Notes under the pieces: generated by a model
What the model was told of the DNA's origin: nothing
What the model saw: only the letters and a program-made list of their open reading frames with translations
Databases searched by the model: none
Part shown: one piece after another, positions 1 through 64,000 of the stretch
Numbering within the stretch: the first letter of the stretch is position 1
Layout: each line of letters starts with the position of its first letter
Program-made: the position numbers and the translations under genes
Assembly: GCF_024721305.1 (NCBI RefSeq)
Contig: NZ_JAMXOD010000007.1
Coordinates: 1 to 64,000 of the forward strand
Length of the DNA: 64,000 bases
DNA from: Aequitasia blattaphilus
Lineage (GTDB): Bacteria > Bacillota > Clostridia > Lachnospirales > Lachnospiraceae
Reading direction: 5' to 3'

Positions 1-202
1 GGTAGCTTTCCTGTAACCCTTTATGGATTTCCTCCAGACTATAGGTCCAAAGGCCATCCACCAATTGATTTTCCCACTCATAGCTTCCCGAGGCTAAGGG
101 AGTTGCTTTTTGATCAATTAGAACTGCTTTGATTCTTGTGGAGCCGAATTCGATTCCCAGGGATACTTTTCCCATTTCAATGATTTGTTTTACGCCATCC
201 AT
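1..202 (-). CDS. FGGY-family carbohydrate kinase, N-terminal part
   Basis: Only the first 67 codons lie in the window; the gene runs off the left edge. The visible peptide starts MDGVKQIIEMG and soon reaches LGIEFGSTRIKAVLID, which is the N-terminal ATPase (phosphate-1) motif of FGGY sugar kinases, the fold that phosphorylates pentoses, glycerol or similar sugars with ATP. The start at 202 is chosen because an AGGAG ribosome site precedes it at a good distance; a second ATG 9 codons later lacks one. A promoter-like sequence sits just upstream. The sugar substrate cannot be told from this piece, although a neighbouring sugar-transport and sensing cluster fits a sugar kinase. Confidence 0.8.
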   Translation of the reverse strand, partial: MDGVKQIIEMGKVSLGIEFGSTRIKAVLIDQKATPLASGSYEWENQLVDGLWTYSLEEIHKGLQESY

Positions 203-236
203 GATTTTTTCTCCTTCTTCATGCTAAATTACCATC

Positions 237-265
237 ATTATACAACAGAAGCGAGCTTTTTTAAA
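237..265 (-). promoter_or_regulatory. Candidate promoter of the FGGY kinase gene
   Basis: On the minus strand a TGTATAAT-type extended -10 (hexamer at 237-242) lies 17 bases from a weak -35 TTTAAA (260-265). It would start transcription about 30 bases before the kinase start codon. The -35 matches consensus at four of six positions, so control by an activator is possible. Confidence 0.45.
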
Positions 266-279
266 GTTGTTTTATAAAA

Positions 280-1539
280 TTAGTTATCGTAATCGTTTGT
301 GAGTTGAAATTTATCAAGTACATGGAAAATAGAGCTTAACACCATTCCCACAACGCTTGCAAGAACCATTCCCTTTAATTCCACATTTCCCAGTGAAATG
401 GCAACCCCTGATAAACCAACAACAAAGATAACCGATGTGAGAATCAGATTTTGTGATTTTGAATAATCCACCTTTGCATCTACTAAAATTCGAATTCCTG
501 AGGCTCCTATCATTCCATAGAGCAAAAAAGAAATCCCACCAATTACTGGCCCCGGTATGGTTTGAATCAGCATAGATAACTTGCCAATAAAAGAAGATAC
601 AATGGATAAAACTGCTGCACCGGCAATGACTCGTACACTATATACCTTTGTAACCGCCATAACTCCAATATTTTCTCCATAGGTTGTGGTTGGCACTGAT
701 CCAATTAATCCTGAAATCATTGTAGAGAAGTTGTCTCCAAACAAGGAACGATGGAGCCCCGGCTCTTTCAGCAAATCTTTTCCTACAATCTTACTCGTCA
801 CGACTTGATGACCGATATGCTCGGAAGTAATGACTAAAATAACAGGCAGAATAATTAGAATTGCCTCTAAATCAAATTTTGCAGGCTGGAAATTTGGAAG
901 TGCAAAAATTGGTGCTTTAATCACTTTCGTAAAGTCCACCACACCACACAAAAGAGCCGCAATATATCCTGCTACGACTGCAATTAAAATGGGGATAACC
1001 GATAGAAATTTACGAAATAGTATGGAACCAAAAACGGCTGTTCCTAAAGTCACAATAAACACAATAATATTCTTTCCATTGATTTTTTCATCTAAAAGAC
1101 CTGCTGTAGAAGCTGCTGTTCCAGCCAATTCCAATCCAATAAGAGCTACCACAGGTCCCATTGCTGCCGATGGAAGAACCACATTAATCCAGTCTGTACC
1201 AAACTTGTAAACAATTCCAGCTAGTATACAGCCAACAAATCCAACCGCTACGAAGCCACCCTGGGCATACTCATATCCCATCTTATCAATAACAATAGCT
1301 GCCGGCCCTAAGAATGCAAAGCTGGAACCTAAATACGCTGGTGCCTTTCCCTTTGTTACGAAAATAAACAGTAAGGTTCCCACACCGTTCATAAACAATA
1401 CAATTGCCGGATTAATTCCCAACACAAAAGGAACCAAGACCGATGCCCCAAACATGGCAAACATATGCTGTATGCTTAGGGGAATCAAAAGCTTTGCTGG
1501 TACCTTGTCTTCCACTTGGATAATTTTTCTCTCACTCAT
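280..1539 (-). CDS. uraA: Uracil/xanthine permease (NCS2 family, UraA-like)
   Basis: A 419-residue, highly hydrophobic protein with about 12-14 membrane segments, the normal size of NCS2 nucleobase:cation symporters. It carries family signatures: QHMFAMFGASVLVP near residue 24, SSFAFLGPA near 72, TSEHIGHQ near 239 (the substrate-binding region with the conserved Glu-His), and TTYGENIGVMAVTK near 285. The family takes up uracil or related bases across the cytoplasmic membrane with protons. It is the last gene of a long co-directional series, 20 bases behind the Gfo/Idh gene, with an AGGAG site before ATG. A uracil permease behind sugar-sensing genes is an odd pairing, and no PyrR-type leader is seen. 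Uracil as substrate is inferred from similarity. Confidence 0.88.
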   Translation of the reverse strand: MSERKIIQVEDKVPAKLLIPLSIQHMFAMFGASVLVPFVLGINPAIVLFMNGVGTLLFIFVTKGKAPAYLGSSFAFLGPAAIVIDKMGYEYAQGGFVAVGFVGCILAGIVYKFGTDWINVVLPSAAMGPVVALIGLELAGTAASTAGLLDEKINGKNIIVFIVTLGTAVFGSILFRKFLSVIPILIAVVAGYIAALLCGVVDFTKVIKAPIFALPNFQPAKFDLEAILIILPVILVITSEHIGHQVVTSKIVGKDLLKEPGLHRSLFGDNFSTMISGLIGSVPTTTYGENIGVMAVTKVYSVRVIAGAAVLSIVSSFIGKLSMLIQTIPGPVIGGISFLLYGMIGASGIRILVDAKVDYSKSQNLILTSVIFVVGLSGVAISLGNVELKGMVLASVVGMVLSSIFHVLDKFQLTNDYDN

Positions 1540-1559
1540 TCTCTTTTTCTCCTCAGTTT

Positions 1560-2528
1560 TTATTCAAAGGGGTATTTAATTCCCCATTGTTTTCTCATCT
1601 CATCCATAACTGCCATCATATAAACAGATTGATCCAGAGGTGCTTCTTCACACTCTGTTTTCCCTTCTTCAATCGCTTTTTTTGCTGCTAAAACTTCATA
1701 TTCATAACCGCTAATCTGCTCCGGTGCAAGAATTTCCTCTACCAATTCTCTTTCCGGATTATAGATTTCAATCACATCTACATTATTAATATTTTTTGCA
1801 ATCAAATATCCCTTCGTTCCATGGACAATACCATATTGCTCTGTTGCTTCCAAAATACTACTATGTAAAATTGCCATTTTTCCTTCGGGATACTTTAAAA
1901 TCATTGCATTAGCCGCATCAATGCCTGTATCTGCTTTTGTACAGGTGGAAATGATCTCTTCAATAGCGTCACCTAAAATCATACTTGCAAAGGTCAGAGG
2001 ATAAATACCAACGTCTAATAACGCTCCCCCGGCAAGTTTTGGATCCATAATCCTTGGCTTATGTTGTACATCATATCCTAAATTAGCTGTTATACTAATC
2101 ACTTCACCAATTTTTCCAGCTCCAATAGCATTGTCTATTAGTTTTCTGGAAGGCATATATCTGGTCCATATGGCCTCTGCCATAAAGACCTTTTCCTGAC
2201 GTGCCAATGCAACAATCTCTTCCGCCTGCTTTTTATTTACCATAAAAGACTTTTCACATAAAACTGGTTTCTTATTCAGAATACATAGTTTTGCATTCTC
2301 AAAGTGTTCCGAATGAGGCGTTGCAATATAAATCAAATCCACCTTTTCATCCTGGACCATCTCCTCATAAGAGCCATAGGCCTTTTGAAATCCATACGCT
2401 TCTTTAAATTCCTCTGCTTTTTCTATGCTTCGAGATACAATAGCGTAACAGCTCGCCTCTGTCATTTCCTTTAATGTATTTGCCATTTTTACAGCAATAC
2501 CTCCGGCACCCATAATTCCAACTCGCAT
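1560..2528 (-). CDS. Gfo/Idh/MocA family NAD(P)-dependent oxidoreductase
   Basis: A 322-residue protein of the glucose-fructose oxidoreductase/inositol dehydrogenase family. The N-terminal Rossmann fold shows the dinucleotide loop GIMGAGGIAVKM at residues 4-15, then IATPHSEH near 67 and the family motif CEKSFMVN near 91, where the Lys of EKP/EKS is catalytic. The C-terminal half is the usual alpha/beta substrate domain (LGYDVQHKPRIMDPKLAGGALLD split around residues 150-172, with GGALLDVGIYPL). Such enzymes oxidise or reduce sugars, inositols or dihydrodiols in the cytoplasm. AAGGAGG precedes the start. It is 12 bases downstream of a sugar-binding lipoprotein gene, so a sugar substrate is a fair inference, but the exact one is not known. 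Confidence 0.85.
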   Translation of the reverse strand: MRVGIMGAGGIAVKMANTLKEMTEASCYAIVSRSIEKAEEFKEAYGFQKAYGSYEEMVQDEKVDLIYIATPHSEHFENAKLCILNKKPVLCEKSFMVNKKQAEEIVALARQEKVFMAEAIWTRYMPSRKLIDNAIGAGKIGEVISITANLGYDVQHKPRIMDPKLAGGALLDVGIYPLTFASMILGDAIEEIISTCTKADTGIDAANAMILKYPEGKMAILHSSILEATEQYGIVHGTKGYLIAKNINNVDVIEIYNPERELVEEILAPEQISGYEYEVLAAKKAIEEGKTECEEAPLDQSVYMMAVMDEMRKQWGIKYPFE

Positions 2529-2540
2529 TTTGTAACCTCC

Positions 2541-3596
2541 TTATTCACCTATATACTCGTTTACATTGTCTTGATTTACCATATGCTGGCTGATTCTCTC
2601 GTCCCTGCCTTTTATTCCCGGTCTGATTTCCTTAACCTTTTGATTCAGCGCCTCTGCACAAGCAATATCCAGTACTGCTTCTGCCTGTCCCTTTGCATCG
2701 TTTTTTACCGTTCCTAGCATCTCTGATTTTTGAACCATCTCCAAGCCTTCTTTGATTCCATCCGTCCCAACAACTTGAGGTTTCTTGGTAAACACCTCGC
2801 GATTCTCATTAATAGCCTCTATTGCACCAATGGCCATGTCATCATTGTTGCTCACAACCAGCTCCATCTCGTCTCCAAACCGACCAATCCATTCCAGCAT
2901 TGTTGCATAGGCCATATTTCTCATCCAATTTGCCGTGATAATATCTAAGCGCTCCATCGGAATTCCAGCATCTGTGATTGTTTTAATTGTATACTCTGTT
3001 CGTATCATAGAATCCTGATGCCCTTGGTCACCTTCCAACAAAACGTATTGGATTTTTCCATCGCCGTTCTTATCAAAAAGCTCCGGATTTTTCTGATAAG
3101 CTTCTACCACGACCTGTCCTTCCAGCTCGCCTGCTTCCTTCGCATCGCTCCCAACATAGTAAACTTTATCCCATAGATCCAAATCTGCCTGCACGGGCTC
3201 ACGATTAAAGAATACCAAGGGAACCTCTGCTTCTTTTGCTTTGTTCACAATAACAGAAGCTACCGTTCGATCCACCAGATTCACACAAATAGCATCGTAC
3301 TCTTTTTGAATAAAATCATCCACTTGATCCGTCTGACTGCTTTGGTTCTTCTTTGCATCCGCCATTGTCAAAACAATTTTCCGGCCAATCTCTTTTTCCT
3401 TTTCCTTTACCGCGTCCTCCATATAGCTATAAAGGGAAGTAATGAACGCATCATCACCTCTATAGATTGTGACTCCGATTCGGATACTTTTTTCCTTCTC
3501 ACTTTCACTTTGCTTTCTGTTGCTGCAAGCGCAAAGTCCCAAAATCAGTACCAACACAATACCTATACGAGCTCCTCTAATACAATACCTTCTCAT
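2541..3596 (-). CDS. Galactose/glucose-binding lipoprotein (MglB-like, sensory copy)
   Basis: A 351-residue periplasmic-binding-protein-type lipoprotein. The signal peptide ends in a lipobox (GLCAC, Cys near residue 24). It keeps the galactose-binding-protein features: VFFNREP near 130, the calcium loop DKNGDGKIQYV near 175, EGDQGHQD near 190 and SNNDDMAIGA near 250. It therefore probably binds glucose or galactose at the cell surface. The ATG at 3596 is chosen because AAGGAG lies just before it; an upstream GTG in frame would overlap that site. It is clearly related to the mglB gene at 10946-12025 but is more diverged and sits in the operon with the kinase and regulator, not with the transporter. 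A role as the ligand receptor for the adjacent histidine kinase is inferred from position. Confidence 0.82.
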   Translation of the reverse strand: MRRYCIRGARIGIVLVLILGLCACSNRKQSESEKEKSIRIGVTIYRGDDAFITSLYSYMEDAVKEKEKEIGRKIVLTMADAKKNQSSQTDQVDDFIQKEYDAICVNLVDRTVASVIVNKAKEAEVPLVFFNREPVQADLDLWDKVYYVGSDAKEAGELEGQVVVEAYQKNPELFDKNGDGKIQYVLLEGDQGHQDSMIRTEYTIKTITDAGIPMERLDIITANWMRNMAYATMLEWIGRFGDEMELVVSNNDDMAIGAIEAINENREVFTKKPQVVGTDGIKEGLEMVQKSEMLGTVKNDAKGQAEAVLDIACAEALNQKVKEIRPGIKGRDERISQHMVNQDNVNEYIGE

Positions 3597-3616
3597 AAGC
3601 ACTCCTTTTTAAACAT

Positions 3617-4588
3617 TTATTGAACAAAGGGAAATAGTAAACGTTGATTTTTCGTTGTGTATATATTGTTTGTATTGATAATTGTATAATCCACCTTTTC
3701 ATTCGTGGTGGGCTTGTCATTTAAAAGATTTACACTTTGTAAAACACCAAGATAACCAATTCCATATTCATCCGTTACGGCCACATAATCAATAACCCCT
3801 TCTTCTATATAAGAAATAATCTGGTTTGATTTTCCATATCCAAATACTTTGATAACCCGTTGGTCATCTTGCTCTTTTACGAACTTACCTACTTTCTCCA
3901 GAGCCTCAATACCAAGTGCTAAAATAACCTCACCCTTTTCTTCTTTTACACTTTCTATCGTGCTGTGAATGTAGGAGATTCTGTCTTCTGTGTAGGGAAT
4001 CACCTCCACCTCAACCCCCTTATCCTCTATCGTCATGGAGGTTCCTTCGTAAATCTCTTTAATATCCTCATAAGCAAAGTTTTCTTTTACAACATAAACC
4101 TTTTTCAACTTATAATTCTTTGCCATGATATTGATTAATTCATTCCCTATTTCCTGATAATTCGTATACACGCAAGGGATTTTTTCATTGATTTGTGACA
4201 GTTCCTTCCCATTCAGCTCCACAATCGGTATGGTGTCTGCCAATTGATTGATTTCCTCTAAAAGATTTTCCTCTAAAAGAGGCTCAATAATGATTGCATC
4301 CACCCCATCCTTTATTTCTCTTTCAATGAGGTCAAGCTGCTCCGCCTCTGTAATTGATTTCCCATAAGAGATGGTACGAATCTCAATTCCCAAATCCTTC
4401 GATGCCTGCTCCATTCCCATCTTAACAGAATTCTGACTTTCTTCAAGATTACTTTCTCTACAAATATAAGAAATTTGATACACCTTTCTTTTTCTGTTCG
4501 CTTCTGCATCCTTATATACAACAAAGAATCCCACAAGAGCCAGTACCAAAATCAGAAGAGTAGGTATGATTACTTTTTTACTTTTCAT
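3617..4588 (-). CDS. Sugar-binding-protein-like membrane-anchored protein
   Basis: A 323-residue protein with one N-terminal hydrophobic segment (about residues 5-22) and no lipobox Cys, followed by a Peripla_BP_4-type two-lobed binding domain (IEPLLEENL near 90, IIVEL-type core strands). Its start at 4588 overlaps the end of the kinase gene by 11 bases (ATGAAAAGTAA carries both the start and the kinase stop), which is typical of translational coupling. An alternative start further upstream would run 95 bases into the kinase gene and is rejected. Members next to YesM-type kinases are thought to present sugars to the kinase sensor domain. Which ligand it binds is unknown. Confidence 0.75.
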   Translation of the reverse strand: MKSKKVIIPTLLILVLALVGFFVVYKDAEANRKRKVYQISYICRESNLEESQNSVKMGMEQASKDLGIEIRTISYGKSITEAEQLDLIEREIKDGVDAIIIEPLLEENLLEEINQLADTIPIVELNGKELSQINEKIPCVYTNYQEIGNELINIMAKNYKLKKVYVVKENFAYEDIKEIYEGTSMTIEDKGVEVEVIPYTEDRISYIHSTIESVKEEKGEVILALGIEALEKVGKFVKEQDDQRVIKVFGYGKSNQIISYIEEGVIDYVAVTDEYGIGYLGVLQSVNLLNDKPTTNEKVDYTIINTNNIYTTKNQRLLFPFVQ

Positions 4589-6404
4589 ATCGGTTCCCCG
4601 CCCTTTCTTCAAATTCCTCCAGCGTAAGCTTTGGCAAATGTACTTGCACCAAAGTTCCCTCATCTGGCTCACTAAAAACCGTTAGTCCGTACTCTTGACC
4701 CACATATAGATGGATTCGTTCCCGCACATTAGCAATTCCAATACCTGATCCCTTTTCTCTGGTGGACCTTAATGTTCCTTGATTAATCTCTTCCACCATT
4801 TCTTCCTGCATGCCAGGGCCATTGTCCTCAACATCTATATACAAACCATCTTCCTTTTCATAAACATTAATGTCTATTACCCCTTCTCCATCCATGTATT
4901 CCATTCCGTGATAAATCGCGTTTTCTACAATGGGCTGAATAATCAATTTAATCGTTCCACAAAGCAAAAGTTCCTCTTTTACATTAATATGATAAACAAA
5001 CTTATTTTTGTAACGTACATTCTGAATAATGAGATAGTTTTCAACATGCTGCAGTTCCCCGCCGATGGTAATAATGTTTTTTCCCTTGCTTAAACTAATC
5101 CTAAAGAGCTTCGCCAATGCAGTAATCATAACGATGGCGCCTTCGTACCGTTCATTTTCAATCATCCATACAACGGAATCCAGGGTATTATACAAAAAAT
5201 GTGGATTAATTTGCGACTGAAGGGCATCCATTTCACTGATTCTTTTTCCTTCCTGCTCTTTGACAATATCATCCATTAGACGTTTCATATTGTCTACCAT
5301 AGATTGAAGGGTTTTCCCCAAATGGCGCACCTCATAGCTGCCGGAAATACTGATTCTGGTATCCAGACGCATATTTTCTATTTCCTGAACCGACTTTTCC
5401 AGTTTTTTGATTGGCGTCGACACTCTGGAAGATACAAATAAGTTGATGAAAAACAACAGAATCATACCTACAATTACAACCAGCCAAATGATATAGGTGT
5501 TTTTTGTATAAATACTCGCAAAATCAGAAACCGGGGATACCCCTACAATCTTCCATCCTGTATATCCTACTGTCTTGATGGTAATTTGTCTCTCTTCCCC
5601 TTGAAAGGTTTCCATATGGGTGCCATCCGAATATTGGGCTGCTTCCTTCGCATTTTCTTCAATAATATTTCCATAAATCAATTGTTGCCGGGGATGATAA
5701 ATGATTTCCCCTTTATCATCCACTATATAAACGTAACCAGACTCTCCAAAATCTACATTTTTACAGATTTGTTCAATCCCACTAAAATTCATATTTACTA
5801 AAATTACCCCCGGCTGGGTATTTCCATCTACCGTAAGCTCAACTGACCGGCTCAGGGATACGACCCAATGGTAGACATTGTCTGGATTGATGAAAATTTT
5901 CTCTACATGAGGCGTCGAGAAGTGAACATTTTCTATCTGGCTACTCGCTTTTTTAAACCACTCTTCTTCATTTGGAAGAGCCCTTTTCTTAAGCTTTGAA
6001 AAAGGCTGTCCTGCAACAACCTTCCCTTCTCCATCAAACACACTCATACTTACCAAAGATGATTCTTGAGAATCGTATAGCAAACGCATGGAGTCCGTTA
6101 CCATTCTCAAATCATCCTTTCCAAAATCAGTATTCTTTATAATTCCATAATAAAATGTATTGGATAAGCTCATCATATTGTGGAGATAATTATTAAGATT
6201 TAGGTTCATCTGATTTAATGTATTGGTATTATTTTTTTCTGTTAATTGATTTGCTGCTTCCTTATACTGTCTTGAAAATCCAATTCCAATCCCAAAAATA
6301 ATCACAATCGCAACAAAGGTAAAGGATAATGATAGTATAAACTGCATGCTTCTTTTCTGATAGGTTTTCTTTAGCCCTTCAAAAGTCCGTGGGAGATTTT
6401 TCAT
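4578..6404 (-). CDS. Sensor histidine kinase, YesM/LytS type
   Basis: A 608-residue membrane kinase. The order is: membrane segment at about 22-42, an extracellular double-Cache-like sensor (about 43-300), a second membrane segment near 303-325, a HAMP linker (PIKKLEKSVQEIENM), the His_kinase domain with QINPHFLYNTLDSV (phospho-accepting His in PHFLYN) near 390, and a C-terminal HATPase with IIQPIVENAIYHG and DNGPGM. It autophosphorylates and passes phosphate to the partner regulator. It overlaps that regulator gene by 4 bases (ATGA) and is followed by two sugar-binding proteins, so it most likely senses an extracellular sugar, perhaps through them. Confidence 0.9.
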   Translation of the reverse strand: MKNLPRTFEGLKKTYQKRSMQFILSLSFTFVAIVIIFGIGIGFSRQYKEAANQLTEKNNTNTLNQMNLNLNNYLHNMMSLSNTFYYGIIKNTDFGKDDLRMVTDSMRLLYDSQESSLVSMSVFDGEGKVVAGQPFSKLKKRALPNEEEWFKKASSQIENVHFSTPHVEKIFINPDNVYHWVVSLSRSVELTVDGNTQPGVILVNMNFSGIEQICKNVDFGESGYVYIVDDKGEIIYHPRQQLIYGNIIEENAKEAAQYSDGTHMETFQGEERQITIKTVGYTGWKIVGVSPVSDFASIYTKNTYIIWLVVIVGMILLFFINLFVSSRVSTPIKKLEKSVQEIENMRLDTRISISGSYEVRHLGKTLQSMVDNMKRLMDDIVKEQEGKRISEMDALQSQINPHFLYNTLDSVVWMIENERYEGAIVMITALAKLFRISLSKGKNIITIGGELQHVENYLIIQNVRYKNKFVYHINVKEELLLCGTIKLIIQPIVENAIYHGMEYMDGEGVIDINVYEKEDGLYIDVEDNGPGMQEEMVEEINQGTLRSTREKGSGIGIANVRERIHLYVGQEYGLTVFSEPDEGTLVQVHLPKLTLEEFEERAGNRYEK

Positions 6405-8029
6405 TCGCCTTCTCTCCTTCGATATTTAGACGGGGACATACCTACGCTTTTTTTAAAAACATAGCTAAAGTAATTCGCTTCTGTATACCCCACTTTGGTA
6501 GCAATCATATATGTCTTATCTTCTGTTGTATCTAAAAGATGCTTTGCTTCTTTCATTCGCAGCTCTGTTAAATAAGTGATAAAGTTTTCCTTTGTCTCTT
6601 TCTTAAAAATCGTCGAAAAATAGGCCGGGCTCACTCCCAATTCTTCACAGATTATCTCAACCGAAAGTGAACTTTCCCGAAAATGTACTTCTGCATACTG
6701 CTTTGCTCTTAAAACCAGCGCTTTTCCAGTATTTGCTCTGCCTGTTTGCAGTAAGTTTCCTATTTTATGGCACACTTCCTTTAGCCAGTCTCGAATATAC
6801 TCGATTGAATGTCCTTCTAATATTCTGGAAATATAGCCTTCCTCTTCTCCAAATACAGACTCATACTCCACCCGGTAAGAGTTTGCAACTTTTAGAACAG
6901 CGGTAATAATCTCCAACATATATGTTTGATACTGATAGTAAGGCATTCTTGCTTCCTTTAATTTTCCAAAAAACACATCCAGCATAGAGTCCATTGTCTT
7001 AAGGTCATTATTTTTGATTGCTGCAATCAAGTTACGCTCATCGAATTCATCAAATTCAATTCGAGCCTTCTCCTCCTGGGATAGAATATCCTTGCTATAA
7101 AAAGCAAAATCCCCTGCTTCCCCTAAAAGGGTGCTATACTCCAGGGCATACAGTGCTTCCTTATAGCTGTACTTTATTTCACTCCAGCCTTCTTTTAAAC
7201 CACCTACCCCTGCTGTCACATGAACTCCAGTGATTTTTCTGCTTTCCTTGCATATGTGATTCATTATTTCGATAAAAAGTGTGATTTTTGAATCCCATTC
7301 CATTCCTGCAGCCACAACAACCTGATCTCGATAATGGAAACTGATAAAATCAAATTTATCCCGTAATATTTCATCTGTCGATTGTCTCAAGGAAATTGGA
7401 ATCAATTCCTCCTTCCCATAGAAAATACTTTCCTCGCCCCCTTGCAGTGAGGAATTTTCATAGGACAGCACAGCGACACATTTGTAACGTCCTCTTAAGT
7501 CACCTACATAAGTCTGCTCTTTTTCCTTCAGCTCCTCCAAGGAAAGAACCCCTTCCATTGCATTCACTAAAAACCGTTCCCGCAGCGTACTAAAGCTCTC
7601 TTCATATACCATTCGCAGACGATCAATATCTCTTTTGTAGGCAATTTCCTCATCCATTCGTGTCTTTAACTTTCTCAGAGACTCTTCCAAAGATACCGAG
7701 GATACCGGTTTTAAAATATATTCCTCCACACCATAGTTAATTGCCTTTTGTGCATATTCAAAATCGTCAAATCCTGAGAAAACAATTATTTTGACTCCAG
7801 GTAATATCTTAACCACCCGCTCAATTAGCTCAAGCCCGTTCATAAATGGCATCTTAATATCCGTTAGAATCACATCGGGCATAATCTGACCCACAAGCTC
7901 CAAGGCCTCTACCCCATTCTCAGCTACACCTGCCACAGAAAATCCCAATTCGTTCCAACTGATTTTTTTCTCCATTCCCTCTCTGATTTCAAGTTCATCA
8001 TCTACTAAAAGAACCTTGTATAAGTTCAT
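6401..8029 (-). CDS. Response regulator with AraC-type DNA-binding domain (YesN-like)
   Basis: A 542-residue regulator. Residues 1-125 form a receiver domain (LLVDDE near 8, acceptor Asp in ILTDIKMPF near 57, Lys in ILKPVSS near 106). The long middle part is the weakly conserved YesN linker. The C-terminal 100 residues carry two helix-turn-helix motifs of the AraC family (SVEIICEELGVSPAYFSTIFK and a second ending VGYTEANYFSYVFK), finishing with VGMSPSKYRR. It is the first gene of the sensory operon and lies 99 bases behind mglC. By position it probably controls the mglBAC promoter at 12026-12180; this is inference. Confidence 0.9.
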   Translation of the reverse strand: MNLYKVLLVDDELEIREGMEKKISWNELGFSVAGVAENGVEALELVGQIMPDVILTDIKMPFMNGLELIERVVKILPGVKIIVFSGFDDFEYAQKAINYGVEEYILKPVSSVSLEESLRKLKTRMDEEIAYKRDIDRLRMVYEESFSTLRERFLVNAMEGVLSLEELKEKEQTYVGDLRGRYKCVAVLSYENSSLQGGEESIFYGKEELIPISLRQSTDEILRDKFDFISFHYRDQVVVAAGMEWDSKITLFIEIMNHICKESRKITGVHVTAGVGGLKEGWSEIKYSYKEALYALEYSTLLGEAGDFAFYSKDILSQEEKARIEFDEFDERNLIAAIKNNDLKTMDSMLDVFFGKLKEARMPYYQYQTYMLEIITAVLKVANSYRVEYESVFGEEEGYISRILEGHSIEYIRDWLKEVCHKIGNLLQTGRANTGKALVLRAKQYAEVHFRESSLSVEIICEELGVSPAYFSTIFKKETKENFITYLTELRMKEAKHLLDTTEDKTYMIATKVGYTEANYFSYVFKKSVGMSPSKYRRREGE

Positions 8030-8055
8030 AGACTGCCCCTCTCTTTTTCATGGCG

Positions 8056-8103
8056 AAAAATGCTATAATCAACCCAATTTCAGTTAATTATAGCATTTTT
8101 TAT
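8056..8103 (-). terminator. Bidirectional-type terminator after mglC
   Basis: Fourteen-base arms AAAAATGCTATAAT (8056-8069) and ATTATAGCATTTTT (8087-8100) pair perfectly around a 17-base loop and end in a T run. It separates the mgl transporter operon from the regulator/kinase operon. The A-rich stem base means it can act on either strand. Confidence 0.75.
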
Positions 8104-8128
8104 TTTCTCTCACAACCAAAGGTCTGCT

Positions 8129-9358
8129 TTATTTCTTTCTGTATTTGGAAAGATCTATCGCTACCGCTACTGCGATAATAAGACCTTTTATAATCTGCTG
8201 CCACATCGGACTAACTGCGATAAACTGCAAGCCATATTGAATAACGGTAAAGATTAATACACCACTTACAATTCCACTTACTTTACCAACTCCACCATTC
8301 AATGACACACCACCAACAACGCAGGCTGCAATGGCATCTGTTTCGTAGCCCATACCATAGTTATTTGTGGCTCCTGCCGTTCTTGCTGCTTCCAGAACAC
8401 CAGCAATACCATACATTACAGAAGCTAATGTAAAGATTCCAATGATTGTTTTAAAAACATTTACTCCTGATACAATAGCTGCCTCCCGGTTTCCTCCGAT
8501 TGCATATACATTCTTACCAAAAACCGTCTTATTTAAAATAAACCAAATTAGAACAATGAACAATAATGCAATGGGAATCAAGATTGAGATTCCTGGGAAA
8601 TCACCTATCTTAAATAACTTTGTCTGAGCAATCGCTGTAAAATCCTTTCTTACGCCACCAATTGGCTGGGATTTGTTTGGCGGCAAATCAAAGTAAAGAG
8701 ATGCTGCACCGTAAACAATCAATTGTACTGCCAAAGTTGCAATAAAGGGATGCATGTCATAACGAGCTACCAAAAAACCATTAAAAGCTCCGAATATAGC
8801 GCAGGCTGCTACTGCCGCAATAATTGGTATAATCGGATGTAAGTGTGGTAGATTTGGAAAGAATCGATTTCCATAGGTTGCCGTCTGCAGCATAGAAGTT
8901 ACTACTACTGCCGCTAACCCAACCATACGTCCTGCTGACAGGTCTGTACCTGCGATTAAAAGAGCGAAACATATCCCAAGTGCAACTACCATTTTAATGG
9001 AGGACTGGGTCATAATATCTAATAAAACATTAAGCTGCATAAATCTTGGCTGAATAATCATAATGACAATAACCATAATAATCAGCGCCAACATGATTGC
9101 ATTGTTTGTCAAGAAACTCTGAGCCGTTCTCGATGAAAGCTCTACATCTACACCCTTGTATTGGCGTCCTGTCAGCTGACGAATACCATAAAGGAGTAAA
9201 GCGCCTCCAACTAAAGCAACATACATACCCAAGTCATAATATACTCTTGGATTTAAAAAATAATATAGGATAAGGCCTAGGACCAAAGTTACACCACCTA
9301 AAATTGTAAAAACCATTCCATAAGACTTGCGGGCAACCATTTTTCCTGATTTACTCAT
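8129..9358 (-). CDS. mglC: Galactose/methyl-galactoside ABC transporter permease
   Basis: A 409-residue BPD_transp_2-type permease with about ten membrane segments, longer than the E. coli protein because of a two-segment N-terminal extension. Family signatures include ALGICFALLIAGTDLSAGR near 126, FNGFLVARY near 195, NVYAIGGNREAA near 282 and VVGGVSLNGGVGKVSG near 347. It forms the membrane channel of the sugar importer and lies 24 bases behind mglA, completing an mglB-mglA-mglC operon closed by the hairpin at 8056-8103. The substrate galactose or glucose is inferred from the MglB partner. Confidence 0.92.
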   Translation of the reverse strand: MSKSGKMVARKSYGMVFTILGGVTLVLGLILYYFLNPRVYYDLGMYVALVGGALLLYGIRQLTGRQYKGVDVELSSRTAQSFLTNNAIMLALIIMVIVIMIIQPRFMQLNVLLDIMTQSSIKMVVALGICFALLIAGTDLSAGRMVGLAAVVVTSMLQTATYGNRFFPNLPHLHPIIPIIAAVAACAIFGAFNGFLVARYDMHPFIATLAVQLIVYGAASLYFDLPPNKSQPIGGVRKDFTAIAQTKLFKIGDFPGISILIPIALLFIVLIWFILNKTVFGKNVYAIGGNREAAIVSGVNVFKTIIGIFTLASVMYGIAGVLEAARTAGATNNYGMGYETDAIAACVVGGVSLNGGVGKVSGIVSGVLIFTVIQYGLQFIAVSPMWQQIIKGLIIAVAVAIDLSKYRKK

Positions 9359-9382
9359 ATCTTTACCTCACTTTCTTCTCTC

Positions 9383-10879
9383 TTACATAAACTTCGTAGC
9401 ATAGTTCATGACCTTAACAGAGTCTGCTTCATTTGAATCTAAAAATCCAGTTACTCTGCCTTCACACATTACCATAATTCGATCAGACATTCCTAAAAGC
9501 TCCGGCATCTCTGAGGAAATCATAATGATTGATTTTCCAGCTGCTGCCAGTCGATGTATAATCGTATAGATTTCATATTTGGCACCAACATCAATTCCTC
9601 GTGTTGGCTCATCCAGAATCAGAATATCCGGCTCTGTAAGAAGCCATCTTGCCAGAAGAACCTTCTGCTGGTTTCCTCCTGAAAGGTTCTGGATTAGTTC
9701 GTCCAAATTTGGTGTTTTCGTACGAAGTTCTTTATTTGATTCTGACGCTGCTTTGTAGCGTTTTCTATCATTTAAAATCCCGATATGGGCATATTTTCTT
9801 TGATCAACAATAACGGTATTGTCCAGAACTGAGAGTACCCCAAAGATTCCCGTTGCTCTTCGTTCTTCTGTTAATAACGCTATCTTATTTGCAATTGCAT
9901 CCCTTGGTGTTTTTATTTTAAAGTTTTTACCATCTTTCTCAATACTACCCTCTTCAATATCACGAAGCCCAAATATTGCTTCTACCAGCTCCGTTCTCTG
10001 GGCACCAACCAGACCACCTATCCCAAGAACTTCTCCCCTTTTCAGTTCAAAGCTGACATCTCTAAAAGACTTCGGTATAGGAGACGTTAGTCCCTCCACT
10101 TTCAGAACCACCTCATCACTGGGTTCATATTCCTTTGGCGGAAAACGATTGGTCATATCCCTGCCAACCATCCTGCTAATGATTAAATCCGTTGTTAATT
10201 CTGCTGCATCCCAGGTACCAACGTATTTACCATCCCTCATAATAGATACCTCATCTGATATCTTTAAAATTTCTTCCATCTTATGAGAAATATAAATAAT
10301 TGCACACCCTTGGTCTCTTAATTGATTAATGATTTTAAACAGATGTGCGGTTTCATTCTCTGTAAGAGATGAAGTCGGTTCATCCATAATAATAATCTTT
10401 GATTTGTAGCTTACTGCTTTTGCAATCTCTACCAGCTGCAAATTCGATGCAGAAAGCTGTCCTGCCAATACCAGTGGATCAATTTCCAACTCCACCTGCT
10501 TGAACAATTCCTTGGTGCTTTTATACATCTTCTTTTTATCAACAGCAATCCCTCTCATCGGGAACCTGCCAAGCCAAATATTTTCCATGACAGGACGAAA
10601 CCTGATTGGATGCAATTCCTGGTGAATCATAGAAATTCCCAAATCCAATGCCTGCTTGGAGTTCATAATCTTCTCTTCTTTTCCATCTAAAATGATTTCT
10701 CCTGCATCTTCATGATAAATTCCAAAAAGACATTTCATTAATGTGGATTTTCCGGCACCATTTTCTCCCATCAATGCATGTACGCTTCCCGGCCTCACCT
10801 TTATGGTAACGTCATCAAGAGCCTTAACTCCTGGAAACTCCTTCACAATATGGTTCATTTCCAGTATATATTCACCCAT
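9383..10879 (-). CDS. mglA: Galactose/methyl-galactoside ABC transporter ATP-binding protein
   Basis: A 498-residue protein with two fused ATPase domains, as in all MglA/RbsA-type importers. Domain 1 has Walker A GENGAGKST and the Walker B stretch IIIMDEPTSSL; domain 2 has a degenerate Walker A (GGLVGAQRTE), signature LSGGNQQKVLLARWL and Walker B DILILDEPTRG. It drives sugar import by ATP hydrolysis on the inner face of the membrane. The ATG at 10879 follows AGGAGG (10888-10893) at 8 bases; an earlier ATG at 10921 lies inside a hairpin and is unlikely. The gap to mglB contains that hairpin. Confidence 0.93.
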   Translation of the reverse strand: MGEYILEMNHIVKEFPGVKALDDVTIKVRPGSVHALMGENGAGKSTLMKCLFGIYHEDAGEIILDGKEEKIMNSKQALDLGISMIHQELHPIRFRPVMENIWLGRFPMRGIAVDKKKMYKSTKELFKQVELEIDPLVLAGQLSASNLQLVEIAKAVSYKSKIIIMDEPTSSLTENETAHLFKIINQLRDQGCAIIYISHKMEEILKISDEVSIMRDGKYVGTWDAAELTTDLIISRMVGRDMTNRFPPKEYEPSDEVVLKVEGLTSPIPKSFRDVSFELKRGEVLGIGGLVGAQRTELVEAIFGLRDIEEGSIEKDGKNFKIKTPRDAIANKIALLTEERRATGIFGVLSVLDNTVIVDQRKYAHIGILNDRKRYKAASESNKELRTKTPNLDELIQNLSGGNQQKVLLARWLLTEPDILILDEPTRGIDVGAKYEIYTIIHRLAAAGKSIIMISSEMPELLGMSDRIMVMCEGRVTGFLDSNEADSVKVMNYATKFM

Positions 10880-10902
10880 GCCATCATCCTCCTTCTTACA
10901 AT

Positions 10903-10926
10903 AAGGGGTGGTTTTTGCCACCCCTT
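10903..10926 (-). promoter_or_regulatory. Intercistronic hairpin between mglB and mglA
   Basis: A perfect 9-base stem, AAGGGGTGG paired with CCACCCCTT around a 6-base loop, lies right after the mglB stop codon. No T run follows on the minus strand, so it is not a standard terminator. Hairpins in this place commonly protect the 3' end of the binding-protein message and lower expression of the ATPase, giving the excess of binding protein that ABC importers need. Confidence 0.6.
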
Positions 10927-10945
10927 AAAACTCTAATCCAATTGT

Positions 10946-12025
10946 CTATAGATAATCTTCGTAATTATCAGCAGTTACTTTCACATAGTCAATCCAGATA
11001 TATTTTCCGTCTGTTACAGGGTAACCTACGTTTTCTTCATTAATTTCTTTACCTTCTTGAGCAGCCATACAAACCTTGATTGTTGCTTTTCCTTGGTTTT
11101 CAGCATCATTTAATACTGTTCCAAGTAAAGAACCATCTTTCATTGCTTCAAGAGCTGGAGCAGTTGCATCTACACCAACAACTGGAATGTAGTTTGCTTT
11201 GTCTTCTGGATCTTTGTTGTATCCTTCTGCCTTTAATGCTTCAATTGCACCAAGTGCCATGTCGTCGTTGTTACAAAGAACTGCTTCAATTTTATCTAAT
11301 CCTTGACCTGTGATGAATGCTTTCATAAGGTCTGTTGCTTTTGCTTTATCCCAGTTTGCAACGTCTGTAGCAAGCTGCTCTGTTTCAAATCCTGCTTCTT
11401 CAAGAGCCTTAACAGAGTACTCTGTACGAAGTGTTGCATCCTGATGTCCTTGCTCACCTTGAATCATAACGTATTGGATTTTACCATCACCATTTTTATC
11501 AGCATCTTTATTTTCTGTGAAATAGTCGGCAATAATTTCTCCTGATAATGTACCTGATTGTTCTGCCTTTGCACCAACATACCAAACCTTATCATAAGAA
11601 TTCATATCTTCTGCCTCTGGTTCACGGTTTAAGAAAACGATTGGAAGATCTTTGTCTTTTGCCTTTTCAATAATTGGACCAGCTGCAGTACGGTCTACTG
11701 GATTAATTGCCAATGCATTTACACCCTTTGTGATAAAAGTGTCTACCTGTTCGTTTTGTGTTGCCTGCTTATTCTGAGAGTCTACAAGTTCCAGCTCTGC
11801 TCCGTCTTCTTTTGCCTGGGTAGTCATAGAATCACGTACCCCAGTCATAAAGGTATCATCAAACTTGTAAATTGCAGAACCGATTAGTACTTCCTCAGCC
11901 GCATCTGTTCCACCGTCACCTTCTGAAGACCCACTATCTGCCTTTCTACAACCTGTTGCCATTCCTGCTACCATAATTACCGCAAGAGCGGATGCTAAAA
12001 TACGAGCTACTTTCTTGTTCTTCAT
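10946..12025 (-). CDS. mglB: Galactose/glucose-binding lipoprotein of the Mgl transporter
   Basis: A 359-residue lipoprotein with a signal peptide ending at a lipobox (MATGC, Cys near residue 26). It has the galactose-binding-protein core: IVFLNREPEAED near 133, the calcium-binding loop DKNGDGKIQYVMIQGEQGHQD (in two parts, near 177-197), NNDDMALGAIEAL near 251 and VVGVDAT near 279. It captures glucose or galactose outside the cell and hands it to MglC/MglA. It is the first gene of the mgl operon, with AAGGAGG before ATG. A second, diverged homologue sits at 2541-3596 in the sensory operon. Confidence 0.92.
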   Translation of the reverse strand: MKNKKVARILASALAVIMVAGMATGCRKADSGSSEGDGGTDAAEEVLIGSAIYKFDDTFMTGVRDSMTTQAKEDGAELELVDSQNKQATQNEQVDTFITKGVNALAINPVDRTAAGPIIEKAKDKDLPIVFLNREPEAEDMNSYDKVWYVGAKAEQSGTLSGEIIADYFTENKDADKNGDGKIQYVMIQGEQGHQDATLRTEYSVKALEEAGFETEQLATDVANWDKAKATDLMKAFITGQGLDKIEAVLCNNDDMALGAIEALKAEGYNKDPEDKANYIPVVGVDATAPALEAMKDGSLLGTVLNDAENQGKATIKVCMAAQEGKEINEENVGYPVTDGKYIWIDYVKVTADNYEDYL

Positions 12026-12180
12026 ATTCTGTTTCCTCCTTGTATGAATACTGTTTGTTCTAATTAGAAGTATAGGAGAAATCGTTTTTAAAATATATAT
12101 AATATTCTTTTATGAACCATGGATTTTTTTATATACCCTGTATGATTTATACATATTTACATGTGTTTGTTTGTGTTATT
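12026..12180 (-). promoter_or_regulatory. Control region upstream of mglB
   Basis: A 155-base AT-rich stretch with no gene. A -10-like TATACT lies at 12069-12074 on the minus strand, but no good -35 is found 16-18 bases before it. A promoter that lacks a -35 fits a need for an activator such as the AraC-type regulator at 6401-8029. The operator itself is not identified. Confidence 0.4.
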
Positions 12181-12184
12181 TGCA

Positions 12185-12212
12185 CAAAAAAGAAGACCCC
12201 GAAGAGTCTTCT
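12185..12212 (-). terminator. Rho-independent terminator after the aquaporin gene
   Basis: On the minus strand AGAAGACTC and GGGTCTTCT pair over 9 bases (one G-U) around a TTCG tetraloop closed by C-G, followed by six T. This is a strong intrinsic terminator that ends the amino-acid transporter/aquaporin transcript before mglB. Confidence 0.9.
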
Positions 12213-12226
12213 ATAAAAATCCTGTC

Positions 12227-12916
12227 TTATTTTCCGTCTAATACATATTTGTGTACAATGGCAGCTACTGCTCCACCTACAAGTGGTGCCAAAATAAAAA
12301 GCCAAACCTGTGACAGTGCCAATCCGCCACCTACAAGAGCTGGTCCAAGACTTCTGGCTGGGTTAACAGAAGTTCCCGTGAAAGGAATTCCAAGAATATG
12401 AATCAAGGTAAGTGTTAAACCAATTACCAAACCAACTACTGCTGTGTTTTCTGTCTTCGATGTTACGCCTAAAATCAATAATACGAATACAAATGTTAAT
12501 ACTACTTCTACTAAGAACGCAGTTCCAGCACCGGTTCCAAGGGCACTTGCTTCTCCGTATCCATTGGTTCCAAGAGCTGCATTACTTCCAAAAAACACGA
12601 CTAAGATTCCTGCTCCTGCAATTGCTCCTAAGCACTGTGCAACTACGTATCCAACAAAGTCTTTTACGTTCATTCTTCCTGCAACCAGCATTCCAATTGA
12701 TACTGCCGGATTAATATGGCAGCCTGACACGTTTCCAATAGAGTAAGCCATTGCTACAATGGATAAACCAAAAGCAAAAGCAATTAAAAGCGTGGACATT
12801 GCTAACGGAATCTCCGCCCCATTGTTTGCCACAAGGGTATTTGCTGCTACTGCACTTCCGCAGCCAAAAATAACTAATACTGCCGTTCCTATAAATTCTG
12901 CTATATATTTCTTCAT
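12227..12916 (-). CDS. aqpZ: Aquaporin (AqpZ-like water channel)
   Basis: A 229-residue MIP-family channel with six membrane segments and both pore motifs, HINPAVS near 69-75 and SVNPARS near 184-190. The selectivity-filter pattern, a His in TLIHILGIPF and the Arg of NPAR, is that of water-selective AqpZ and not of the wider glycerol facilitators. It lies 36 bases behind the amino-acid transporter ATPase and ahead of a strong terminator, so it is probably the last gene of that operon. Why a water channel travels with an amino-acid importer is not evident; osmotic adjustment is a guess. Confidence 0.88.
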   Translation of the reverse strand: MKKYIAEFIGTAVLVIFGCGSAVAANTLVANNGAEIPLAMSTLLIAFAFGLSIVAMAYSIGNVSGCHINPAVSIGMLVAGRMNVKDFVGYVVAQCLGAIAGAGILVVFFGSNAALGTNGYGEASALGTGAGTAFLVEVVLTFVFVLLILGVTSKTENTAVVGLVIGLTLTLIHILGIPFTGTSVNPARSLGPALVGGGLALSQVWLFILAPLVGGAVAAIVHKYVLDGK

Positions 12917-12952
12917 CGTCTCTCACATCTCCTCATCATTTTTATTCAACAA

Positions 12953-13681
12953 CTATAATACCATATTTAAAAAGTTTTTCGTTCTCTCGTTTTGCGGATC
13001 TCCAAAAACATCCATTGGATTCCCCTGCTCAACAATTACACCTTCATCCATAAAGATGACACGGTCTGCTACTTCTCTTGCAAATCCCATTTCATGGGTT
13101 ACAATCACCATTGTCATCCCATCCTTGGCAAGCTTTTTAATAACATTTAATACTTCTCCAACCATTTCTGGATCAAGAGCCGAGGTAGGCTCATCAAAAA
13201 GCATGATATCCGGATTCATCGCCAGGGCTCTTGCAATTGCAACTCTTTGCTGCTGTCCGCCTGAAAGGTTTGCCGGATATTCATCATACTTTTCTCCTAA
13301 ATCCACCATTTCAAGGAGCTCTTTCGCCCGAACTGCCGCTTCATCTTTTGTCATCTTCTTAAGCTGTACTGGTGCCATCATAATATTCTGCGCTACCGTC
13401 AAATGGGGAAACAGATTAAATTGCTGAAACACCATTCCAATATTTTCACGCAGCTTATTGATATTTGCTTTCTTATCTGTAATGGAAGCGCCATCTACAA
13501 CGATTTCTCCATCTGTAATTTCTTCCAGCTGGTTGATGCAGCGAAGGAAGGTTGATTTTCCTGAACCGGAAGGGCCAATCAGACAAACCACTTCTCCTTC
13601 TGCAACATCTAAATCAATCCCTCTTAAAACTTCAAGTTTTTCAAAATATTTATGCAGATTGCGAACTTTTACTTTTTCCAT
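12953..13681 (-). CDS. Polar amino-acid ABC transporter ATP-binding protein (GlnQ-like)
   Basis: A 242-residue ABC ATPase with Walker [11 protein letters not shown]-loop in FQQFNLFPH, signature [16 protein letters not shown], Walker [15 protein letters not shown] and the switch His in VTHEMGFA, all in the order seen in GlnQ/HisP-type importers. The ATG at 13681 has AGGAGG 7 bases upstream; a longer reading starting MKGGCQ would begin inside that ribosome site region. The gene overlaps the permease gene by 32 bases. It powers uptake of a polar amino acid; which one (glutamine, cystine or other) is not resolved. Confidence 0.9.
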
Positions 13682-14327
13682 TTGACAACCTCCTTTCAAT
13701 TACCTGGGAGATTTTGGTAAGAATAAAGATTACAATAAAGTACAAAATTGCAACCATTCCATAAATCTCAAATCCTCTGAAGTTACGAGCTACGATTATG
13801 TTTGCAGTCTTCATAAGCTCAGGCGCTCCGATTACTGAAATAATAGTCGTGTCCTTCAGGGTAATAATAAACTGATTGACAACGGATGGAATTACGATTC
13901 GTACTGCCTGTGGCAACACTACCTTAATCATTGCCTTACTATAGGATAGACCTAAGCTTCTTGCCGCTTCCATCTGCCCTTTGTTTACTGCATTAATACC
14001 ACTTCTGAAAATCTCAGACAGATAGGCTCCTGCATTTAAACTCAGTACAATAATTCCTGCCGTTGTATTCGTCATGGTAATTCCTATCCCCTGAGAAATT
14101 CCAAAGTAGAGGAAATAAGCCTGTACCAAAAGAGGCGTGCCTCTGATTATATCAACGTAAATAGTTGCAATAGCCCGCAATACCTTCAATTTTGAAATCT
14201 TAAAAAAACAAGCGATCATTCCAAGAATTATACCGAAGAAAAGTGCAGCAACGGTAAGAAAAAGTGTTGTTCTCATCCCATCTGCAAATCTTGGAAGACT
14301 TTGCATAAATAACTCAAAAAAATCCAT
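13650..14327 (-). CDS. Polar amino-acid ABC transporter permease (HisM/GlnP family)
   Basis: A 225-residue permease with about five membrane segments. It has the EAA-loop type motif [22 protein letters not shown] near 142-163 (split here at its centre: EAARSLGLS and VVLPQAVRI) and the N-terminal [16 protein letters not shown] signature of the HEQRo/GlnP family. It forms the membrane part of the importer, probably as a homodimer since no second permease gene is present. It sits 22 bases behind the binding-protein gene and overlaps the ATPase gene. Confidence 0.9.
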
Positions 14328-14349
14328 GTTGTACCTCTATACCTTCTGA

Positions 14350-15138
14350 CTATTCTGCAATGTATGTATCCAGAATCTCGTCATATTCTCCGCTTTCTTT
14401 CAAATTTTTAAGACCTTCGTTGAACATCTTTAAAAGCTCCGCATTTTCACCCTTCTTCACTGCAAATCCATAAGAAGAACCTTGCTCTTTTTCTGTAACG
14501 ATCTTCAACTCGAGTCCTTGAGAGATTCCATATCCAAGTACTGGATAATCTTCAAAACAAGCTACAGAATTACCTGTTGCAACTTCTTGATACATAGCAT
14601 TTGAGTCGTCAAATACTACTGTTTCAAATCCGTATTCGTCCTTAATGCTTTCTGCAAATGTTGAGCCTTCTGTACCGGTTTTAATTGCAACTTTCTTTCC
14701 TTTTAAATCATCATAAGATTTAATATCTGAATCCTTTGCAACTCCCATTACAACACCGGAATCAAAGTATGCTTCAGAGAAATCGAATTTTTCTTTTCTT
14801 TCATCTGTGATAGACATTCCAGCAATAACTCCATCTGCTTGTCCAGACTCAACTGCTTGTACTGCTGCATTAAATCCAAGAACCTGTAAATCTACTTCAA
14901 ACCCTTGGTCTTCTGCGATTTTATTTAATAAGTCCATATCGATTCCAACGAAGTTCCCTTCTTCATCTTCGAACTCAAAGGGTGCAAAAGTTGTATCCGT
15001 AGCAATTTTATATGTAGTAGCACCTCCGGCTGCCCCATCTTCTTTCGAACTTTCCTCTTCCTTGTTTCCGCATGCTGCTAAAGATCCCACTAAAGCAATG
15101 GCAAGCAAAACCGCGAATAATGATTTCATTTTTTTCAT
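14350..15138 (-). CDS. Polar amino-acid ABC transporter substrate-binding lipoprotein
   Basis: A 262-residue SBP_bac_3-type lipoprotein. The signal peptide ends at the lipobox LAAC near residue 23. The core begins YKIATDTTFAPFEFEDEEG, followed by VGIDMDLLNKIAE and DGVIAGMSITDERKEKFDFSEAY-type sequence, all standard for family 3 amino-acid binders. The ATG at 15138 has AGGAG 7 bases upstream, so the eight-residue longer reading is rejected. It is the first gene of the importer operon, behind a near-consensus promoter at 15186-15214. The ligand is a polar amino acid, not further resolved. Confidence 0.9.
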   Translation of the reverse strand: MKKMKSLFAVLLAIALVGSLAACGNKEEESSKEDGAAGGATTYKIATDTTFAPFEFEDEEGNFVGIDMDLLNKIAEDQGFEVDLQVLGFNAAVQAVESGQADGVIAGMSITDERKEKFDFSEAYFDSGVVMGVAKDSDIKSYDDLKGKKVAIKTGTEGSTFAESIKDEYGFETVVFDDSNAMYQEVATGNSVACFEDYPVLGYGISQGLELKIVTEKEQGSSYGFAVKKGENAELLKMFNEGLKNLKESGEYDEILDTYIAE

Positions 15139-15185
15139 AGTAAAACTCCTCTCTATTTTCATTCTGGTTACAGATATACTAGAAT

Positions 15186-15214
15186 ATTATACATTTTTTG
15201 GGATAACTATACAA
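15186..15214 (-). promoter_or_regulatory. Promoter of the amino-acid importer operon
   Basis: Minus-strand -35 TTGTAT (15209-15214), 17-base spacer ending in TG, and -10 TATAAT (15186-15191) form an extended sigma-A-type promoter about 45 bases before the binding-protein start. Confidence 0.75.
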
Positions 15215-15310
15215 GATGAAAATTGCTCATTCATTTTTAACTCTATTTAATGTTTTCCGATTATGATATAGTTAATTTATTATTAACCGAATTCATTTTG
15301 GAGGAAACCT

Positions 15311-15985
15311 ATGCGCTTATTACTTGCTGAGGACGAGAAAGCTTTGTCCAAAGTCCTTGTTGCAATTTTGGAACGAAATAATTATTCTGTTGATCCTGTG
15401 TACGATGGTCAGGCAGCTTTAGAGTATCTCAAGGCTGATAATTACGATGGAGTCATTTTGGATATCATGATGCCCAAAATAGATGGACTAACCGTTCTCA
15501 AAACAATTCGCGAAAGCGGAAACCTTATCCCTGTTCTGCTTCTGACAGCAAAATCAGAAATTGATGATAAGGTTCTAGGTCTTGATACTGGCGCCAATGA
15601 CTATCTGACAAAACCTTTTAATTCCAAGGAATTGCTTGCTCGCATTCGGGCAATGACACGTACTCAGACAACACAAGCAAACTCACAACTTCAGGTTGGA
15701 AATGTCACCTTGGATTGCGCTACTTTTGAACTGTCCACCCCCAGTGGCAGCTTTCGTTTAGCCAATAAAGAGTTTCAAATGCTGGAGCTCCTCATGAGCA
15801 ACCCACAAAACCTTATTCCTTCCGAGCGTTTTATGGAAAAGATATGGGGATTTGACAGCGAAGCAGAAATTAATGTTGTATGGGTATATATTTCCTATTT
15901 AAGAAAAAAACTAACGGCTTTACATGGCAATATCCAAATTAAATCAAACCGTAATTTGGGCTATTCACTGGAGGAAATTAAATGA
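15311..15985 (+). CDS. Response regulator, OmpR/PhoB family
   Basis: A 224-residue regulator. Receiver domain: LLAEDE near 4, acceptor Asp in VILDIMMPK near 51, Lys in YLTKPFN near 101. A linker leads to a winged-helix domain (about 125-222) with FRLANKEFQMLELLM and WVYISYLRKKL (recognition helix) and IKSNRNLGYSL at the end. It follows GGAGG and overlaps the kinase gene by 4 bases (ATGA). It is the first plus-strand gene, diverging from the amino-acid importer. The phased repeats at 17280-17309 are a likely target. Confidence 0.93.
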   Translation: MRLLLAEDEKALSKVLVAILERNNYSVDPVYDGQAALEYLKADNYDGVILDIMMPKIDGLTVLKTIRESGNLIPVLLLTAKSEIDDKVLGLDTGANDYLTKPFNSKELLARIRAMTRTQTTQANSQLQVGNVTLDCATFELSTPSGSFRLANKEFQMLELLMSNPQNLIPSERFMEKIWGFDSEAEINVVWVYISYLRKKLTALHGNIQIKSNRNLGYSLEEIK

Positions 15986-17232
15986 TTAAAAAGCTACGCA
16001 TCAAATTTATTATCGTCTCCATGGCCTCCCTTTTTATCGTCCTCTTTCTTATCATGAGTACCATTAGTTTTCTAAATTACCGTGAAGTTGTGACAAATGC
16101 TGATAGCACTTTATCTATACTCGCAAAAAATGATGGTGAATTCCCAGATATGGGTCCAAATGCAAAAGAACCTTTGTCCCCTGACGGACATCCTCAAAAA
16201 GGAAATCCCCTTTCACCCGAACTCCCCTTTGAGTCGCGTTATTTTTCCGTTCTTTTAAACGAAAAAGGTGATGCCATTCATACAAATACCGGTAAAATTG
16301 CAGCCGTTGATACTGCCACAGCCATTGCATGCGCAAATACAGTCTGGAAAAAAGGACATACACATGGATTTCTCGACAATTATCGCTATATCTCATACGT
16401 CTCTGGTTCCGATACACATATTATATTTTTAGATTGTGGTCGCAACTTAGATACTCTGCGCACCTTTATTTTCACTGGTATCAGTGTTTCAACCATCGGC
16501 TTGCTGGCTGTTTTTTTCCTCATCTTCTTATTATCAGGACATATTATCAAGCCTTTTTCTGAAAATTACGAAAAGCAAAAGCGTTTTATCACCGATGCCG
16601 GACACGAGTTAAAGACCCCTTTAACTATTATTAATGCTGATACAGAAGTGTTGAGTATGGACTTTGGTGAAAACGAATGGATCAATGATATTCAGAGCCA
16701 AACCAAGCGTTTAACTGACTTAACGAATGATTTAATTCTGCTTTCCCGTATGGAAGAAGAACAGTCTCCGACACAAATGATTGAATTCCCTCTCTCTGAT
16801 GTCATTGAAGAAACAACAAACTCTTTTCAGGTATTGGCTAAAACCCAGGGAAAAACCATTGATACACAAATTGAACCTTTTATATCTATGTATGGTGATG
16901 AGAAAGCCCTCCGTCATTTACTGACCTTATTTTTAGATAATGCAATCAAATACTCAGACCAAAACGGAAAAATCTCTGTCACCTTAAAAAAGCAGAAAAG
17001 CCAAATCAAACTATCCATATATAATTCCACTGAATCTATTTCAAGGCAGCAGCTAGATCATCTTTTCGATCGCTTTTATCGTACGGATCAATCCCGCAAT
17101 TCACAGACTGGTGGCTACGGATTAGGTCTTTCCATTGCCGCAGCAATCGTCAGTGCTCATAAGGGAAAGATTAGTGCATCCACAGAAGACGAGAAATCTC
17201 TCTTAATCAAGGTAGTTTTCCCAACAAAATAG
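15982..17232 (+). CDS. Sensor histidine kinase (HisKA type)
   Basis: A 416-residue membrane kinase: membrane segments near residues 8-29 and 157-180 flank an extracellular domain of about 125 residues with a Pro-rich start. The HisKA box reads DAGHELKTPLTII near 206 (His phosphorylated), followed by HATPase motifs FLDNAIKYSD, DRFYRTDQSR and GGYGLGLSIA. It works with the regulator encoded just before it. The stimulus is unknown. A terminator follows the stop codon after 10 bases. Confidence 0.92.
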   Translation: MIKKLRIKFIIVSMASLFIVLFLIMSTISFLNYREVVTNADSTLSILAKNDGEFPDMGPNAKEPLSPDGHPQKGNPLSPELPFESRYFSVLLNEKGDAIHTNTGKIAAVDTATAIACANTVWKKGHTHGFLDNYRYISYVSGSDTHIIFLDCGRNLDTLRTFIFTGISVSTIGLLAVFFLIFLLSGHIIKPFSENYEKQKRFITDAGHELKTPLTIINADTEVLSMDFGENEWINDIQSQTKRLTDLTNDLILLSRMEEEQSPTQMIEFPLSDVIEETTNSFQVLAKTQGKTIDTQIEPFISMYGDEKALRHLLTLFLDNAIKYSDQNGKISVTLKKQKSQIKLSIYNSTESISRQQLDHLFDRFYRTDQSRNSQTGGYGLGLSIAAAIVSAHKGKISASTEDEKSLLIKVVFPTK

Positions 17233-17241
17233 ACTTCATCC

Positions 17242-17279
17242 AAAACACCGGGTTCATAAATGGAATCCGGTGTTTTTTT
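17242..17279 (+). terminator. Rho-independent terminator of the two-component operon
   Basis: Arms AAAACACCGG (17242-17251) and CCGGTGTTTT (17267-17276) pair around a 15-base loop and are followed by T's to 17279. Confidence 0.88.
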
Positions 17280-17331
17280 AAGTTCATTTAAAGTTTCTTT
17301 TTAAGTTCACTTAGGGTTGAGACTTTATACT
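17280..17331 (+). promoter_or_regulatory. Promoter and phased direct repeats for the VTC operon
   Basis: A -10 TATACT lies at 17326-17331 with no good -35. Instead three related heptamers, AAGTTCA (17280), AAGTTTC (17291) and AAGTTCA (17303), follow each other at 11- and 12-base steps, i.e. on one face of the helix, and the last ends 16 bases before the -10. This is the usual layout for activation by an OmpR-type regulator, and one is encoded immediately upstream. Confidence 0.6.
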
Positions 17332-17369
17332 ACATTCATAAAATAAATAGTATTACAGGAGGAACCTTT

Positions 17370-18089
17370 ATGGCATCACAGATGACCTTTGAACGATATG
17401 AACTTAAGTACCTATTAACAAAGCAATCAAAAGAACATATCTTACTGGCAATGAAACCCTATATGGTACTGGATGATTACGGACGAACTACCATACGTAA
17501 TCTTTATTTTGACACCAGTTCCTTTCGTCTCATTCGACGATCGATTGAAAAACCAGCCTATAAAGAAAAGCTGCGCATACGCAGCTACCAATCCGTTGGA
17601 CCAAGGGATTTAGTTTTTGTTGAATTGAAAAAGAAATTTAATTCGGTGGTTTATAAACGCCGTTTGGTTTTGCCTGAGCACCAAGCTGCTTCAAGCTTCC
17701 ATTACAATCGTCCCTTACCAATTCAGTCGCAAATCGCAAATGAAATCGAATACTTTCGCCACTACTACGAGGATTTACACCCCACCGTCTTTATTTCCTA
17801 TGAACGGGAAGCATATTACTCTTTAGACGGGAGTGATTTTCGTGTTACTTTTGATGAAAATATTCTCTATCGGGATCATGACCTTTCTTTACAGAGTGAT
17901 GCCTATGGCACCCCTTTGCTTAAAAGAGGACAAACGTTAATGGAAATCAAAACTTCTGGCGGACTCCCTCTTTGGATGAGCCATATATTAACTAAGGAAC
18001 ATACTTTTAAAACTTCATTTTCAAAATACGGTACTGCTTACCAGCAAATGATGCTTGGGAAAGCGAAAGGAGAACTAAACTATGCTTAA
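17370..18089 (+). CDS. VTC-domain protein (polyphosphate polymerase-type tunnel domain)
   Basis: A 239-residue protein made almost wholly of a VTC domain. FERYELKYLLT at the N-terminus, IRNLYFDTSSF near 42, KEKLRIRSY near 66, FVELKKKF near 85 and a late LMEIKTSGGLPLWM give the basic and acidic tunnel residues of the triphosphate-tunnel-metalloenzyme fold, which in VTC4 makes polyphosphate from ATP. AGGAGG precedes the start. It overlaps the DUF4956 gene by 8 bases; this pair commonly travels with CotH or DUF4353 surface proteins. Polyphosphate synthesis by bacterial family members next to DUF4956 has not been shown from this sequence. Confidence 0.85.
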   Translation: MASQMTFERYELKYLLTKQSKEHILLAMKPYMVLDDYGRTTIRNLYFDTSSFRLIRRSIEKPAYKEKLRIRSYQSVGPRDLVFVELKKKFNSVVYKRRLVLPEHQAASSFHYNRPLPIQSQIANEIEYFRHYYEDLHPTVFISYEREAYYSLDGSDFRVTFDENILYRDHDLSLQSDAYGTPLLKRGQTLMEIKTSGGLPLWMSHILTKEHTFKTSFSKYGTAYQQMMLGKAKGELNYA

Positions 18090-18777
18090 CAATTTATTTC
18101 GAGGAATTTTTGACACCGAAACAACTCACGTAATTGCTGTCTCGCAATTTCTTCTCTGCATCATCTGCGCGCTTGTAATCGGATTAATTTTAGCCTTTTC
18201 ATATATGTATCATACCCGTTATACCAAAAGCTTTGTGGCCACTTTAGCCCTTCTGCCTGCAGTAGTATGTGTGGTCATTATGATGGTAAATGGCAATGTG
18301 GGTACCGGAGTCGCTGTCGCCGGCACATTCAGCCTTGTACGTTTTCGCTCCGTTCCCGGTTCTGCGAAGGAAATAGGAGCCATTTTTTTGGCTATGGGCA
18401 CCGGCTTAATCATGGGTATGGGCTACATAGGTTATGCCTTTCTTTTCGCCCTGCTCCTTAGTTTAGCCAGTGTTGTATACAGCCATTTAGACTTTGGAAC
18501 ACGTAAGAATTCTGCCCTTTATAAAACACTCAATATAACAATTCCAGAGGATCTTGATTACACTGGTGTATTTGATGAAATACTCAAGAAATATACTTCA
18601 GATTATAATCTGATTCAAGTGAAGACAACAAATATGGGAAGTCTCTTTCGCCTGACTTATCACTTAACTCTAAGGAATGCCCATCAAGAAAAAGAACTAA
18701 TCGATAAACTTCGCTGCCGTAACGGCAACCTGGAAATCAATGTTTCGAAGCAAGAGACTACAATAGGAGAACTTTAA
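18082..18777 (+). CDS. DUF4956 family membrane protein
   Basis: A 231-residue protein with about four membrane segments in the first 140 residues and a soluble C-terminal ferredoxin-like tail. The family motif GTFSLVRFRSVPGSAKEIG sits between segments near 83-101. Function is not established; it is repeatedly found beside VTC-domain proteins, as here where the two overlap by 8 bases, which suggests a membrane partner for the VTC enzyme. It is 13 bases before the next gene. Confidence 0.85.
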   Translation: MLNNLFRGIFDTETTHVIAVSQFLLCIICALVIGLILAFSYMYHTRYTKSFVATLALLPAVVCVVIMMVNGNVGTGVAVAGTFSLVRFRSVPGSAKEIGAIFLAMGTGLIMGMGYIGYAFLFALLLSLASVVYSHLDFGTRKNSALYKTLNITIPEDLDYTGVFDEILKKYTSDYNLIQVKTTNMGSLFRLTYHLTLRNAHQEKELIDKLRCRNGNLEINVSKQETTIGEL

Positions 18778-18790
18778 AGGAGGATGTTCA

Positions 18791-20611
18791 ATGAAAAAGA
18801 AAATCTTTACCTCTTTGTTACTGTCTAGTGTATTACTGCTATCCGCTTGTAGTACCAAAAGCAGTACAGAGACTACCACTACTGATACCACTGCTCCAGC
18901 TACAACAACGGCAGCCAGTGACGATACTACCGGGATGTTTACAGATCGAGACCTGGAGATTGGATATAACGAAGAAACCAGCTCTACCATTACCTTCTCT
19001 AATACCAGCGCCTCTTGTGACTCAGATGCCGTTGAAATTTCTGGTAGTAATATTACAATCACAGACGAGGGCACTTACATTCTAACAGGTACATTAGATG
19101 ATGGAATGATTACCGTTCGTGCAGAAGAAACCGATAAGATTCAACTAGTTTTAGACAATGCCAATATCACTTGCTCAACTTCTGCCCCTCTCTATATTTT
19201 GACTGCTGACAAGGTATTTATTACAACTGCAGCCGATACAGAAAATCATTTATCCAATGGTGGTGAATACATTGCCATCGATGACAACAATATTGACGCC
19301 GTTATTTTTTCGAAAGAAGATTTAACCTTAAACGGTGCCGGAACCTTAACTCTAAATGCCCCAGTTGGCCATGGTATTGTTTCAAAAGACGATTTGGTTC
19401 TCACAAGTGGTACCTACAATATCACCTCTGCCAGTCACGGTCTGTCTGGCAAAAACAGTATCCGTATTGCAAATGGTACTTTTAATATTAATGCTACAAA
19501 GGATGGACTTCATGCAGAAAATGCAGATGATCCCAGCTTAGGATTTGTTTATCTGGAAAATGGTACCTTCAATCTTACCGCTGCTGGTGATGGCATAAGT
19601 GCAGGCTCTTACTTACAAATCGAGGATGGAGAATATCAGATTGAGGCAGGAGGAGGCAGCGAAAATGCTGCTCCACACAATACACAGGAATTCTCTCGTC
19701 CCGACGAGGCTCAGACAGCCGCCACTGAAACGGATGAAAATACCACCAGCACAAAAGGACTTAAGTCCACAACAGACCTTACCATTGCCAGTGGTACCTT
19801 CGCAATTAATTCAGCTGATGACAGCTTACACTCAAATGGTAATATCAGTATTAACGGTGGTACCTTTGAACTTCATACCGGCGATGATGGTATGCATGCC
19901 GACTCAGCTCTCACCATTTCTGACGGAACCATTAACATACCACAATGTTACGAAGGTCTGGAGGGTCTTAGCATTGATATCAACGGTGGAAATATTACCC
20001 TTGTGGCAAGTGATGATGGCCTAAACGCTGCCGGGGGCAATGATAACAGTGGCTTTGCCGGCCCTGGAGGTGATAACTTTGCATCCACAGAAGGTGCTTA
20101 TCTCAATATTACTGGTGGCACCCTTTCTGTCAACGCCTCTGGCGACGGTTTAGACTCAAATGGTACTTTGACAATTTCTGGCGGTGAAACTTACGTTTCT
20201 GGTCCTACGAATGATGGGAACGGTTCTCTTGATTATGATGGAGAAGCATCCATTACTGGAGGAATCCTTATTGCTACTGGAGCATCCGGTATGGCTCAGA
20301 ACTTTGGCACTGCTTCTACACAAGGAGTCATGATGGTAAATGTAAGCTCTTGTCCTGCCGGCAGTACGGTTACTTTAAGTGACAGCAACGGCAAGGAACT
20401 AATTTCCCGTCAAGCTGAAAAAGAGTACTCCAATGTCATTGTGAGTTGCCCTGAGATTACCCAAGGCTCTACCTACACCTTGACCACTAATGATTCTGCC
20501 ACATCTATCACAATGGATACCCTTGTCTACGGTGAAGGTGGTGGGATGGGCGGTGCTCCCGGCGGTGGCGGTCCTGGCGGCGGTGGCATGGGTATGCAGC
20601 CACCACAATAA
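18791..20611 (+). CDS. DUF4353-type carbohydrate-binding repeat lipoprotein
   Basis: A 606-residue surface lipoprotein. A signal peptide ends at the lipobox LLSAC (Cys near 20), then a Thr/Ser-rich linker. The body is a chain of short beta-strand repeats (patterns such as ISGSNITITDEGTY, DGLHAENADD, DDSLHSNGNISING, DDGLNAAGG, GDGLDSNGT) expected to coil into a right-handed beta-helix, as in DUF4353 proteins. The C-terminus is a Gly/Met-rich tail from about residue 580. It is the last gene of the VTC operon. A role in binding or scaffolding a surface polymer is inferred from the fold and partners. Confidence 0.82.
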   Translation: MKKKIFTSLLLSSVLLLSACSTKSSTETTTTDTTAPATTTAASDDTTGMFTDRDLEIGYNEETSSTITFSNTSASCDSDAVEISGSNITITDEGTYILTGTLDDGMITVRAEETDKIQLVLDNANITCSTSAPLYILTADKVFITTAADTENHLSNGGEYIAIDDNNIDAVIFSKEDLTLNGAGTLTLNAPVGHGIVSKDDLVLTSGTYNITSASHGLSGKNSIRIANGTFNINATKDGLHAENADDPSLGFVYLENGTFNLTAAGDGISAGSYLQIEDGEYQIEAGGGSENAAPHNTQEFSRPDEAQTAATETDENTTSTKGLKSTTDLTIASGTFAINSADDSLHSNGNISINGGTFELHTGDDGMHADSALTISDGTINIPQCYEGLEGLSIDINGGNITLVASDDGLNAAGGNDNSGFAGPGGDNFASTEGAYLNITGGTLSVNASGDGLDSNGTLTISGGETYVSGPTNDGNGSLDYDGEASITGGILIATGASGMAQNFGTASTQGVMMVNVSSCPAGSTVTLSDSNGKELISRQAEKEYSNVIVSCPEITQGSTYTLTTNDSATSITMDTLVYGEGGGMGGAPGGGGPGGGGMGMQPPQ

Positions 20612-20626
20612 TCAAGACAGATTCAT

Positions 20627-20691
20627 AGCCTCTGGTGTTAAAATGGCTTTCATTCACTTGAAATCCTTTTTTAGCTCCAGAGGCTCTTTTT
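20627..20691 (+). terminator. Probable terminator of the VTC operon
   Basis: Arms AGCCTCTGG (20627-20635) and CCAGAGGCT (20677-20685) pair perfectly and are followed by CTTTTT. The 41-base loop is long for an intrinsic terminator but the 9-base GC-rich stem and T run fit the role. Confidence 0.6.
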
Positions 20692-20780
20692 AGAGGAAAC
20701 AAAGAACAGTTATCAAATTTCATAAAAGGTAGAATATTTTCGAATTTTACAGAATTGGATAATGGCAACACACTGTTGTC

Positions 20781-20999
20781 ATGATTGATTCGTTAGAACA
20801 GTATACTTATGGCGCTGATGCTATCGCTTGTATGAAATCGACCTGTTACAATATGCGTAAGACAGGCTATAGCGTCAATGTCTTATCAGACTGCATTACG
20901 AGCTATGATAAAAAGAAGGTGGATGATATGTTATCTTACTATGAAGGAAAGGGGTGTAAGATTGTTCATTCTTTTAACATGAGGCACATCTCTGCTTAA
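20781..20999 (+). pseudogene. C-terminal remnant of an isochorismatase-like cysteine hydrolase
   Basis: A 72-codon reading frame whose sequence (GADAIACMKSTCYNMRK, GYSVNVLSDCITSYDKKK, DDMLSYYEGKGCKI) matches the last third of isochorismatase-family hydrolases, including the second half around the catalytic Cys and the usual final helix and strand. The N-terminal two thirds, with the catalytic Asp and Lys, are missing and nothing similar is seen in 20692-20780. Its end overlaps the glycosyltransferase gene on the other strand by 26 bases. It is best read as a broken gene, though a short expressed protein cannot be excluded. Confidence 0.55.
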
Positions 21000-22377
21000 C
21001 ACTTATAAAATCCGAATCATCCGGTAAGATTTGTAAGAATTCATCTGCTGCTTTTTTTGCCATTTCTTTTTTATTATTTGCAATCCAGTATTCTATTAGC
21101 AACTTACTAAAATAGATATAGGTGTCGTTGTCCTCTTTCGCTGCTGCCAGTCTTTGTCCTAAAAACAGATACTCTTCCAATAGTTCTTCTGGAAAATCAA
21201 CCTTCTCCGATTCTTCATAGAAGACGGGCAACGCCTGTTTTGCATCCTTCATTACTTGCATTGTAGTTTGCGGGAATTTAAGTAATAGCTCCGATGAAAG
21301 TCCATATAATACGTAGTTCAACTCACATCGAAGGGCCTGTAGAGCTTCGACCTTCTTTTGGTCAATTTCTCTACCCTTTGATTCAATCGTTAATATCCAG
21401 TCTTTTAGCTGGTTTATAGATTTCTGAAAGGCTTCCCCTCTGGCAATTGGGCCCTTTAAAAGTTCCTTTGTATACTCATGGGAAAATATATCTATAATTA
21501 CTTCCAGTTTGCTCTTTTCATCCAATTGGGCATTTACCAACATTCTTGTCGTTTCAACAAGTGCACCACCATATACCTTGAATAGGTAGTTTATATTCTC
21601 TTCCGTCACTGCATTATGATTTTCCAAAAACTGCAGATACCGTTTGTGTAGTACCACATCTGATTGCGCTCTTTTGTCTGTCCATATGTAACTCGTGCTT
21701 TCCTGGAAAATATAGTATTTGTGAAGGCTTTCATCTAATATGCCAAAGTTTTTAAGTTGGTCATATACTTCAATTGCAAACATTGTGTCAAACCCATAAA
21801 AATGTTTTCCCGCCTCAGTAAAATCACAATTTCTAAGCGTAGACGTGCGATAAAGCTTTGCCCATACCGTACGCATAAATTGGTGATACTGAGAAAAATA
21901 CTTCGAAAAGTCTTCTCCTTCTACCAATATCTTGAGTGGAAATAGCCGTTTACCTACTTCTTGATTGGTATCATGGTATATAAAATCACTGCCACAGGCT
22001 GCCATATCTAATTGATAGCGCTCCATAAACTGAATCATCTTTATCAAAAATTCTGGCTTGTATTCATCATCCGCATCCAGGATAAATAAGAAATCTTCTT
22101 CACCACTCTTTTTCACGATTTCACCAATTGTTTCAAAAATCGGAAGGGCTTTTTTGGCAACGCGGTGATTTTCTTTATGCAGAATCAGTTCCATTCTCTT
22201 ATCTTTTTCGGCATATTCTTTATATATCCCGACAGTATCATCTGTGGATCCATCGTCTTCTAGGTATATCTTCATCTCCATTCCTTTGGGAATTTCAATG
22301 TTCAATAAGCTATCCAAAGCTCTTCGAAGTGTTTTTGCCCCATTATATGTGCACATTACTGCATGAACTTTAATCAT
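20974..22377 (-). CDS. Family 2 glycosyltransferase with long C-terminal extension
   Basis: A 467-residue protein. Residues 1-230 form a GT-A domain: VHAVMCTYNGAKTLRRALDSL at the start (UDP-sugar strand, given here to 20 residues only as VHAVMCTYNGAKTL), LEDDGSTDDT near 40 and the metal-binding DADDEYKP near 105. The remaining 230 residues are mostly helical and of no recognised family. No membrane segments are seen. AAGGAGG precedes the start. It stands alone between the CRISPR array and a gene remnant, so acceptor and sugar are unknown; cell-surface glycan synthesis is the usual role. Confidence 0.85.
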   Translation of the reverse strand: MIKVHAVMCTYNGAKTLRRALDSLLNIEIPKGMEMKIYLEDDGSTDDTVGIYKEYAEKDKRMELILHKENHRVAKKALPIFETIGEIVKKSGEEDFLFILDADDEYKPEFLIKMIQFMERYQLDMAACGSDFIYHDTNQEVGKRLFPLKILVEGEDFSKYFSQYHQFMRTVWAKLYRTSTLRNCDFTEAGKHFYGFDTMFAIEVYDQLKNFGILDESLHKYYIFQESTSYIWTDKRAQSDVVLHKRYLQFLENHNAVTEENINYLFKVYGGALVETTRMLVNAQLDEKSKLEVIIDIFSHEYTKELLKGPIARGEAFQKSINQLKDWILTIESKGREIDQKKVEALQALRCELNYVLYGLSSELLLKFPQTTMQVMKDAKQALPVFYEESEKVDFPEELLEEYLFLGQRLAAAKEDNDTYIYFSKLLIEYWIANNKKEMAKKAADEFLQILPDDSDFISVKQRCASC

Positions 22378-22567
22378 TTTATTCCTCCTTATATCCTATA
22401 AATCTACTATAGAATATCGACCTGTATATGGTTTTCATAAGAGGCGGAGGATAAAAATTGTAAACTGCCGTAATCCTGCAAGAGAAGAGAGTTTTTGTTA
22501 TTACCTCACAAAAGTGATTGGTAATTGTTATAAAATGCTTTGGGTACAATTCCAAATACGCATTAGG

Positions 22568-23867
22568 ATTTCAATCCACGTCCCTCATTCTAGGAACGAC
22601 ATGGTGGAATAGTCTTAACCCTTCCGCCATCTCTATTTCAATCCACGTCCCTCATTCGAGGAACGACCTTTATTCTCCAGTTTCTTTATTCTACTTCCGG
22701 ATTTCAATCCACGTCCCTCATTCGAGGAACGACTTTGTCTGCGCAATATCTTAATGCCGCTTTTTCATTTCAATCCACGTCCCTCATTCGAGGAACGACA
22801 CACTCCAATAACATCACCAACTGCTGCTGTTCCGATTTCAATCCACGTCCCTCATTCGAGGAACGACTGACTCTGGGCTGTCTAACCACGCTGCACTGAT
22901 ATTTCAATCCACGTCCCTCATTCGAGGAACGACTTTTACCGGTATTTATTTCTACGACCTTTTGATATTTCAATCCACGTCCCTCATTCGAGGAACGACG
23001 TTATGGATGGTGGAGTGAATACGATTCAAACGATTTCAATCCACGTCCCTCATTCGAGGAACGACGATTTCATTTTTTCGGTGATTTTAGCTTCTTCGAA
23101 TTTCAATCCACGTCCCTCATTCGAGGAACGACGCAGCTGATGAGGATTATTTAAAAAGCCTTACGATTTCAATCCACGTCCCTCATTCGAGGAACGACTT
23201 TATACCAGTCGGGTGACAAGGTGACTGACAAGATTTCAATCCACGTCCCTCATTCGAGGAACGACCTGGATATGTGAGTATGTATAGTTTTGACAAATGC
23301 ATTTCAATCCACGTCCCTCATTCGAGGAACGACTAAATTACGATTTATTCGATCGGGATTGACATAGAATTTCAATCCACGTCCCTCATTCGAGGAACGA
23401 CCATAATGCACAAATATCTCTTTGTTCCATCTCTATTTCAATCCACGTCCCTCATTCGAGGAACGACGAGTTTGATACATGGTTCTCTCATATAAAGAGT
23501 GGATTTCAATCCACGTCCCTCATTCGAGGAACGACCTTCTTGACCATGCTCAATTTGTGGATATGACTATTTCAATCCACGTCCCTCATTCGAGGAACGA
23601 CAAATGAACACCTTTACTTGGTTGATACAAAAACGGATTTCAATCCACGTCCCTCATTCGAGGAACGACAACTCCTTCCCCTCACACTCCCCCTTAACCA
23701 TTATTTCAATCCACGTCCCTCATTCGAGGAACGACTCAACAGCTGCTTCATCTAGCAAAAACAGAACAATTTCAATCCACGTCCCTCATTCGAGGAACGA
23801 CACGACATATTCGCAAGTCTGCAGTAAGAAAAGAATTTCAATCCACGTCCCTCATTCGAGGAACGAC
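22568..23867 (-). CRISPR. CRISPR array 1 (type I-C), 20 repeats and 19 spacers
   Basis: Twenty 33-base repeats (plus-strand form ATTTCAATCC ... GAGGAACGAC) are spaced by 33-35 base unique spacers. Read on the minus strand the repeat ends ATTGAAAT and folds into a hairpin, arms CGTTCCTC and GAGGGACG, loop GAAT, as in type I-C. The leftmost repeat (22568) has a C-G to C-T change (CATTCTAGG for CATTCGAGG), which marks the leader-distal end, so transcription and new spacers come from the right, next to cas2. The spacer at 23536-23568 is shared with array 2. Confidence 0.98.
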
Positions 23868-24025
23868 CGCAATATATAGTTAAAAACAGCTAATATTGCC
23901 TTTCATTTTGTATATCTTAAATCAAAAAACAAACGATTTAATGATATACTTTTTATTTTTATATTTATATATATCTTTTTCAGTGCGAGTCTCCCAGTAG
24001 TTCTTTGCACACTAGAGGTTCGCAC
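23868..24025 (-). promoter_or_regulatory. Leader of array 1 with inverted-repeat motif
   Basis: This AT-rich stretch lies between the first repeat and the cas2 stop codon. GTGCGAGTCTC (23983-23993) and GAGGTTCGCAC (24015-24025) form an imperfect inverted repeat (two mismatches) enclosing TTGCACAC. It starts 115 bases from the repeat. The same motif recurs in the two other leaders. Confidence 0.75.
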
Positions 24026-24032
24026 CACATAC

Positions 24033-24323
24033 TTATATAATCAATGTATCTTCCATACTATATGTTTGTTTTGCTCCAAAGTGTTCCACCTTCGACTGGT
24101 ATTTATTTCCAAGATAGTAAAACCTTAAACTGTCACGTTCTAAATCTACTAACCCAACAAGGATCTCTTTTACTTCCCTACACTTTGCACTATCCATGAT
24201 ACACTCAAACACTGAATTCTGTACTCTCTGACCATAATTTTCACATTGCTTCGCAACTTTTCTCAGTCTTCGTTTTCCACTTTCTGTTTCTGTATTCACA
24301 TCATATGTAATTAAAACCAGCAT
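24033..24323 (-). CDS. cas2: CRISPR-associated endonuclease Cas2 (type I-C)
   Basis: A 96-residue Cas2 starting MLVLITYDVNTET, with the ferredoxin-like fold, the conserved Asp in the first strand (TYDV), Arg/Lys-rich helix RRLRKVAKQCENYG, and QNSVFECIMD. Cas2 forms the Cas1-Cas2 integrase that inserts new spacers. The ATG at 24323 is chosen over a longer reading because an AGGTG site precedes it and all Cas2 proteins begin at this strand. It lies 7 bases behind cas1 and directly before the leader of array 1. Confidence 0.95.
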   Translation of the reverse strand: MLVLITYDVNTETESGKRRLRKVAKQCENYGQRVQNSVFECIMDSAKCREVKEILVGLVDLERDSLRFYYLGNKYQSKVEHFGAKQTYSMEDTLII

Positions 24324-24330
24324 TTTGCAC

Positions 24331-25362
24331 CTACTTCCATAAGAATACCGGATATTCATCTAAATCTCCACGTATATACCTTGCCAATAATAATGCTTGT
24401 ACATAAGGAACCAATCCCCACTCAATTTTTTCTTCCAAAAAAGGGTGCACCAACACTTCCTTCTTTCGATTCCACCACGCAGTCAAAATTGTTTTTCTTC
24501 CCTCATCAGTCATGAGTACTGCTTCATTCTCTTTTTTGATAAAATCTTTTTCACTGACCATTCTTTTATTAATCAATGATAACACAAATCGATCTACCAA
24601 TACAGATCTAACTTCTTCCATCAGATCTAAAGCCAGAGAGTTTCTTCCTGGTCTAGCTTGATGCATAAATCCTAAATAGGGATCCAATCCTACTGTTGAT
24701 AGAGCCGATGCGCACTCATTAGCCAGAATAGAATACATAAATGATAACATAGCATTAACATTATCTAGTGGCGGGCGTCTATTACGCTGATGAAAGAAAA
24801 ACATCTCTTTATTTTGCAATATTAATTCATCAAAAACCGAAAAATATTGACTGGCTGCATTCCCCTCAACACCAACAATTTGCTCTATTTTATCACAGTC
24901 CCTTAGCTGCAAAATTGAGTTATCCAGACTCAAAGTAACTGCTTTTATGGATTCCACATCAACCTGCATAGAATGGTCTCTTGTTGCTCTCTCCAATACC
25001 CATTTACTATTATATATCTTTCCAACAATCATATTCCGTGCGATTTTCACACTCTTTCCTTCATCATCCGCAATTCGATACTGCTCTCTGCGCAGAAAAA
25101 TATTTCCTTTCATTTCTCCACAAACGCTAGCTAAATATTTTCCGCTCCTAGACAAAAAGACCAATGCAATATTTCGACTTGCACATGCCCCCATTAATGC
25201 TGGTGAAGCTCCTGCATGGCCACAAGTAACAATCCCCTCCAGATTATGCAATGGAAATCGAGCTACAGTACTCCCTTCTTCCCGTACTGCCAACGTTTCC
25301 CCTTCTAAGGCCAAATATTTATCTTCTGATAAAACATATAAAGTGTTTAATAATTTTCTCAT
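24331..25362 (-). CDS. cas1: CRISPR-associated integrase Cas1 (type I-C)
   Basis: A 343-residue Cas1. It begins MRKLLNTLYVLS, typical of I-C Cas1. The metal-binding catalytic residues are visible as Glu in GVEGNAASQYF near 161, His in LGFMHQARPGR near 229 and Glu/Asp in ALDLMEEVRSVLVDRF near 242-252. It integrates spacers together with Cas2 and Cas4. A start at TTG 25404 directly behind the cas4 stop is possible and has AAGGAG within it, but the ATG at 25362 gives the family-typical N-terminus; the ribosome site for it is poor. Confidence 0.95.
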   Translation of the reverse strand: MRKLLNTLYVLSEDKYLALEGETLAVREEGSTVARFPLHNLEGIVTCGHAGASPALMGACASRNIALVFLSRSGKYLASVCGEMKGNIFLRREQYRIADDEGKSVKIARNMIVGKIYNSKWVLERATRDHSMQVDVESIKAVTLSLDNSILQLRDCDKIEQIVGVEGNAASQYFSVFDELILQNKEMFFFHQRNRRPPLDNVNAMLSFMYSILANECASALSTVGLDPYLGFMHQARPGRNSLALDLMEEVRSVLVDRFVLSLINKRMVSEKDFIKKENEAVLMTDEGRKTILTAWWNRKKEVLVHPFLEEKIEWGLVPYVQALLLARYIRGDLDEYPVFLWK

Positions 25363-25404
25363 ATAGTTTTTTGTTGCATTTATGTCTACAACATCTCCTT
25401 GCAA

Positions 25405-26076
25405 TTATTCTTCGGATACCTTGTCCCAAATATATTTGCTTACATTTCTATTTTTTAACAATTTAGGTACACATAAATTGTTGAGGGAGCACGCATTACA
25501 TGCCTTAGACCACTTAACTTTTGGCGTATGTTTATTTTCAAACATGCGATGCATGTCTTCAACAATTCTATGAATTTCATTTCGCTCTTCTGTTGTTATT
25601 GCTACTTTTTCACGCCGTTTTGTCGTTCCATAATATAAGTATCCATAATCAATCTGAGTCGATAACATTTCTTCTAGACAAAGAACTTGCGCAATTAATT
25701 GCATTCTATCCTCATTCCCTGATTTCGATTCTCCCTTTTTATATTCAACGGGAATGACCCCAAATTTCCCTTCTTTTCCAAAAAGCATAATCGAATTGTC
25801 CCCCAAATCATCCCGAACGAACTCAACCACATCACAAACTCCTGTGATACCTAAATGCTTTGAAAAAACACGCATCTCTCTAGAAATTATTTTATCACCC
25901 CTAGTTTCTAGTGTAGGACCATCATGAGCACGATCATGCATTATGTTTCCTTCTACTGTGCGCAAATTGTCCTCCCATTGATGTTCAAGATGAATCAATG
26001 CCCATTGACGTTTGCAAAATACATAATGTTGTATTCCTGAGATCATTAAATAATCTTCCTCTTTATATTCCTTCAT
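25405..26076 (-). CDS. cas4: CRISPR-associated exonuclease Cas4 (type I-C)
   Basis: A 223-residue RecB-type nuclease. It begins EEDYLMISGIQHYVFCKRQWAL, with the first iron-sulphur Cys in FCKRQWA; the nuclease motif lies around EYKKGESKSG (Glu and Lys) and the remaining cluster Cys are in CNACSLNNLC near residue 195. Cas4 trims pre-spacers and reads the PAM so that spacers enter in the right direction. It overlaps cas7 by 14 bases. Confidence 0.95.
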   Translation of the reverse strand: MKEYKEEDYLMISGIQHYVFCKRQWALIHLEHQWEDNLRTVEGNIMHDRAHDGPTLETRGDKIISREMRVFSKHLGITGVCDVVEFVRDDLGDNSIMLFGKEGKFGVIPVEYKKGESKSGNEDRMQLIAQVLCLEEMLSTQIDYGYLYYGTTKRREKVAITTEERNEIHRIVEDMHRMFENKHTPKVKWSKACNACSLNNLCVPKLLKNRNVSKYIWDKVSEE

Positions 26077-26929
26077 ACACCTCAGCTTTTAGCCCCTCCA
26101 TTTCTTCTACAGAAATGCGATAGTCCTCCATACTCTTAGGAACAATAATATCCTCATTAATCAATTCAACCTTGACGCTGTCATGCACTTTTTTCGTTGA
26201 ATATTGTCCTATCTTGTTATTGTGTTTCCACCAATACAATTTCTCAACTGCCATACTTCCATCTGGTCTGGCTGCAGAGGCATCGTTTACAAATAATGTT
26301 CTCACTGCTTCTTTTATCTTCTCTGCATCTTCGTCTGTAAATCCTGTTTTTTCTGCCAGCTGAACATTGATACTTCCCTTCAGAAGGTATACCCCAAAAT
26401 CAACTCTGTGTTTCATTCCCATTGTATCAGAAGCTTTTCCACCTTTTGTATCTTCACTGTTTACACTCTTGGTAATCTGAATTGATGTAATGTCGATAGG
26501 GCTAACGCTGAATGCGGGATGAACAGATACTGGTCCTCTTACACCAAGAGATAGCTCTGAGCCTTTAAAGGCAAACACTTGTCCAAAACTTCTGACATCC
26601 ATCCATTCTTCACATGCCACCTTATGTCCTAAATCTATATCGGCCTTTTTCCCTTTGCTCAGAACTTCTTTAAAGTTAGTATTTCCTTCTGCACGATTCT
26701 TTAGGCTGTTATATTCATCCACTTTCTTATCATCAGATTGAACAAAAATATTTTCTCCCATATCCATTAAACGGTTTCTGATTTTTCTTTTAATGCATAC
26801 ATCAGAAATTTCTCCATGTCCATCGTAAGTTGTTCTTGGCATATTTCCATTTAATGGGTCACCATTTGAATTTGCATTATTAACTGTGATAATTGCCACA
26901 AAATCCATCTTATTACTCAATACGCTCAT
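26063..26929 (-). CDS. cas7: Cascade backbone protein Cas7c (Csd2)
   Basis: A 288-residue Cas7 of type I-C. It begins with FVAIITVNNANSNGDPLNGN (the RAMP first strand and loop), with the usual DVCIKRKIRNRL near 42 and FGVYLLKGSINVQLA near 173. Several copies line the crRNA spacer in the Cascade complex. It is 2 bases behind cas8c and overlaps cas4. Confidence 0.96.
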   Translation of the reverse strand: MSVLSNKMDFVAIITVNNANSNGDPLNGNMPRTTYDGHGEISDVCIKRKIRNRLMDMGENIFVQSDDKKVDEYNSLKNRAEGNTNFKEVLSKGKKADIDLGHKVACEEWMDVRSFGQVFAFKGSELSLGVRGPVSVHPAFSVSPIDITSIQITKSVNSEDTKGGKASDTMGMKHRVDFGVYLLKGSINVQLAEKTGFTDEDAEKIKEAVRTLFVNDASAARPDGSMAVEKLYWWKHNNKIGQYSTKKVHDSVKVELINEDIIVPKSMEDYRISVEEMEGLKAEVYEGI

Positions 26930-26931
26930 TA

Positions 26932-27345
26932 TTAATCCTCCTCTTCTTTCGCTTCGTTTGCTTCTTTTTCTGCTTTTAGTTCAATTGCTCTATTAATGAT
27001 GGCAGTTCTCTGACTGTCAAATCCCAACACAAAATTCCCATCTAAGTTTGTTGCTTTTTTCAGCTCTTGATCATCAATCTTTAGAGATACCTCACCTAAT
27101 AAATAGTATAAGTAATTTCCCTTCGTGCCTAGTTGCTCTTGATACGGTATTAATTTGGACCGGATATACTTCCATGTATCTGATGGTTGACTTGTGAATC
27201 TTGTAAAATACCGCATTGCATTGGTAGAACGGATTGAAGCATTTTCACCTGCTTTTTCCCTTAACGCCCAACTTTCAATTGCATCTGCTATTGCTAGCAA
27301 TCGTCCACAATTGTATGAAATATCGTTGCTTTCCATAATATCCAT
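26932..27345 (-). CDS. cas11: Cas11c small subunit, internal start within cas8c
   Basis: Within cas8c, in the same frame, an ATG at 27345 follows a very strong ribosome site, AAGGAGGAGGAGA (27351-27363), which has no reason to be there for the full-length protein. It would give a 137-residue, helix-rich protein starting MDIMESNDISYN and ending with the acidic cas8c tail. In type I-C systems the small subunit Cas11c is known to be made from exactly such an internal start in the last part of cas8c. The position, size and helical content all agree. A second ATG three codons later could also serve. Confidence 0.8.
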   Translation of the reverse strand: MDIMESNDISYNCGRLLAIADAIESWALREKAGENASIRSTNAMRYFTRFTSQPSDTWKYIRSKLIPYQEQLGTKGNYLYYLLGEVSLKIDDQELKKATNLDGNFVLGFDSQRTAIINRAIELKAEKEANEAKEEED

Positions 27346-28833
27346 AATAATCTCCTCCTCCTTATAATCGTATAAATACTTATTGTATAAAGCACAAAAT
27401 GTCGCTACGATATTTAGCCATAAATTTAGGTTACTATAGTTTTGTGGATGCTTAGCTTTATTGAAAACAGTATCCACAATATCCTTTGGGATTTTTCTTC
27501 CATCACATATACACGGCAATATTCTTTCTACCGTTTGTGCAAAGACCTTATCATTTCCCTTTAAAAATCCACCTTGATCTGTGCCAAACGCCGCTTTTGC
27601 AATATTGATTGGTGCCGGTGCCCCAAAGTATGGTATATATCGTCCTTCATCATTTTTAAAGAAAAAATTCCAACAACATGTTTTATGCCATTTTTCTATA
27701 TTGCTAATTAACTCACTGCCCTGCTGACCTACATATTCACGTTGAAAAACAATAGACAATCGCCCTGTAGTAGCAGCATCTACACCTAAAATCACAAAAT
27801 GACTATCGTCTGCAATCAGCTTCTTATATCCCAGTATTGCTTTATTAAAATGTTCCGCAAAAGTCTTCTTTGTCGTAACTTCATTTTTCTGAACACCTAG
27901 TAATTCTGCTGTGCTACCGAATAAATCCGGCATATCTTCATTTTTTGTACTCCAAAGTACAAAGACCTTATCTCCTAAGCGAACCCCTTGATTTCGAATA
28001 AGCCATTTCAAAGCATTATGAACCTTCTGCGAGGCCTCATATCCTATCATATATGCTTCCTGAGCATTTTTAAATCGACCTCTAAAAGTAAAATTCGATG
28101 TATCATTTGCGGAAATCATCTTGGCCTTATCTCCACTATGTCTGATTTTGGAAGGGTGATTATTGCATCCTCTTCCCTCTTTCCCAGTCACATAGCACAG
28201 TTGGTTATTTCCACCTTTATGTAAATAGTATTGGCTATACTTATCTTGCAATTCTTCATCCTGCCACAGAGCATCCAACTTTCCTGTTCCCAAAACTCGA
28301 AATCTTACAAAGGCATCTTTTTGTTCTCCTGCGGTAAGCTTATATCCTTCTGCATTATTCCACTTTTTTGTTAGAATTCCCGAGTCATCTAAGGAGAATA
28401 TACCGCTACTAGCTATATCTTCAATAAGAGTTCCTTTTCTCAAATATTTATACAATGCATTTATTCTCTCATCTGTATACTGAGACTCACTCCAATTTCT
28501 TAACTGCTCTAGATATGCTTGATAATATTTTTCATTATCTTCATCGCAATATTTTTGATAGTCACCTGCAATGTACTTCAATTTATCAAACAATGGATGA
28601 GGTTCAACTCCTGAGCTTCTGCTTGAAGACCCCTCCGTTACTGGTATAACTGTTTCAGCATGCTCCTTGTCAACAAAGGATGCTCCTTTAAATGTAGCCA
28701 AACTGTCCAACACTATTTCAATGTGAGCCTGTTGAGTAGAATGTCCTATCTTTAGCAGTCCCTCGTGTGAAAAGATCTTATCTGACTTTTCCAACTTATT
28801 ATACGTATCATACAAGGCATACATCCAACTCAT
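26932..28833 (-). CDS. cas8c: Cascade large subunit Cas8c (Csd1)
   Basis: A 633-residue type I-C large subunit, the normal size. Family features are the N-terminal LYDTYNKLEKSD, the motif CYVTGKEGRGCNNHPSKI near 222 (with paired Cys), TSNFTFRGRF near 254 and FVLWSTKNEDMPDLFG near 300. It recognises the PAM and recruits Cas3. The C-terminal 137 residues are also made separately as Cas11c. It overlaps cas5c by 4 bases. Confidence 0.96.
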   Translation of the reverse strand: MSWMYALYDTYNKLEKSDKIFSHEGLLKIGHSTQQAHIEIVLDSLATFKGASFVDKEHAETVIPVTEGSSSRSSGVEPHPLFDKLKYIAGDYQKYCDEDNEKYYQAYLEQLRNWSESQYTDERINALYKYLRKGTLIEDIASSGIFSLDDSGILTKKWNNAEGYKLTAGEQKDAFVRFRVLGTGKLDALWQDEELQDKYSQYYLHKGGNNQLCYVTGKEGRGCNNHPSKIRHSGDKAKMISANDTSNFTFRGRFKNAQEAYMIGYEASQKVHNALKWLIRNQGVRLGDKVFVLWSTKNEDMPDLFGSTAELLGVQKNEVTTKKTFAEHFNKAILGYKKLIADDSHFVILGVDAATTGRLSIVFQREYVGQQGSELISNIEKWHKTCCWNFFFKNDEGRYIPYFGAPAPINIAKAAFGTDQGGFLKGNDKVFAQTVERILPCICDGRKIPKDIVDTVFNKAKHPQNYSNLNLWLNIVATFCALYNKYLYDYKEEEIIMDIMESNDISYNCGRLLAIADAIESWALREKAGENASIRSTNAMRYFTRFTSQPSDTWKYIRSKLIPYQEQLGTKGNYLYYLLGEVSLKIDDQELKKATNLDGNFVLGFDSQRTAIINRAIELKAEKEANEAKEEED

Positions 28834-29528
28834 TCAAGCACCTCCTTTTCAACAAAGGTAAGTTGATCCCTCGTAAAATTCTTTATGTTCATAGATCTTA
28901 TCGTCCTTCTGACTGGGCATTCCTCTTGTTTGCAAAACTTTATAATTCCTTTTTCCATTTTGGGATACCAAAACAGTGCCTCTAATTCCTCTTTCCCACT
29001 TTGGTCTGGATACAGAAATGAATGAAATACAAGTCCAAATTCCATATCTGGAGTATTTTCGTAACAACTTGTTTCTTCTTCTATAATCTCTTCAACATAT
29101 CCCTGGCATTCTCTTACTCCAAGAAATATATCCCGTCGACCGCCACGCTTAATTGATCTCTTTGCTATTTGAAAATGCTTATCTTCCTGAAAATCCTGTC
29201 GCAAATCTTGTCGAAATTCATTAAATTCAAAATGAGCCTTGACTTCATAAGCCACATCCGCCAAATAGGTATAAAAACTCAGGTCATTTCCTCCATCGTA
29301 TTTAATCGGACGTATTCCCTTACTCTCTGTTCTAATTGGATTTAAAATCTTCACTTCATCAATCCGCCATTTAATTGTAGGTTTCCAATACACGGAAGAG
29401 GTTACACCAATTAGTGCTTCTGCTGTAGGCACTACCATTGTTGATTTTTCTCCCCCTATTTTCGTCATTGGATCAGTAAAAAGTGCATACCTTCCACTCA
29501 CCTTATAGGTGATTTGATTCTTTTTCAT
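28830..29528 (-). CDS. cas5: crRNA-processing Cas5c (Csd5)
   Basis: A 232-residue RAMP protein. YKVSGRYALFTDPMTKIGGE near 9-28 is the Cas5c first strand; VVPTAEALIGVTSSVYWKP follows near 33; IKRGGRRDIFLGVRECQGYV near 130-150 is the family core. In type I-C it replaces Cas6, cutting the repeat hairpin and staying on the crRNA 5' handle. It lies 12 bases behind cas3. A separate Cas6 is present in the type III operon, so two repeat-cutting enzymes are encoded here for the same repeat. Confidence 0.95.
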   Translation of the reverse strand: MKKNQITYKVSGRYALFTDPMTKIGGEKSTMVVPTAEALIGVTSSVYWKPTIKWRIDEVKILNPIRTESKGIRPIKYDGGNDLSFYTYLADVAYEVKAHFEFNEFRQDLRQDFQEDKHFQIAKRSIKRGGRRDIFLGVRECQGYVEEIIEEETSCYENTPDMEFGLVFHSFLYPDQSGKEELEALFWYPKMEKGIIKFCKQEECPVRRTIRSMNIKNFTRDQLTFVEKEVLE

Positions 29529-29540
29529 TACTTCCTCCTT

Positions 29541-31940
29541 TCAGCATATGTAATTGTCCGCCGAGGCTTCATAAATAACACCTAGCTCATCGTCATAATA
29601 ACCATTTGAAAGCACATATACCCCCATACTTTCATAAAATAAAATTGCACCTACCTCATTTAACATTTCAAATGCATACGTATATAAATTAACAGTATAT
29701 CTTTTTGCCTTAGATAACAATTTCTTTTTTTCTTCCAGTGACATATACAAATTTCCTTCCGTAATTTGCGTAATTAGATTTTGACCGTCTTTATACGGAA
29801 CAATAATTGACTTGGTACTGCTGTCTATTACCTCAAACTCTTTTGATGCTGACGCAAACTGTATTGGAAAACACATAGGAAAAGATGGATTTTCTTCATC
29901 TGCCCTATATCCTTCTCTATTTGAAGCACTGCTCATATCTAACAGCTTGTATATATTGGCAGCCTTCGTTGGATAATCAAATTTCTGATAGATTTCTCCA
30001 TCACTATAATAGTTTTTAAAATATTCTTGCATAGCTTCAGGCATAAGAGTATCCTCAAATCTCTCCAGAATATCAATGCTCTTGATTCCTCCAATTGATA
30101 TTTCCTGCAACTTAGAATAAGAACCTTCCTCATAATTAATAACGTAGCAATATCCTAATTCCTTCTCGCCATTTCTATTGATACGTCCCGCTGTTTGAGC
30201 TATAGAATCTAATTTGGTTATATTCCTTATACCCGCTTCAAAACTAATATCAATGCCCGCTTCAATTACCGTTGTACTGATACAGATTAGAGCTTCTTTC
30301 TTTCCTAATCCTTCTTTGACTTTTTCTAAAATGTCTTTCTTATGCTCTGGAGACAAACTGGAACTAAGATAAAAAACTTTCGTTGATTGAGCTATTTTTA
30401 ATTTGATCTCCGCAAATATTTTTTTTGCGGAATTTACTTTGTTGACTACCACCAGCAGATTATTCACTGTCTGCTTTTTTTCTAAAATAAAATCTACAGT
30501 TTCCTCTAAAGTATATGGTTTTACCCTGCACTTATTCACTACATCTACACGTTTTAATGATGTGAATTTTTCCTGAACATCCCCCATAATTTCCACAATG
30601 TCATTCTTACTCATTTCCTGAAGATAGGGTGAATCATTACCTGGCTGTGTGGCTGTGCATAAAACTACAGTTGTATTTAATATCTCCGAGAGAAAACAAA
30701 TTGCTCTTCGAAATAAATTCATACAATAAATAGGGATTGTCTGAACCTCATCAAAAACAATAATCGAATTCGCCATTGCATGGATTCGCCGCATATCTTG
30801 TGAACTGCGTCCATAGAATGAATTCAGAAACTGCACTACTGTCGTCACCACCAAATCATTTTCCCATCTTATAATCAGCTCACTATAATTATCTTGTTTA
30901 TCTTCGTCAATAACATTTGAATGATGTTCCAGCAAATCACATTCATTCCCTAATGCCTTTCGAAACACTTCAGCATTTTGTTCAATTATTGATGTGTAAG
31001 GCATCACGTAGATAATTCGTTCTTTATCATTACGAAGTGCATGTTCTAATGCAAATCGAATACTTGCCAAGGTCTTTCCACCCCCAGTTGGCACAGTAAG
31101 ACTATAGACACCTGTAAATCCTTTCCCTTTGTATAAACATTCATCTGAAATGACAGTTCTTATGTTATTAACCTTTGTTTTATTATTACTTAATTGCTTA
31201 ACATATATTTCTAAATTTTGCTGATAGTTTTTTAATGCTTTTTTACATTCTCCATTTTGAACATATTGTTTCCATGCACAATCATTAATCTCAAAACACA
31301 TACTGTCTAATCTGTCGGCATCAATAAGCATGCTATACAGTAGCTTTATCAGTAAATTGTAGATAAATCCATCTTTTTGCAGCGTTGCTATATCCTGGAT
31401 TTTTTTTATGATTTCTTGTGTCGCTTCCTTAAAAAGCCTTTCTATATCTTCGTCTATGGTGTCTGTAAACTGTTTTACCACCCTCTCAAACTCTTCCGCA
31501 TTTACTTTCTTCATTCTTTCTAAAATACTAACCTTGCCATTTACATTTAAACAGTCTGGTATTTTCCCATGATGATAACAACAAATCGTTGCCAGCAGTT
31601 CTGCCGTTATCTTTTCATATCCTTCGTTCTTTCCATATTTTTCGAAAATAAATTTCGCTCCATAAACACCGTGGTCAGATCCTTTTTCACTATCTCTTTC
31701 GATTTCTCTCTCTTGCAATTTTCCCTTTATATAGATAGAAAATTCTTCACTAAATTTCCCCATGTCATGAAGCAAACCCGCTAGATACATAAACTTCTCC
31801 ACACTAACACGCCTGCCAAAACTGCCCGCAAGTGTAGCCACTTCAACAAGATGATTCCGTAATGGTTGGATTATTATCGTCTTATTATTATCATGTTCAT
31901 CTATAACAAACCTTGCAATAAATTCATTTTTATCTGCCAT
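29541..31940 (-). CDS. cas3: CRISPR helicase-nuclease Cas3 (type I-C)
   Basis: A 799-residue Cas3. The N-terminal HD nuclease shows AGLLHDMGKFSEEF near 49, DHGVYGAKFIF near 86 and CCYHHGKIPD near 115. The SF2 helicase has Walker A VPTGGGKTLASI near 284, IVFDEVQTIP near 396 (DEAD-box equivalent), TATQPG near 432 and motif VI TAGRINRNGE near 595. It unwinds and degrades target DNA after Cascade binding. The ATG follows GAGGTG. It is the first gene of the seven-gene I-C operon and starts just past the distal end of array 2. Confidence 0.97.
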   Translation of the reverse strand: MADKNEFIARFVIDEHDNNKTIIIQPLRNHLVEVATLAGSFGRRVSVEKFMYLAGLLHDMGKFSEEFSIYIKGKLQEREIERDSEKGSDHGVYGAKFIFEKYGKNEGYEKITAELLATICCYHHGKIPDCLNVNGKVSILERMKKVNAEEFERVVKQFTDTIDEDIERLFKEATQEIIKKIQDIATLQKDGFIYNLLIKLLYSMLIDADRLDSMCFEINDCAWKQYVQNGECKKALKNYQQNLEIYVKQLSNNKTKVNNIRTVISDECLYKGKGFTGVYSLTVPTGGGKTLASIRFALEHALRNDKERIIYVMPYTSIIEQNAEVFRKALGNECDLLEHHSNVIDEDKQDNYSELIIRWENDLVVTTVVQFLNSFYGRSSQDMRRIHAMANSIIVFDEVQTIPIYCMNLFRRAICFLSEILNTTVVLCTATQPGNDSPYLQEMSKNDIVEIMGDVQEKFTSLKRVDVVNKCRVKPYTLEETVDFILEKKQTVNNLLVVVNKVNSAKKIFAEIKLKIAQSTKVFYLSSSLSPEHKKDILEKVKEGLGKKEALICISTTVIEAGIDISFEAGIRNITKLDSIAQTAGRINRNGEKELGYCYVINYEEGSYSKLQEISIGGIKSIDILERFEDTLMPEAMQEYFKNYYSDGEIYQKFDYPTKAANIYKLLDMSSASNREGYRADEENPSFPMCFPIQFASASKEFEVIDSSTKSIIVPYKDGQNLITQITEGNLYMSLEEKKKLLSKAKRYTVNLYTYAFEMLNEVGAILFYESMGVYVLSNGYYDDELGVIYEASADNYIC

Positions 31941-31979
31941 TTTACATTACACCTCTTCTTCCATTACTAATAATGTAGC

Positions 31980-31998
31980 ATTTTACTTTATGTAAAAT
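31980..31998. promoter_or_regulatory. Palindrome upstream of cas3
   Basis: ATTTTAC and GTAAAAT, 5 bases apart, form a perfect 19-base palindrome 40 bases before the cas3 start, in the only gap that can hold the I-C operon promoter. It may be an operator; no adjacent regulator gene is seen. Confidence 0.4.
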
Positions 31999-32055
31999 TA
32001 AAGTTTTAGATAAATTGGTGAATATTGTAACTGAATAATGCATTGAAAAACATTG

Positions 32056-34501
32056 TTGCTTTCCAAATCTTCTCCTTCAAGGAGCGACTATTTGTAAACC
32101 AGTCTAACATTGCTTGTTGATTATTTCAATCTACGCTCCTCATTTGAGGAACGACAGGATGCTAGTCGAACTACTTTCTGCAATTTCAATTTCAATCCAC
32201 GTCCCTCATTCGAGGAACGACAGCCTTGCAATTACCAAAGATGGTAAAGGCTATGATTTCAATCCACGTCCCTCATTCGAGGAACGACATTGCCGATGCA
32301 CAATAATCCCTGTGACGGATGAGATTTCAATCCACGTCCCTCATTCGAGGAACGACTTCTTACCAATACCAAGGTCATAATCTCTAATACGATTTCAATC
32401 CACGTCCCTCATTCGAGGAACGACAAAATCGATTCATTGATGCCGCATACTATCGGAATTTCAATCCACGTCCCTCATTCGAGGAACGACAATAGTGGTA
32501 CAAGTACAGCACACATTTTAATAATTTCAATCCACGTCCCTCATTCGAGGAACGACAACATAATCTTTGCTTATAGATTGCTCAGTGCTAAATTTCAATC
32601 CACGTCCCTCATTCGAGGAACGACAGTTTTGAGTTATGGAAAGCCGGATAAAAATAGTATTTCAATCCACGTCCCTCATTCGAGGAACGACCTCTGGCTT
32701 CATGTATGCGATAATATCAACCAAATATTTCAATCCACGTCCCTCATTCGAGGAACGACTAATTTCATCGATGGAATGGCTCAAAATTCCGAATTTCAAT
32801 CCACGTCCCTCATTCGAGGAACGACTCTCCTTCTCCCATCATGTCGCACCACTCTGTAATTTCAATCCACGTCCCTCATTCGAGGAACGACCGTGTCGGA
32901 CATGCAGACAGTAAAGTGACAAGAATTTCAATCCACGTCCCTCATTCGAGGAACGACAGTATTGGACAATTCGTTCCCCAAATCTTCAGATATTTCAATC
33001 CACGTCCCTCATTCGAGGAACGACGTAGGTTTAAATATTACCATCGATGTCGTATATGGATTTCAATCCACGTCCCTCATTCGAGGAACGACCTTGGTTC
33101 GTCTGCTCCGGGCGTTACGCTATGCTTTATTTCAATCCACGTCCCTCATTCGAGGAACGACACCAACATTGATATATTGTATCGTCTCAATCTTAATTTC
33201 AATCCACGTCCCTCATTCGAGGAACGACGGATATGGATGTAGACAATTGCCCTATGTGGAAAATTTCAATCCACGTCCCTCATTCGAGGAACGACAATAA
33301 AGAGTTTGCAAATGATAATAATTTAGTTAATTTCAATCCACGTCCCTCATTCGAGGAACGACAGCCATCCCGACGGCGTCCGAATCCATATATCAATTTC
33401 AATCCACGTCCCTCATTCGAGGAACGACTATTTTGTGCGTGATAATAATTTGTTGTATGGATTCATTTCAATCCACGTCCCTCATTCGAGGAACGACGAC
33501 TTCTTGACCATGCTCAATTTGTGGATATGACTATTTCAATCCACGTCCCTCATTCGAGGAACGACCGTTGATTTTCGATATGATATACCCCATATCTTAT
33601 TTCAATCCACGTCCCTCATTCGAGGAACGACATATTCCATCACTCATATTAAATATAAACGTATTATTTCAATCCACGTCCCTCATTCGAGGAACGACCT
33701 ATACCAGCTAAAAAATCAGAGGTGACATATTATTTCAATCCACGTCCCTCATTCGAGGAACGACGAGAGCCTTTGTAGACTATGGCAGCAGGAATACATT
33801 TCAATCCACGTCCCTCATTCGAGGAACGACAAAACTTCTAATGCAATTGCTGATGTTGTAATAATTTCAATCCACGTCCCTCATTCGAGGAACGACATAG
33901 CAAACATCTTCCCAACGTCATATAATTCTTATTTCAATCCACGTCCCTCATTCGAGGAACGACATATAAGGCATTTCGCAAAAGTGTACTATTCATGATT
34001 TCAATCCACGTCCCTCATTCGAGGAACGACTTGTCGGAAAAATAGAATATCAAGAGCAGAAAGGAATTTCAATCCACGTCCCTCATTCGAGGAACGACAA
34101 TCAAGTACGCTTTAACTAACAAATCTGAGCGGATTTCAATCCACGTCCCTCATTCGAGGAACGACGGCAGTGCTAAATGAACTACCAGCTTTGGAACGGG
34201 ATTTCAATCCACGTCCCTCATTCGAGGAACGACGGTGTTGACATCACGCCATTAAAGGCGTATAATACATTTCAATCCACGTCCCTCATTCGAGGAACGA
34301 CTCTTGGTACCAGACACGGGAAGCAATACAAAAAGATTTCAATCCACGTCCCTCATTCGAGGAACGACCTCACTTCCCGTCATTTTTACATGCTTATTAT
34401 TATTTCAATCCACGTCCCTCATTCGAGGAACGACAGTTATCAACGAAGATGCGTAACCGACTTTATGAATTTCAATCCACGTCCCTCATTCGAGGAACGA
34501 C
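32056..34501 (-). CRISPR. CRISPR array 2, 36 repeats plus one decayed repeat
   Basis: Thirty-six 33-base repeats from 32123 to 34501, nearly all identical to array 1, with spacers of about 33-36 bases. The leftmost (32123) has four or five changes (CTACGCTCC, CATTTGAGG) and a still more decayed copy (32056-32088, ending GGAGCGAC) sits one 34-base spacer further left. The decay marks the old, leader-distal end next to cas3; the leader is on the right next to the type III csm5 gene. With no adaptation genes of its own nearby, it presumably relies on the I-C Cas1-Cas2-Cas4. Confidence 0.98.
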
Positions 34502-34657
34502 CGCAATATTTAGTCAAAAAAACTAATATCGCCCTGCATTTTGTATATCTAAAATAGACAAAAAAGGTTTTTTCAAATATACTTTTTATTTACGATGATA
34601 TATGTGACTTTTTCAGTGCGAGTCTCCATGTAATTTTTGCATACTAGAGACTCGCAC
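34502..34657 (-). promoter_or_regulatory. Leader of array 2 with perfect inverted repeat
   Basis: The first bases next to the repeat (CGCAATATTTAGT) match the leader of array 1. GTGCGAGTCTC (34616-34626) and GAGACTCGCAC (34647-34657) form a perfect 11-base inverted repeat enclosing TTGCATAC, starting 114 bases from the repeat. Confidence 0.78.
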
Positions 34658-34755
34658 TATTATATTAATACCACACCAACTTTTCATTCTGCCTCTTATC
34701 AAAATATTTCATCTGCTTTATTGTATCATATTTTCGACATAAATACATATAAATA

Positions 34756-35523
34756 TCAATATATTTCTATTTTTACAAATCCATGTGGACAAGATGTAAT
34801 CGGATCAATATAAAGTGCCGATGCGATCTCCTTTTCGTTAATGTCCCCATCTATTTTTAATGAATGTAAAAATCCTTTATATCCTCCCATGATTATTACA
34901 TTTTCTTTTCTTTGAAAATTTTTTAGGGCTGCAATAACACTGTCTACTCCATTTAGAAATTCTCTATTCTTATCTTCTTCAACTGTCTTTAATGAGTTCA
35001 AATACAGAATCATTTGTTTAATTTTTTCTTGCGTCAATATACTCGCATTTTTAAGAACTTCATACATCCTTTCCTTTGTATCCGCAAAAATAGTTCCTTG
35101 AAAACCTTCGTCTTCCTTAATCATTTCAATACCCAACCCATCAAAATAATAATCCCATTTTGGTGTAGACTCTTGAATTCCCTGCGCCTTGAAAAGATTT
35201 CTCAACTCAATATATTCATTCTCTATTTTTATATCATCTACCATGATAAACTCTCCATGCTCTTTCTGCATAGAGCAAAGTGCACCTTTAATTGACGAAC
35301 CCGGCAAATAATACTCTGCATGTTTGGGATCATATTTATCATATTCACCATATTGATAAAAAGGGTATATTATATTGGGTGTATTAGGAAGACGCTTTTC
35401 ATCAAGACTAACACGAACATCTTCTTCCGAATAAGCTCCTAGGGTCTCGTACCAGGCCATAGTATTTCTTGGCGATACAATCAAACTAGATAGTGTCTGT
35501 AATTTATATGTGATTTTCTCCAT
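34756..35523 (-). CDS. csm5: Type III RAMP protein, Csm5-like
   Basis: A 255-residue RAMP protein, short for Csm5 (usually 350 or more). It has the Csm5-type motif EYYLPGSSIKGALCSM near 70, a later glycine loop IMGGYKGFLHSLK near 212 and ends with CPHGFVKIEIY. In type III-A, Csm5 caps the 3' end of the crRNA and recruits trimming nucleases. It is the last gene of the operon, 1 base behind csm4, and is followed by the leader of array 2. The last codons recur at 44121-44185, showing a second, lost copy of the locus. Confidence 0.75.
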   Translation of the reverse strand: MEKITYKLQTLSSLIVSPRNTMAWYETLGAYSEEDVRVSLDEKRLPNTPNIIYPFYQYGEYDKYDPKHAEYYLPGSSIKGALCSMQKEHGEFIMVDDIKIENEYIELRNLFKAQGIQESTPKWDYYFDGLGIEMIKEDEGFQGTIFADTKERMYEVLKNASILTQEKIKQMILYLNSLKTVEEDKNREFLNGVDSVIAALKNFQRKENVIIMGGYKGFLHSLKIDGDINEKEIASALYIDPITSCPHGFVKIEIY

Positions 35524-35524
35524 C

Positions 35525-36499
35525 TTATACCTCCCCCCTGTTCAGTTTTATTGGCCACAAATAAGCGTTACCAAAAACAATATCTCTGTCCGGATTAGAA
35601 GGTGATTCTACGCATTTCCCCGCCACTTTAATGCCTTCTGAGATAGCAATAATACTACCTTCCGATACAAAGCTAATGTAATTAACCATTCTCTGTTTTG
35701 AATTCCACCTATTCTCAATATTAAAAGAACATCTTTCCGATGTAAATAACTCTAATGCCGAATCTGTAAACGATATTTTGTCAGGAAGCAGCATTCCCAT
35801 ATTAAGATACATGTTTCCTTTGCTATCTCCTTCTTTTTCTTTATGAAACCCCTGGATTTCATATGTATTCATTCCTTGTGAGGCACGTTTTCCTAAAATC
35901 ATTATATTATTCATTTCAGACTGTCTCTTTAGCAGCTTGACTAGCTTTTCTGTCTGTTCATTTTCTTCCACTTGCATATAAAAGCAGAATTTTTTGACAG
36001 GCGTTTCTTGTGTAACTGTACCATTCTTTTTTACCTCAATCACTTCTGTAACCGGCACTGAATACAATTTACTTTCCAATTCTGGCATATCATATCGAAT
36101 GCTATCAATTGATGCTCGAAGTTGCTGCCATGTGTCAAACCTTACGTAAGACATTACTTCATCCACTTGTTTCTTACTATTTAATATACTCCCTATGTCC
36201 TCTTTTTTAATATACTTCACACGTTTTATCAATTTGTAGTTTTTCTTGTTTTGCAAATCTAGTTTTTGATTTTGTTCTATTAGATATGCTTGAGGTAAAG
36301 GTACATAACCATAGGGAATAACATTAGATAAGGAAAAATGTATATTCTTTTCTTTGATTGCTTTAACCATTTGTGTTGCCTCTCTACTACCATACTCCTC
36401 TGCAAACATATAAATTAAGGCACCAAAAACCTTTTGTGAATCAGGAAGCTGTGTAATTGCACCTGTTGACATAAGTTCTACAAGATAAGTATTTATCAT
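35525..36499 (-). CDS. csm4: Type III RAMP protein, Csm4-like (Cas5 group)
   Basis: A 324-residue RAMP protein. The N-terminus AITQLPDSQKVFGALIYMFAEEYG corresponds to the Csm4 first helix (usual form SDTLFGAL), followed by YGYVPLPQAYL near 65; the late MILGKRASQGMNTYEI near 198 is the glycine-rich RAMP loop and GNAYLWPIKLN closes the protein. Csm4 holds the crRNA 5' handle and binds Cas10. It overlaps csm3 by 4 bases (ATGA). Confidence 0.75.
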   Translation of the reverse strand: MINTYLVELMSTGAITQLPDSQKVFGALIYMFAEEYGSREATQMVKAIKEKNIHFSLSNVIPYGYVPLPQAYLIEQNQKLDLQNKKNYKLIKRVKYIKKEDIGSILNSKKQVDEVMSYVRFDTWQQLRASIDSIRYDMPELESKLYSVPVTEVIEVKKNGTVTQETPVKKFCFYMQVEENEQTEKLVKLLKRQSEMNNIMILGKRASQGMNTYEIQGFHKEKEGDSKGNMYLNMGMLLPDKISFTDSALELFTSERCSFNIENRWNSKQRMVNYISFVSEGSIIAISEGIKVAGKCVESPSNPDRDIVFGNAYLWPIKLNRGEV

Positions 36500-37209
36500 T
36501 CCATTCCCTCCTGTTCTTCGATTATCACCTCTATCCTTCCATAACCACGGCTTTTAGAATTTCCCAGCCGATATACACCCTCATTGAACTTTTTTAGATT
36601 CGCAATTATATTTTTTCTACAAATTTGATTTGCACTTTCAGAAAGGGATTCTATTTTATAGAATCGAATCATTCCTTCAAACTCCAGACCGCATCTTGCC
36701 ACTTTATACGTTCGTGGGTTCGACAATATCTTATTATCCTCATTCTTGATTTCGGCTTTCATGTCAATTGAAAAACATTGCTTTACATTTCGAAAATCAT
36801 TGCTTAATTTGAAATCATCAAATAGTAATTTGGGAGTATTATTAAAACCTTTCATTCCAAAAATATATTCTGAAAGCGGCATATCCTCATCTAAATATAT
36901 CTCATACCTCTGCTCTATTCTTTCTAGCTCTTCCTTCTCCACACTATTTCTGATTAAGGCAATATTATCCGTTTTCATTTTTTGTATGTAATCCCTATAC
37001 AATTTTGCAATCTTTTTTTCATTTTCACTTTGTTCTTGATGAACTATATTTCTGAATGCACCCTTTAGTGTGGATGCCGGAATGTACGGAAATCCCTCTT
37101 GATCCACTACTGTCGTTTGATCAATACCACCGATTTCAAACGCGGATGGCGCTCCTCCAATGTATAAATTTGACTGTAACCTGATTTTAATTCTTATGTT
37201 ATCGCTCAT
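36496..37209 (-). CDS. csm3: Type III backbone RNase, Csm3-like (Cas7 group)
   Basis: A 237-residue Cas7-like protein. LYIGGAPSAFEIGGIDQTTVVD runs from 15 to 36 (given in part: FEIGGIDQTTVV); Asp30 lines up with the catalytic Asp of Csm3 that cuts target RNA every six bases. YIPASTLKGAFRNI near 42 and the closing SKSRGYGRIEV near 218 are RAMP motifs. It should build the complex backbone with active RNA cleavage. It overlaps cas10 by 11 bases. Confidence 0.82.
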   Translation of the reverse strand: MSDNIRIKIRLQSNLYIGGAPSAFEIGGIDQTTVVDQEGFPYIPASTLKGAFRNIVHQEQSENEKKIAKLYRDYIQKMKTDNIALIRNSVEKEELERIEQRYEIYLDEDMPLSEYIFGMKGFNNTPKLLFDDFKLSNDFRNVKQCFSIDMKAEIKNEDNKILSNPRTYKVARCGLEFEGMIRFYKIESLSESANQICRKNIIANLKKFNEGVYRLGNSKSRGYGRIEVIIEEQEGME

Positions 37210-39250
37210 TTTTATTTCCCTCCTTCTTATTATTCCAAAAAGATTTATACTTTATTAACTTATCATTGTATTCATATATCAACATGATTGCATCAACAAA
37301 ATTTGCATCCCACTTTTTCATGCCATAGGTCAAAAATCCCTCTCTATCAAAATATAATTTATAGGGATTTTTCTCCTCCTCTTCTCCCTGACCATCTATT
37401 TCCTTTATGTCTTCTTCCTCTTCATTACTAATTTCTTTTACCTTTTCATCATTTTTCAATCCAATCATATATGCTGCTTTTTCAATTGAAACCTTCTCTA
37501 TTTTTCGTAAGTTAAAAAACATTGATTTATCAATTGATAAGCATTGCACATACTCTGACTTAATCTTTCTGGTTTTATTAAATGGCACTATTTTGACAAA
37601 AATCTCTACAAGCTCTTTTCCGTATTTTGGTATTAACAAATCATGTATATAATGAATAGGTTTCATGAATAATTCCTGTTGGATTTGTTTTTTATTCTCA
37701 CTTTTTAATTTTATCTTTGTTACTTTACTTTTTTGTATAAGTCCAAATCGTTCGTCAGAAAAAAGTAGCAACAAACGTAAATAACTTTCAAACTGTTGCT
37801 TTATTTTTTTATTGCCTAAATGAATTGTTCTCCCTTTTCTACTCCTTGCATCTCTCTTATAGATAAGCTTTATGATTTTCCACTTCAGTAATAACTCCGT
37901 TTCATATAATCTAGATTCATTGGTGTTTTGAATCTGCAAGTGATACATTAGCTGAATCATATATTCAAGATTATTAGCCACCTCTTCTTTTGTTATCTTC
38001 TGTAATAGACCATAGAAGAAACTGGTTGTCCCGATTTTATCCTTTGTCTCTTCATCTTGCCTTATCTTATCAATCAGATTTAGATCATCCACAAAAAATG
38101 ACCAGTTTAGGTTATTATCCATAATCCGATTGATTCCTTGCTTTTCTTCTGTTTTTTTCGGACCTAAAAGCTTTTTCTGCTTCTTCACCTGTTCTCGATT
38201 AATATCAAAAAATACGATTTTATTAATTGCGATCTTCATATCACAATTCGGTAAAATTTGACTTTCACATTTATCAAGCTCCGCTTGTTTTGCACACGCT
38301 AGTTGCTCTTCTACCATATCCAAATAGTACCGGATTGGCTCTTTATTAAATGTTATAGATACACCTACACTCATACTCAATTTTTGTTCTGGACTTACAT
38401 CTAATTTTTCGTTTATTCTTTCCATTATATCTCGACAAACATCAATTCCTCTAACCAGATTTGGCAGATATACAGCAAAAAACATATCATCACCTGCCAT
38501 ATACAATGGAAATACCCATTCTTTTTGATTCGATGGTGCATGTTCTTCCGCTACCTTATGTAAAAAATCTAGCGACACCCTTTCATTTAGGATAACACTT
38601 ATATCTTTATATCGCTTATATTTCGTTATCCCTTTAAACATATCTCCCATTCCATCTAAGTCCGCTTTTATAACTGCAATCCTAAAGCGTTTTTTCGCTT
38701 CTCCATCTTCACCTGATTCAGAATAGTATAAATCGTTAATTGTTCGTGAAAAATATGGAAATTCCCCTCTATCAACTTCTGACTCATTTGCTTTTTTCCC
38801 TTTTTTAAAAGCAAATAACTTATCGCTATTCTTTTCAATAACCTGACTGAATTCTCGATTGCTTTTTAATCGTTTTTTCGCTTCCTGAATTACGTTTATA
38901 TCTGTCATTTCATTTTTCTCAAAGTAAGTGAAACGGATTTTTTTCTTTCCTTGTGAGCTCTCATAATATTCTGCAAATAATTCATTTAGTTTTTTTTCAA
39001 TACTTTCTACCGAAATCTCACAACTAAATATGAACACTCCTGAGCAAGCTATCAAAATATCGGCTTCCTTAACTTCAAACTTCTCTTCAATTGCCTTATG
39101 AAAATCATTTGATATTTCCTGTGATGCACTCATAATCTGTTTTAGTGTTTTCTCTTCTGTCTGCTTCTCCTGTTCATGTCCTTGAATCACATCAAATAAA
39201 ACGGTCTGTACTTTATCAATTGATAATGCAACTATTTGTGTTTTCACCAT
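37199..39250 (-). CDS. cas10: Cas10/Csm1-like protein lacking the HD nuclease domain
   Basis: A 683-residue Cas10. The protein starts directly with the first palm domain (IVALSIDKVQTVLFDV at 6-21); the HD nuclease domain that usually comes first is absent. The second palm keeps KADLDGMGDMF (196-205) and AGDDMFFA (252-259), the GGDD-type active site, here AGDD, used to make cyclic oligoadenylate. The C-terminal part has a helical domain, a basic patch and an acidic Glu-rich loop near 625-640. Loss of HD means no Cas10 DNA cleavage; signal synthesis looks possible. It starts at TAATG overlapping the DUF6602 gene stop by one base. Confidence 0.85.
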   Translation of the reverse strand: MVKTQIVALSIDKVQTVLFDVIQGHEQEKQTEEKTLKQIMSASQEISNDFHKAIEEKFEVKEADILIACSGVFIFSCEISVESIEKKLNELFAEYYESSQGKKKIRFTYFEKNEMTDINVIQEAKKRLKSNREFSQVIEKNSDKLFAFKKGKKANESEVDRGEFPYFSRTINDLYYSESGEDGEAKKRFRIAVIKADLDGMGDMFKGITKYKRYKDISVILNERVSLDFLHKVAEEHAPSNQKEWVFPLYMAGDDMFFAVYLPNLVRGIDVCRDIMERINEKLDVSPEQKLSMSVGVSITFNKEPIRYYLDMVEEQLACAKQAELDKCESQILPNCDMKIAINKIVFFDINREQVKKQKKLLGPKKTEEKQGINRIMDNNLNWSFFVDDLNLIDKIRQDEETKDKIGTTSFFYGLLQKITKEEVANNLEYMIQLMYHLQIQNTNESRLYETELLLKWKIIKLIYKRDARSRKGRTIHLGNKKIKQQFESYLRLLLLFSDERFGLIQKSKVTKIKLKSENKKQIQQELFMKPIHYIHDLLIPKYGKELVEIFVKIVPFNKTRKIKSEYVQCLSIDKSMFFNLRKIEKVSIEKAAYMIGLKNDEKVKEISNEEEEDIKEIDGQGEEEEKNPYKLYFDREGFLTYGMKKWDANFVDAIMLIYEYNDKLIKYKSFWNNKKEGNKNER

Positions 39251-40206
39251 TATTTCTCCTCTCTACATTTATCATTAAACATTTCAGCATACGACTTATT
39301 CGGAAATAGGACAGGATTGTTTAAAATAACTAATAGCTGATTCAACTGTAAGTTAAAAGATAATAAACTTATAGGCTCTTTATTTTTGCCTTTATGAACT
39401 GTGTACTCATTCAGCTTTATATTTTGTAACACTTCTCCTTCGTCAATTTTCCCTTCATATGCTGCCTCATCTACATGGTTTAAGGATTTATACCAATCCT
39501 GAAGATTTTCAAACTCATTCGAAAAAGTTATTTTTAGTCTTCCTTTCTCTGCCTTTTTTCCTTCTATCTTTTTTTCTTTAATTGCTTGTATCGTGATGTC
39601 AAAATTCAAACATTCCCTCTCTGTTTTATTTTCACTTTTTATTTCATCTTCAATCTTTATTTTGTCCTCACTCAAATAACATAATATTCTTAACGGTCTT
39701 GTTGCTGTTTGTGTTGGCGTCGCTGCAAATCCATCCCCTGTGCGTACAATTTTCGCTGCCATTCGAGCACATGCCTTATTAGCAGTTTTTAATTCTTTGA
39801 TAGCCATTTCCCATTCCTGCAATACTTTTTTGTTCATAGAAGTACTCTTACACTCTACAACAACGGCTACCGCCTCTATTGGCAAAAACTTTAAATTTTT
39901 ATACCGAAATATATAAGGGGTAAAATTATTGTCAAAAATAGCCAAGTCTACCTCTTTCGACACCCGCCCTTTCGCATCAATGATAAAAACAGATTGCTCA
40001 ATTACAAACTTCTTAGGAATGATTTGTTCAAACATCTCTTTCCATATTCCCTCTCTATATGTACCTATTGTCGAGCCGTGTTCTACTTTAAAATAGAGTT
40101 CCTTCACTAATGCCTCAGCATTATCCTGATAATTATTTACAATATCTAATATAGTTTTCTTATCTAACTCTTTTTTATTATCTAACTCTTTTTTCTTTTC
40201 TGACAT
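39250..40206 (-). CDS. DUF6602 PD-(D/E)XK nuclease-like protein inside the type III operon
   Basis: A 318-residue protein. Residues 40-130 follow the DUF6602 pattern: EHGSTIGTYREGIWKEMF (42-59), FIIDAKGRVSKEVDLAIFD (74-92) and AVVVECKSTSM (114-124). Glu52, Asp87 and Glu118-X-Lys120 make a full PD-(D/E)XK nuclease set. The C-terminal 190 residues are unrecognised; no CARF domain or membrane segment is evident. AGGAGG precedes the ATG at 40206. It lies 14 bases behind cas6 and shares TAATG with cas10, so it is a core member of the operon. It may supply the DNase lost with the Cas10 HD domain, or act as a signal-controlled effector; both are inference. Confidence 0.75.
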   Translation of the reverse strand: MSEKKKELDNKKELDKKTILDIVNNYQDNAEALVKELYFKVEHGSTIGTYREGIWKEMFEQIIPKKFVIEQSVFIIDAKGRVSKEVDLAIFDNNFTPYIFRYKNLKFLPIEAVAVVVECKSTSMNKKVLQEWEMAIKELKTANKACARMAAKIVRTGDGFAATPTQTATRPLRILCYLSEDKIKIEDEIKSENKTERECLNFDITIQAIKEKKIEGKKAEKGRLKITFSNEFENLQDWYKSLNHVDEAAYEGKIDEGEVLQNIKLNEYTVHKGKNKEPISLLSFNLQLNQLLVILNNPVLFPNKSYAEMFNDKCREEK

Positions 40207-40220
40207 TTTTCTTCCTCCTC

Positions 40221-41102
40221 TTATAAAAATTCCACTTCGATTTTTCCCATCCCAAAAGTTGTATTTCTCCCAATGTGAATAGTTTGTGCTGCATATATCC
40301 ATGGAACAAAATCATCTAATTTTCCCTCAAACTCAATCATGCCTTGTAAACCACTAAAGTCCATTTTTTGATTCAATCGGTTTGAATATCTGTTCATTTC
40401 CTTTAGACGAATTTCCTTCTCTGATATCAATACATCTTTTGCAAGGTTATTCACTCGAATCATTTCGCTTTCATCTATTGTTCCCCCATAACGTCTCGTA
40501 AGTGTCTCTATTCTACTCGTTATATTTCTAATAATTGTTGGGAAATCAATATCTAAAAGTAGTTTTCCACCTCTCCGAATTCTGAGAGGTGTTTGTAAAT
40601 ATAATCTCGCCTTTTTCACATGTTTCAAATGTAAGCATGGCAATGATACGCTTTTGGCAGCTAGTTCAATGTATTGTCTGTCTTGCCATATTATTCTTTG
40701 TGAACACGGCTGTATAACTTTATCTAACGTAAATTTATATCTTGAGACACCCAAGCCATATAAATCGATTTTTTCTAGTGCCTCTATCAATTCTTTCATA
40801 TACTTTTTTGCATCACCAAATAGCCTGATTTCAAAAAACAACTGTTCTCCTCTTTTGTACTTAGTTCTTTCTTCTTGACTCGGAACAATAATATAAGGAT
40901 TAACAATATCTTGCTTATTATCACTTAATTTACGATTTTGATAAATATATTGATATGCTTCTTGGTTTTGATATAGCGCTTGTCCAATGACACCTCTAAT
41001 AGTAGAACCAAGGTATTCTGGCAAAGTAGCATTTTCCATCGCTACCAAACATACTCTGATGGGTATATATTTCAATTCAAAAATATTTTTGTATGTGTTC
41101 AA
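40221..41102 (-). CDS. cas6: CRISPR RNA endoribonuclease Cas6
   Basis: A 293-residue RAMP protein of the PF10040 Cas6 type. LPEYLGSTIRGVIGQALY near 27 is the N-terminal ferredoxin-fold helix, FEIRLFGDAKKYM near 86, GLGVSRYKF near 110, and the C-terminal AAQTIHIGRNTTFGMGKIEV carries the glycine-rich loop. The start is set at TTG 41102, because AAGGAGAGGTG lies just upstream; the longer ATG reading (41150) runs through that site. It opens the type III operon. The nearby array has the I-C repeat, so whether this Cas6 or Cas5c cuts it is open. Confidence 0.85.
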   Translation of the reverse strand: MNTYKNIFELKYIPIRVCLVAMENATLPEYLGSTIRGVIGQALYQNQEAYQYIYQNRKLSDNKQDIVNPYIIVPSQEERTKYKRGEQLFFEIRLFGDAKKYMKELIEALEKIDLYGLGVSRYKFTLDKVIQPCSQRIIWQDRQYIELAAKSVSLPCLHLKHVKKARLYLQTPLRIRRGGKLLLDIDFPTIIRNITSRIETLTRRYGGTIDESEMIRVNNLAKDVLISEKEIRLKEMNRYSNRLNQKMDFSGLQGMIEFEGKLDDFVPWIYAAQTIHIGRNTTFGMGKIEVEFL

Positions 41103-41298
41103 TTTGCAATCACCTCTCCTTCGGGTTATTTTTTTCTTACTATAACACACTTTTTACGATACATCTATAATAATTTATAGTGAGTTCGATTATTATTTTG
41201 CTTAACATTTGCCTTCTGCTCCTTAGTTTAGTATACTCTTAATGTCATTCAATTTATGAATGTGGATTTAAATACTATCAATTACTAGTACCAAACAG

Positions 41299-41330
41299 GC
41301 GACAGATTTCTATAGTATAGTTTCTGTCGC
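41299..41330 (-). terminator. Hairpin downstream of the RloB gene
   Basis: GCGACAGA (41299-41306) and TCTGTCGC (41323-41330) pair perfectly, with further partial pairing inside. It lies 35 bases past the RloB stop codon. No clear T run follows on the minus strand, so a terminator role is only likely. The rest of 41131-41364 holds the type III operon promoter region; no clear consensus promoter was recognised in it. Confidence 0.45.
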
Positions 41331-41364
41331 ATTTCAAATTATTTTCGTAAACAAAAATATCTTA

Positions 41365-42018
41365 TCAATTTGCACCACACTCAATCGCAACTTTTATTTC
41401 TCTAATTAAGTCATGAACCGTTGTTGCCGGGTACATCTCCGATGGGAGAGTTTTTCCTTCCCTTATACACTGTTGCAGTTTTAGTTCCGCAAGTCTTATA
41501 GCTGCTGGCTCATCACCGTACTTGCATAACCTACTATATATATCACTACTTGTTTTTGAATACGCCTGTCCCGTTGCATGCTTATAAGCCACCCCAAATT
41601 TCTCACCACAAGTCCATGACTCATGTATTGCAGGCATTTTTCCCAAGTATGCATATAACCATATCTCAAAGCAAGGATTTGACCAGCCTACCTGTATATC
41701 ATTGCGGGATGCTTTATCTATAATTCCATCAAAAGTAGGTACTCGGTCTCGGTCAAATACTATCCAAGGAATTCTGTACTGCGAATCATACTCCATCAAT
41801 TCCAAGCATTTACTAATCATTTTATCTGTGTCCGTTTCAATCACTCGTATTACCAACCTGTCACGTAGCTCCGGTTTAATACTATCGCGAATTCCTTCAA
41901 AGTAACACCTTTCTGTACCTTCTGTATCTGTTACAATCAGATAATATCCTAAATTAGGACATCTTTTATTCTTTCTTTTACTTCGAGGCTCACGATTACC
42001 TACTCTATCTTTTCGCAA
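41365..42018 (-). CDS. RloB-like protein (AbiLii-type, TOPRIM-like)
   Basis: A 217-residue RloB-family protein. YLIVTDTEGTERCYFEGIRDS near 26-46 (core: VTDTEGTERCYF), IPWIVFDRDRVP near 82 and VGWSNPCFEIWLYAY near 109 are the three family motifs, with the Glu of the first and the Asp pair of VFDRD in the places of TOPRIM acidic residues; MYPATTVHDLI closes the domain. RloB proteins occur with AAA ATPases as two-gene defence units such as AbiL. It lies 3 bases behind its ATPase. The likely role is a nuclease-type toxin held by the ATPase. Confidence 0.82.
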   Translation of the reverse strand: MRKDRVGNREPRSKRKNKRCPNLGYYLIVTDTEGTERCYFEGIRDSIKPELRDRLVIRVIETDTDKMISKCLELMEYDSQYRIPWIVFDRDRVPTFDGIIDKASRNDIQVGWSNPCFEIWLYAYLGKMPAIHESWTCGEKFGVAYKHATGQAYSKTSSDIYSRLCKYGDEPAAIRLAELKLQQCIREGKTLPSEMYPATTVHDLIREIKVAIECGAN

Positions 42019-42021
42019 TCT

Positions 42022-43284
42022 CTACCCCTCCCTTACAAGATCCAAGCTCTTCAATGATGGGATTGCACCATACTTACCTGCTAGATAGTTTTTCTCATAG
42101 TTCTCATCCTTACGAATCCTAGATCCATCTTCATCGATAAAGTCCGCCAAGGAATAGAGCTCTGAAATACCCTGCTCATTCTTTTCCGTAAACCATATTT
42201 CATCTCTTCTCAACAACTGATTTGATAGTTGCCATATATCATGAGAAGTGAAAATCAACTGAGCATGATTCGTATTAATCTTTGGGTCTAAGAATGCCAA
42301 AATAAAATTTCTAACCAAAAGAGGATGTAACCTAGCATTTAATTCGTCAACAACAAGTACCCCCCCACTCTCCAAAACTCCTTGTAACTCCTGGTAAAGC
42401 GAAAACATTTTCAAGGTTCCCGCTGACTCCATTTGAAGAGGAATCCCTACCATTTCATCAGAATCCACTTTTTTGTGAAGCGTCGCAATGCTGTATGTAT
42501 CTTTTTTTGATTCACCATCACTCAGACGCTTTTCAACTACAAATCCTTTAATACTATTATCAAATGTCGTTAAGTAATTCACAATACGCTCGCGGACTTT
42601 TTTATCATCTACAAACCCACTAGGTAATAGTCTCGAGTGTTTAAGGTCGAATGCCGAATCTCCAAAGTTTGCAAACTCATTCCTTATAAACCACTCTCTT
42701 ATTATCTTGCATTTCTCAATCTTTAACTTCGCTCCCAAAGATGAAATCAGAGTCTCATCCTCTAATGCAATTTCTATATTATTTCGACTTGCTTGTGGAA
42801 TTCCCGATAAATCCAAAACTCTCTCTATCTTAGAACGATAGTAAACAGCTTTAAACTTTCGAGCTGTCTTAGCTTTAGAATTAAACCACTCTTCCGTTAC
42901 ACCGTTTATCCCAACACAAAAACCATAGTTATAAGTCTTCTCCGTCTTATCTTCCGGTACGATAAAAAAGACTTCAAAGCTACTCTCTTCGTTTTTAGAG
43001 TCTGAGTCGAAAAGAAATGGAAGAGGCGCAAATCGTTCAACCCCACCCTCTTCATCACCATAACTAAAGGAATTGCAAACATACTCTTTCATATATTGAA
43101 ACGCCTCATATACATTGGTTTTTCCACTTGCATTGGCTCCATAAATAGCCGCAACCGGAAGAATCTTTTCTCCCCCAATCACAACTACACGTTCTGAGTG
43201 TTCTGTCATCTTTGCAGATGACAAGTCTAATATTACCTCATCTCTAAATGATTTAAAATTCTTAAATTTAAATTGTATCAGCAT
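42022..43284 (-). CDS. AAA family ATPase of the RloB pair (AbiLi-like)
   Basis: A 420-residue ATPase of the AAA_15/AAA_21 (RecF/SMC-like) kind. FKFKNFKSFRDEVILDLS at the start, Walker A IYGANASGKTNVYEA near 44, a long middle insert, signature-like LQMESAGTLKMFSLY near 284, Walker B VLVVDELNARLHP near 305 and IFTSHDIW near 340. The ATG at 43284 is chosen because the promoter found at 43311-43339 would start the message downstream of the earlier ATG at 43320, and an AGGTGAGG site precedes 43284. With RloB it forms an abortive-infection type unit. Confidence 0.85.
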   Translation of the reverse strand: MLIQFKFKNFKSFRDEVILDLSSAKMTEHSERVVVIGGEKILPVAAIYGANASGKTNVYEAFQYMKEYVCNSFSYGDEEGGVERFAPLPFLFDSDSKNEESSFEVFFIVPEDKTEKTYNYGFCVGINGVTEEWFNSKAKTARKFKAVYYRSKIERVLDLSGIPQASRNNIEIALEDETLISSLGAKLKIEKCKIIREWFIRNEFANFGDSAFDLKHSRLLPSGFVDDKKVRERIVNYLTTFDNSIKGFVVEKRLSDGESKKDTYSIATLHKKVDSDEMVGIPLQMESAGTLKMFSLYQELQGVLESGGVLVVDELNARLHPLLVRNFILAFLDPKINTNHAQLIFTSHDIWQLSNQLLRRDEIWFTEKNEQGISELYSLADFIDEDGSRIRKDENYEKNYLAGKYGAIPSLKSLDLVREG

Positions 43285-43310
43285 AACTCCTACCTCACCT
43301 TCTGATTTTG

Positions 43311-43339
43311 ATTGTATCATGATTTTCTCTTATTATCAA
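43311..43339 (-). promoter_or_regulatory. Promoter of the AAA/RloB pair
   Basis: Minus-strand -35 TTGATA (43334-43339), 17-base spacer, -10 TACAAT (43311-43316). It places the transcript start near 43304, so the unit has its own promoter, separate from the type III operon. The remaining 43340-43592 shows no gene or repeat that could be recognised. Confidence 0.65.
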
Positions 43340-43592
43340 CGTCAAGGTTCGGTTTTTTCTCATTTAGATGTATTTTATTTTGCGTTATATATCATCCCCT
43401 TTTTAGATCTGATGCCTCATCGGAAAATGAGTCATTTTTATAAATACGTCATCCCCTCAACACCTTTTAGAAAGTTGAAGGGCATTGATTAGTTTGAAAA
43501 AGAAGCAAAGAATTATTCTTATGCATTTAGGCCATATGTGGCACTCGTAACATAACAACAAATTTCCACACGTCCAAAGACACAATCAATAA

Positions 43593-43893
43593 CTTTCCAT
43601 CCACATTCCCCATTCGAGGAATGACATTGCCAGAAGTGGAGGAATAGAAGATGGGAATTACTTCAATCCACATTCCCCATTCGAGGAATGACAGCATGAC
43701 TGGCTGTGTTTCGTGCCATATCAACACTTCAATCCACATTCCCCATTCGAGGAATGACGTGCTGTAGATCGTTTGACAGTAGATGATACAAATACTTCAA
43801 TCCACATTCCCCATTCGAGGAATGACGTCGGTTTTGCGGTTTTAACCTCGTATAAAGCAGACTTCAATCCACATTCCCCATTCGAGGAATGAC
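43593..43893 (-). CRISPR. CRISPR array 3, 5 repeats of a variant sequence
   Basis: Five 33-base repeats (ACTTCAATCC ... GAGGAATGAC) with four spacers of 33-35 bases. The repeat differs from arrays 1 and 2 at five positions. In the minus-strand hairpin the arms are CATTCCTC and GGGGAATG, so the changes keep full pairing. The leftmost copy (43593) is degenerate in its first bases, again placing the leader at the right. No intact cas gene is directly attached. Confidence 0.95.
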
Positions 43894-44050
43894 CGCAAAA
43901 TATAGTTATGCAAAATTCTCAAATTCAATATTTTGATATCTGTTATCAAATCAGTAATTCCGTAGAACTAATTATTTTGCTTTTATAATATATTTGTTAA
44001 CATGTCTAGTGCGAGTCTCCCACAAAATCTTGCACACTTCCGATTCGCAC
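43894..44050 (-). promoter_or_regulatory. Leader of array 3 with inverted-repeat motif
   Basis: Next to the repeat CGCAAAATATAGTT matches the other leaders; the middle has diverged. GTGCGAGTCTC (44009-44019) and GATTCGCAC (44042-44050) enclose TTGCACAC, 115 bases from the repeat. Retention of the ends suggests that the array can still be recognised by Cas1-Cas2. Confidence 0.7.
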
Positions 44051-44120
44051 ACTTCCATATTATTTCAAATATACTTACCCACTCATTGTATCATATTTTT
44101 ATTATTTGTACATATAAATA

Positions 44121-44309
44121 TTAATCCGATTCTATTTTTACAAATCCATGTGGGCAAAATATGACTTGATCAATATAAATCACAGAGGAATCATTCGACC
44201 AATTTTCTCGCATTGTTTCTTGGGAGTACGAAAAATTATTCCTGATAAGCTTTTCTTTTTCTATCAACACAAGCATCTCAATGCCTAATATTACCTGTAT
44301 TCTGCACAT
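44121..44309 (-). pseudogene. C-terminal relic of a second csm5-like gene
   Basis: The 62-codon frame ends CPHGFVKIESD, against CPHGFVKIEIY in the csm5-like gene at 34756. At DNA level the match covers about 55 bases (44127-44182 against 34761-34815) and runs on through the 3' flank into the array leader. Upstream of that the two are unrelated. It is therefore the tail of a second type III operon whose remaining genes were lost, still followed by its leader and array 3. Confidence 0.72.
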
Positions 44310-44384
44310 CTTTATGCTTTATAAAGATTCCTTAACTATATTCACTCACCAGGCGCCTTCAACTCCAACACTTGACATAGAGCC

Positions 44385-44425
44385 AAAAAATCCGAGAAAA
44401 CATCTCTGTTTTCTCGGATCATTTT
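44385..44425 (-). terminator. Terminator after tuf
   Basis: ATCCGAGAAAAC (44390-44401) and GTTTTCTCGGAT (44408-44419) form a 12-base stem with a 6-base loop; on the minus strand six T follow. It closes the str operon and separates it from the CRISPR island. Confidence 0.92.
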
Positions 44426-44451
44426 TAAAATTATAAGTAAGTATTCAAGAT

Positions 44452-45645
44452 TTAGTTTTCTACTGTAGCAACTCTTCCTGATCCTACTGTACGTCCACCT
44501 TCACGGATAGCGAAACGTAAACCTTGTTCCATAGCGATTGGGTGAATTAATTCTACTGACATTTCAACGTTGTCTCCAGGCATACACATTTCAACACCGT
44601 CTGGTAAGTTACAAACACCAGTTACGTCAGTTGTTCTGAAGTAGAATTGTGGTCTATAGTTGTTGAAGAAAGGAGTATGACGTCCACCTTCATCTTTTGT
44701 TAATACGTAAACTTGAGCAGTAAACTTTGTGTGGCAAGTTACACTACCTGGTTTAACAAGAACCTGACCTCTTTCGATGTCATCTCTGTTAACTCCACGA
44801 AGAAGTGCACCAATGTTATCTCCAGCTTGAGCTTCATCAAGAAGCTTACGGAACATTTCTACTCCAGTTACAACGCTCTTTCTAGATTCTGGTTTAATAC
44901 CAGCGATTTCGATTTCATCATTTACGTGAAGTGTTCCACGCTCTACTCTACCAGTAGCAACAGTACCACGTCCTGTGATAGAGAAAACATCCTCTACAGG
45001 CATCAAGAAAGGTTTGTCTGTTTCACGAACTGGATCTGGGATATAGCTATCTACAGCATCCATAAGTGTCATGATTTTGTCTCCCCACTCAGAAGTAGGA
45101 TCTTCCAAAGCTTTAAGAGCAGAACCTTGGATAACTGGTGTATCAGAACCTGGGAATTCATATTCGTCAAGAAGTTCTCTGATTTCCATTTCTACTAATT
45201 CAAGTAATTCTTCGTCGTCTACCATGTCACATTTGTTCATGAATACAACGATATAAGGTACACCTACCTGACGAGAAAGTAAGATATGCTCTCTAGTTTG
45301 AGCCATAACTCCGTCTGTAGCTGCAACAACAAGGATAGCTCCATCCATCTGAGCTGCTCCTGTGATCATGTTCTTAACGTAATCGGCATGTCCTGGGCAG
45401 TCAACGTGAGCGTAGTGACGTTTGTCAGTTTCGTACTCAACGTGAGCTGTAGAGATAGTAATACCTCTTTCTCTCTCTTCTGGAGCCTTGTCGATGTTTT
45501 CAAAATCTACAGCAGCGTTTCCTGCAACTCTTTCAGAAAGAGTCTTTGTGATAGCAGCTGTTAATGTTGTTTTACCGTGGTCAACGTGACCAATAGTACC
45601 AATATTACAATGTGGTTTGTTTCTTTCAAATTTAGCTTTTGCCAT
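44452..45645 (-). CDS. tuf: Elongation factor Tu
   Basis: A 397-residue EF-Tu with all GTPase motifs: [10 protein letters not shown] near 19, DCPGHADY near 82, NKCDMVDD near 137 and GSAL near 175. It carries aminoacyl-tRNA to the ribosome. It is the last gene of the str operon and also has its own promoter in the 119-base gap behind fusA, a common arrangement for making excess EF-Tu. Confidence 0.98.
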
Positions 45646-45717
45646 TTTGAATTTCCTCCTTATTAAATCGCCTTTTTATCTAGGCATTTCTTTATTTTCG
45701 TTACTAGGCTAACTTTG

Positions 45718-45746
45718 ATTATATTTTATAATTCTAAGTTTTTCAA
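45718..45746 (-). promoter_or_regulatory. Promoter of tuf
   Basis: Minus-strand TTGAAA (45741-45746), 17-base spacer, TATAAT (45718-45723), about 70 bases before the tuf start. The message from fusA could also read through, as no terminator is seen in the gap. Confidence 0.8.
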
Positions 45747-45764
45747 GCCCTTTTTACCATTTAC

Positions 45765-47882
45765 TTAATCGTTCTTTACAGACAAAACTTTTTCCTGTAC
45801 TGACTTTGGAACTGGTTCATAACTTTCGAAGAACATTGAGTAGTTTCCACGTCCCTGAGTTCTTGATCTCAAGTCTGTTGCATATCCAAACATTTCTGAT
45901 AATGGAACGAAAGCTCTTACGATTTTTCCGCCACCCAAATCATCCATTCCTTCTACTCTACCACGACGTGAGTTGATATCACCAATGATATCTCCCATGT
46001 ACTCTTCAGGCATTGTTACTTCAACTTTCATGATTGGTTCAAGAAGTACTGGTGAAGATTTCTTCATCGCATCCTTAAACGCCATAGATCCTGCAATATG
46101 GAATGCCATTTCAGATGAATCGACTTCATGGTAAGAACCATCATATACCGTTGCATGAACTCCTACTACTGGGAATCCACCCAAGATACCGGATTGCATA
46201 GCTTCTTCGATACCCTGTCCTACAGCTGGGATGTATTCCTTAGGAATCGCTCCACCAACTACAGTAGAATCAAATTTGTAAATTTCTTCGCCGTTAACAT
46301 CCATAGGCTCGAAACGAACCTTACAGTGTCCGTACTGTCCACGACCACCGGATTGTTTTGCATACTTGCTGTCCACTTCGATTTGCTTTGTGAAAGCTTC
46401 CTTGTAAGCAACCTGAGGTGCACCTACATTCGCTTCAACTTTGTACTCACGAAGAAGTCTATCTACGATAATCTCTAGATGAAGCTCACCCATTCCTGCA
46501 ATAATGGTCTGGCCTGTTTCCGGATCAGTATGAGCTCTAAAGGTTGGATCTTCTTCTGATAATTTTGCTAAAGATTCTCCAAGCTTACCTTGAGATGCTT
46601 TTGTTTTTGGTTCAATTGCAAGCTCGATAACTGGTTCTGGGAACTCCATAGACTCAAGAATAACAGGATTCTTTTCATCACAAAGTGTATCACCAGTTCC
46701 TGTTAGTTTGAAGCCGATTGCTGCTGCAATGTCTCCTGCGTAAACCTTGTCAAGCTCTTCTCTCTTATTGGCATGCATCTGTAAGATACGTCCAACTCTT
46801 TCTTTCTTTCCTTTTGTTGCGTTTAATACATAAGAACCTGAATTTAAAGTTCCTGAGTAAACACGGAAGAAAGCCAGCTTTCCAACAAATGGGTCAGCCA
46901 TAATCTTAAATGCTAATGCTGAGAATGGTTCCTCATCAGATGAGTGTCTTACCACTTCATTTCCTTCATCATCCGTTCCTTCGATTGGAGGAATGTCGAT
47001 TGGTGAAGGCATGTACTCAACTACCGCATCCAATAACTTTTGTACCCCTTTGTTTTTGTAAGCAGAACCACAGCAAACAGGAATTGCCTTGTTTTCGCAT
47101 GTAGCTTTTCTAAGGGCTGCTTTTAATGCATCAACTGAAGGTTCATTTCCCTCCAGGTATTCCATCATTAAATCATCATCTAAATCACAGATTTTCTCAA
47201 TCAACTCTGCATGATATAACTCAGCATCATCTTTCAAATCATCTGGAACATCGATGATATCTACATCTTCACCTTTATCATCATTAAAGATATAGGCCTT
47301 CATTTCCATCAAATCGACGAGACCTTTAAAGTCATCCTCTTTTCCGATCGGAATCTGAAGCATAATTGTATTTTTACCAAGTCTGTCTCTGATTTGCTGA
47401 GTAGACCCGTAATAATCTGCACCCATTTTGTCCATCTTATTAATGAACGCCATTCTTGGTACATTGTATGTATCTGCTTGTCTCCAAACGTTTTCTGACT
47501 GAGGTTCAACTCCGCCCTTTGCGTCGAAAACACCTACAGCTCCGTCAAGCACACGAAGTGAACGCTCAACCTCTACTGTAAAGTCAACGTGCCCCGGAGT
47601 ATCAATGATATTGATACGATGAGCTAACGCTCCATCTTTCTGCTTTCCTAATTCATGCAGAGTCCAATGACAAGTTGTGGCTGCAGAAGTGATTGTGATA
47701 CCTCTTTCCTGCTCCTGTTCCATCCAGTCCATGGTAGCAGTACCTTCATGAGTATCCCCAATCTTATAATTTACACCGGTATAATATAAGATACGCTCTG
47801 TAAGCGTTGTCTTACCAGCATCAATATGAGCCATAATACCGATATTTCTTGTTCTTTCCAATGGATATTCTCTTCCAGCCAA
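45765..47882 (-). CDS. fusA: Elongation factor G
   Basis: A 705-residue EF-G, full length. GTPase motifs [19 protein letters not shown] near 17, DTPGHVDF near 89, [10 protein letters not shown] near 143; later [10 protein letters not shown] and [14 protein letters not shown] of domains IV and V. It moves tRNAs and mRNA through the ribosome after each peptide bond. It lies 15 bases behind rpsG in the str operon. Confidence 0.98.
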
Positions 47883-47897
47883 GATTTCTTCCTCCTG

Positions 47898-48413
<516 letters not shown>

Positions 48414-48517
48414 TCATCGGTACTCACATGTGTCTTTCTAATGATCCTGTGTAGTGCGTTTATCTATCGAATCCGCAACTTACTTCATCATAGTTCCGTT
48501 TGTGATTACACTAGTTT

Positions 48518-48937
48518 TTATTTAGCGTCTTTTGGTCTCTTTGCACCATACTTAGAACGAGATTGTCTTCTGTTGGCAACTCCTGCTGTATCTAGTGTAC
48601 CTCTAACAACGTGGTATCTTGTACCTGGAAGGTCTTTTACTCTTCCTCCACGGATCAGAACAACGCTATGCTCTTGAAGGTTGTGGCCTTCTCCTGGAAT
48701 ATAGCTTGTTACTTCAATACCGTTAGACAAACGTACTCTGGCAATTTTTCTAAGTGCTGAGTTAGGCTTCTTTGGTGTAGCAGTCTTAACTGCTGTACAA
48801 ACACCTCTTTTTTGAGGAGCAGATTCATTTGTTGATCTTTTTCTCAAAGAGTTGTAACCTTTTTGAAGCGCAGGTGCTGTAGACTTCTTTACAGATGTCT
48901 GACGACCTTTTTTCACTAACTGGTTAAATGTTGGCAT
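48518..48937 (-). CDS. rpsL: 30S ribosomal protein S12
   Basis: A 139-residue S12 starting [15 protein letters not shown], with [11 protein letters not shown] and the streptomycin-site Lys residues in both PKKPNSAL and GGRVKDLPG-type loops (wild-type, sensitive form). GGAGGTG precedes the ATG at 48937; a longer reading to 49033 would overlap the promoter and is rejected. First gene of the str operon. Confidence 0.97.
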
Positions 48938-49032
48938 TTCTTTTTCACCTCCTATGATTATAATAAGTTGCTGTTTTTGCTCATTGCAAATGTGGGCGCA
49001 CAAATAGGATGTACCTGCGTGCACACTAAACA

Positions 49033-49061
49033 ATTCTATAACTTTTAGACGGAAATGTCAA
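49033..49061 (-). promoter_or_regulatory. Promoter of the str operon (rpsL)
   Basis: Minus-strand TTGACA (49056-49061), 17-base spacer, TAGAAT (49033-49038). It lies just past the stop codon of the HD-domain gene, so rpsL-rpsG-fusA has its own start and does not need read-through from rpoC. Confidence 0.88.
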
Positions 49062-49068
49062 GAATTTA

Positions 49069-49650
49069 TTATAAACCAATTTGATCGGCTATTTCTGTCA
49101 TTTCCTCCAATGCAATATCCATCAAATCTTCCAGTCTAAGACCTGTAAATTCAATCGCCTCCATATAATCTCTATTGGCTCCTGCTGCAAAACGAAGCTC
49201 ATTAAATCTTTTACGAATGGATTTCTTTTTCACACTTGCGATCTTTTTATCCGGATAGATTTGAGCCACTGCTTTTACAAAGCCACTCATTGGATCCGCC
49301 GCAAGAATTGCATATTCCAGGTTTGTCTTAGCCTTTTTCCCTGATTTTGGATTATGAGCTTTGATGGCCTCAAATAAAACTTCGTCCTCAATCCCTTCTT
49401 TCTTAAGAATTTCTATTGAGGTTGGTCCATGTACGCTTAAATCATTCTGCCAGTCACAATGCTCTTCATCCAGATCATGAAGCAATCCGACTATTCCCCA
49501 GTATTCTACCTGGTCAGGTTCCAATCTTTTGGCAAGGCCTTTCATAATTACCTCCACAGCATAAGAGTGGGTAATATAGTTTTCACCTTCCATATATTTC
49601 ATCAGTATTTCGTGAGCTCGTTCTCTTGTCAATTTTTCATTTCCTGCCAT
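49069..49650 (-). CDS. HD-domain hydrolase
   Basis: A 193-residue HD-superfamily protein. Metal-binding residues are seen as His in ITHSYAVEV near 27, HD in GLLHDLDEEHCDW near 53 and a later Asp in LAADPMSGF near 116. Family members of this length are predicted phosphohydrolases acting on nucleotides or similar; the substrate is unknown. AGGAGG precedes the ATG. Confidence 0.8.
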   Translation of the reverse strand: MAGNEKLTRERAHEILMKYMEGENYITHSYAVEVIMKGLAKRLEPDQVEYWGIVGLLHDLDEEHCDWQNDLSVHGPTSIEILKKEGIEDEVLFEAIKAHNPKSGKKAKTNLEYAILAADPMSGFVKAVAQIYPDKKIASVKKKSIRKRFNELRFAAGANRDYMEAIEFTGLRLEDLMDIALEEMTEIADQIGL

Positions 49651-49689
49651 CTTTTCATCCTCCTGTATAATCTTCTATCTAATAATAAT

Positions 49690-49721
49690 AGGAAGCCCCT
49701 TCTTTTGTAAAGGGACTTCCT
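49690..49721 (-). terminator. Terminator after the M24 peptidase gene
   Basis: On the minus strand AGGAAGTCCCTT and AAGGGGCTTCCT pair over 12 bases with one G-U, loop of 8, followed by an A/T tract. It separates the peptidase from the HD gene. Confidence 0.7.
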
Positions 49722-49738
49722 ACGTCAAATCCATTCTT

Positions 49739-50824
49739 TTATTCTTCTGGTACTACAATCAAATCTTTTGTAAAATGATTCAACACTTCACATCCATCTT
49801 CCGTAATGATTACTAAATCCTCAATACGAACTCCAATTCCCTCTTCCGGAATGTAAATTCCCGGCTCAACAGAAAAGCATTGTCCTACCTGGATAACATC
49901 CTCATTGACAGAAGACACATCTCCAAACTCATGATCTTCCAGACCAATGGAGTGTCCTGTTCTATGAGTGAAGTACTGTCCAAATCCCTTTTCTTCGATG
50001 TAGTTACGTGCTGCCAAGTCTACATCCTTCATCTTATTTCCAGGCTTTGCCGCAGCAATACCACGCATATTAGCTTCCACTACAATATCATAGATTTCTC
50101 TTTGTCGATCTGATACTTCACCAATAAATACCGTTCTTGTCATGTCCGAAGCATAATTATCTTTAAAAGCCCCAATGTCCAAAACCACACAATCTCCACG
50201 TTTTCCTTTTGAATCATCGGTTACATGGTGTGGGTCTGCTGCACCTTTTGCATAAGCTGTGATTGGATCAAAGGATACATCCTCACATCCCAGCTCTTTA
50301 TAAATCTCCCGTATCTTTGCGTTTAGCTCTCTTTCTGTCATGCCTTTGACTACATATGGTATCAACTTTTCCATTGCAATATCATTTAGTCTGGAGGATT
50401 CTCTCATAAGAGCTTGCTCTTTTTCATCTTTCACCATACGAATGTAATCGATGATTGGCGAACCATTCACAAACTTACTTCCGCCGCCCAGCTCTTGTAA
50501 ACGAATCAGGAATTTTGCCGGCCATGTTTTATCAATTCCCATCACCTTATCTTTGTCCACATATTGGCTCAGTATTTCTACCCCATCTTCAATGTCATCA
50601 TACCAGATGATATCAACCCCCATGTCTCCTTCTTGAGGAAAGAGCTTATTAATCATCATCTTATGATTACCATTAGTATTTAGATAAAGTGCCAACAATC
50701 TTTCTCCTGGATGAATCCAATGTCCAGTCAAATAAAAAATCGCTACCGGGTCAGATATAATCATCTGTGGCACTTGGTTTGCCTCCATAGAAGCAAGTAC
50801 TCTTTTTAATTTGTTTTGATCCAT
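49739..50824 (-). CDS. M24 family aminopeptidase (Xaa-Pro dipeptidase-like)
   Basis: A 361-residue metallopeptidase. A creatinase-type N-terminal domain (1-120) precedes the pita-bread catalytic domain. Metal ligands are visible: Asp in VLDIGAFKDNYASDMTRT (two Asp, near 213 and 224), His in THRTGHSIGLEDHE near 290, Glu in VEPGIYIP near 322 and Glu in VRIEDLV near 336. It removes the residue before proline from short peptides in the cytoplasm. It has its own consensus promoter. Confidence 0.9.
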   Translation of the reverse strand: MDQNKLKRVLASMEANQVPQMIISDPVAIFYLTGHWIHPGERLLALYLNTNGNHKMMINKLFPQEGDMGVDIIWYDDIEDGVEILSQYVDKDKVMGIDKTWPAKFLIRLQELGGGSKFVNGSPIIDYIRMVKDEKEQALMRESSRLNDIAMEKLIPYVVKGMTERELNAKIREIYKELGCEDVSFDPITAYAKGAADPHHVTDDSKGKRGDCVVLDIGAFKDNYASDMTRTVFIGEVSDRQREIYDIVVEANMRGIAAAKPGNKMKDVDLAARNYIEEKGFGQYFTHRTGHSIGLEDHEFGDVSSVNEDVIQVGQCFSVEPGIYIPEEGIGVRIEDLVIITEDGCEVLNHFTKDLIVVPEE

Positions 50825-50875
50825 GTCTAATTTCCCTCACCTTTCAATGAATTACGCATCGTTGCGTCTAAGGTC

Positions 50876-50904
50876 ATTATAGTCCTCAAAAAATCCAAAG
50901 TCAA
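50876..50904 (-). promoter_or_regulatory. Consensus promoter of the M24 peptidase gene
   Basis: Minus-strand TTGACT (50899-50904), 17-base spacer, TATAAT (50876-50881), 52 bases before the start codon: a near-perfect sigma-A promoter, suggesting steady expression. Confidence 0.88.
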
Positions 50905-50923
50905 TGAAGTAAATAGGTATTTA

Positions 50924-51373
50924 TTATTCAATTACGGGCTCTGAAAATTCCGATAATTCCTCCGAATTTTTATCCACAAATTTCACATTTAAGTTCTTCT
51001 CCACCTCAAAGTTATAAGTCACTGTATAGGCCTTTTCTCCGCCTTCCCAATCTTGTTTATACTCAAAAACAACCGATACCTGCCCTGCCTTTTCTGCCTC
51101 AAATACATAGCGGCTTCTGCCGGGTGCTCCTGCAATTTGATCCTCCCCTTGCCTGCCCTCTATAAAATCCTCACTTTTGAATACCATTTTCCCATCACCA
51201 GTCATTTGATAACTCCAGGTATATCCCGTAGTCGGATTCGATTCCAGTTCAATCACAGCTTTCTTTTTTATCTCCTCTTTTCCTGCATCTCCTTGACTGG
51301 CTTTCCCGCATCCAGTAAGAAGCAGCACGCTGCAAATCCCTAACAGCACCTTTACAATCACTTTTTTATTCAT
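50924..51373 (-). CDS. Chagasin-family (I42) protease-inhibitor-like lipoprotein
   Basis: A 149-residue lipoprotein with a lipobox at LLTGC (Cys near 22). The mature part has the chagasin signature SNPTTGYTWSY near 46-56, a central GAPGRSRYVFEAEKAG (second and third loops near 83-98) and an Ig-like beta sandwich. Chagasins block papain-type cysteine proteases by inserting these loops; whether the target is an own or host protease is unknown. The ATG at 51373 is preferred over the preceding GTG, with AGGAGG 8 bases upstream. Confidence 0.82.
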   Translation of the reverse strand: MNKKVIVKVLLGICSVLLLTGCGKASQGDAGKEEIKKKAVIELESNPTTGYTWSYQMTGDGKMVFKSEDFIEGRQGEDQIAGAPGRSRYVFEAEKAGQVSVVFEYKQDWEGGEKAYTVTYNFEVEKNLNVKFVDKNSEELSEFSEPVIE

Positions 51374-51443
51374 CACAATATCCTCCTCTTTTTTGTTTGG
51401 TATAGGTTTATACTACCAAACAAGGACATCAATTGAACAACAC

Positions 51444-52241
51444 CTAATAATCTTTCTGGGAATCCAGGTATCCTACTGTAAATTCTCCCCAATAGTAATT
51501 ACTCATATACTCTCCACTATACCCATTCACAGCTTTTACATCACCTTCCAAAAAGGCGTAGTAATCACACTCAATTTTCCCTTTGTCAATGGCAATTCCC
51601 GTACGATTCTTAATGATAATATCCTCTGCTCCAACACTTTTTAAGGCTTTTCCCATTTCACTTACAAAGGTTTGCATTTGTTTTTGTCTGGAACGGTCAT
51701 ACATCCCATCCTCCCAAATGATGGAAGCCAGCTCCGACATCGTCACACCTGCTCCTTTCCGGTCTACTAAATACGCAAGAATCTCTTTGGACTTACTTCT
51801 GGAAAAATGAATAGGTTTTCCGTCATAAAAGACTTCAAAATTCCCAAAAGTCTGCATAACGACTCCCTTTTTTAATTCTGTTACCTGGTCCTTTTTAACG
51901 TATTCCAATTCTTTTCGTATTTCATCTACTCCTGCCGGCTTCAGGAGATATCCAGATACGTGTTGTTTAAAAGCTTCTACTGCATATTCCGAATATCCTG
52001 TCAGGAAAATAATACTGATGTCCGAATCAATGTCTTTCACCTGCTTCGCCATCTCCAGCCCATTCATTTCCCTCATATGAATGTCCAAAAAGGCAACATC
52101 AGCTTTATGCTCTTTTAAATATTCCAAACACTTAAGCGGATTTGTAAACCCTTCCTTTTCCGTTACCGACTCAATTTCTTCCAGACTAAGCAAAATATTC
52201 TTTAGTGCAATTTTCTCATCATCTACACATACAACTCTCAT
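51444..52241 (-). CDS. Response regulator with SARP-like winged-helix output
   Basis: A 265-residue regulator. Receiver: VVCVDDEKIA near 3, acceptor Asp in VAFLDIHMRE near 54, Lys in YLLKPAGV near 102. The output domain (about 130-235) begins FGNFEVFYDGKPIHFSRSKS (near 133) and resembles the SARP/BTAD-type winged helix, not LytTR or AraC. It overlaps the kinase gene by 4 bases (ATGA). Targets are unknown; the feo operon and the chagasin gene are neighbours. Confidence 0.85.
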   Translation of the reverse strand: MRVVCVDDEKIALKNILLSLEEIESVTEKEGFTNPLKCLEYLKEHKADVAFLDIHMREMNGLEMAKQVKDIDSDISIIFLTGYSEYAVEAFKQHVSGYLLKPAGVDEIRKELEYVKKDQVTELKKGVVMQTFGNFEVFYDGKPIHFSRSKSKEILAYLVDRKGAGVTMSELASIIWEDGMYDRSRQKQMQTFVSEMGKALKSVGAEDIIIKNRTGIAIDKGKIECDYYAFLEGDVKAVNGYSGEYMSNYYWGEFTVGYLDSQKDY

Positions 52242-54061
52242 GACTCCTCCTCTATCTTCTGAAACTCTTTCGGCAGCTTGATCGTAACTTTCGTTCCTTT
52301 GTTTACGACACTTTCAATGGATAAACTGCCTCCTAAAAGTGTTTCAATCCTCTCTGTTGTATTCGTAATTCCTATATGGCTTCTTCCATCCCGTTGTTTT
52401 TCCTCTGGATTATATCCCTTCCCATTATCTTCAATCTCAACGTAATAATTCTTTTTATTTTCATAACTTCGCAGTGTCACAACTCCGCCTTCCTCCAAGG
52501 GCGCCACCCCATACTTAATCGCATTTTCCACTAAGGGCTGTATGGTAAGGGAAGGAATCAAAAAGTCTCTCACTTCTAATTCATATTCAAAATCCACCTC
52601 TTCAAAGCGAAGCCTCTCAATCGCCAGATAATTCTCCAAATGCTGCAATTCTCTCTCAAAGGGAATCGGCTTTCTCTCTTTCAAGGAGTCCATGTTTCCT
52701 CGCAAATACTTCGAAAATTTTTCAACCGTCACAGCTGCCAGCTCTGGATTGGTCTTGCACAAATAGTGTATGGTGTTTAATGCATTATATAGGAAATGAG
52801 GCTGAATCTGACTCAGCATAATTGCAATCTTACTCCTGGTAATCTCTTCTTCGTATTCCATTACTTTTCTAGAGTTTTCAATCATCTTCACTGTAGCCCT
52901 GACAAATAAAAACGCTTGTATCAAAACAAAGACAAATAGCCCACTGGCCAGAATCTTTCCTGTACTAAATAAATCAAAGTAAAAATTCAACATCTCCATT
53001 ACCATGAACCCACAGTACACAATCATCGAGACCATCATTAAGCCTCTTTTCTTTCTCCTGCTTGGGTAGATCATCAAATGACGTACCACAAACACCATAA
53101 CCCCTATGCTGATGACGAGATTGAAAAGCACGAGATACATACGGATGTTATAGGCATCTGCATACCCCAGCGCCTGGAGTCCCAGCACACACAACCAAGC
53201 CAGCCCACACAGCCACTCCATTGCCTGCAGCACTCTCCGTTCCTTTGTTTCCACAAAAATCATCAGATAGGAGATTGTCAAAATAACCAGGAAGCTTTGA
53301 AGGCTTGTGTCTAACACCGCCAGGAACAAAGGAAACTCAAAAACATGACTTATGTATCTGCCATTAATAAAAATCCAAATTCCCCCAGTCAAAATATACA
53401 AACCAAAGAACATCATCTTCTTAAGGATTTCTCTGTCCCCCCGTCCGATTAAAGGAGCAAGGATAAACAAAAGAAGCCCAAAGGCAATGAGCACACCCCC
53501 TTCAATTAGCAGAAGCATATCCTGAACAAAAAGCTTCTTCATTAATGTCCACGTATCTCCCACACAAAGATTATCAAGAAATACCTGATAAGAGTAATTC
53601 GCATTTTCTGGATATTTATTCGATAAAATAATCGTAATATCATCTTGATCTTCTGCCTGATCAATGGTCAGTTCTTCCCAGCTTATTCCAGCCGATTGCA
53701 TTGCTCTTGGATATCCCGAAACTTCGCCATAATGATAAATTTCAGTTTCGCCATTAAATACCTGTACTTCCAGGTAATAAATATACAGATGAAGTTCTTC
53801 ATTTTCCTTTAACCTTCTCGAAAAGTGTCCCTTTAAGATTACTTGATCCTCTTTGACATTTTCCAGCTTCATCTCTTTCCCAAGCTTTACCCATTCACCA
53901 TCTTTCTGCTGATACTCCCCAATAAAACGGATCCCCTCAAGACTATTGTCCTCCCGTTCATATGAGCTTGTTACAACAAACATGTACCCTAGAAGGCAAA
54001 GAATCAGAACAATTCCCAAACCTCTTATTCCTTTGAATACTCTATTTTTGTACACTCCCAT
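52238..54061 (-). CDS. Sensor histidine kinase with seven-membrane-segment sensor
   Basis: A 607-residue kinase. One N-terminal membrane segment (about 14-30), an extracellular beta-rich domain (about 35-180), then about seven membrane segments (about 185-390) as in 7TMR-DISM sensors, then His_kinase with LSQIQPHFLYNALNTI near 420 and an HATPase with IQPLVENAIKYG and DNGKGYNPEE. It pairs with the regulator that follows. The extracellular ligand is unknown. Confidence 0.88.
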   Translation of the reverse strand: MGVYKNRVFKGIRGLGIVLILCLLGYMFVVTSSYEREDNSLEGIRFIGEYQQKDGEWVKLGKEMKLENVKEDQVILKGHFSRRLKENEELHLYIYYLEVQVFNGETEIYHYGEVSGYPRAMQSAGISWEELTIDQAEDQDDITIILSNKYPENANYSYQVFLDNLCVGDTWTLMKKLFVQDMLLLIEGGVLIAFGLLLFILAPLIGRGDREILKKMMFFGLYILTGGIWIFINGRYISHVFEFPLFLAVLDTSLQSFLVILTISYLMIFVETKERRVLQAMEWLCGLAWLCVLGLQALGYADAYNIRMYLVLFNLVISIGVMVFVVRHLMIYPSRRKKRGLMMVSMIVYCGFMVMEMLNFYFDLFSTGKILASGLFVFVLIQAFLFVRATVKMIENSRKVMEYEEEITRSKIAIMLSQIQPHFLYNALNTIHYLCKTNPELAAVTVEKFSKYLRGNMDSLKERKPIPFERELQHLENYLAIERLRFEEVDFEYELEVRDFLIPSLTIQPLVENAIKYGVAPLEEGGVVTLRSYENKKNYYVEIEDNGKGYNPEEKQRDGRSHIGITNTTERIETLLGGSLSIESVVNKGTKVTIKLPKEFQKIEEES

Positions 54062-54121
54062 GTCCTCCCCTCACATTCTTCTATACACTTATATTAATAT
54101 AATCCCCTTTCTCCTACAAGT

Positions 54122-54160
54122 AAAAAAGCTTCTCTACGTTTTTCGTAGAAAAGCTTTTTT
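54122..54160. terminator. Bidirectional terminator after the feo operon
   Basis: A 17-base stem with one mismatch (AAAAAAGCTT...CTACG against CGTAG...AAGCTTTTTT) and a 5-base loop directly abuts the stop codon of the small Cys-rich gene. It is T-rich on both strands. Confidence 0.85.
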
Positions 54161-54161
54161 A

Positions 54162-54338
54162 CTATTTCCTATGTTCCGTATGACCACAATCCATGCCACA
54201 CCCATCACATCCACAGCTGCATCCGCCACCATTCTTTTTCTTCTTCACAATACTTCTCACAATCAGAACAACAATTATAAGTAGTATTATTCCAATAATC
54301 GCTGTTGACAAAATACCGCTGGTAAATAATGCCTCCAT
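54162..54338 (-). CDS. FeoB-associated Cys-rich membrane protein
   Basis: A 58-residue protein starting MEALFTSGIL. One membrane helix (about 10-28), a basic stretch KKKK (32-35), then a Cys-rich tail GGGCSCGCDGCGMDCGH with five Cys (residues 40, 42, 44, 47, 51). This is the pattern of the PF12669 family found right behind feoB in Firmicutes, thought to help ferrous iron uptake. An AGGGG site precedes the ATG. It lies 32 bases behind feoB and ends at the terminator. Confidence 0.88.
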   Translation of the reverse strand: MEALFTSGILSTAIIGIILLIIVVLIVRSIVKKKKNGGGCSCGCDGCGMDCGHTEHRK

Positions 54339-54370
54339 AAAACCCCTTCTTTCTAAATCAAATCTGCGTC

Positions 54371-56560
54371 TTATTTCGCAAATTTATGAGCTTTTACACT
54401 CGAAACATTTATGTTCAAGGTTTTGCTCTCCTTATATGGTCTAAACAAAAAGTAGAGAATAAGAGCTACAACAAGGAATCCAACAATCGTCCAAATGGTG
54501 AACGCTCCACCGGTGAAAATATTACCAATCTGATAAACCGCCAATGCAACTCCATAGGCTAAAATTGTTTGATATCCAATGGCAAACCAAAACCACTTTG
54601 TATTATTCATCTCTCTCTTAATCGCTCCCATTGCCGCAAAGCAAGGTGCACAAAGAAGATTAAATACAAGGAATGAATAAGCGCTCAATGCAGTAAAGCT
54701 TGCTGCAAGCGTGGACCATATTTCATTACCCTCTTCTGCTACTTCTGCATAACCATACAGTATCCCAAAAGTACCTACTACATTTTCTTTTGCTACCAAT
54801 CCGGTAATGGCTGCAACTGCGGCTTTCCATTCTCCCCATCCAAGAGGAACAAATAGCCATGAGATTCCTTTACCGATACTTGCTAATAAACCATTTTCAA
54901 GATCCTCAACCATGCCGAATTTTCCATTTACAAAACCAAAGTTTGATGTAAACCAGATAAAGATGGTAGAAAGCAATATAATACTTCCCGCTTTCTTAAT
55001 AAATGACCATCCTCTTTCCCACATGCTTCTAAGAACATCCGATATTCTTGGCATACGGTATGAAGGAAGCTCCATAACAAAAGGTGCCGGATCTCCTGCA
55101 AACATCTTTGTTTTCTTTAGCATAATTCCAGATATAATAATCGCTGCAATTCCCACAAAATATGCACTTGGCGCTACCCATGAAGCACCACCAAACAGGG
55201 CTCCTGCAATCAATGCAATAATTGGTAGTTTCGCACCACACGGAATAAATGTCGTTGTCATGATTGTCATCTTTCGGTCTCGATCATTTTCAATCGTTCG
55301 GGATGCCATAATTCCCGGCACACCACAACCTGTTCCAATTAAGATTGGAATAAAGGATTTTCCAGACAAACCGAATTTGCGGAAAATTCTGTCCATAATA
55401 AATGCGATTCTTGCCATATACCCACAAGACTCTAAAAATGCCAGGAAGATAAAGAGAACTAACATCTGAGGCACAAATCCCAATACTGCTCCAACTCCAG
55501 CCACAATACCATCTAAAATCAAGCTCTGAAGCCAGCCAGCCGCATGAACAGATTCTAAAAAACCTCCTAGAATCACAGGAATTCCTGGTATTTCCAATCC
55601 AAAAAGACTCCAGCCATCTCCAAACACTCCATCATTGGCCCAATCCGTCGCCCAAGTTCCAACGGTTGTAACCGATACGTAATATACAATCCACATAACA
55701 ACTGCAAAAATCGGCAGTGCAAGCCATCTGTTGGTTACAATCTTATCAATTTTATCAGAGGTTGTCAGCTTTACCTTGCTTGCTTTTACTAAACTTCCCT
55801 CGATAATCGAGCTGATATAGTTATATCTTTCATTCGTGATAATACTTTCTCCGTCATCATCCAGCACTTCTTCACACTTGGAAATAATACTCTCAACATC
55901 TATCCTCATGGCAATCTGCTCTTTAATCTTATCATCTCTCTCAAAAAGCTTCACTGCAACAAATCGTTGATCTTTGTCATTTCTTCCACCTTTGTCCTCA
56001 ATCATTCCCTCAATCTCGGTCAAAGCAGATTCAACCACAGCTGAGAATTCATGAACACGAACAGAGGTCTTACCTTTTGCAGCTTCGATTGCCTTCTTCG
56101 TAATCTCTTCAATTCCCTTTTGCTTCATAGCAGATATCTCAACCACAGGGCATCCCAACTTCTTACTCAAGACTCCTGTATTGATTTTATCACCGCTCTT
56201 TTCCACTACATCCATCATATTAACTGCAACAACAACCGGTATTCCAAGCTCAATAAGCTGTGTCGTTAAGTAGAGGTTTCTTTCCAAATTGGTACCATCT
56301 ACAATATTTAAAATTGCATCTGGCTTTTCATTTAGAAGATAATTTCTTGCTACCACCTCTTCTAGTGTATAAGGTGACAAGGAGTAGATTCCAGGCAAAT
56401 CAGTAATGGTAACCTCTTTCTCTCCCTTTAACTTTCCTTCTTTTTTCTCAACTGTAACCCCTGGCCAGTTTCCAACGTATTGGTTGGAGCCTGTAAGCAC
56501 ATTAAATAGGGTAGTTTTACCACTGTTTGGATTTCCCGCAAGGGCTATCGTAATTCCCAT
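54371..56560 (-). CDS. feoB: Ferrous iron transport protein B
   Basis: A 729-residue FeoB. The N-terminal G domain has GNPNSGKTTLFN near 9, DLPGIYSLSPY near 54 and NMMDVVEK near 114; a GDI-like spacer leads to the membrane domain with two Gate motifs and conserved Cys in GTGCGVPGIMASRTI near 400 and CGAKLPIIALI near 436. It takes up ferrous iron across the cytoplasmic membrane. It lies 16 bases behind feoA in an iron-controlled operon. Confidence 0.97.
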   Translation of the reverse strand: MGITIALAGNPNSGKTTLFNVLTGSNQYVGNWPGVTVEKKEGKLKGEKEVTITDLPGIYSLSPYTLEEVVARNYLLNEKPDAILNIVDGTNLERNLYLTTQLIELGIPVVVAVNMMDVVEKSGDKINTGVLSKKLGCPVVEISAMKQKGIEEITKKAIEAAKGKTSVRVHEFSAVVESALTEIEGMIEDKGGRNDKDQRFVAVKLFERDDKIKEQIAMRIDVESIISKCEEVLDDDGESIITNERYNYISSIIEGSLVKASKVKLTTSDKIDKIVTNRWLALPIFAVVMWIVYYVSVTTVGTWATDWANDGVFGDGWSLFGLEIPGIPVILGGFLESVHAAGWLQSLILDGIVAGVGAVLGFVPQMLVLFIFLAFLESCGYMARIAFIMDRIFRKFGLSGKSFIPILIGTGCGVPGIMASRTIENDRDRKMTIMTTTFIPCGAKLPIIALIAGALFGGASWVAPSAYFVGIAAIIISGIMLKKTKMFAGDPAPFVMELPSYRMPRISDVLRSMWERGWSFIKKAGSIILLSTIFIWFTSNFGFVNGKFGMVEDLENGLLASIGKGISWLFVPLGWGEWKAAVAAITGLVAKENVVGTFGILYGYAEVAEEGNEIWSTLAASFTALSAYSFLVFNLLCAPCFAAMGAIKREMNNTKWFWFAIGYQTILAYGVALAVYQIGNIFTGGAFTIWTIVGFLVVALILYFLFRPYKESKTLNINVSSVKAHKFAK

Positions 56561-56576
56561 TTCTCTTCCTCCTCGA

Positions 56577-56798
56577 TTAGTTTACTTCTATTAATGCTGC
56601 ATCGCTTTTACGAAGAGACAATTCATATCCTCTTACTGTAACTTCGATTGGGTCACCTAATGGAGCAACCTTTCTTACATAAACAGAAGTACCCTTTGTA
56701 ATGCCCATATCCATAATTCTTCTTTTAATTGCACCTTCGCCGTAAAGCTTTTTAACACTTACCGTCGAACCTACCGGAACATCTCTTAAACTTTGCAT
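56577..56798 (-). CDS. feoA: FeoA-type SH3 protein, copy 1
   Basis: A 73-residue FeoA: LRDVPVGSTVSVKKL at the start, IKRRIMDMGITKGTSVYVRKVAPLG in the middle and VRGYELSLRKSDAALI at the end, the standard SH3-like fold that binds and tunes FeoB. It directly precedes feoB. Confidence 0.93.
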   Translation of the reverse strand: MQSLRDVPVGSTVSVKKLYGEGAIKRRIMDMGITKGTSVYVRKVAPLGDPIEVTVRGYELSLRKSDAALIEVN

Positions 56799-56830
56799 CT
56801 TCTTATCTCTCCTTATTGTTTCCTATTCCT

Positions 56831-57043
56831 TTAAACCATAATCTTGTTCGCTATCGATTTGCTGATTGCAACTCTGGAGTCCTTTACCTGTACAATCACA
56901 TTTCCGCCACTGGAAGAAACGATTCTCACCTCTTCACCTGCAACGAAACCTAACTCTCCAAGAAAACTTCTTGTTTCTTCTTTTCCTCCAACCTTCTTAA
57001 TACTTGCGGAGTCTCCCATGTTTAACATTGTTAAGGGCATCAT
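56831..57043 (-). CDS. feoA: FeoA-type SH3 protein, copy 2
   Basis: A 70-residue FeoA with GDSASIKKVGGKEETRSFL near 10, FVAGEEVRIVSSSGGNVIV and VAISKSIANKIMV at the end. It is diverged from the other copy. The start codon overlaps an out-of-frame TGA as described under the Fur gene. Two FeoA genes before one FeoB is common in Firmicutes. Confidence 0.9.
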   Translation of the reverse strand: MMPLTMLNMGDSASIKKVGGKEETRSFLGELGFVAGEEVRIVSSSGGNVIVQVKDSRVAISKSIANKIMV

Positions 57044-57059
57044 CTTTCACCACCTTCAT

Positions 57060-57302
57060 TCAAAAACTTACCGTCATCTCTTTTTTCACCAAGTTCAAAC
57101 TTTCCAAGAGTTGAATTGTTCGATATACCGTCGCAATTCCTACATTCTGATCGATTTTTTTAACGGCATAGTATACTTCTTTCACCGAAGAATATTCGTT
57201 ATCGATAATCAGCTTGAGAAGTACTCGTCTTTGATTGGTTATGCGATAACCCTTTTCTCTTAGCAATACAATTGCTTCCTCTACACGTTCTTCCTTATTC
57301 AT
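57060..57302 (-). CDS. Short Fur-family protein, DNA-binding domain only
   Basis: An 80-residue protein equal to the N-terminal half of Fur: YRITNQRRVLLKLI near 19, VKEVYYAVKK near 40 and the recognition helix VGIATVYRTIQLLESLNLV near 53-71. The dimerisation and metal-binding half (about 60 residues) is missing; feoA starts only 16 bases past the stop codon. A different frame is open over the last 60 bases (reads GKFELGEKRDDGKF) and stops in an ATGA overlap with feoA, so an indel near the end is an alternative. It is the first gene of the feo operon, under a Fur box. Whether it regulates alone, antagonises full-length Fur, or is decaying is unknown. Confidence 0.75.
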   Translation of the reverse strand: MNKEERVEEAIVLLREKGYRITNQRRVLLKLIIDNEYSSVKEVYYAVKKIDQNVGIATVYRTIQLLESLNLVKKEMTVSF

Positions 57303-57322
57303 TTCCTAATCCTCGTATTTTT

Positions 57323-57341
57323 GATTATGATTATCATTAAC
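57323..57341 (-). promoter_or_regulatory. Fur box overlapping the feo transcription start
   Basis: GATTATGATTATCATTAAC agrees with the 19-base Fur box GATAATGATAATCATTATC at 16 positions and sits directly behind the -10 element, covering the transcription start. Bound Fur would block the promoter when iron is plentiful. Confidence 0.88.
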
Positions 57342-57370
57342 ATTATAGTTTCTATTCTGCTCTTTGTCAA
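57342..57370 (-). promoter_or_regulatory. Consensus promoter of the feo operon
   Basis: Minus-strand TTGACA (57365-57370), exactly 17 bases, TATAAT (57342-57347). A fully consensus sigma-A promoter, so expression should be strong when the adjoining Fur box is free. Confidence 0.92.
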
Positions 57371-57390
57371 TTCTTTTTGATAATTAATTT

Positions 57391-57447
57391 CAAAAAGAGA
57401 GCCATCACAAATGTATGCTTCTGCATTCTCATTTGCGATGACTCTCT
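57391..57447 (-). terminator. Terminator after rpoC
   Basis: On the minus strand an 18-base stem (AGAGAGTCATCGCAAATG with CATTTGTGATGGCTCTCT, two non-Watson-Crick pairs) is followed by TTTTTG. It ends the rpoBC transcript 10 bases past rpoC. Confidence 0.9.
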
Positions 57448-57456
57448 CTATTTGAA

Positions 57457-60400
57457 TTATTCTTCGACCGTCATAAAGGTATCATTTGAAATGGATTCTC
57501 CAATTTCAGTGGCATCTTCATAACCAATCAATGTATCATCCTCAATCATCATAGATTGTGATTCCAACTCAACATCCCGATATCTTCTCATACCAGTACC
57601 AGCTGGAATATGTTTACCAATGATTACATTTTCTTTTAGACCTACTAAGTGGTCAACTTTTCCCTTAATTGCTGCTTCCGTAAGAACCTTTGTAGTTTCC
57701 TGGAATGATGCAGCTGACAAGAATGAATCCGTTGCCAAAGAAGCTTTCGTAATACCAAGCATAATCTGCTCGCCAGTTGCTTCTTCTTTGCCCTCTTTTT
57801 GAAGTTCTTCGTTCTTGTCTTCAAAGTCTAATATATCTACTAAAGTACCTGGTAAGAAATCAGAATCACCAGCGTCTTCAATCTTAATCTTCTTTAACAT
57901 CTGACGCACGATTACTTCAATATGCTTATCGTTGATTTCAACACCTTGAAGTCTGTATACACGTTGTACTTCTTGAATCATATAATTTTGAACCGCCTTG
58001 AGTCCTTTAATCTTCAAAATATCATGAGGATTTACACTACCTTCTGTCAACTCATCTCCGGCTTCTAATTCCTGATCATCACGAATCTTAATTCTTGATC
58101 CATAGGGGATTAAATATGCTTTTGATTCTCCAGTTTCATGGCTGGTTACAATGATTTCTCTTTTCTTCTTAGAGTCACTTATGGTTGCAACTCCGGCAAA
58201 CTCTGTAATAATCGCAAGACCTTTTGGCTTTCTTGCTTCAAAGAGCTCCTCGACACGAGGAAGACCCTGGGTAATATCGTCACCGGCCACACCACCAGTA
58301 TGGAAAGTACGCATAGTAAGCTGTGTTCCCGGCTCTCCAATAGACTGAGCCGCTATAATACCAACTGCTTCTCCTACCTGTACCGGTTCCCCTGTTGCCA
58401 TGTTGGCACCGTAACATTTTGCACAAACTCCGGCATGAGATTTACAGGTCAGCATTGTACGAATTTTAATCTTCGTAAGTTCGTTTCCATTCTCATCCAC
58501 ACCTTTTTTCATAATAAGTTCTGCACGCTTCGGTGTTACCATATGATTTTCTTTTACTAAAACATTTCCATCTTTATCCCGAATCGTCTCTGCAAGATAA
58601 CGTCCAGTAATACGTTCTTGAAGTCCTTCAATTTCCTCGTTGCCTTCCATAAATGCTTTTACGTAGGTTCCAGGAATTCCGTCTCCTCTTTGACAATCCA
58701 CATCACGGATAATCAAATCCTGAGACACATCTACAAGACGTCTCGTCAAGTATCCTGAATCGGCAGTACGAAGAGCGGTATCTGAAAGACCTTTACGCGC
58801 TCCATGGGCAGACATAAAGTATTCCAATACATCCAGTCCCTCACGGAAGTTTGACTTGATTGGAAGTTCAATAGTACGTCCTGTTGTATCCGCCATCAAT
58901 CCACGCATACCTGCAAGCTGCTTGATCTGCTTGTCAGAACCACGGGCTCCTGAATCCGCCATCATATAGATGTTGTTATAGCTGTCAAGTCCAGACAGAA
59001 GAGCTTCTGTCAGCTTATCATCTGTTACCTTCCAGGTTTCTACAACTTCTTTGTAACGTTCTTCTTCTGTAATAAGACCACGTTTGTAGTTCTTTGTAAT
59101 CTTATCCACAGTTGCCTGAGCCTCTTCAATCATCTGTGGTTTTTCTGGCGGCACTGTCATATCCGAAATAGATACCGTCATAGCCGCTCTAGTTGAATAC
59201 TTGTATCCAATCGATTTTACTGCATCCAGTACTTCTGCCGTTGCAGTAGAACCATGATTATTAATTACTTTTTCTAAAATCTGCTTTAACTGTTTCTTTC
59301 CAACATGGAAATCTATTTCAAGAAGAAGTTCATTTCCTTCCTTTTCACGATCTACAAATCCAAGATCCTGAGGAATAATCTCGTTGAAAATAAATCTTCC
59401 AAGAGTAGACTCAACAAGGTCTGTTATCACGCTTCCATCTGGCATGGTCTTGCTGATACGAACCTTTATTTTGGAATGCAATGTAATTGCTTCATTTTCA
59501 TAAGCAAGAATTGCTTCATTCACGCTCTTGTAGAAATTCCCTTCGCCCTTTGCACCAGGACGCTCCTGTGTCAGGTAGTAGATTCCAAGAACCATATCCT
59601 GAGAAGGAACGGCTACCGGCCCACCATCTGATGGCTTCAACAAGTTGTTTGGAGAGAGGAGCAAAAATCTACACTCCGCCTGTGCTTCTACTGATAAAGG
59701 AAGATGCACCGCCATCTGGTCTCCATCGAAATCCGCATTGTAAGCTGTACACACCAAGGGATGAAGTTTAATCGCTTTACCTTCAACCAGGATTGGTTCA
59801 AATGCCTGAATACCTAGTCTATGAAGTGTAGGGGCACGGTTTAGCATAACTGGATGCTCTTTAATAACATCTTCCAGTACATCCCATACTTCTGGCTGCA
59901 GCTTCTCTACCATTTTCTTGGCATTTTTTATATTATGGGCTGTTCCGTTTTGAACCAGCTCTTTCATAACAAAAGGTTTAAATAGCTCAATTGCCATTTC
60001 CTTTGGAAGACCACACTGATAAATCTTTAGTTCCGGTCCAACTACAATAACGGAACGTCCGGAGTAATCCACACGTTTTCCAAGTAAGTTCTGACGGAAA
60101 CGTCCTGATTTACCTTTCAACATATCGGATAAAGATTTTAAGGCTCTGTTACCTGGTCCTGTAACCGGACGTCCACGACGGCCATTATCAATCAAGGCAT
60201 CCACAGCTTCTTGAAGCATTCTCTTCTCGTTTCGAACGATGATATCCGGTGCTCCAAGTTCCAAAAGTCTTTTCAAACGGTTGTTACGGTTAATGATTCG
60301 TCTGTATAAGTCGTTCAAGTCAGATGTAGCAAAACGTCCACCATCCAACTGAACCATCGGTCTTAAATCCGGTGGAATAACAGGAATTGCTGTCATAATC

Positions 60401-61101
60401 ATCCATTCCGGTTTATTGCCTGATTCTCTAAAAGCCTCTACAACTTCCAATCTTTTTACAATTCTGGCTCTTTTTTGTCCTGTTGCATGCTCTAAATCAG
60501 ACTGAAGTTCCTCGTATTCTTTATCTAATTCAATAGACTCCAACAATTCTTTGATTGCTTCTGCACCCATTCCAACACGGAAAGCTCCGTAACCATAAGA
60601 ATCAATAGCATCCTGATACTCTGCTTCCGAGAGCACTTGCTTGTAGGTGAGATTTGTGTCCATTCCATCCAAAACAACGTAGGAAGCAAAGTACAACACC
60701 TTCTCAAGTGTTCTTGGAGATAAGTCAAGAATAAGACCCATTCTACTGGGAATACCCTTGAAATACCAAATATGAGAAACCGGGGCAGCTAAAGCAATAT
60801 GACCCATGCGTTCACGACGCACACTTGCTTTGGTAACTTCTACGCCACAACGGTCACAAACTACGCCTTTGTAACGAATCTTTTTATATTTTCCACAGTG
60901 ACATTCCCAGTCTTTGCTAGGTCCAAATATCTTCTCACAGAACAAACCATCTTTTTCCGGCTTCAGCGTTCTGTAATTAATCGTTTCCGGTTTTGTAACT
61001 TCTCCCCTGGACCATTGTAATACCTTCTCAGGTGATGCCAAACCGATTCGAATGGAGTCAAATGTCATAGGTTTATAGCTTTCTTGATTTACTGCTGGCA
61101 T
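57457..61101 (-). CDS. rpoC: DNA-directed RNA polymerase beta' subunit
   Basis: A 1214-residue beta' subunit, complete. Zinc ribbon [20 protein letters not shown] near 72-92 (Cys at 72, 74, 87, 90), active-site [12 protein letters not shown] near 450, trigger-loop and second zinc site region [13 protein letters not shown] near 887. It forms the polymerase core with RpoB. It lies 14 bases behind rpoB. Confidence 0.98.
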
Positions 61102-61115
61102 ATTGGCACCCCTTT

Positions 61116-64000
61116 CTATTCTTCGTCGTCTGAAAATTCATCAAATGTAATTTCCATGTCATCCACTACATCTTCTGGCTCCGCCTCTTCAATGGCTACC
61201 AGCTCTTCTCCTTGGAATTCCTGCGCAGTATATCCCTTCTCACCCAAGTTTTCCTCATTATTATACTTACGATCCCCTTCGATTAGAGAACGGAAATCTG
61301 TTTCTCCCAGATCAACTGTTTCCATAATCTCTACCTCTGAGTTATCTTCTCTTAACACTCTAACATCAAGACCCAAAGACTGCAGCTCTTTTAAGAGAAC
61401 CTTAAAGGATTCCGGAATTCCCGGCTCCGGTATGTTATCCCCTTTAATAATCGCTTCATACGTCTTTACACGTCCTACCACATCATCTGATTTAACGGTC
61501 AGAATTTCTTGCAAGGTATAAGATGCTCCATAGGCCTCTAAAGCCCAAACTTCCATCTCTCCAAATCTCTGTCCACCAAACTGCGCTTTACCACCTAACG
61601 GCTGTTGTGTAACCAGTGAGTAAGGTCCCGTAGAACGAGCGTGAATCTTATCATCAACCAAGTGATGAAGTTTCAGGTAATGCATGTGTCCAATCGTTAC
61701 CGGACTATCAAAGTACTCACCTGTTCTACCGTCTCTTAAGCGTACCTTTCCATCTCGAGAAAGAGGTACTCCCTTCCAAAGCTCTCTATGATCTCTGTTT
61801 TCATAAAGCTGCTCCAACACTTCCGGACGCACTGAGTCTTTGTATTTTGCTTCAAATTCTTCCCATTCACTATTTACATAATCGTTTGCAAGATCCAGGG
61901 TATCCATAATATCATTCTCATCTGCACCATCAAATACAGGTGTGGCAATATTAAATCCAAGAGCCTTGGCAGCCAAAGATAAATGTATTTCCAAAACCTG
62001 TCCAATGTTCATACGTGACGGTACACCCAATGGATTCAGTACGATATCCAAAGGTCTTCCATTTGGCAGGAAAGGCATATCTTCTACCGGAAGAACTCTG
62101 GAAACAACACCCTTGTTTCCATGACGTCCAGCCATTTTGTCTCCAACAGATATTTTTCTCTTTTGGGCAATGTAAATACGAACCGCCTGATTCACTCCCG
62201 GAGACAGCTCATCGCCGTTTTCTCTTGTAAACACCTTAGCATCTACAACAATTCCATATTCACCATGAGGCACCTTCAAAGAAGTATCTCGAACCTCTCT
62301 GGCTTTTTCACCAAAGATTGCACGGAGAAGACGTTCTTCTGCTGTCAACTCTGTCTCTCCCTTTGGTGTTACTTTACCTACCAAAATGTCTCCCGCCCGG
62401 ACTTCTGCTCCGATGCGGATAATTCCACGATCATCCAGGTTTTTAAGAGCATCATCTCCAACTCCTGGAATATCTCTGGTGATTTCTTCTGGTCCAAGCT
62501 TTGTATCTCTTGCTTCTGCTTCATACTCTTCAATATGAATCGATGTATACACATCATCCTGTACAAGACGTTCACTTAAAAGTACAGCATCCTCATAGTT
62601 ATAACCTTCCCAAGTCATAAATCCAATCAGAGGGTTCTTTCCAAGAGCCATCTCGCCTTTTGCAGTAGAAGGTCCATCTGCAATTACATCTCCCGCTTTT
62701 ACCCTGTCATCTTTAAAGACGATTGGTCTTTGGTTGTAGCAGTTACTTTGGTTACTTCTTAAAAACTTAGTTAATTTATATCTTTCTAAACGGCCATCAT
62801 CTTCACGAATGGTGATTTCTGTCGAAGTTACCCGCTCCACTACACCATCTTTTTTCGCAACAATACAAACACCGGAGTCAACCGCTGATTTTTCTTCCAT
62901 ACCAGTTCCTACAACAGGAGCCTCAGTCAGCATAAGAGGTACGGCTTGTCGTTGCATGTTTGATCCCATCAGCGCACGGTTCGCATCGTCATTTTCAAGG
63001 AAAGGAATCAATGCCGTCGCCACTGAGAATACCATCTTAGGAGATACATCCATGTAGTCAAACATGGTTTTTTCATATTCTTGTGTCTCCTCTTTATAAC
63101 GGCCTGAAACATTGGCATGTTTGAAATGTCCCTCTTCATCCAATGGCTCATTCGCCTGTGCAACATGGTAGTTGTCCTCTTCATCAGCAGTCATATATAC
63201 TACTTCATCCGTTACAACCGGATTTTCCGGATCATCATGATTAATGGTACGATACGGCGCCTCAATAAACCCATACTGATTAATCCGTGCATAGGTTGCA
63301 AGGGAGTTAATCAGACCAATGTTTGGACCTTCCGGTGTTTCGATAGGACACATTCTTCCGTAATGGGAGTAGTGAACATCTCGAACCTCAAATCCGGCAC
63401 GGTCTCTTGACAGACCACCAGGACCTAATGCAGAGAGACGTCTTTTATGAGTCAACTCTCCAAGAGGGTTATTTTGATCCATGAACTGAGACAACTGAGA
63501 GGAACCGAAAAATTCCTTAACAGCCGCAGTAACAGGCTTAATATTAATCAATGACTGTGGTGAAATTCCATCTAAATCTTGTGTTGTCATTCTCTCACGA
63601 ACAACTCTTTCTAATCTGGACAGACCAATTCTGTATTGATTCTGCAAAAGCTCACCAACTGCACGAATACGTCTGTTTCCTAAATGGTCAATGTCGTCAT
63701 CATTTCCCATTCCGTACTCAATATGGATATTATAATTAATGGAAGCAAAAATATCTTCCTTTGTAATATGCTTTGGTATTAAATCAGGGAGTTCTCTTTT
63801 TACAAGAGCCTTTAATTCGTCAATATCGCCTTCTGATTCCTCAATGATACCTGCAAGAACTGGATAATATACTAATTCCGTTACGCCTACTTCTTCTGGA
63901 TCTATATCTACAATCGTTGCAAAGTCAACCATCATGTTTGATAAAATTTTGATTGGTCTGTCTTCTTCTGGTACATCAACCATCACAAAAGGAGCCCCGC
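61116..64000 (-). CDS. rpoB: DNA-directed RNA polymerase beta subunit, C-terminal part
   Basis: The 961 C-terminal residues of RpoB; the N-terminus lies beyond the right edge, and the internal Met at 63986 is not the start. The rifampicin-binding region reads [20 protein letters not shown] followed by [11 protein letters not shown], with wild-type Asp, His and Ser at the usual resistance positions. The C-terminus has [20 protein letters not shown]. It ends with a 70-residue acidic tail. Confidence 0.98.

Follow-up and report, generated by a model that had tools for sequence, protein, structure and literature searches.

A NucC-encoding type III CRISPR operon of Aequitasia blattaphilus that matches the published description of the III-A2 variant

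NucC in described type III systems

The closest described counterpart of the operon presented here is the III-A2 variant (Makarova et al. 2025, published November 2025, PMC12669027), which the cited sections characterize by a Cas10 that makes cyclic oligoadenylate (cOA), a catalytic Cas7, no identifiable Cas11 and, in some systems, NucC. In the III-B system VmeCmr of Vibrio metoecus, as described in the cited part of PMC8682760, a complex with an HD-less Cas10 makes cyclic tri-adenylate (cA3), and NucC is the DNase that cA3 activates. For a Serratia type III-A system whose Cas10 has a degenerate HD domain, the cited part of a preprint reports that interference depends on cOA synthesis and NucC (PMC13060164). 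A type III-D fusion of NucC to Cas10 is mentioned for Virgibacillus pantothenticus in PMC11229360, which in the passage cited groups effectors by messenger and assumes that all NucCs listen to cA3.

The window, that is, the whole stretch of 64,000 nucleotides analyzed here, carries six genes in the order cas6, DUF6602, cas10, csm3, csm4 and csm5. The original prediction could name no described subtype for this exact gene set, a claim now out of date given the publication of III-A2 in November 2025. The operon matches the text description of that rare variant: Csm2 is absent, Cas10 has a GDD palm motif predicted to be active, Csm3 (the Cas7) has its catalytic aspartate, Asp30, and the putative effector is NucC. 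On these four features, the ones compared, no difference from the cited text appears, and a novel subtype was rejected on that description (PMC12669027). Of the marks of canonical III-A, Csm2 and the HD domain of Cas10 are missing and orthologues of Csm3, Csm4 and Csm5 are present (PADLOC models); the NCBIfam III-A equivalog models match these genes below their cut-offs, as they would a diverged member.

The other systems resemble the locus in part. VmeCmr shares the HD-less Cas10, the nucC gene and the proposed chain from target RNA through cA3 to NucC, but it is built of Cmr1-6 subunits, and its NucC is short with Arg and Thr at two pocket positions. The Serratia system (NucC structure PDB 7zgv) likewise joins a Csm-type complex to NucC, but in the cited text it has csm2, a vestigial HD domain and a short NucC. 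The CBASS NucC of E. coli MS115-1 (PDB 6p7o, 6p7p) has the same PD-(D/E)XK residues and full-length homology, but it serves another sensor system, has 241 rather than 318 residues and differs in its pocket. As for type III-D, related fusions that we found fall in the long NucC clade of the window protein, and the III-D subunits differ.

Very probably, as far as gene content and motifs can tell, the locus is a III-A2 effector module in which a Cas11-less complex uses a messenger made by Cas10, most likely cA3, to set off abortive infection through NucC. Cas6 would cut the transcript of a shared I-C-like array into crRNAs, on which Csm3, Csm4, Csm5 and the HD-less Cas10 would assemble without a Csm2 subunit. 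When a complementary phage transcript binds, Csm3 would cut the RNA and the GDD palm of Cas10 would make cOA. The messenger would then bind NucC trimers and turn them into hexamers that cut double-stranded DNA, and immunity would follow from abortive infection.

The operon, its genome and its relatives

Reading frames and family matches agree with the predicted gene order and coordinates, and all six genes lie on the minus strand, spaced by 14, -1, -11, -4 and +1 bases, so that neighbors overlap or stand at most 14 bases apart, as predicted. At the front, cas6 (40221..41102) opens with a TTG at 41102 (alternative GTG at 41150) and matches PDLC01496 (E 8.9e-73) and PF10040 (2.7e-14). The 318-residue NucC gene (39250..40206) starts with the ATG at 40206 that follows an AGGAGG, within a raw ORF opening at 40302. 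Then come cas10 (37199..39250, 683 residues; PF22335 palm2 3.5e-15, Cas10 model 6e-14), csm3 (36496..37209, 237 residues; PDLC01442 3.2e-24), csm4, a Cas5 (35525..36499, 324 residues; PDLC01494 1.8e-15, TIGR01903 2.3e-14 and slightly below cut-off), and csm5 (34756..35523), whose 255 residues, rightly called short, match the short group "Csm5gr7" (PDLC01115 1.3e-64). The PADLOC E-values for Cas6, Cas10, Csm3, Csm4 and Csm5 were computed on raw ORFs.

The operon adjoins a CRISPR array on the minus strand (32123..34557) with a 33-nt I-C-like repeat, GTCGTTCCTCGAATGAGGGACGTGGATTGAAAT, and beyond it lies a type I-C operon, cas3-cas5c-cas8c-cas7c-cas4-cas1-cas2 (24033..31940, minus strand). The reported lack of cas1 and cas2 is thus true of the operon itself, but these genes and cas4, the nearest adaptation genes, lie only about 9-10 kb away in the I-C system, with the array in between. 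Near the operon, the relic of a csm5 tail and a second, small array speak of a past duplication and loss. A search with Rfam gave no match over threshold.

Cas10 lacks the HD nuclease, as had been proposed. Up to E 0.1 palm2 is its sole Pfam match, and the model offsets agree: in the Csm1 model, residue 121 falls on position 457 of 650, in another model residue 116 falls on position 313 of 605, and the offset is just ~20-90 positions in the five other matching Cas10 models, as expected of models without the HD part. An HD dipeptide occurs in this protein at residue 536 only; 3 of 21 aligned Cas10s have one within their first 200 residues. The two motifs singled out by the original prediction are fully conserved: the GDD of the Cas10 AGDD palm site (253-255) in 21/21 sequences, and Asp30 of Csm3 in 20/20. 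The III-A2 Cas10 stands well apart from those with a solved structure, judging by its only PDB match at E <=0.01, a single Cas10 sequence (8s9t, E 0.0016) that we take to be III-Dv.

By its sequence, the DUF6602 protein is a full-length, though long and divergent, homologue of the suicide nuclease NucC, which is already known as an effector of type III systems; the original prediction had missed this identity. It matches the NucC model PDLC01051 with E 2.1e-75 to 3e-75 (the latter on the raw ORF), next to 2.1e-22 for the Pfam domain PF20247; the PDB NucC 6uxf is matched at 2e-12 by single sequence and at 2.2e-19 by profile, and hhalign against three short NucCs gave 99.4% over 233 columns. The PD-(D/E)XK set proposed for it (Glu52, Asp87, Glu118 and Lys120) is complete. 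Among the 23 III-A2 NucC sequences aligned, the equivalents of Glu52, Asp87 and Lys120 are present in all, and position 118 is Glu in 18 and Gln in 5.

Genes elsewhere in the genome that might feed the complex had been named as a possible refutation. In the host assembly (97.5% complete, 60 contigs) neither Csm2 (PF03750, at E up to 1) nor a Csx1-type CARF protein has a match, and the Cas10 palm has one match over cut-off and a weaker one on another contig. Csm6 has no match either, a weak test since its model stayed below the cut-off in every control genome as well.

The string nucC-cas10-csm3-csm4 is found again in 20 other loci, so that the arrangement, a DUF6602 gene beside an HD-less cas10 as anticipated, is more than chance. 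Seeding with Csm5 in place of NucC led to nine III-A2 loci, that of the window among them, spread over eight genomes; the survey is not wholly free of bias because loci linked to NucC had supplied the sequences for the Csm5 profile. Eight of the nine carry nucC, in seven of them immediately before cas10; in the eighth (G923) neither cas10 nor csm3 was recognized. In the ninth (L118) a Cap4-like SAVED nuclease fills the nucC slot (SAVED 6e-28, PDB Cap4 1.2e-62). The limited set of publications surveyed, with PMC12669027, PMC13187428 and PMC9704534 among them, names no Cap4 in a type III locus, which is not proof of its absence from print; predicted SAVED-nuclease fusions are called common in the cited part of PMC9704534.

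Csm2 is below cut-off in seven of the eight III-A2 genomes, one of which has a weak match (E 0.04), and in the eighth it is over cut-off in a separate III-A locus; as a control, it is over cut-off in 15/295 genomes of the order. A phylum-wide Cas10 search found the variant in 1/398 genomes, the window's own, and so it is rare in that sample. Carriage by plasmids or phages was rejected, as a tblastn search with Cas10 at 1e-10 matched none of 72,556 plasmid records and none of 50,697 phage records. No unassigned gene was found to recur across the III-A2 loci: judged from coordinates and sequence, clusters present in at least three loci lie antisense to core genes or in another reading frame of them, stem from the array, are type I cas genes, or are unrelated genes that are common anyway. 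The window offers an intact, compact III-A2 locus, and with its about twenty relatives comes a natural exchange of effectors in one slot, NucC versus a Cap4-like SAVED nuclease.

The NucC pocket and the messenger

In E. coli NucC we take Arg53 and Thr226 to be contacts for cA3, with a role likewise ascribed to Tyr81. All five PDB NucC sequences carry Arg and Thr at the first two positions, as do 3/3 short NucCs. The window protein has Lys66 and Asn297 instead, and it belongs to a long NucC clade in which the Arg53 position is Lys in 87/87 rows, the Thr226 position is Asn in 86/86 readable rows, and GTVP has become NNPx. This is a conservation mark and not a formal criterion of the NucC family. 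The changed pocket looks new within a known frame, and it leaves cA3 as activator less than secured.

It is possible, if unlikely, that the window NucC answers another cyclic oligoadenylate or nucleotide through a rebuilt ligand pocket. The uniform Lys and Asn of the long clade speak for this, and so does their retention in five catalytically dead long NucCs, as expected of residues for ligand or assembly, though these five form one clade and count as one event. But a change from Arg to Lys is conservative, and the Tyr81 position is still Tyr in 85/87 long rows (Phe in the other two, the window among them). The Cap4-like swap, moreover, points to a cyclic trinucleotide: Cap4 is reported to respond to cA3 in the cited part of PMC13187428. 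Against cA3 in particular, Cap4s are reported with other trinucleotides, too, in that of PMC10419184.

The long clade, as we read it, is common to III-A2, III-B-like and III-D-like loci (gene-order labels of our own), mostly in Bacillota. In five III-D-like loci an active NucC, either fused to Cas10 or its neighbor, is accompanied by one whose active site is dead. NucC-Cas10 fusions of 743-820 residues occur in three related III-D-like loci (L073, L085 and L086), and the fusions found fall in the long clade. This pairing also looks new within the known frame. A wider and rather doubtful idea is that the whole clade departs from the cA3-NucC pathway in messenger or mode of assembly, that in III-A2 it serves a Cas10-Csm complex lacking Cas11, and that the dead III-D-like partners are regulatory subunits of mixed NucC rings at Cas10. 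Do all NucCs respond to cA3? The altered pocket raises that question.

The small subunit and the place of NucC

In the cited part of PMC13060164, Csm2 and domain 4 of Cas10 are said to sense target RNA in type III complexes. Given that role, finding no small subunit is a point against the III-A2 module as we propose it. One way out, which we doubt, is that a small subunit is hidden, either as an internal translation product of cas10 or as a Cas11 borrowed from the neighboring I-C cas8c. Type I-B Cas11b is described as arising by internal translation (PMC11899642, in the part cited), and the I-C operon does adjoin. A scan of cas10 for in-frame starts (duplex energy <= -6 kcal/mol, 60-350 codons left) found one with a strong Shine-Dalgarno match in 13/21 genes, as a raw count with no shuffled control. 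But the window cas10 has no start meeting this criterion, and when mapped to the alignment the sites coincide in at most three genes per place, near columns 517-521 and 617-627; an internal Cas11 start was rejected on both grounds. A Cas11 fused into Cas10 was also rejected: a Csm2 profile of 15 proteins gave no signal against the Cas10 profile (probability 0.1), nor against profiles A3, A5, A6 and A7 (0.2, 0.3, 1.7 and 0.1). Among the III-A2 loci no shared unassigned gene was found that could encode the subunit, and against borrowing from I-C, the repeats of five relatives are 30 nt long and of a different type, with no array of the I-C kind in view. If it lacks a small subunit, this Cas10-Csm complex would allow a test of what Cas11 is needed for in type III target sensing.

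As to how the nuclease acts, the original prediction had allowed for a subunit or a cOA effector. We consider it improbable that NucC stays with the Cas10-Csm complex, as a resident subunit or on a tether, instead of diffusing as an effector. Its tight placement between cas6 and cas10, and the fusions in the three III-D-like loci, would fit such a role. But the use of the nucC slot in L118 by a Cap4-like SAVED sensor-nuclease argues for a second-messenger effector and not a structural subunit, and long NucCs go with three type III gene orders (by our labels). The V. metoecus NucC, in addition, purifies by itself as trimers and hexamers in the cited part of PMC8682760. The half of the prediction that stands is thus a putative DNase acting as a cOA effector, favored by the NucC homology, the VmeCmr precedent and the Cap4-like swap. 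That the III-A2 operon has lost its function and is decaying is very improbable, for although there was duplication and loss nearby and three relatives (L027, L032 and L098) are broken, its six frames are intact, its catalytic motifs are kept and the neighboring array is long.

The window operon and its nuclease

The DUF6602 protein encoded between cas6 and cas10 in the window is, judged by sequence comparison, a NucC lengthened by a variable segment ahead of its C-terminal helix. The PADLOC NucC model covers residues 11-313 (2.1e-75), and it also matches each of the 19 relatives aligned with the window protein, 20 III-A2 proteins in total. The significant PDB matches are solved NucCs, with 6uxf reached at 2e-12 by the single sequence and at 2.2e-19 by a profile of the 20. 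A profile-profile comparison with three short NucCs of other genomes gives a probability of 99.4% over 233 aligned columns, the C-terminus included.

The operon (34756..41102) has the six-gene layout on the minus strand that the original prediction described, cas6, nucC, cas10, csm3, csm4 and csm5, with intergenic gaps of 14, -1, -11, -4 and +1 bases. We place the start of nucC at the ATG at 40206, which has AGGAGG ahead of it and yields a product of 318 aa; the residue numbering first proposed for this protein agrees with that start. An HD domain is not recognisable in the window Cas10, where Pfam reports palm2 alone. Residue 121 of this Cas10 aligns with position 457 of a 650-position Csm1 model and residue 116 with position 313 of another, five further Cas10 models show offsets of about 20-90, and the single HD dipeptide is at residue 536.

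The III-A2 variant of type III was published in November 2025 (PMC12669027), VmeCmr is an established case of an HD-less Cas10 acting with NucC (PMC8682760), a combination it shares with the window locus, and NucC is described in 35 of the 1113 type III loci of one set (PMC11229360). Because all of this is already in print, the window locus is a further example of a known, little-studied variant, and its interest rests on the absent small subunit and the altered NucC pocket.

Recurrence, small subunit and Cas6

A seven-NucC profile searched against genome contigs gave 95 relatives, 80 of which were kept. The order nucC-cas10-csm3-csm4 occurs in 20 loci of this NucC-seeded set, counting L025 as well as L060 and L063 from one genome, and excluding three duplicate loci (L013-L015, the contigs of L046, L057 and L071). 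Among the 20, L034 has no recognised csm5, and genes are split in L056 (csm3), L026 (cas6) and L098 (nucC and csm4). Elsewhere in the set, L027 and L032 are remnants. Most other NucC-seeded loci have III-B-like or III-D-like gene orders, these labels being assigned by gene order and length.

Since this first set was seeded with NucC, we added a Csm5-seeded survey, using a profile itself derived from NucC-linked loci. Matches came from 4 of 392 genomes at the level of the order and from 6 of 398 at that of the family (overlapping samples), and the combined set is nine loci from eight genomes, including the window's own. Eight of the nine have nucC; in one of these eight, G923, the stretch from nucC to csm4 showed no recognisable cas10 or csm3. 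In the ninth locus, L118, the nucC slot between cas6 and cas10 holds a 505-aa protein (G155 contig 21, 12978-14495) with a SAVED domain (6e-28) and matches to Cap4 in the PDB (1.2e-62) and to PADLOC SAVED_PDDEXK (3.4e-136), which identify it by homology as a Cap4-like SAVED-PD-(D/E)XK effector of a III-A2 operon. L118 has GDD in Cas10 and retains the GGVDQ motif in Csm3. A second III-A2 locus, this one with nucC, is present in the same assembly (89% complete, 1% contamination), and thus a binning error may lie behind the pair.

A search with the Csm2 family found nothing in the window's genome at E values up to 1. Of the eight III-A2 genomes, G058 alone has a match above the cut-off, belonging to a separate III-A-type locus that has a larger cas10 of its own; in G1042 the match stays below the cut-off (E 0.04). 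In the control sample of 295 genomes from the order, 15 have Csm2 above the cut-off. No separate gene was found in the cas10-csm3 interval of the 20 loci. Searches for internal starts in cas10, for a Csm2-like part fused to another protein and for an unknown gene common to the loci yielded no small-subunit candidate; 13 of 21 cas10 genes, the window's not among them, have an in-frame internal start with a strong Shine-Dalgarno match. Either the III-A2 complex functions without a small subunit, or the subunit has diverged beyond detection; in the published description, III-A2 'lacks an identifiable Cas11' (PMC12669027).

Where III-A2 loci have an I-C-like repeat, a window-type cas6 adjoins the operon in 8 of 9 (the window, L024, L025, L027, L031, L040, L042 and L043; the exception is L034). 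It is found in 0 of 5 loci with a 30-nt repeat ending ATGTAAAT or ATGTAAAG (L046, L057, L060, L075, L098), and nine further loci have no array within view. In I-C systems crRNA processing is carried out by Cas5, so it is plausible that a III module comes with a Cas6 of its own when it shares an I-C array. By eye L118 is like the 30-nt-repeat group; it carries a Cas6b-type protein instead, and the cas6 profile may therefore miss more distant cas6 genes.

We also observe a second III-A2 subgroup (L046, L056, L057, L060, L063, L068, L071, L075), which has no window-type cas6 and whose visible arrays have 30-nt repeats. Its Csm4 has 382-467 aa in seven of eight loci (314 in L063), versus 308-355 in the window's subgroup.

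Messenger pocket and dead copies of NucC

The NucC alignment has 90 rows (23 III-A2, 64 other long, 3 short), drawn from ORFs longer than 200 aa. Five loci from duplicate genomes (L013-L015, L017, L018) and, inadvertently, L016 are not among the rows. All 87 long rows have Lys at the equivalent of Arg53 in E. coli NucC (Lys66 in the window), where the 3 short rows have Arg; at the Thr226 equivalent (window Asn297), each of the 86 long rows that can be read has Asn, and the 3 short rows have Thr. L016, outside the count, has the residues of the other long rows; Arg and Thr stand at these positions in the five NucC sequences of the PDB. We take Arg53 and Thr226 to be cA3-contact residues, as the 2020 NucC structure paper reportedly found. 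Gln occupies position 118 of the ExK motif (window numbering) in 5 of the 23 III-A2 rows and in 42 of the 64 other long rows; QxK is also found in other PD-(D/E)XK families.

In a quick NucC tree (SH-aLRT only), a branch with full support separates the tree's 86 long NucCs from the rest. The III-A2 label has to change four times on this tree, two changes being forced by well-supported branches, so nucC has probably been transferred between subtypes.

Five III-D-like loci (L073, L079, L083, L085, L086) have two NucC copies each. The stand-alone upstream copy would be catalytically dead by its motifs: the active-site Asp is Ser and the ExK Glu/Gln is Leu or Arg in all five, and the Lys is missing in four, with the equivalents of Lys66, Tyr95, Asn296 and Asn297 retained in 5 of 5. 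The active site is intact in the other copy, fused to Cas10 (L073, L085, L086) or adjacent to it (L079, L083). The five dead copies form a single clade. Two copies are also present in L052 and L060; each of them has the motif, and the second L060 copy is truncated. A NucC-Cas10 fusion next to a stand-alone nucC is described in Virgibacillus pantothenticus (PMC11229360); the accessible part of that paper makes no mention of dead copies.

Neighbourhood of the window operon

Downstream of the III operon, on the same strand, lies a CRISPR array with a 33-nt I-C-like repeat (32123-34557), and beyond it, also on that strand, a complete I-C operon with cas4, cas1 and cas2. A second array with an identical repeat (22568-23873) follows behind cas2, such that the two arrays flank the I-C operon; one spacer is apparently in both (near 23550 and near 33500).

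Directly upstream of cas6, an AAA ATPase and RloB-like pair (41365-43320; AbiLi/AbiLii in PADLOC) is likely a second defence system in the same island. Further upstream are an array of five copies of a diverged repeat (43592-43929) and a relic of a csm5 3' end (44085-44179, 80% identity to 34720-34814), and a 43-nt flanking motif is present in two copies (34615-34657 and 44008-44050). The relic and the repeated motif beside this small array point to a probable past duplication, or recombination, of the III locus around its array, after which most of the second copy would have been lost.
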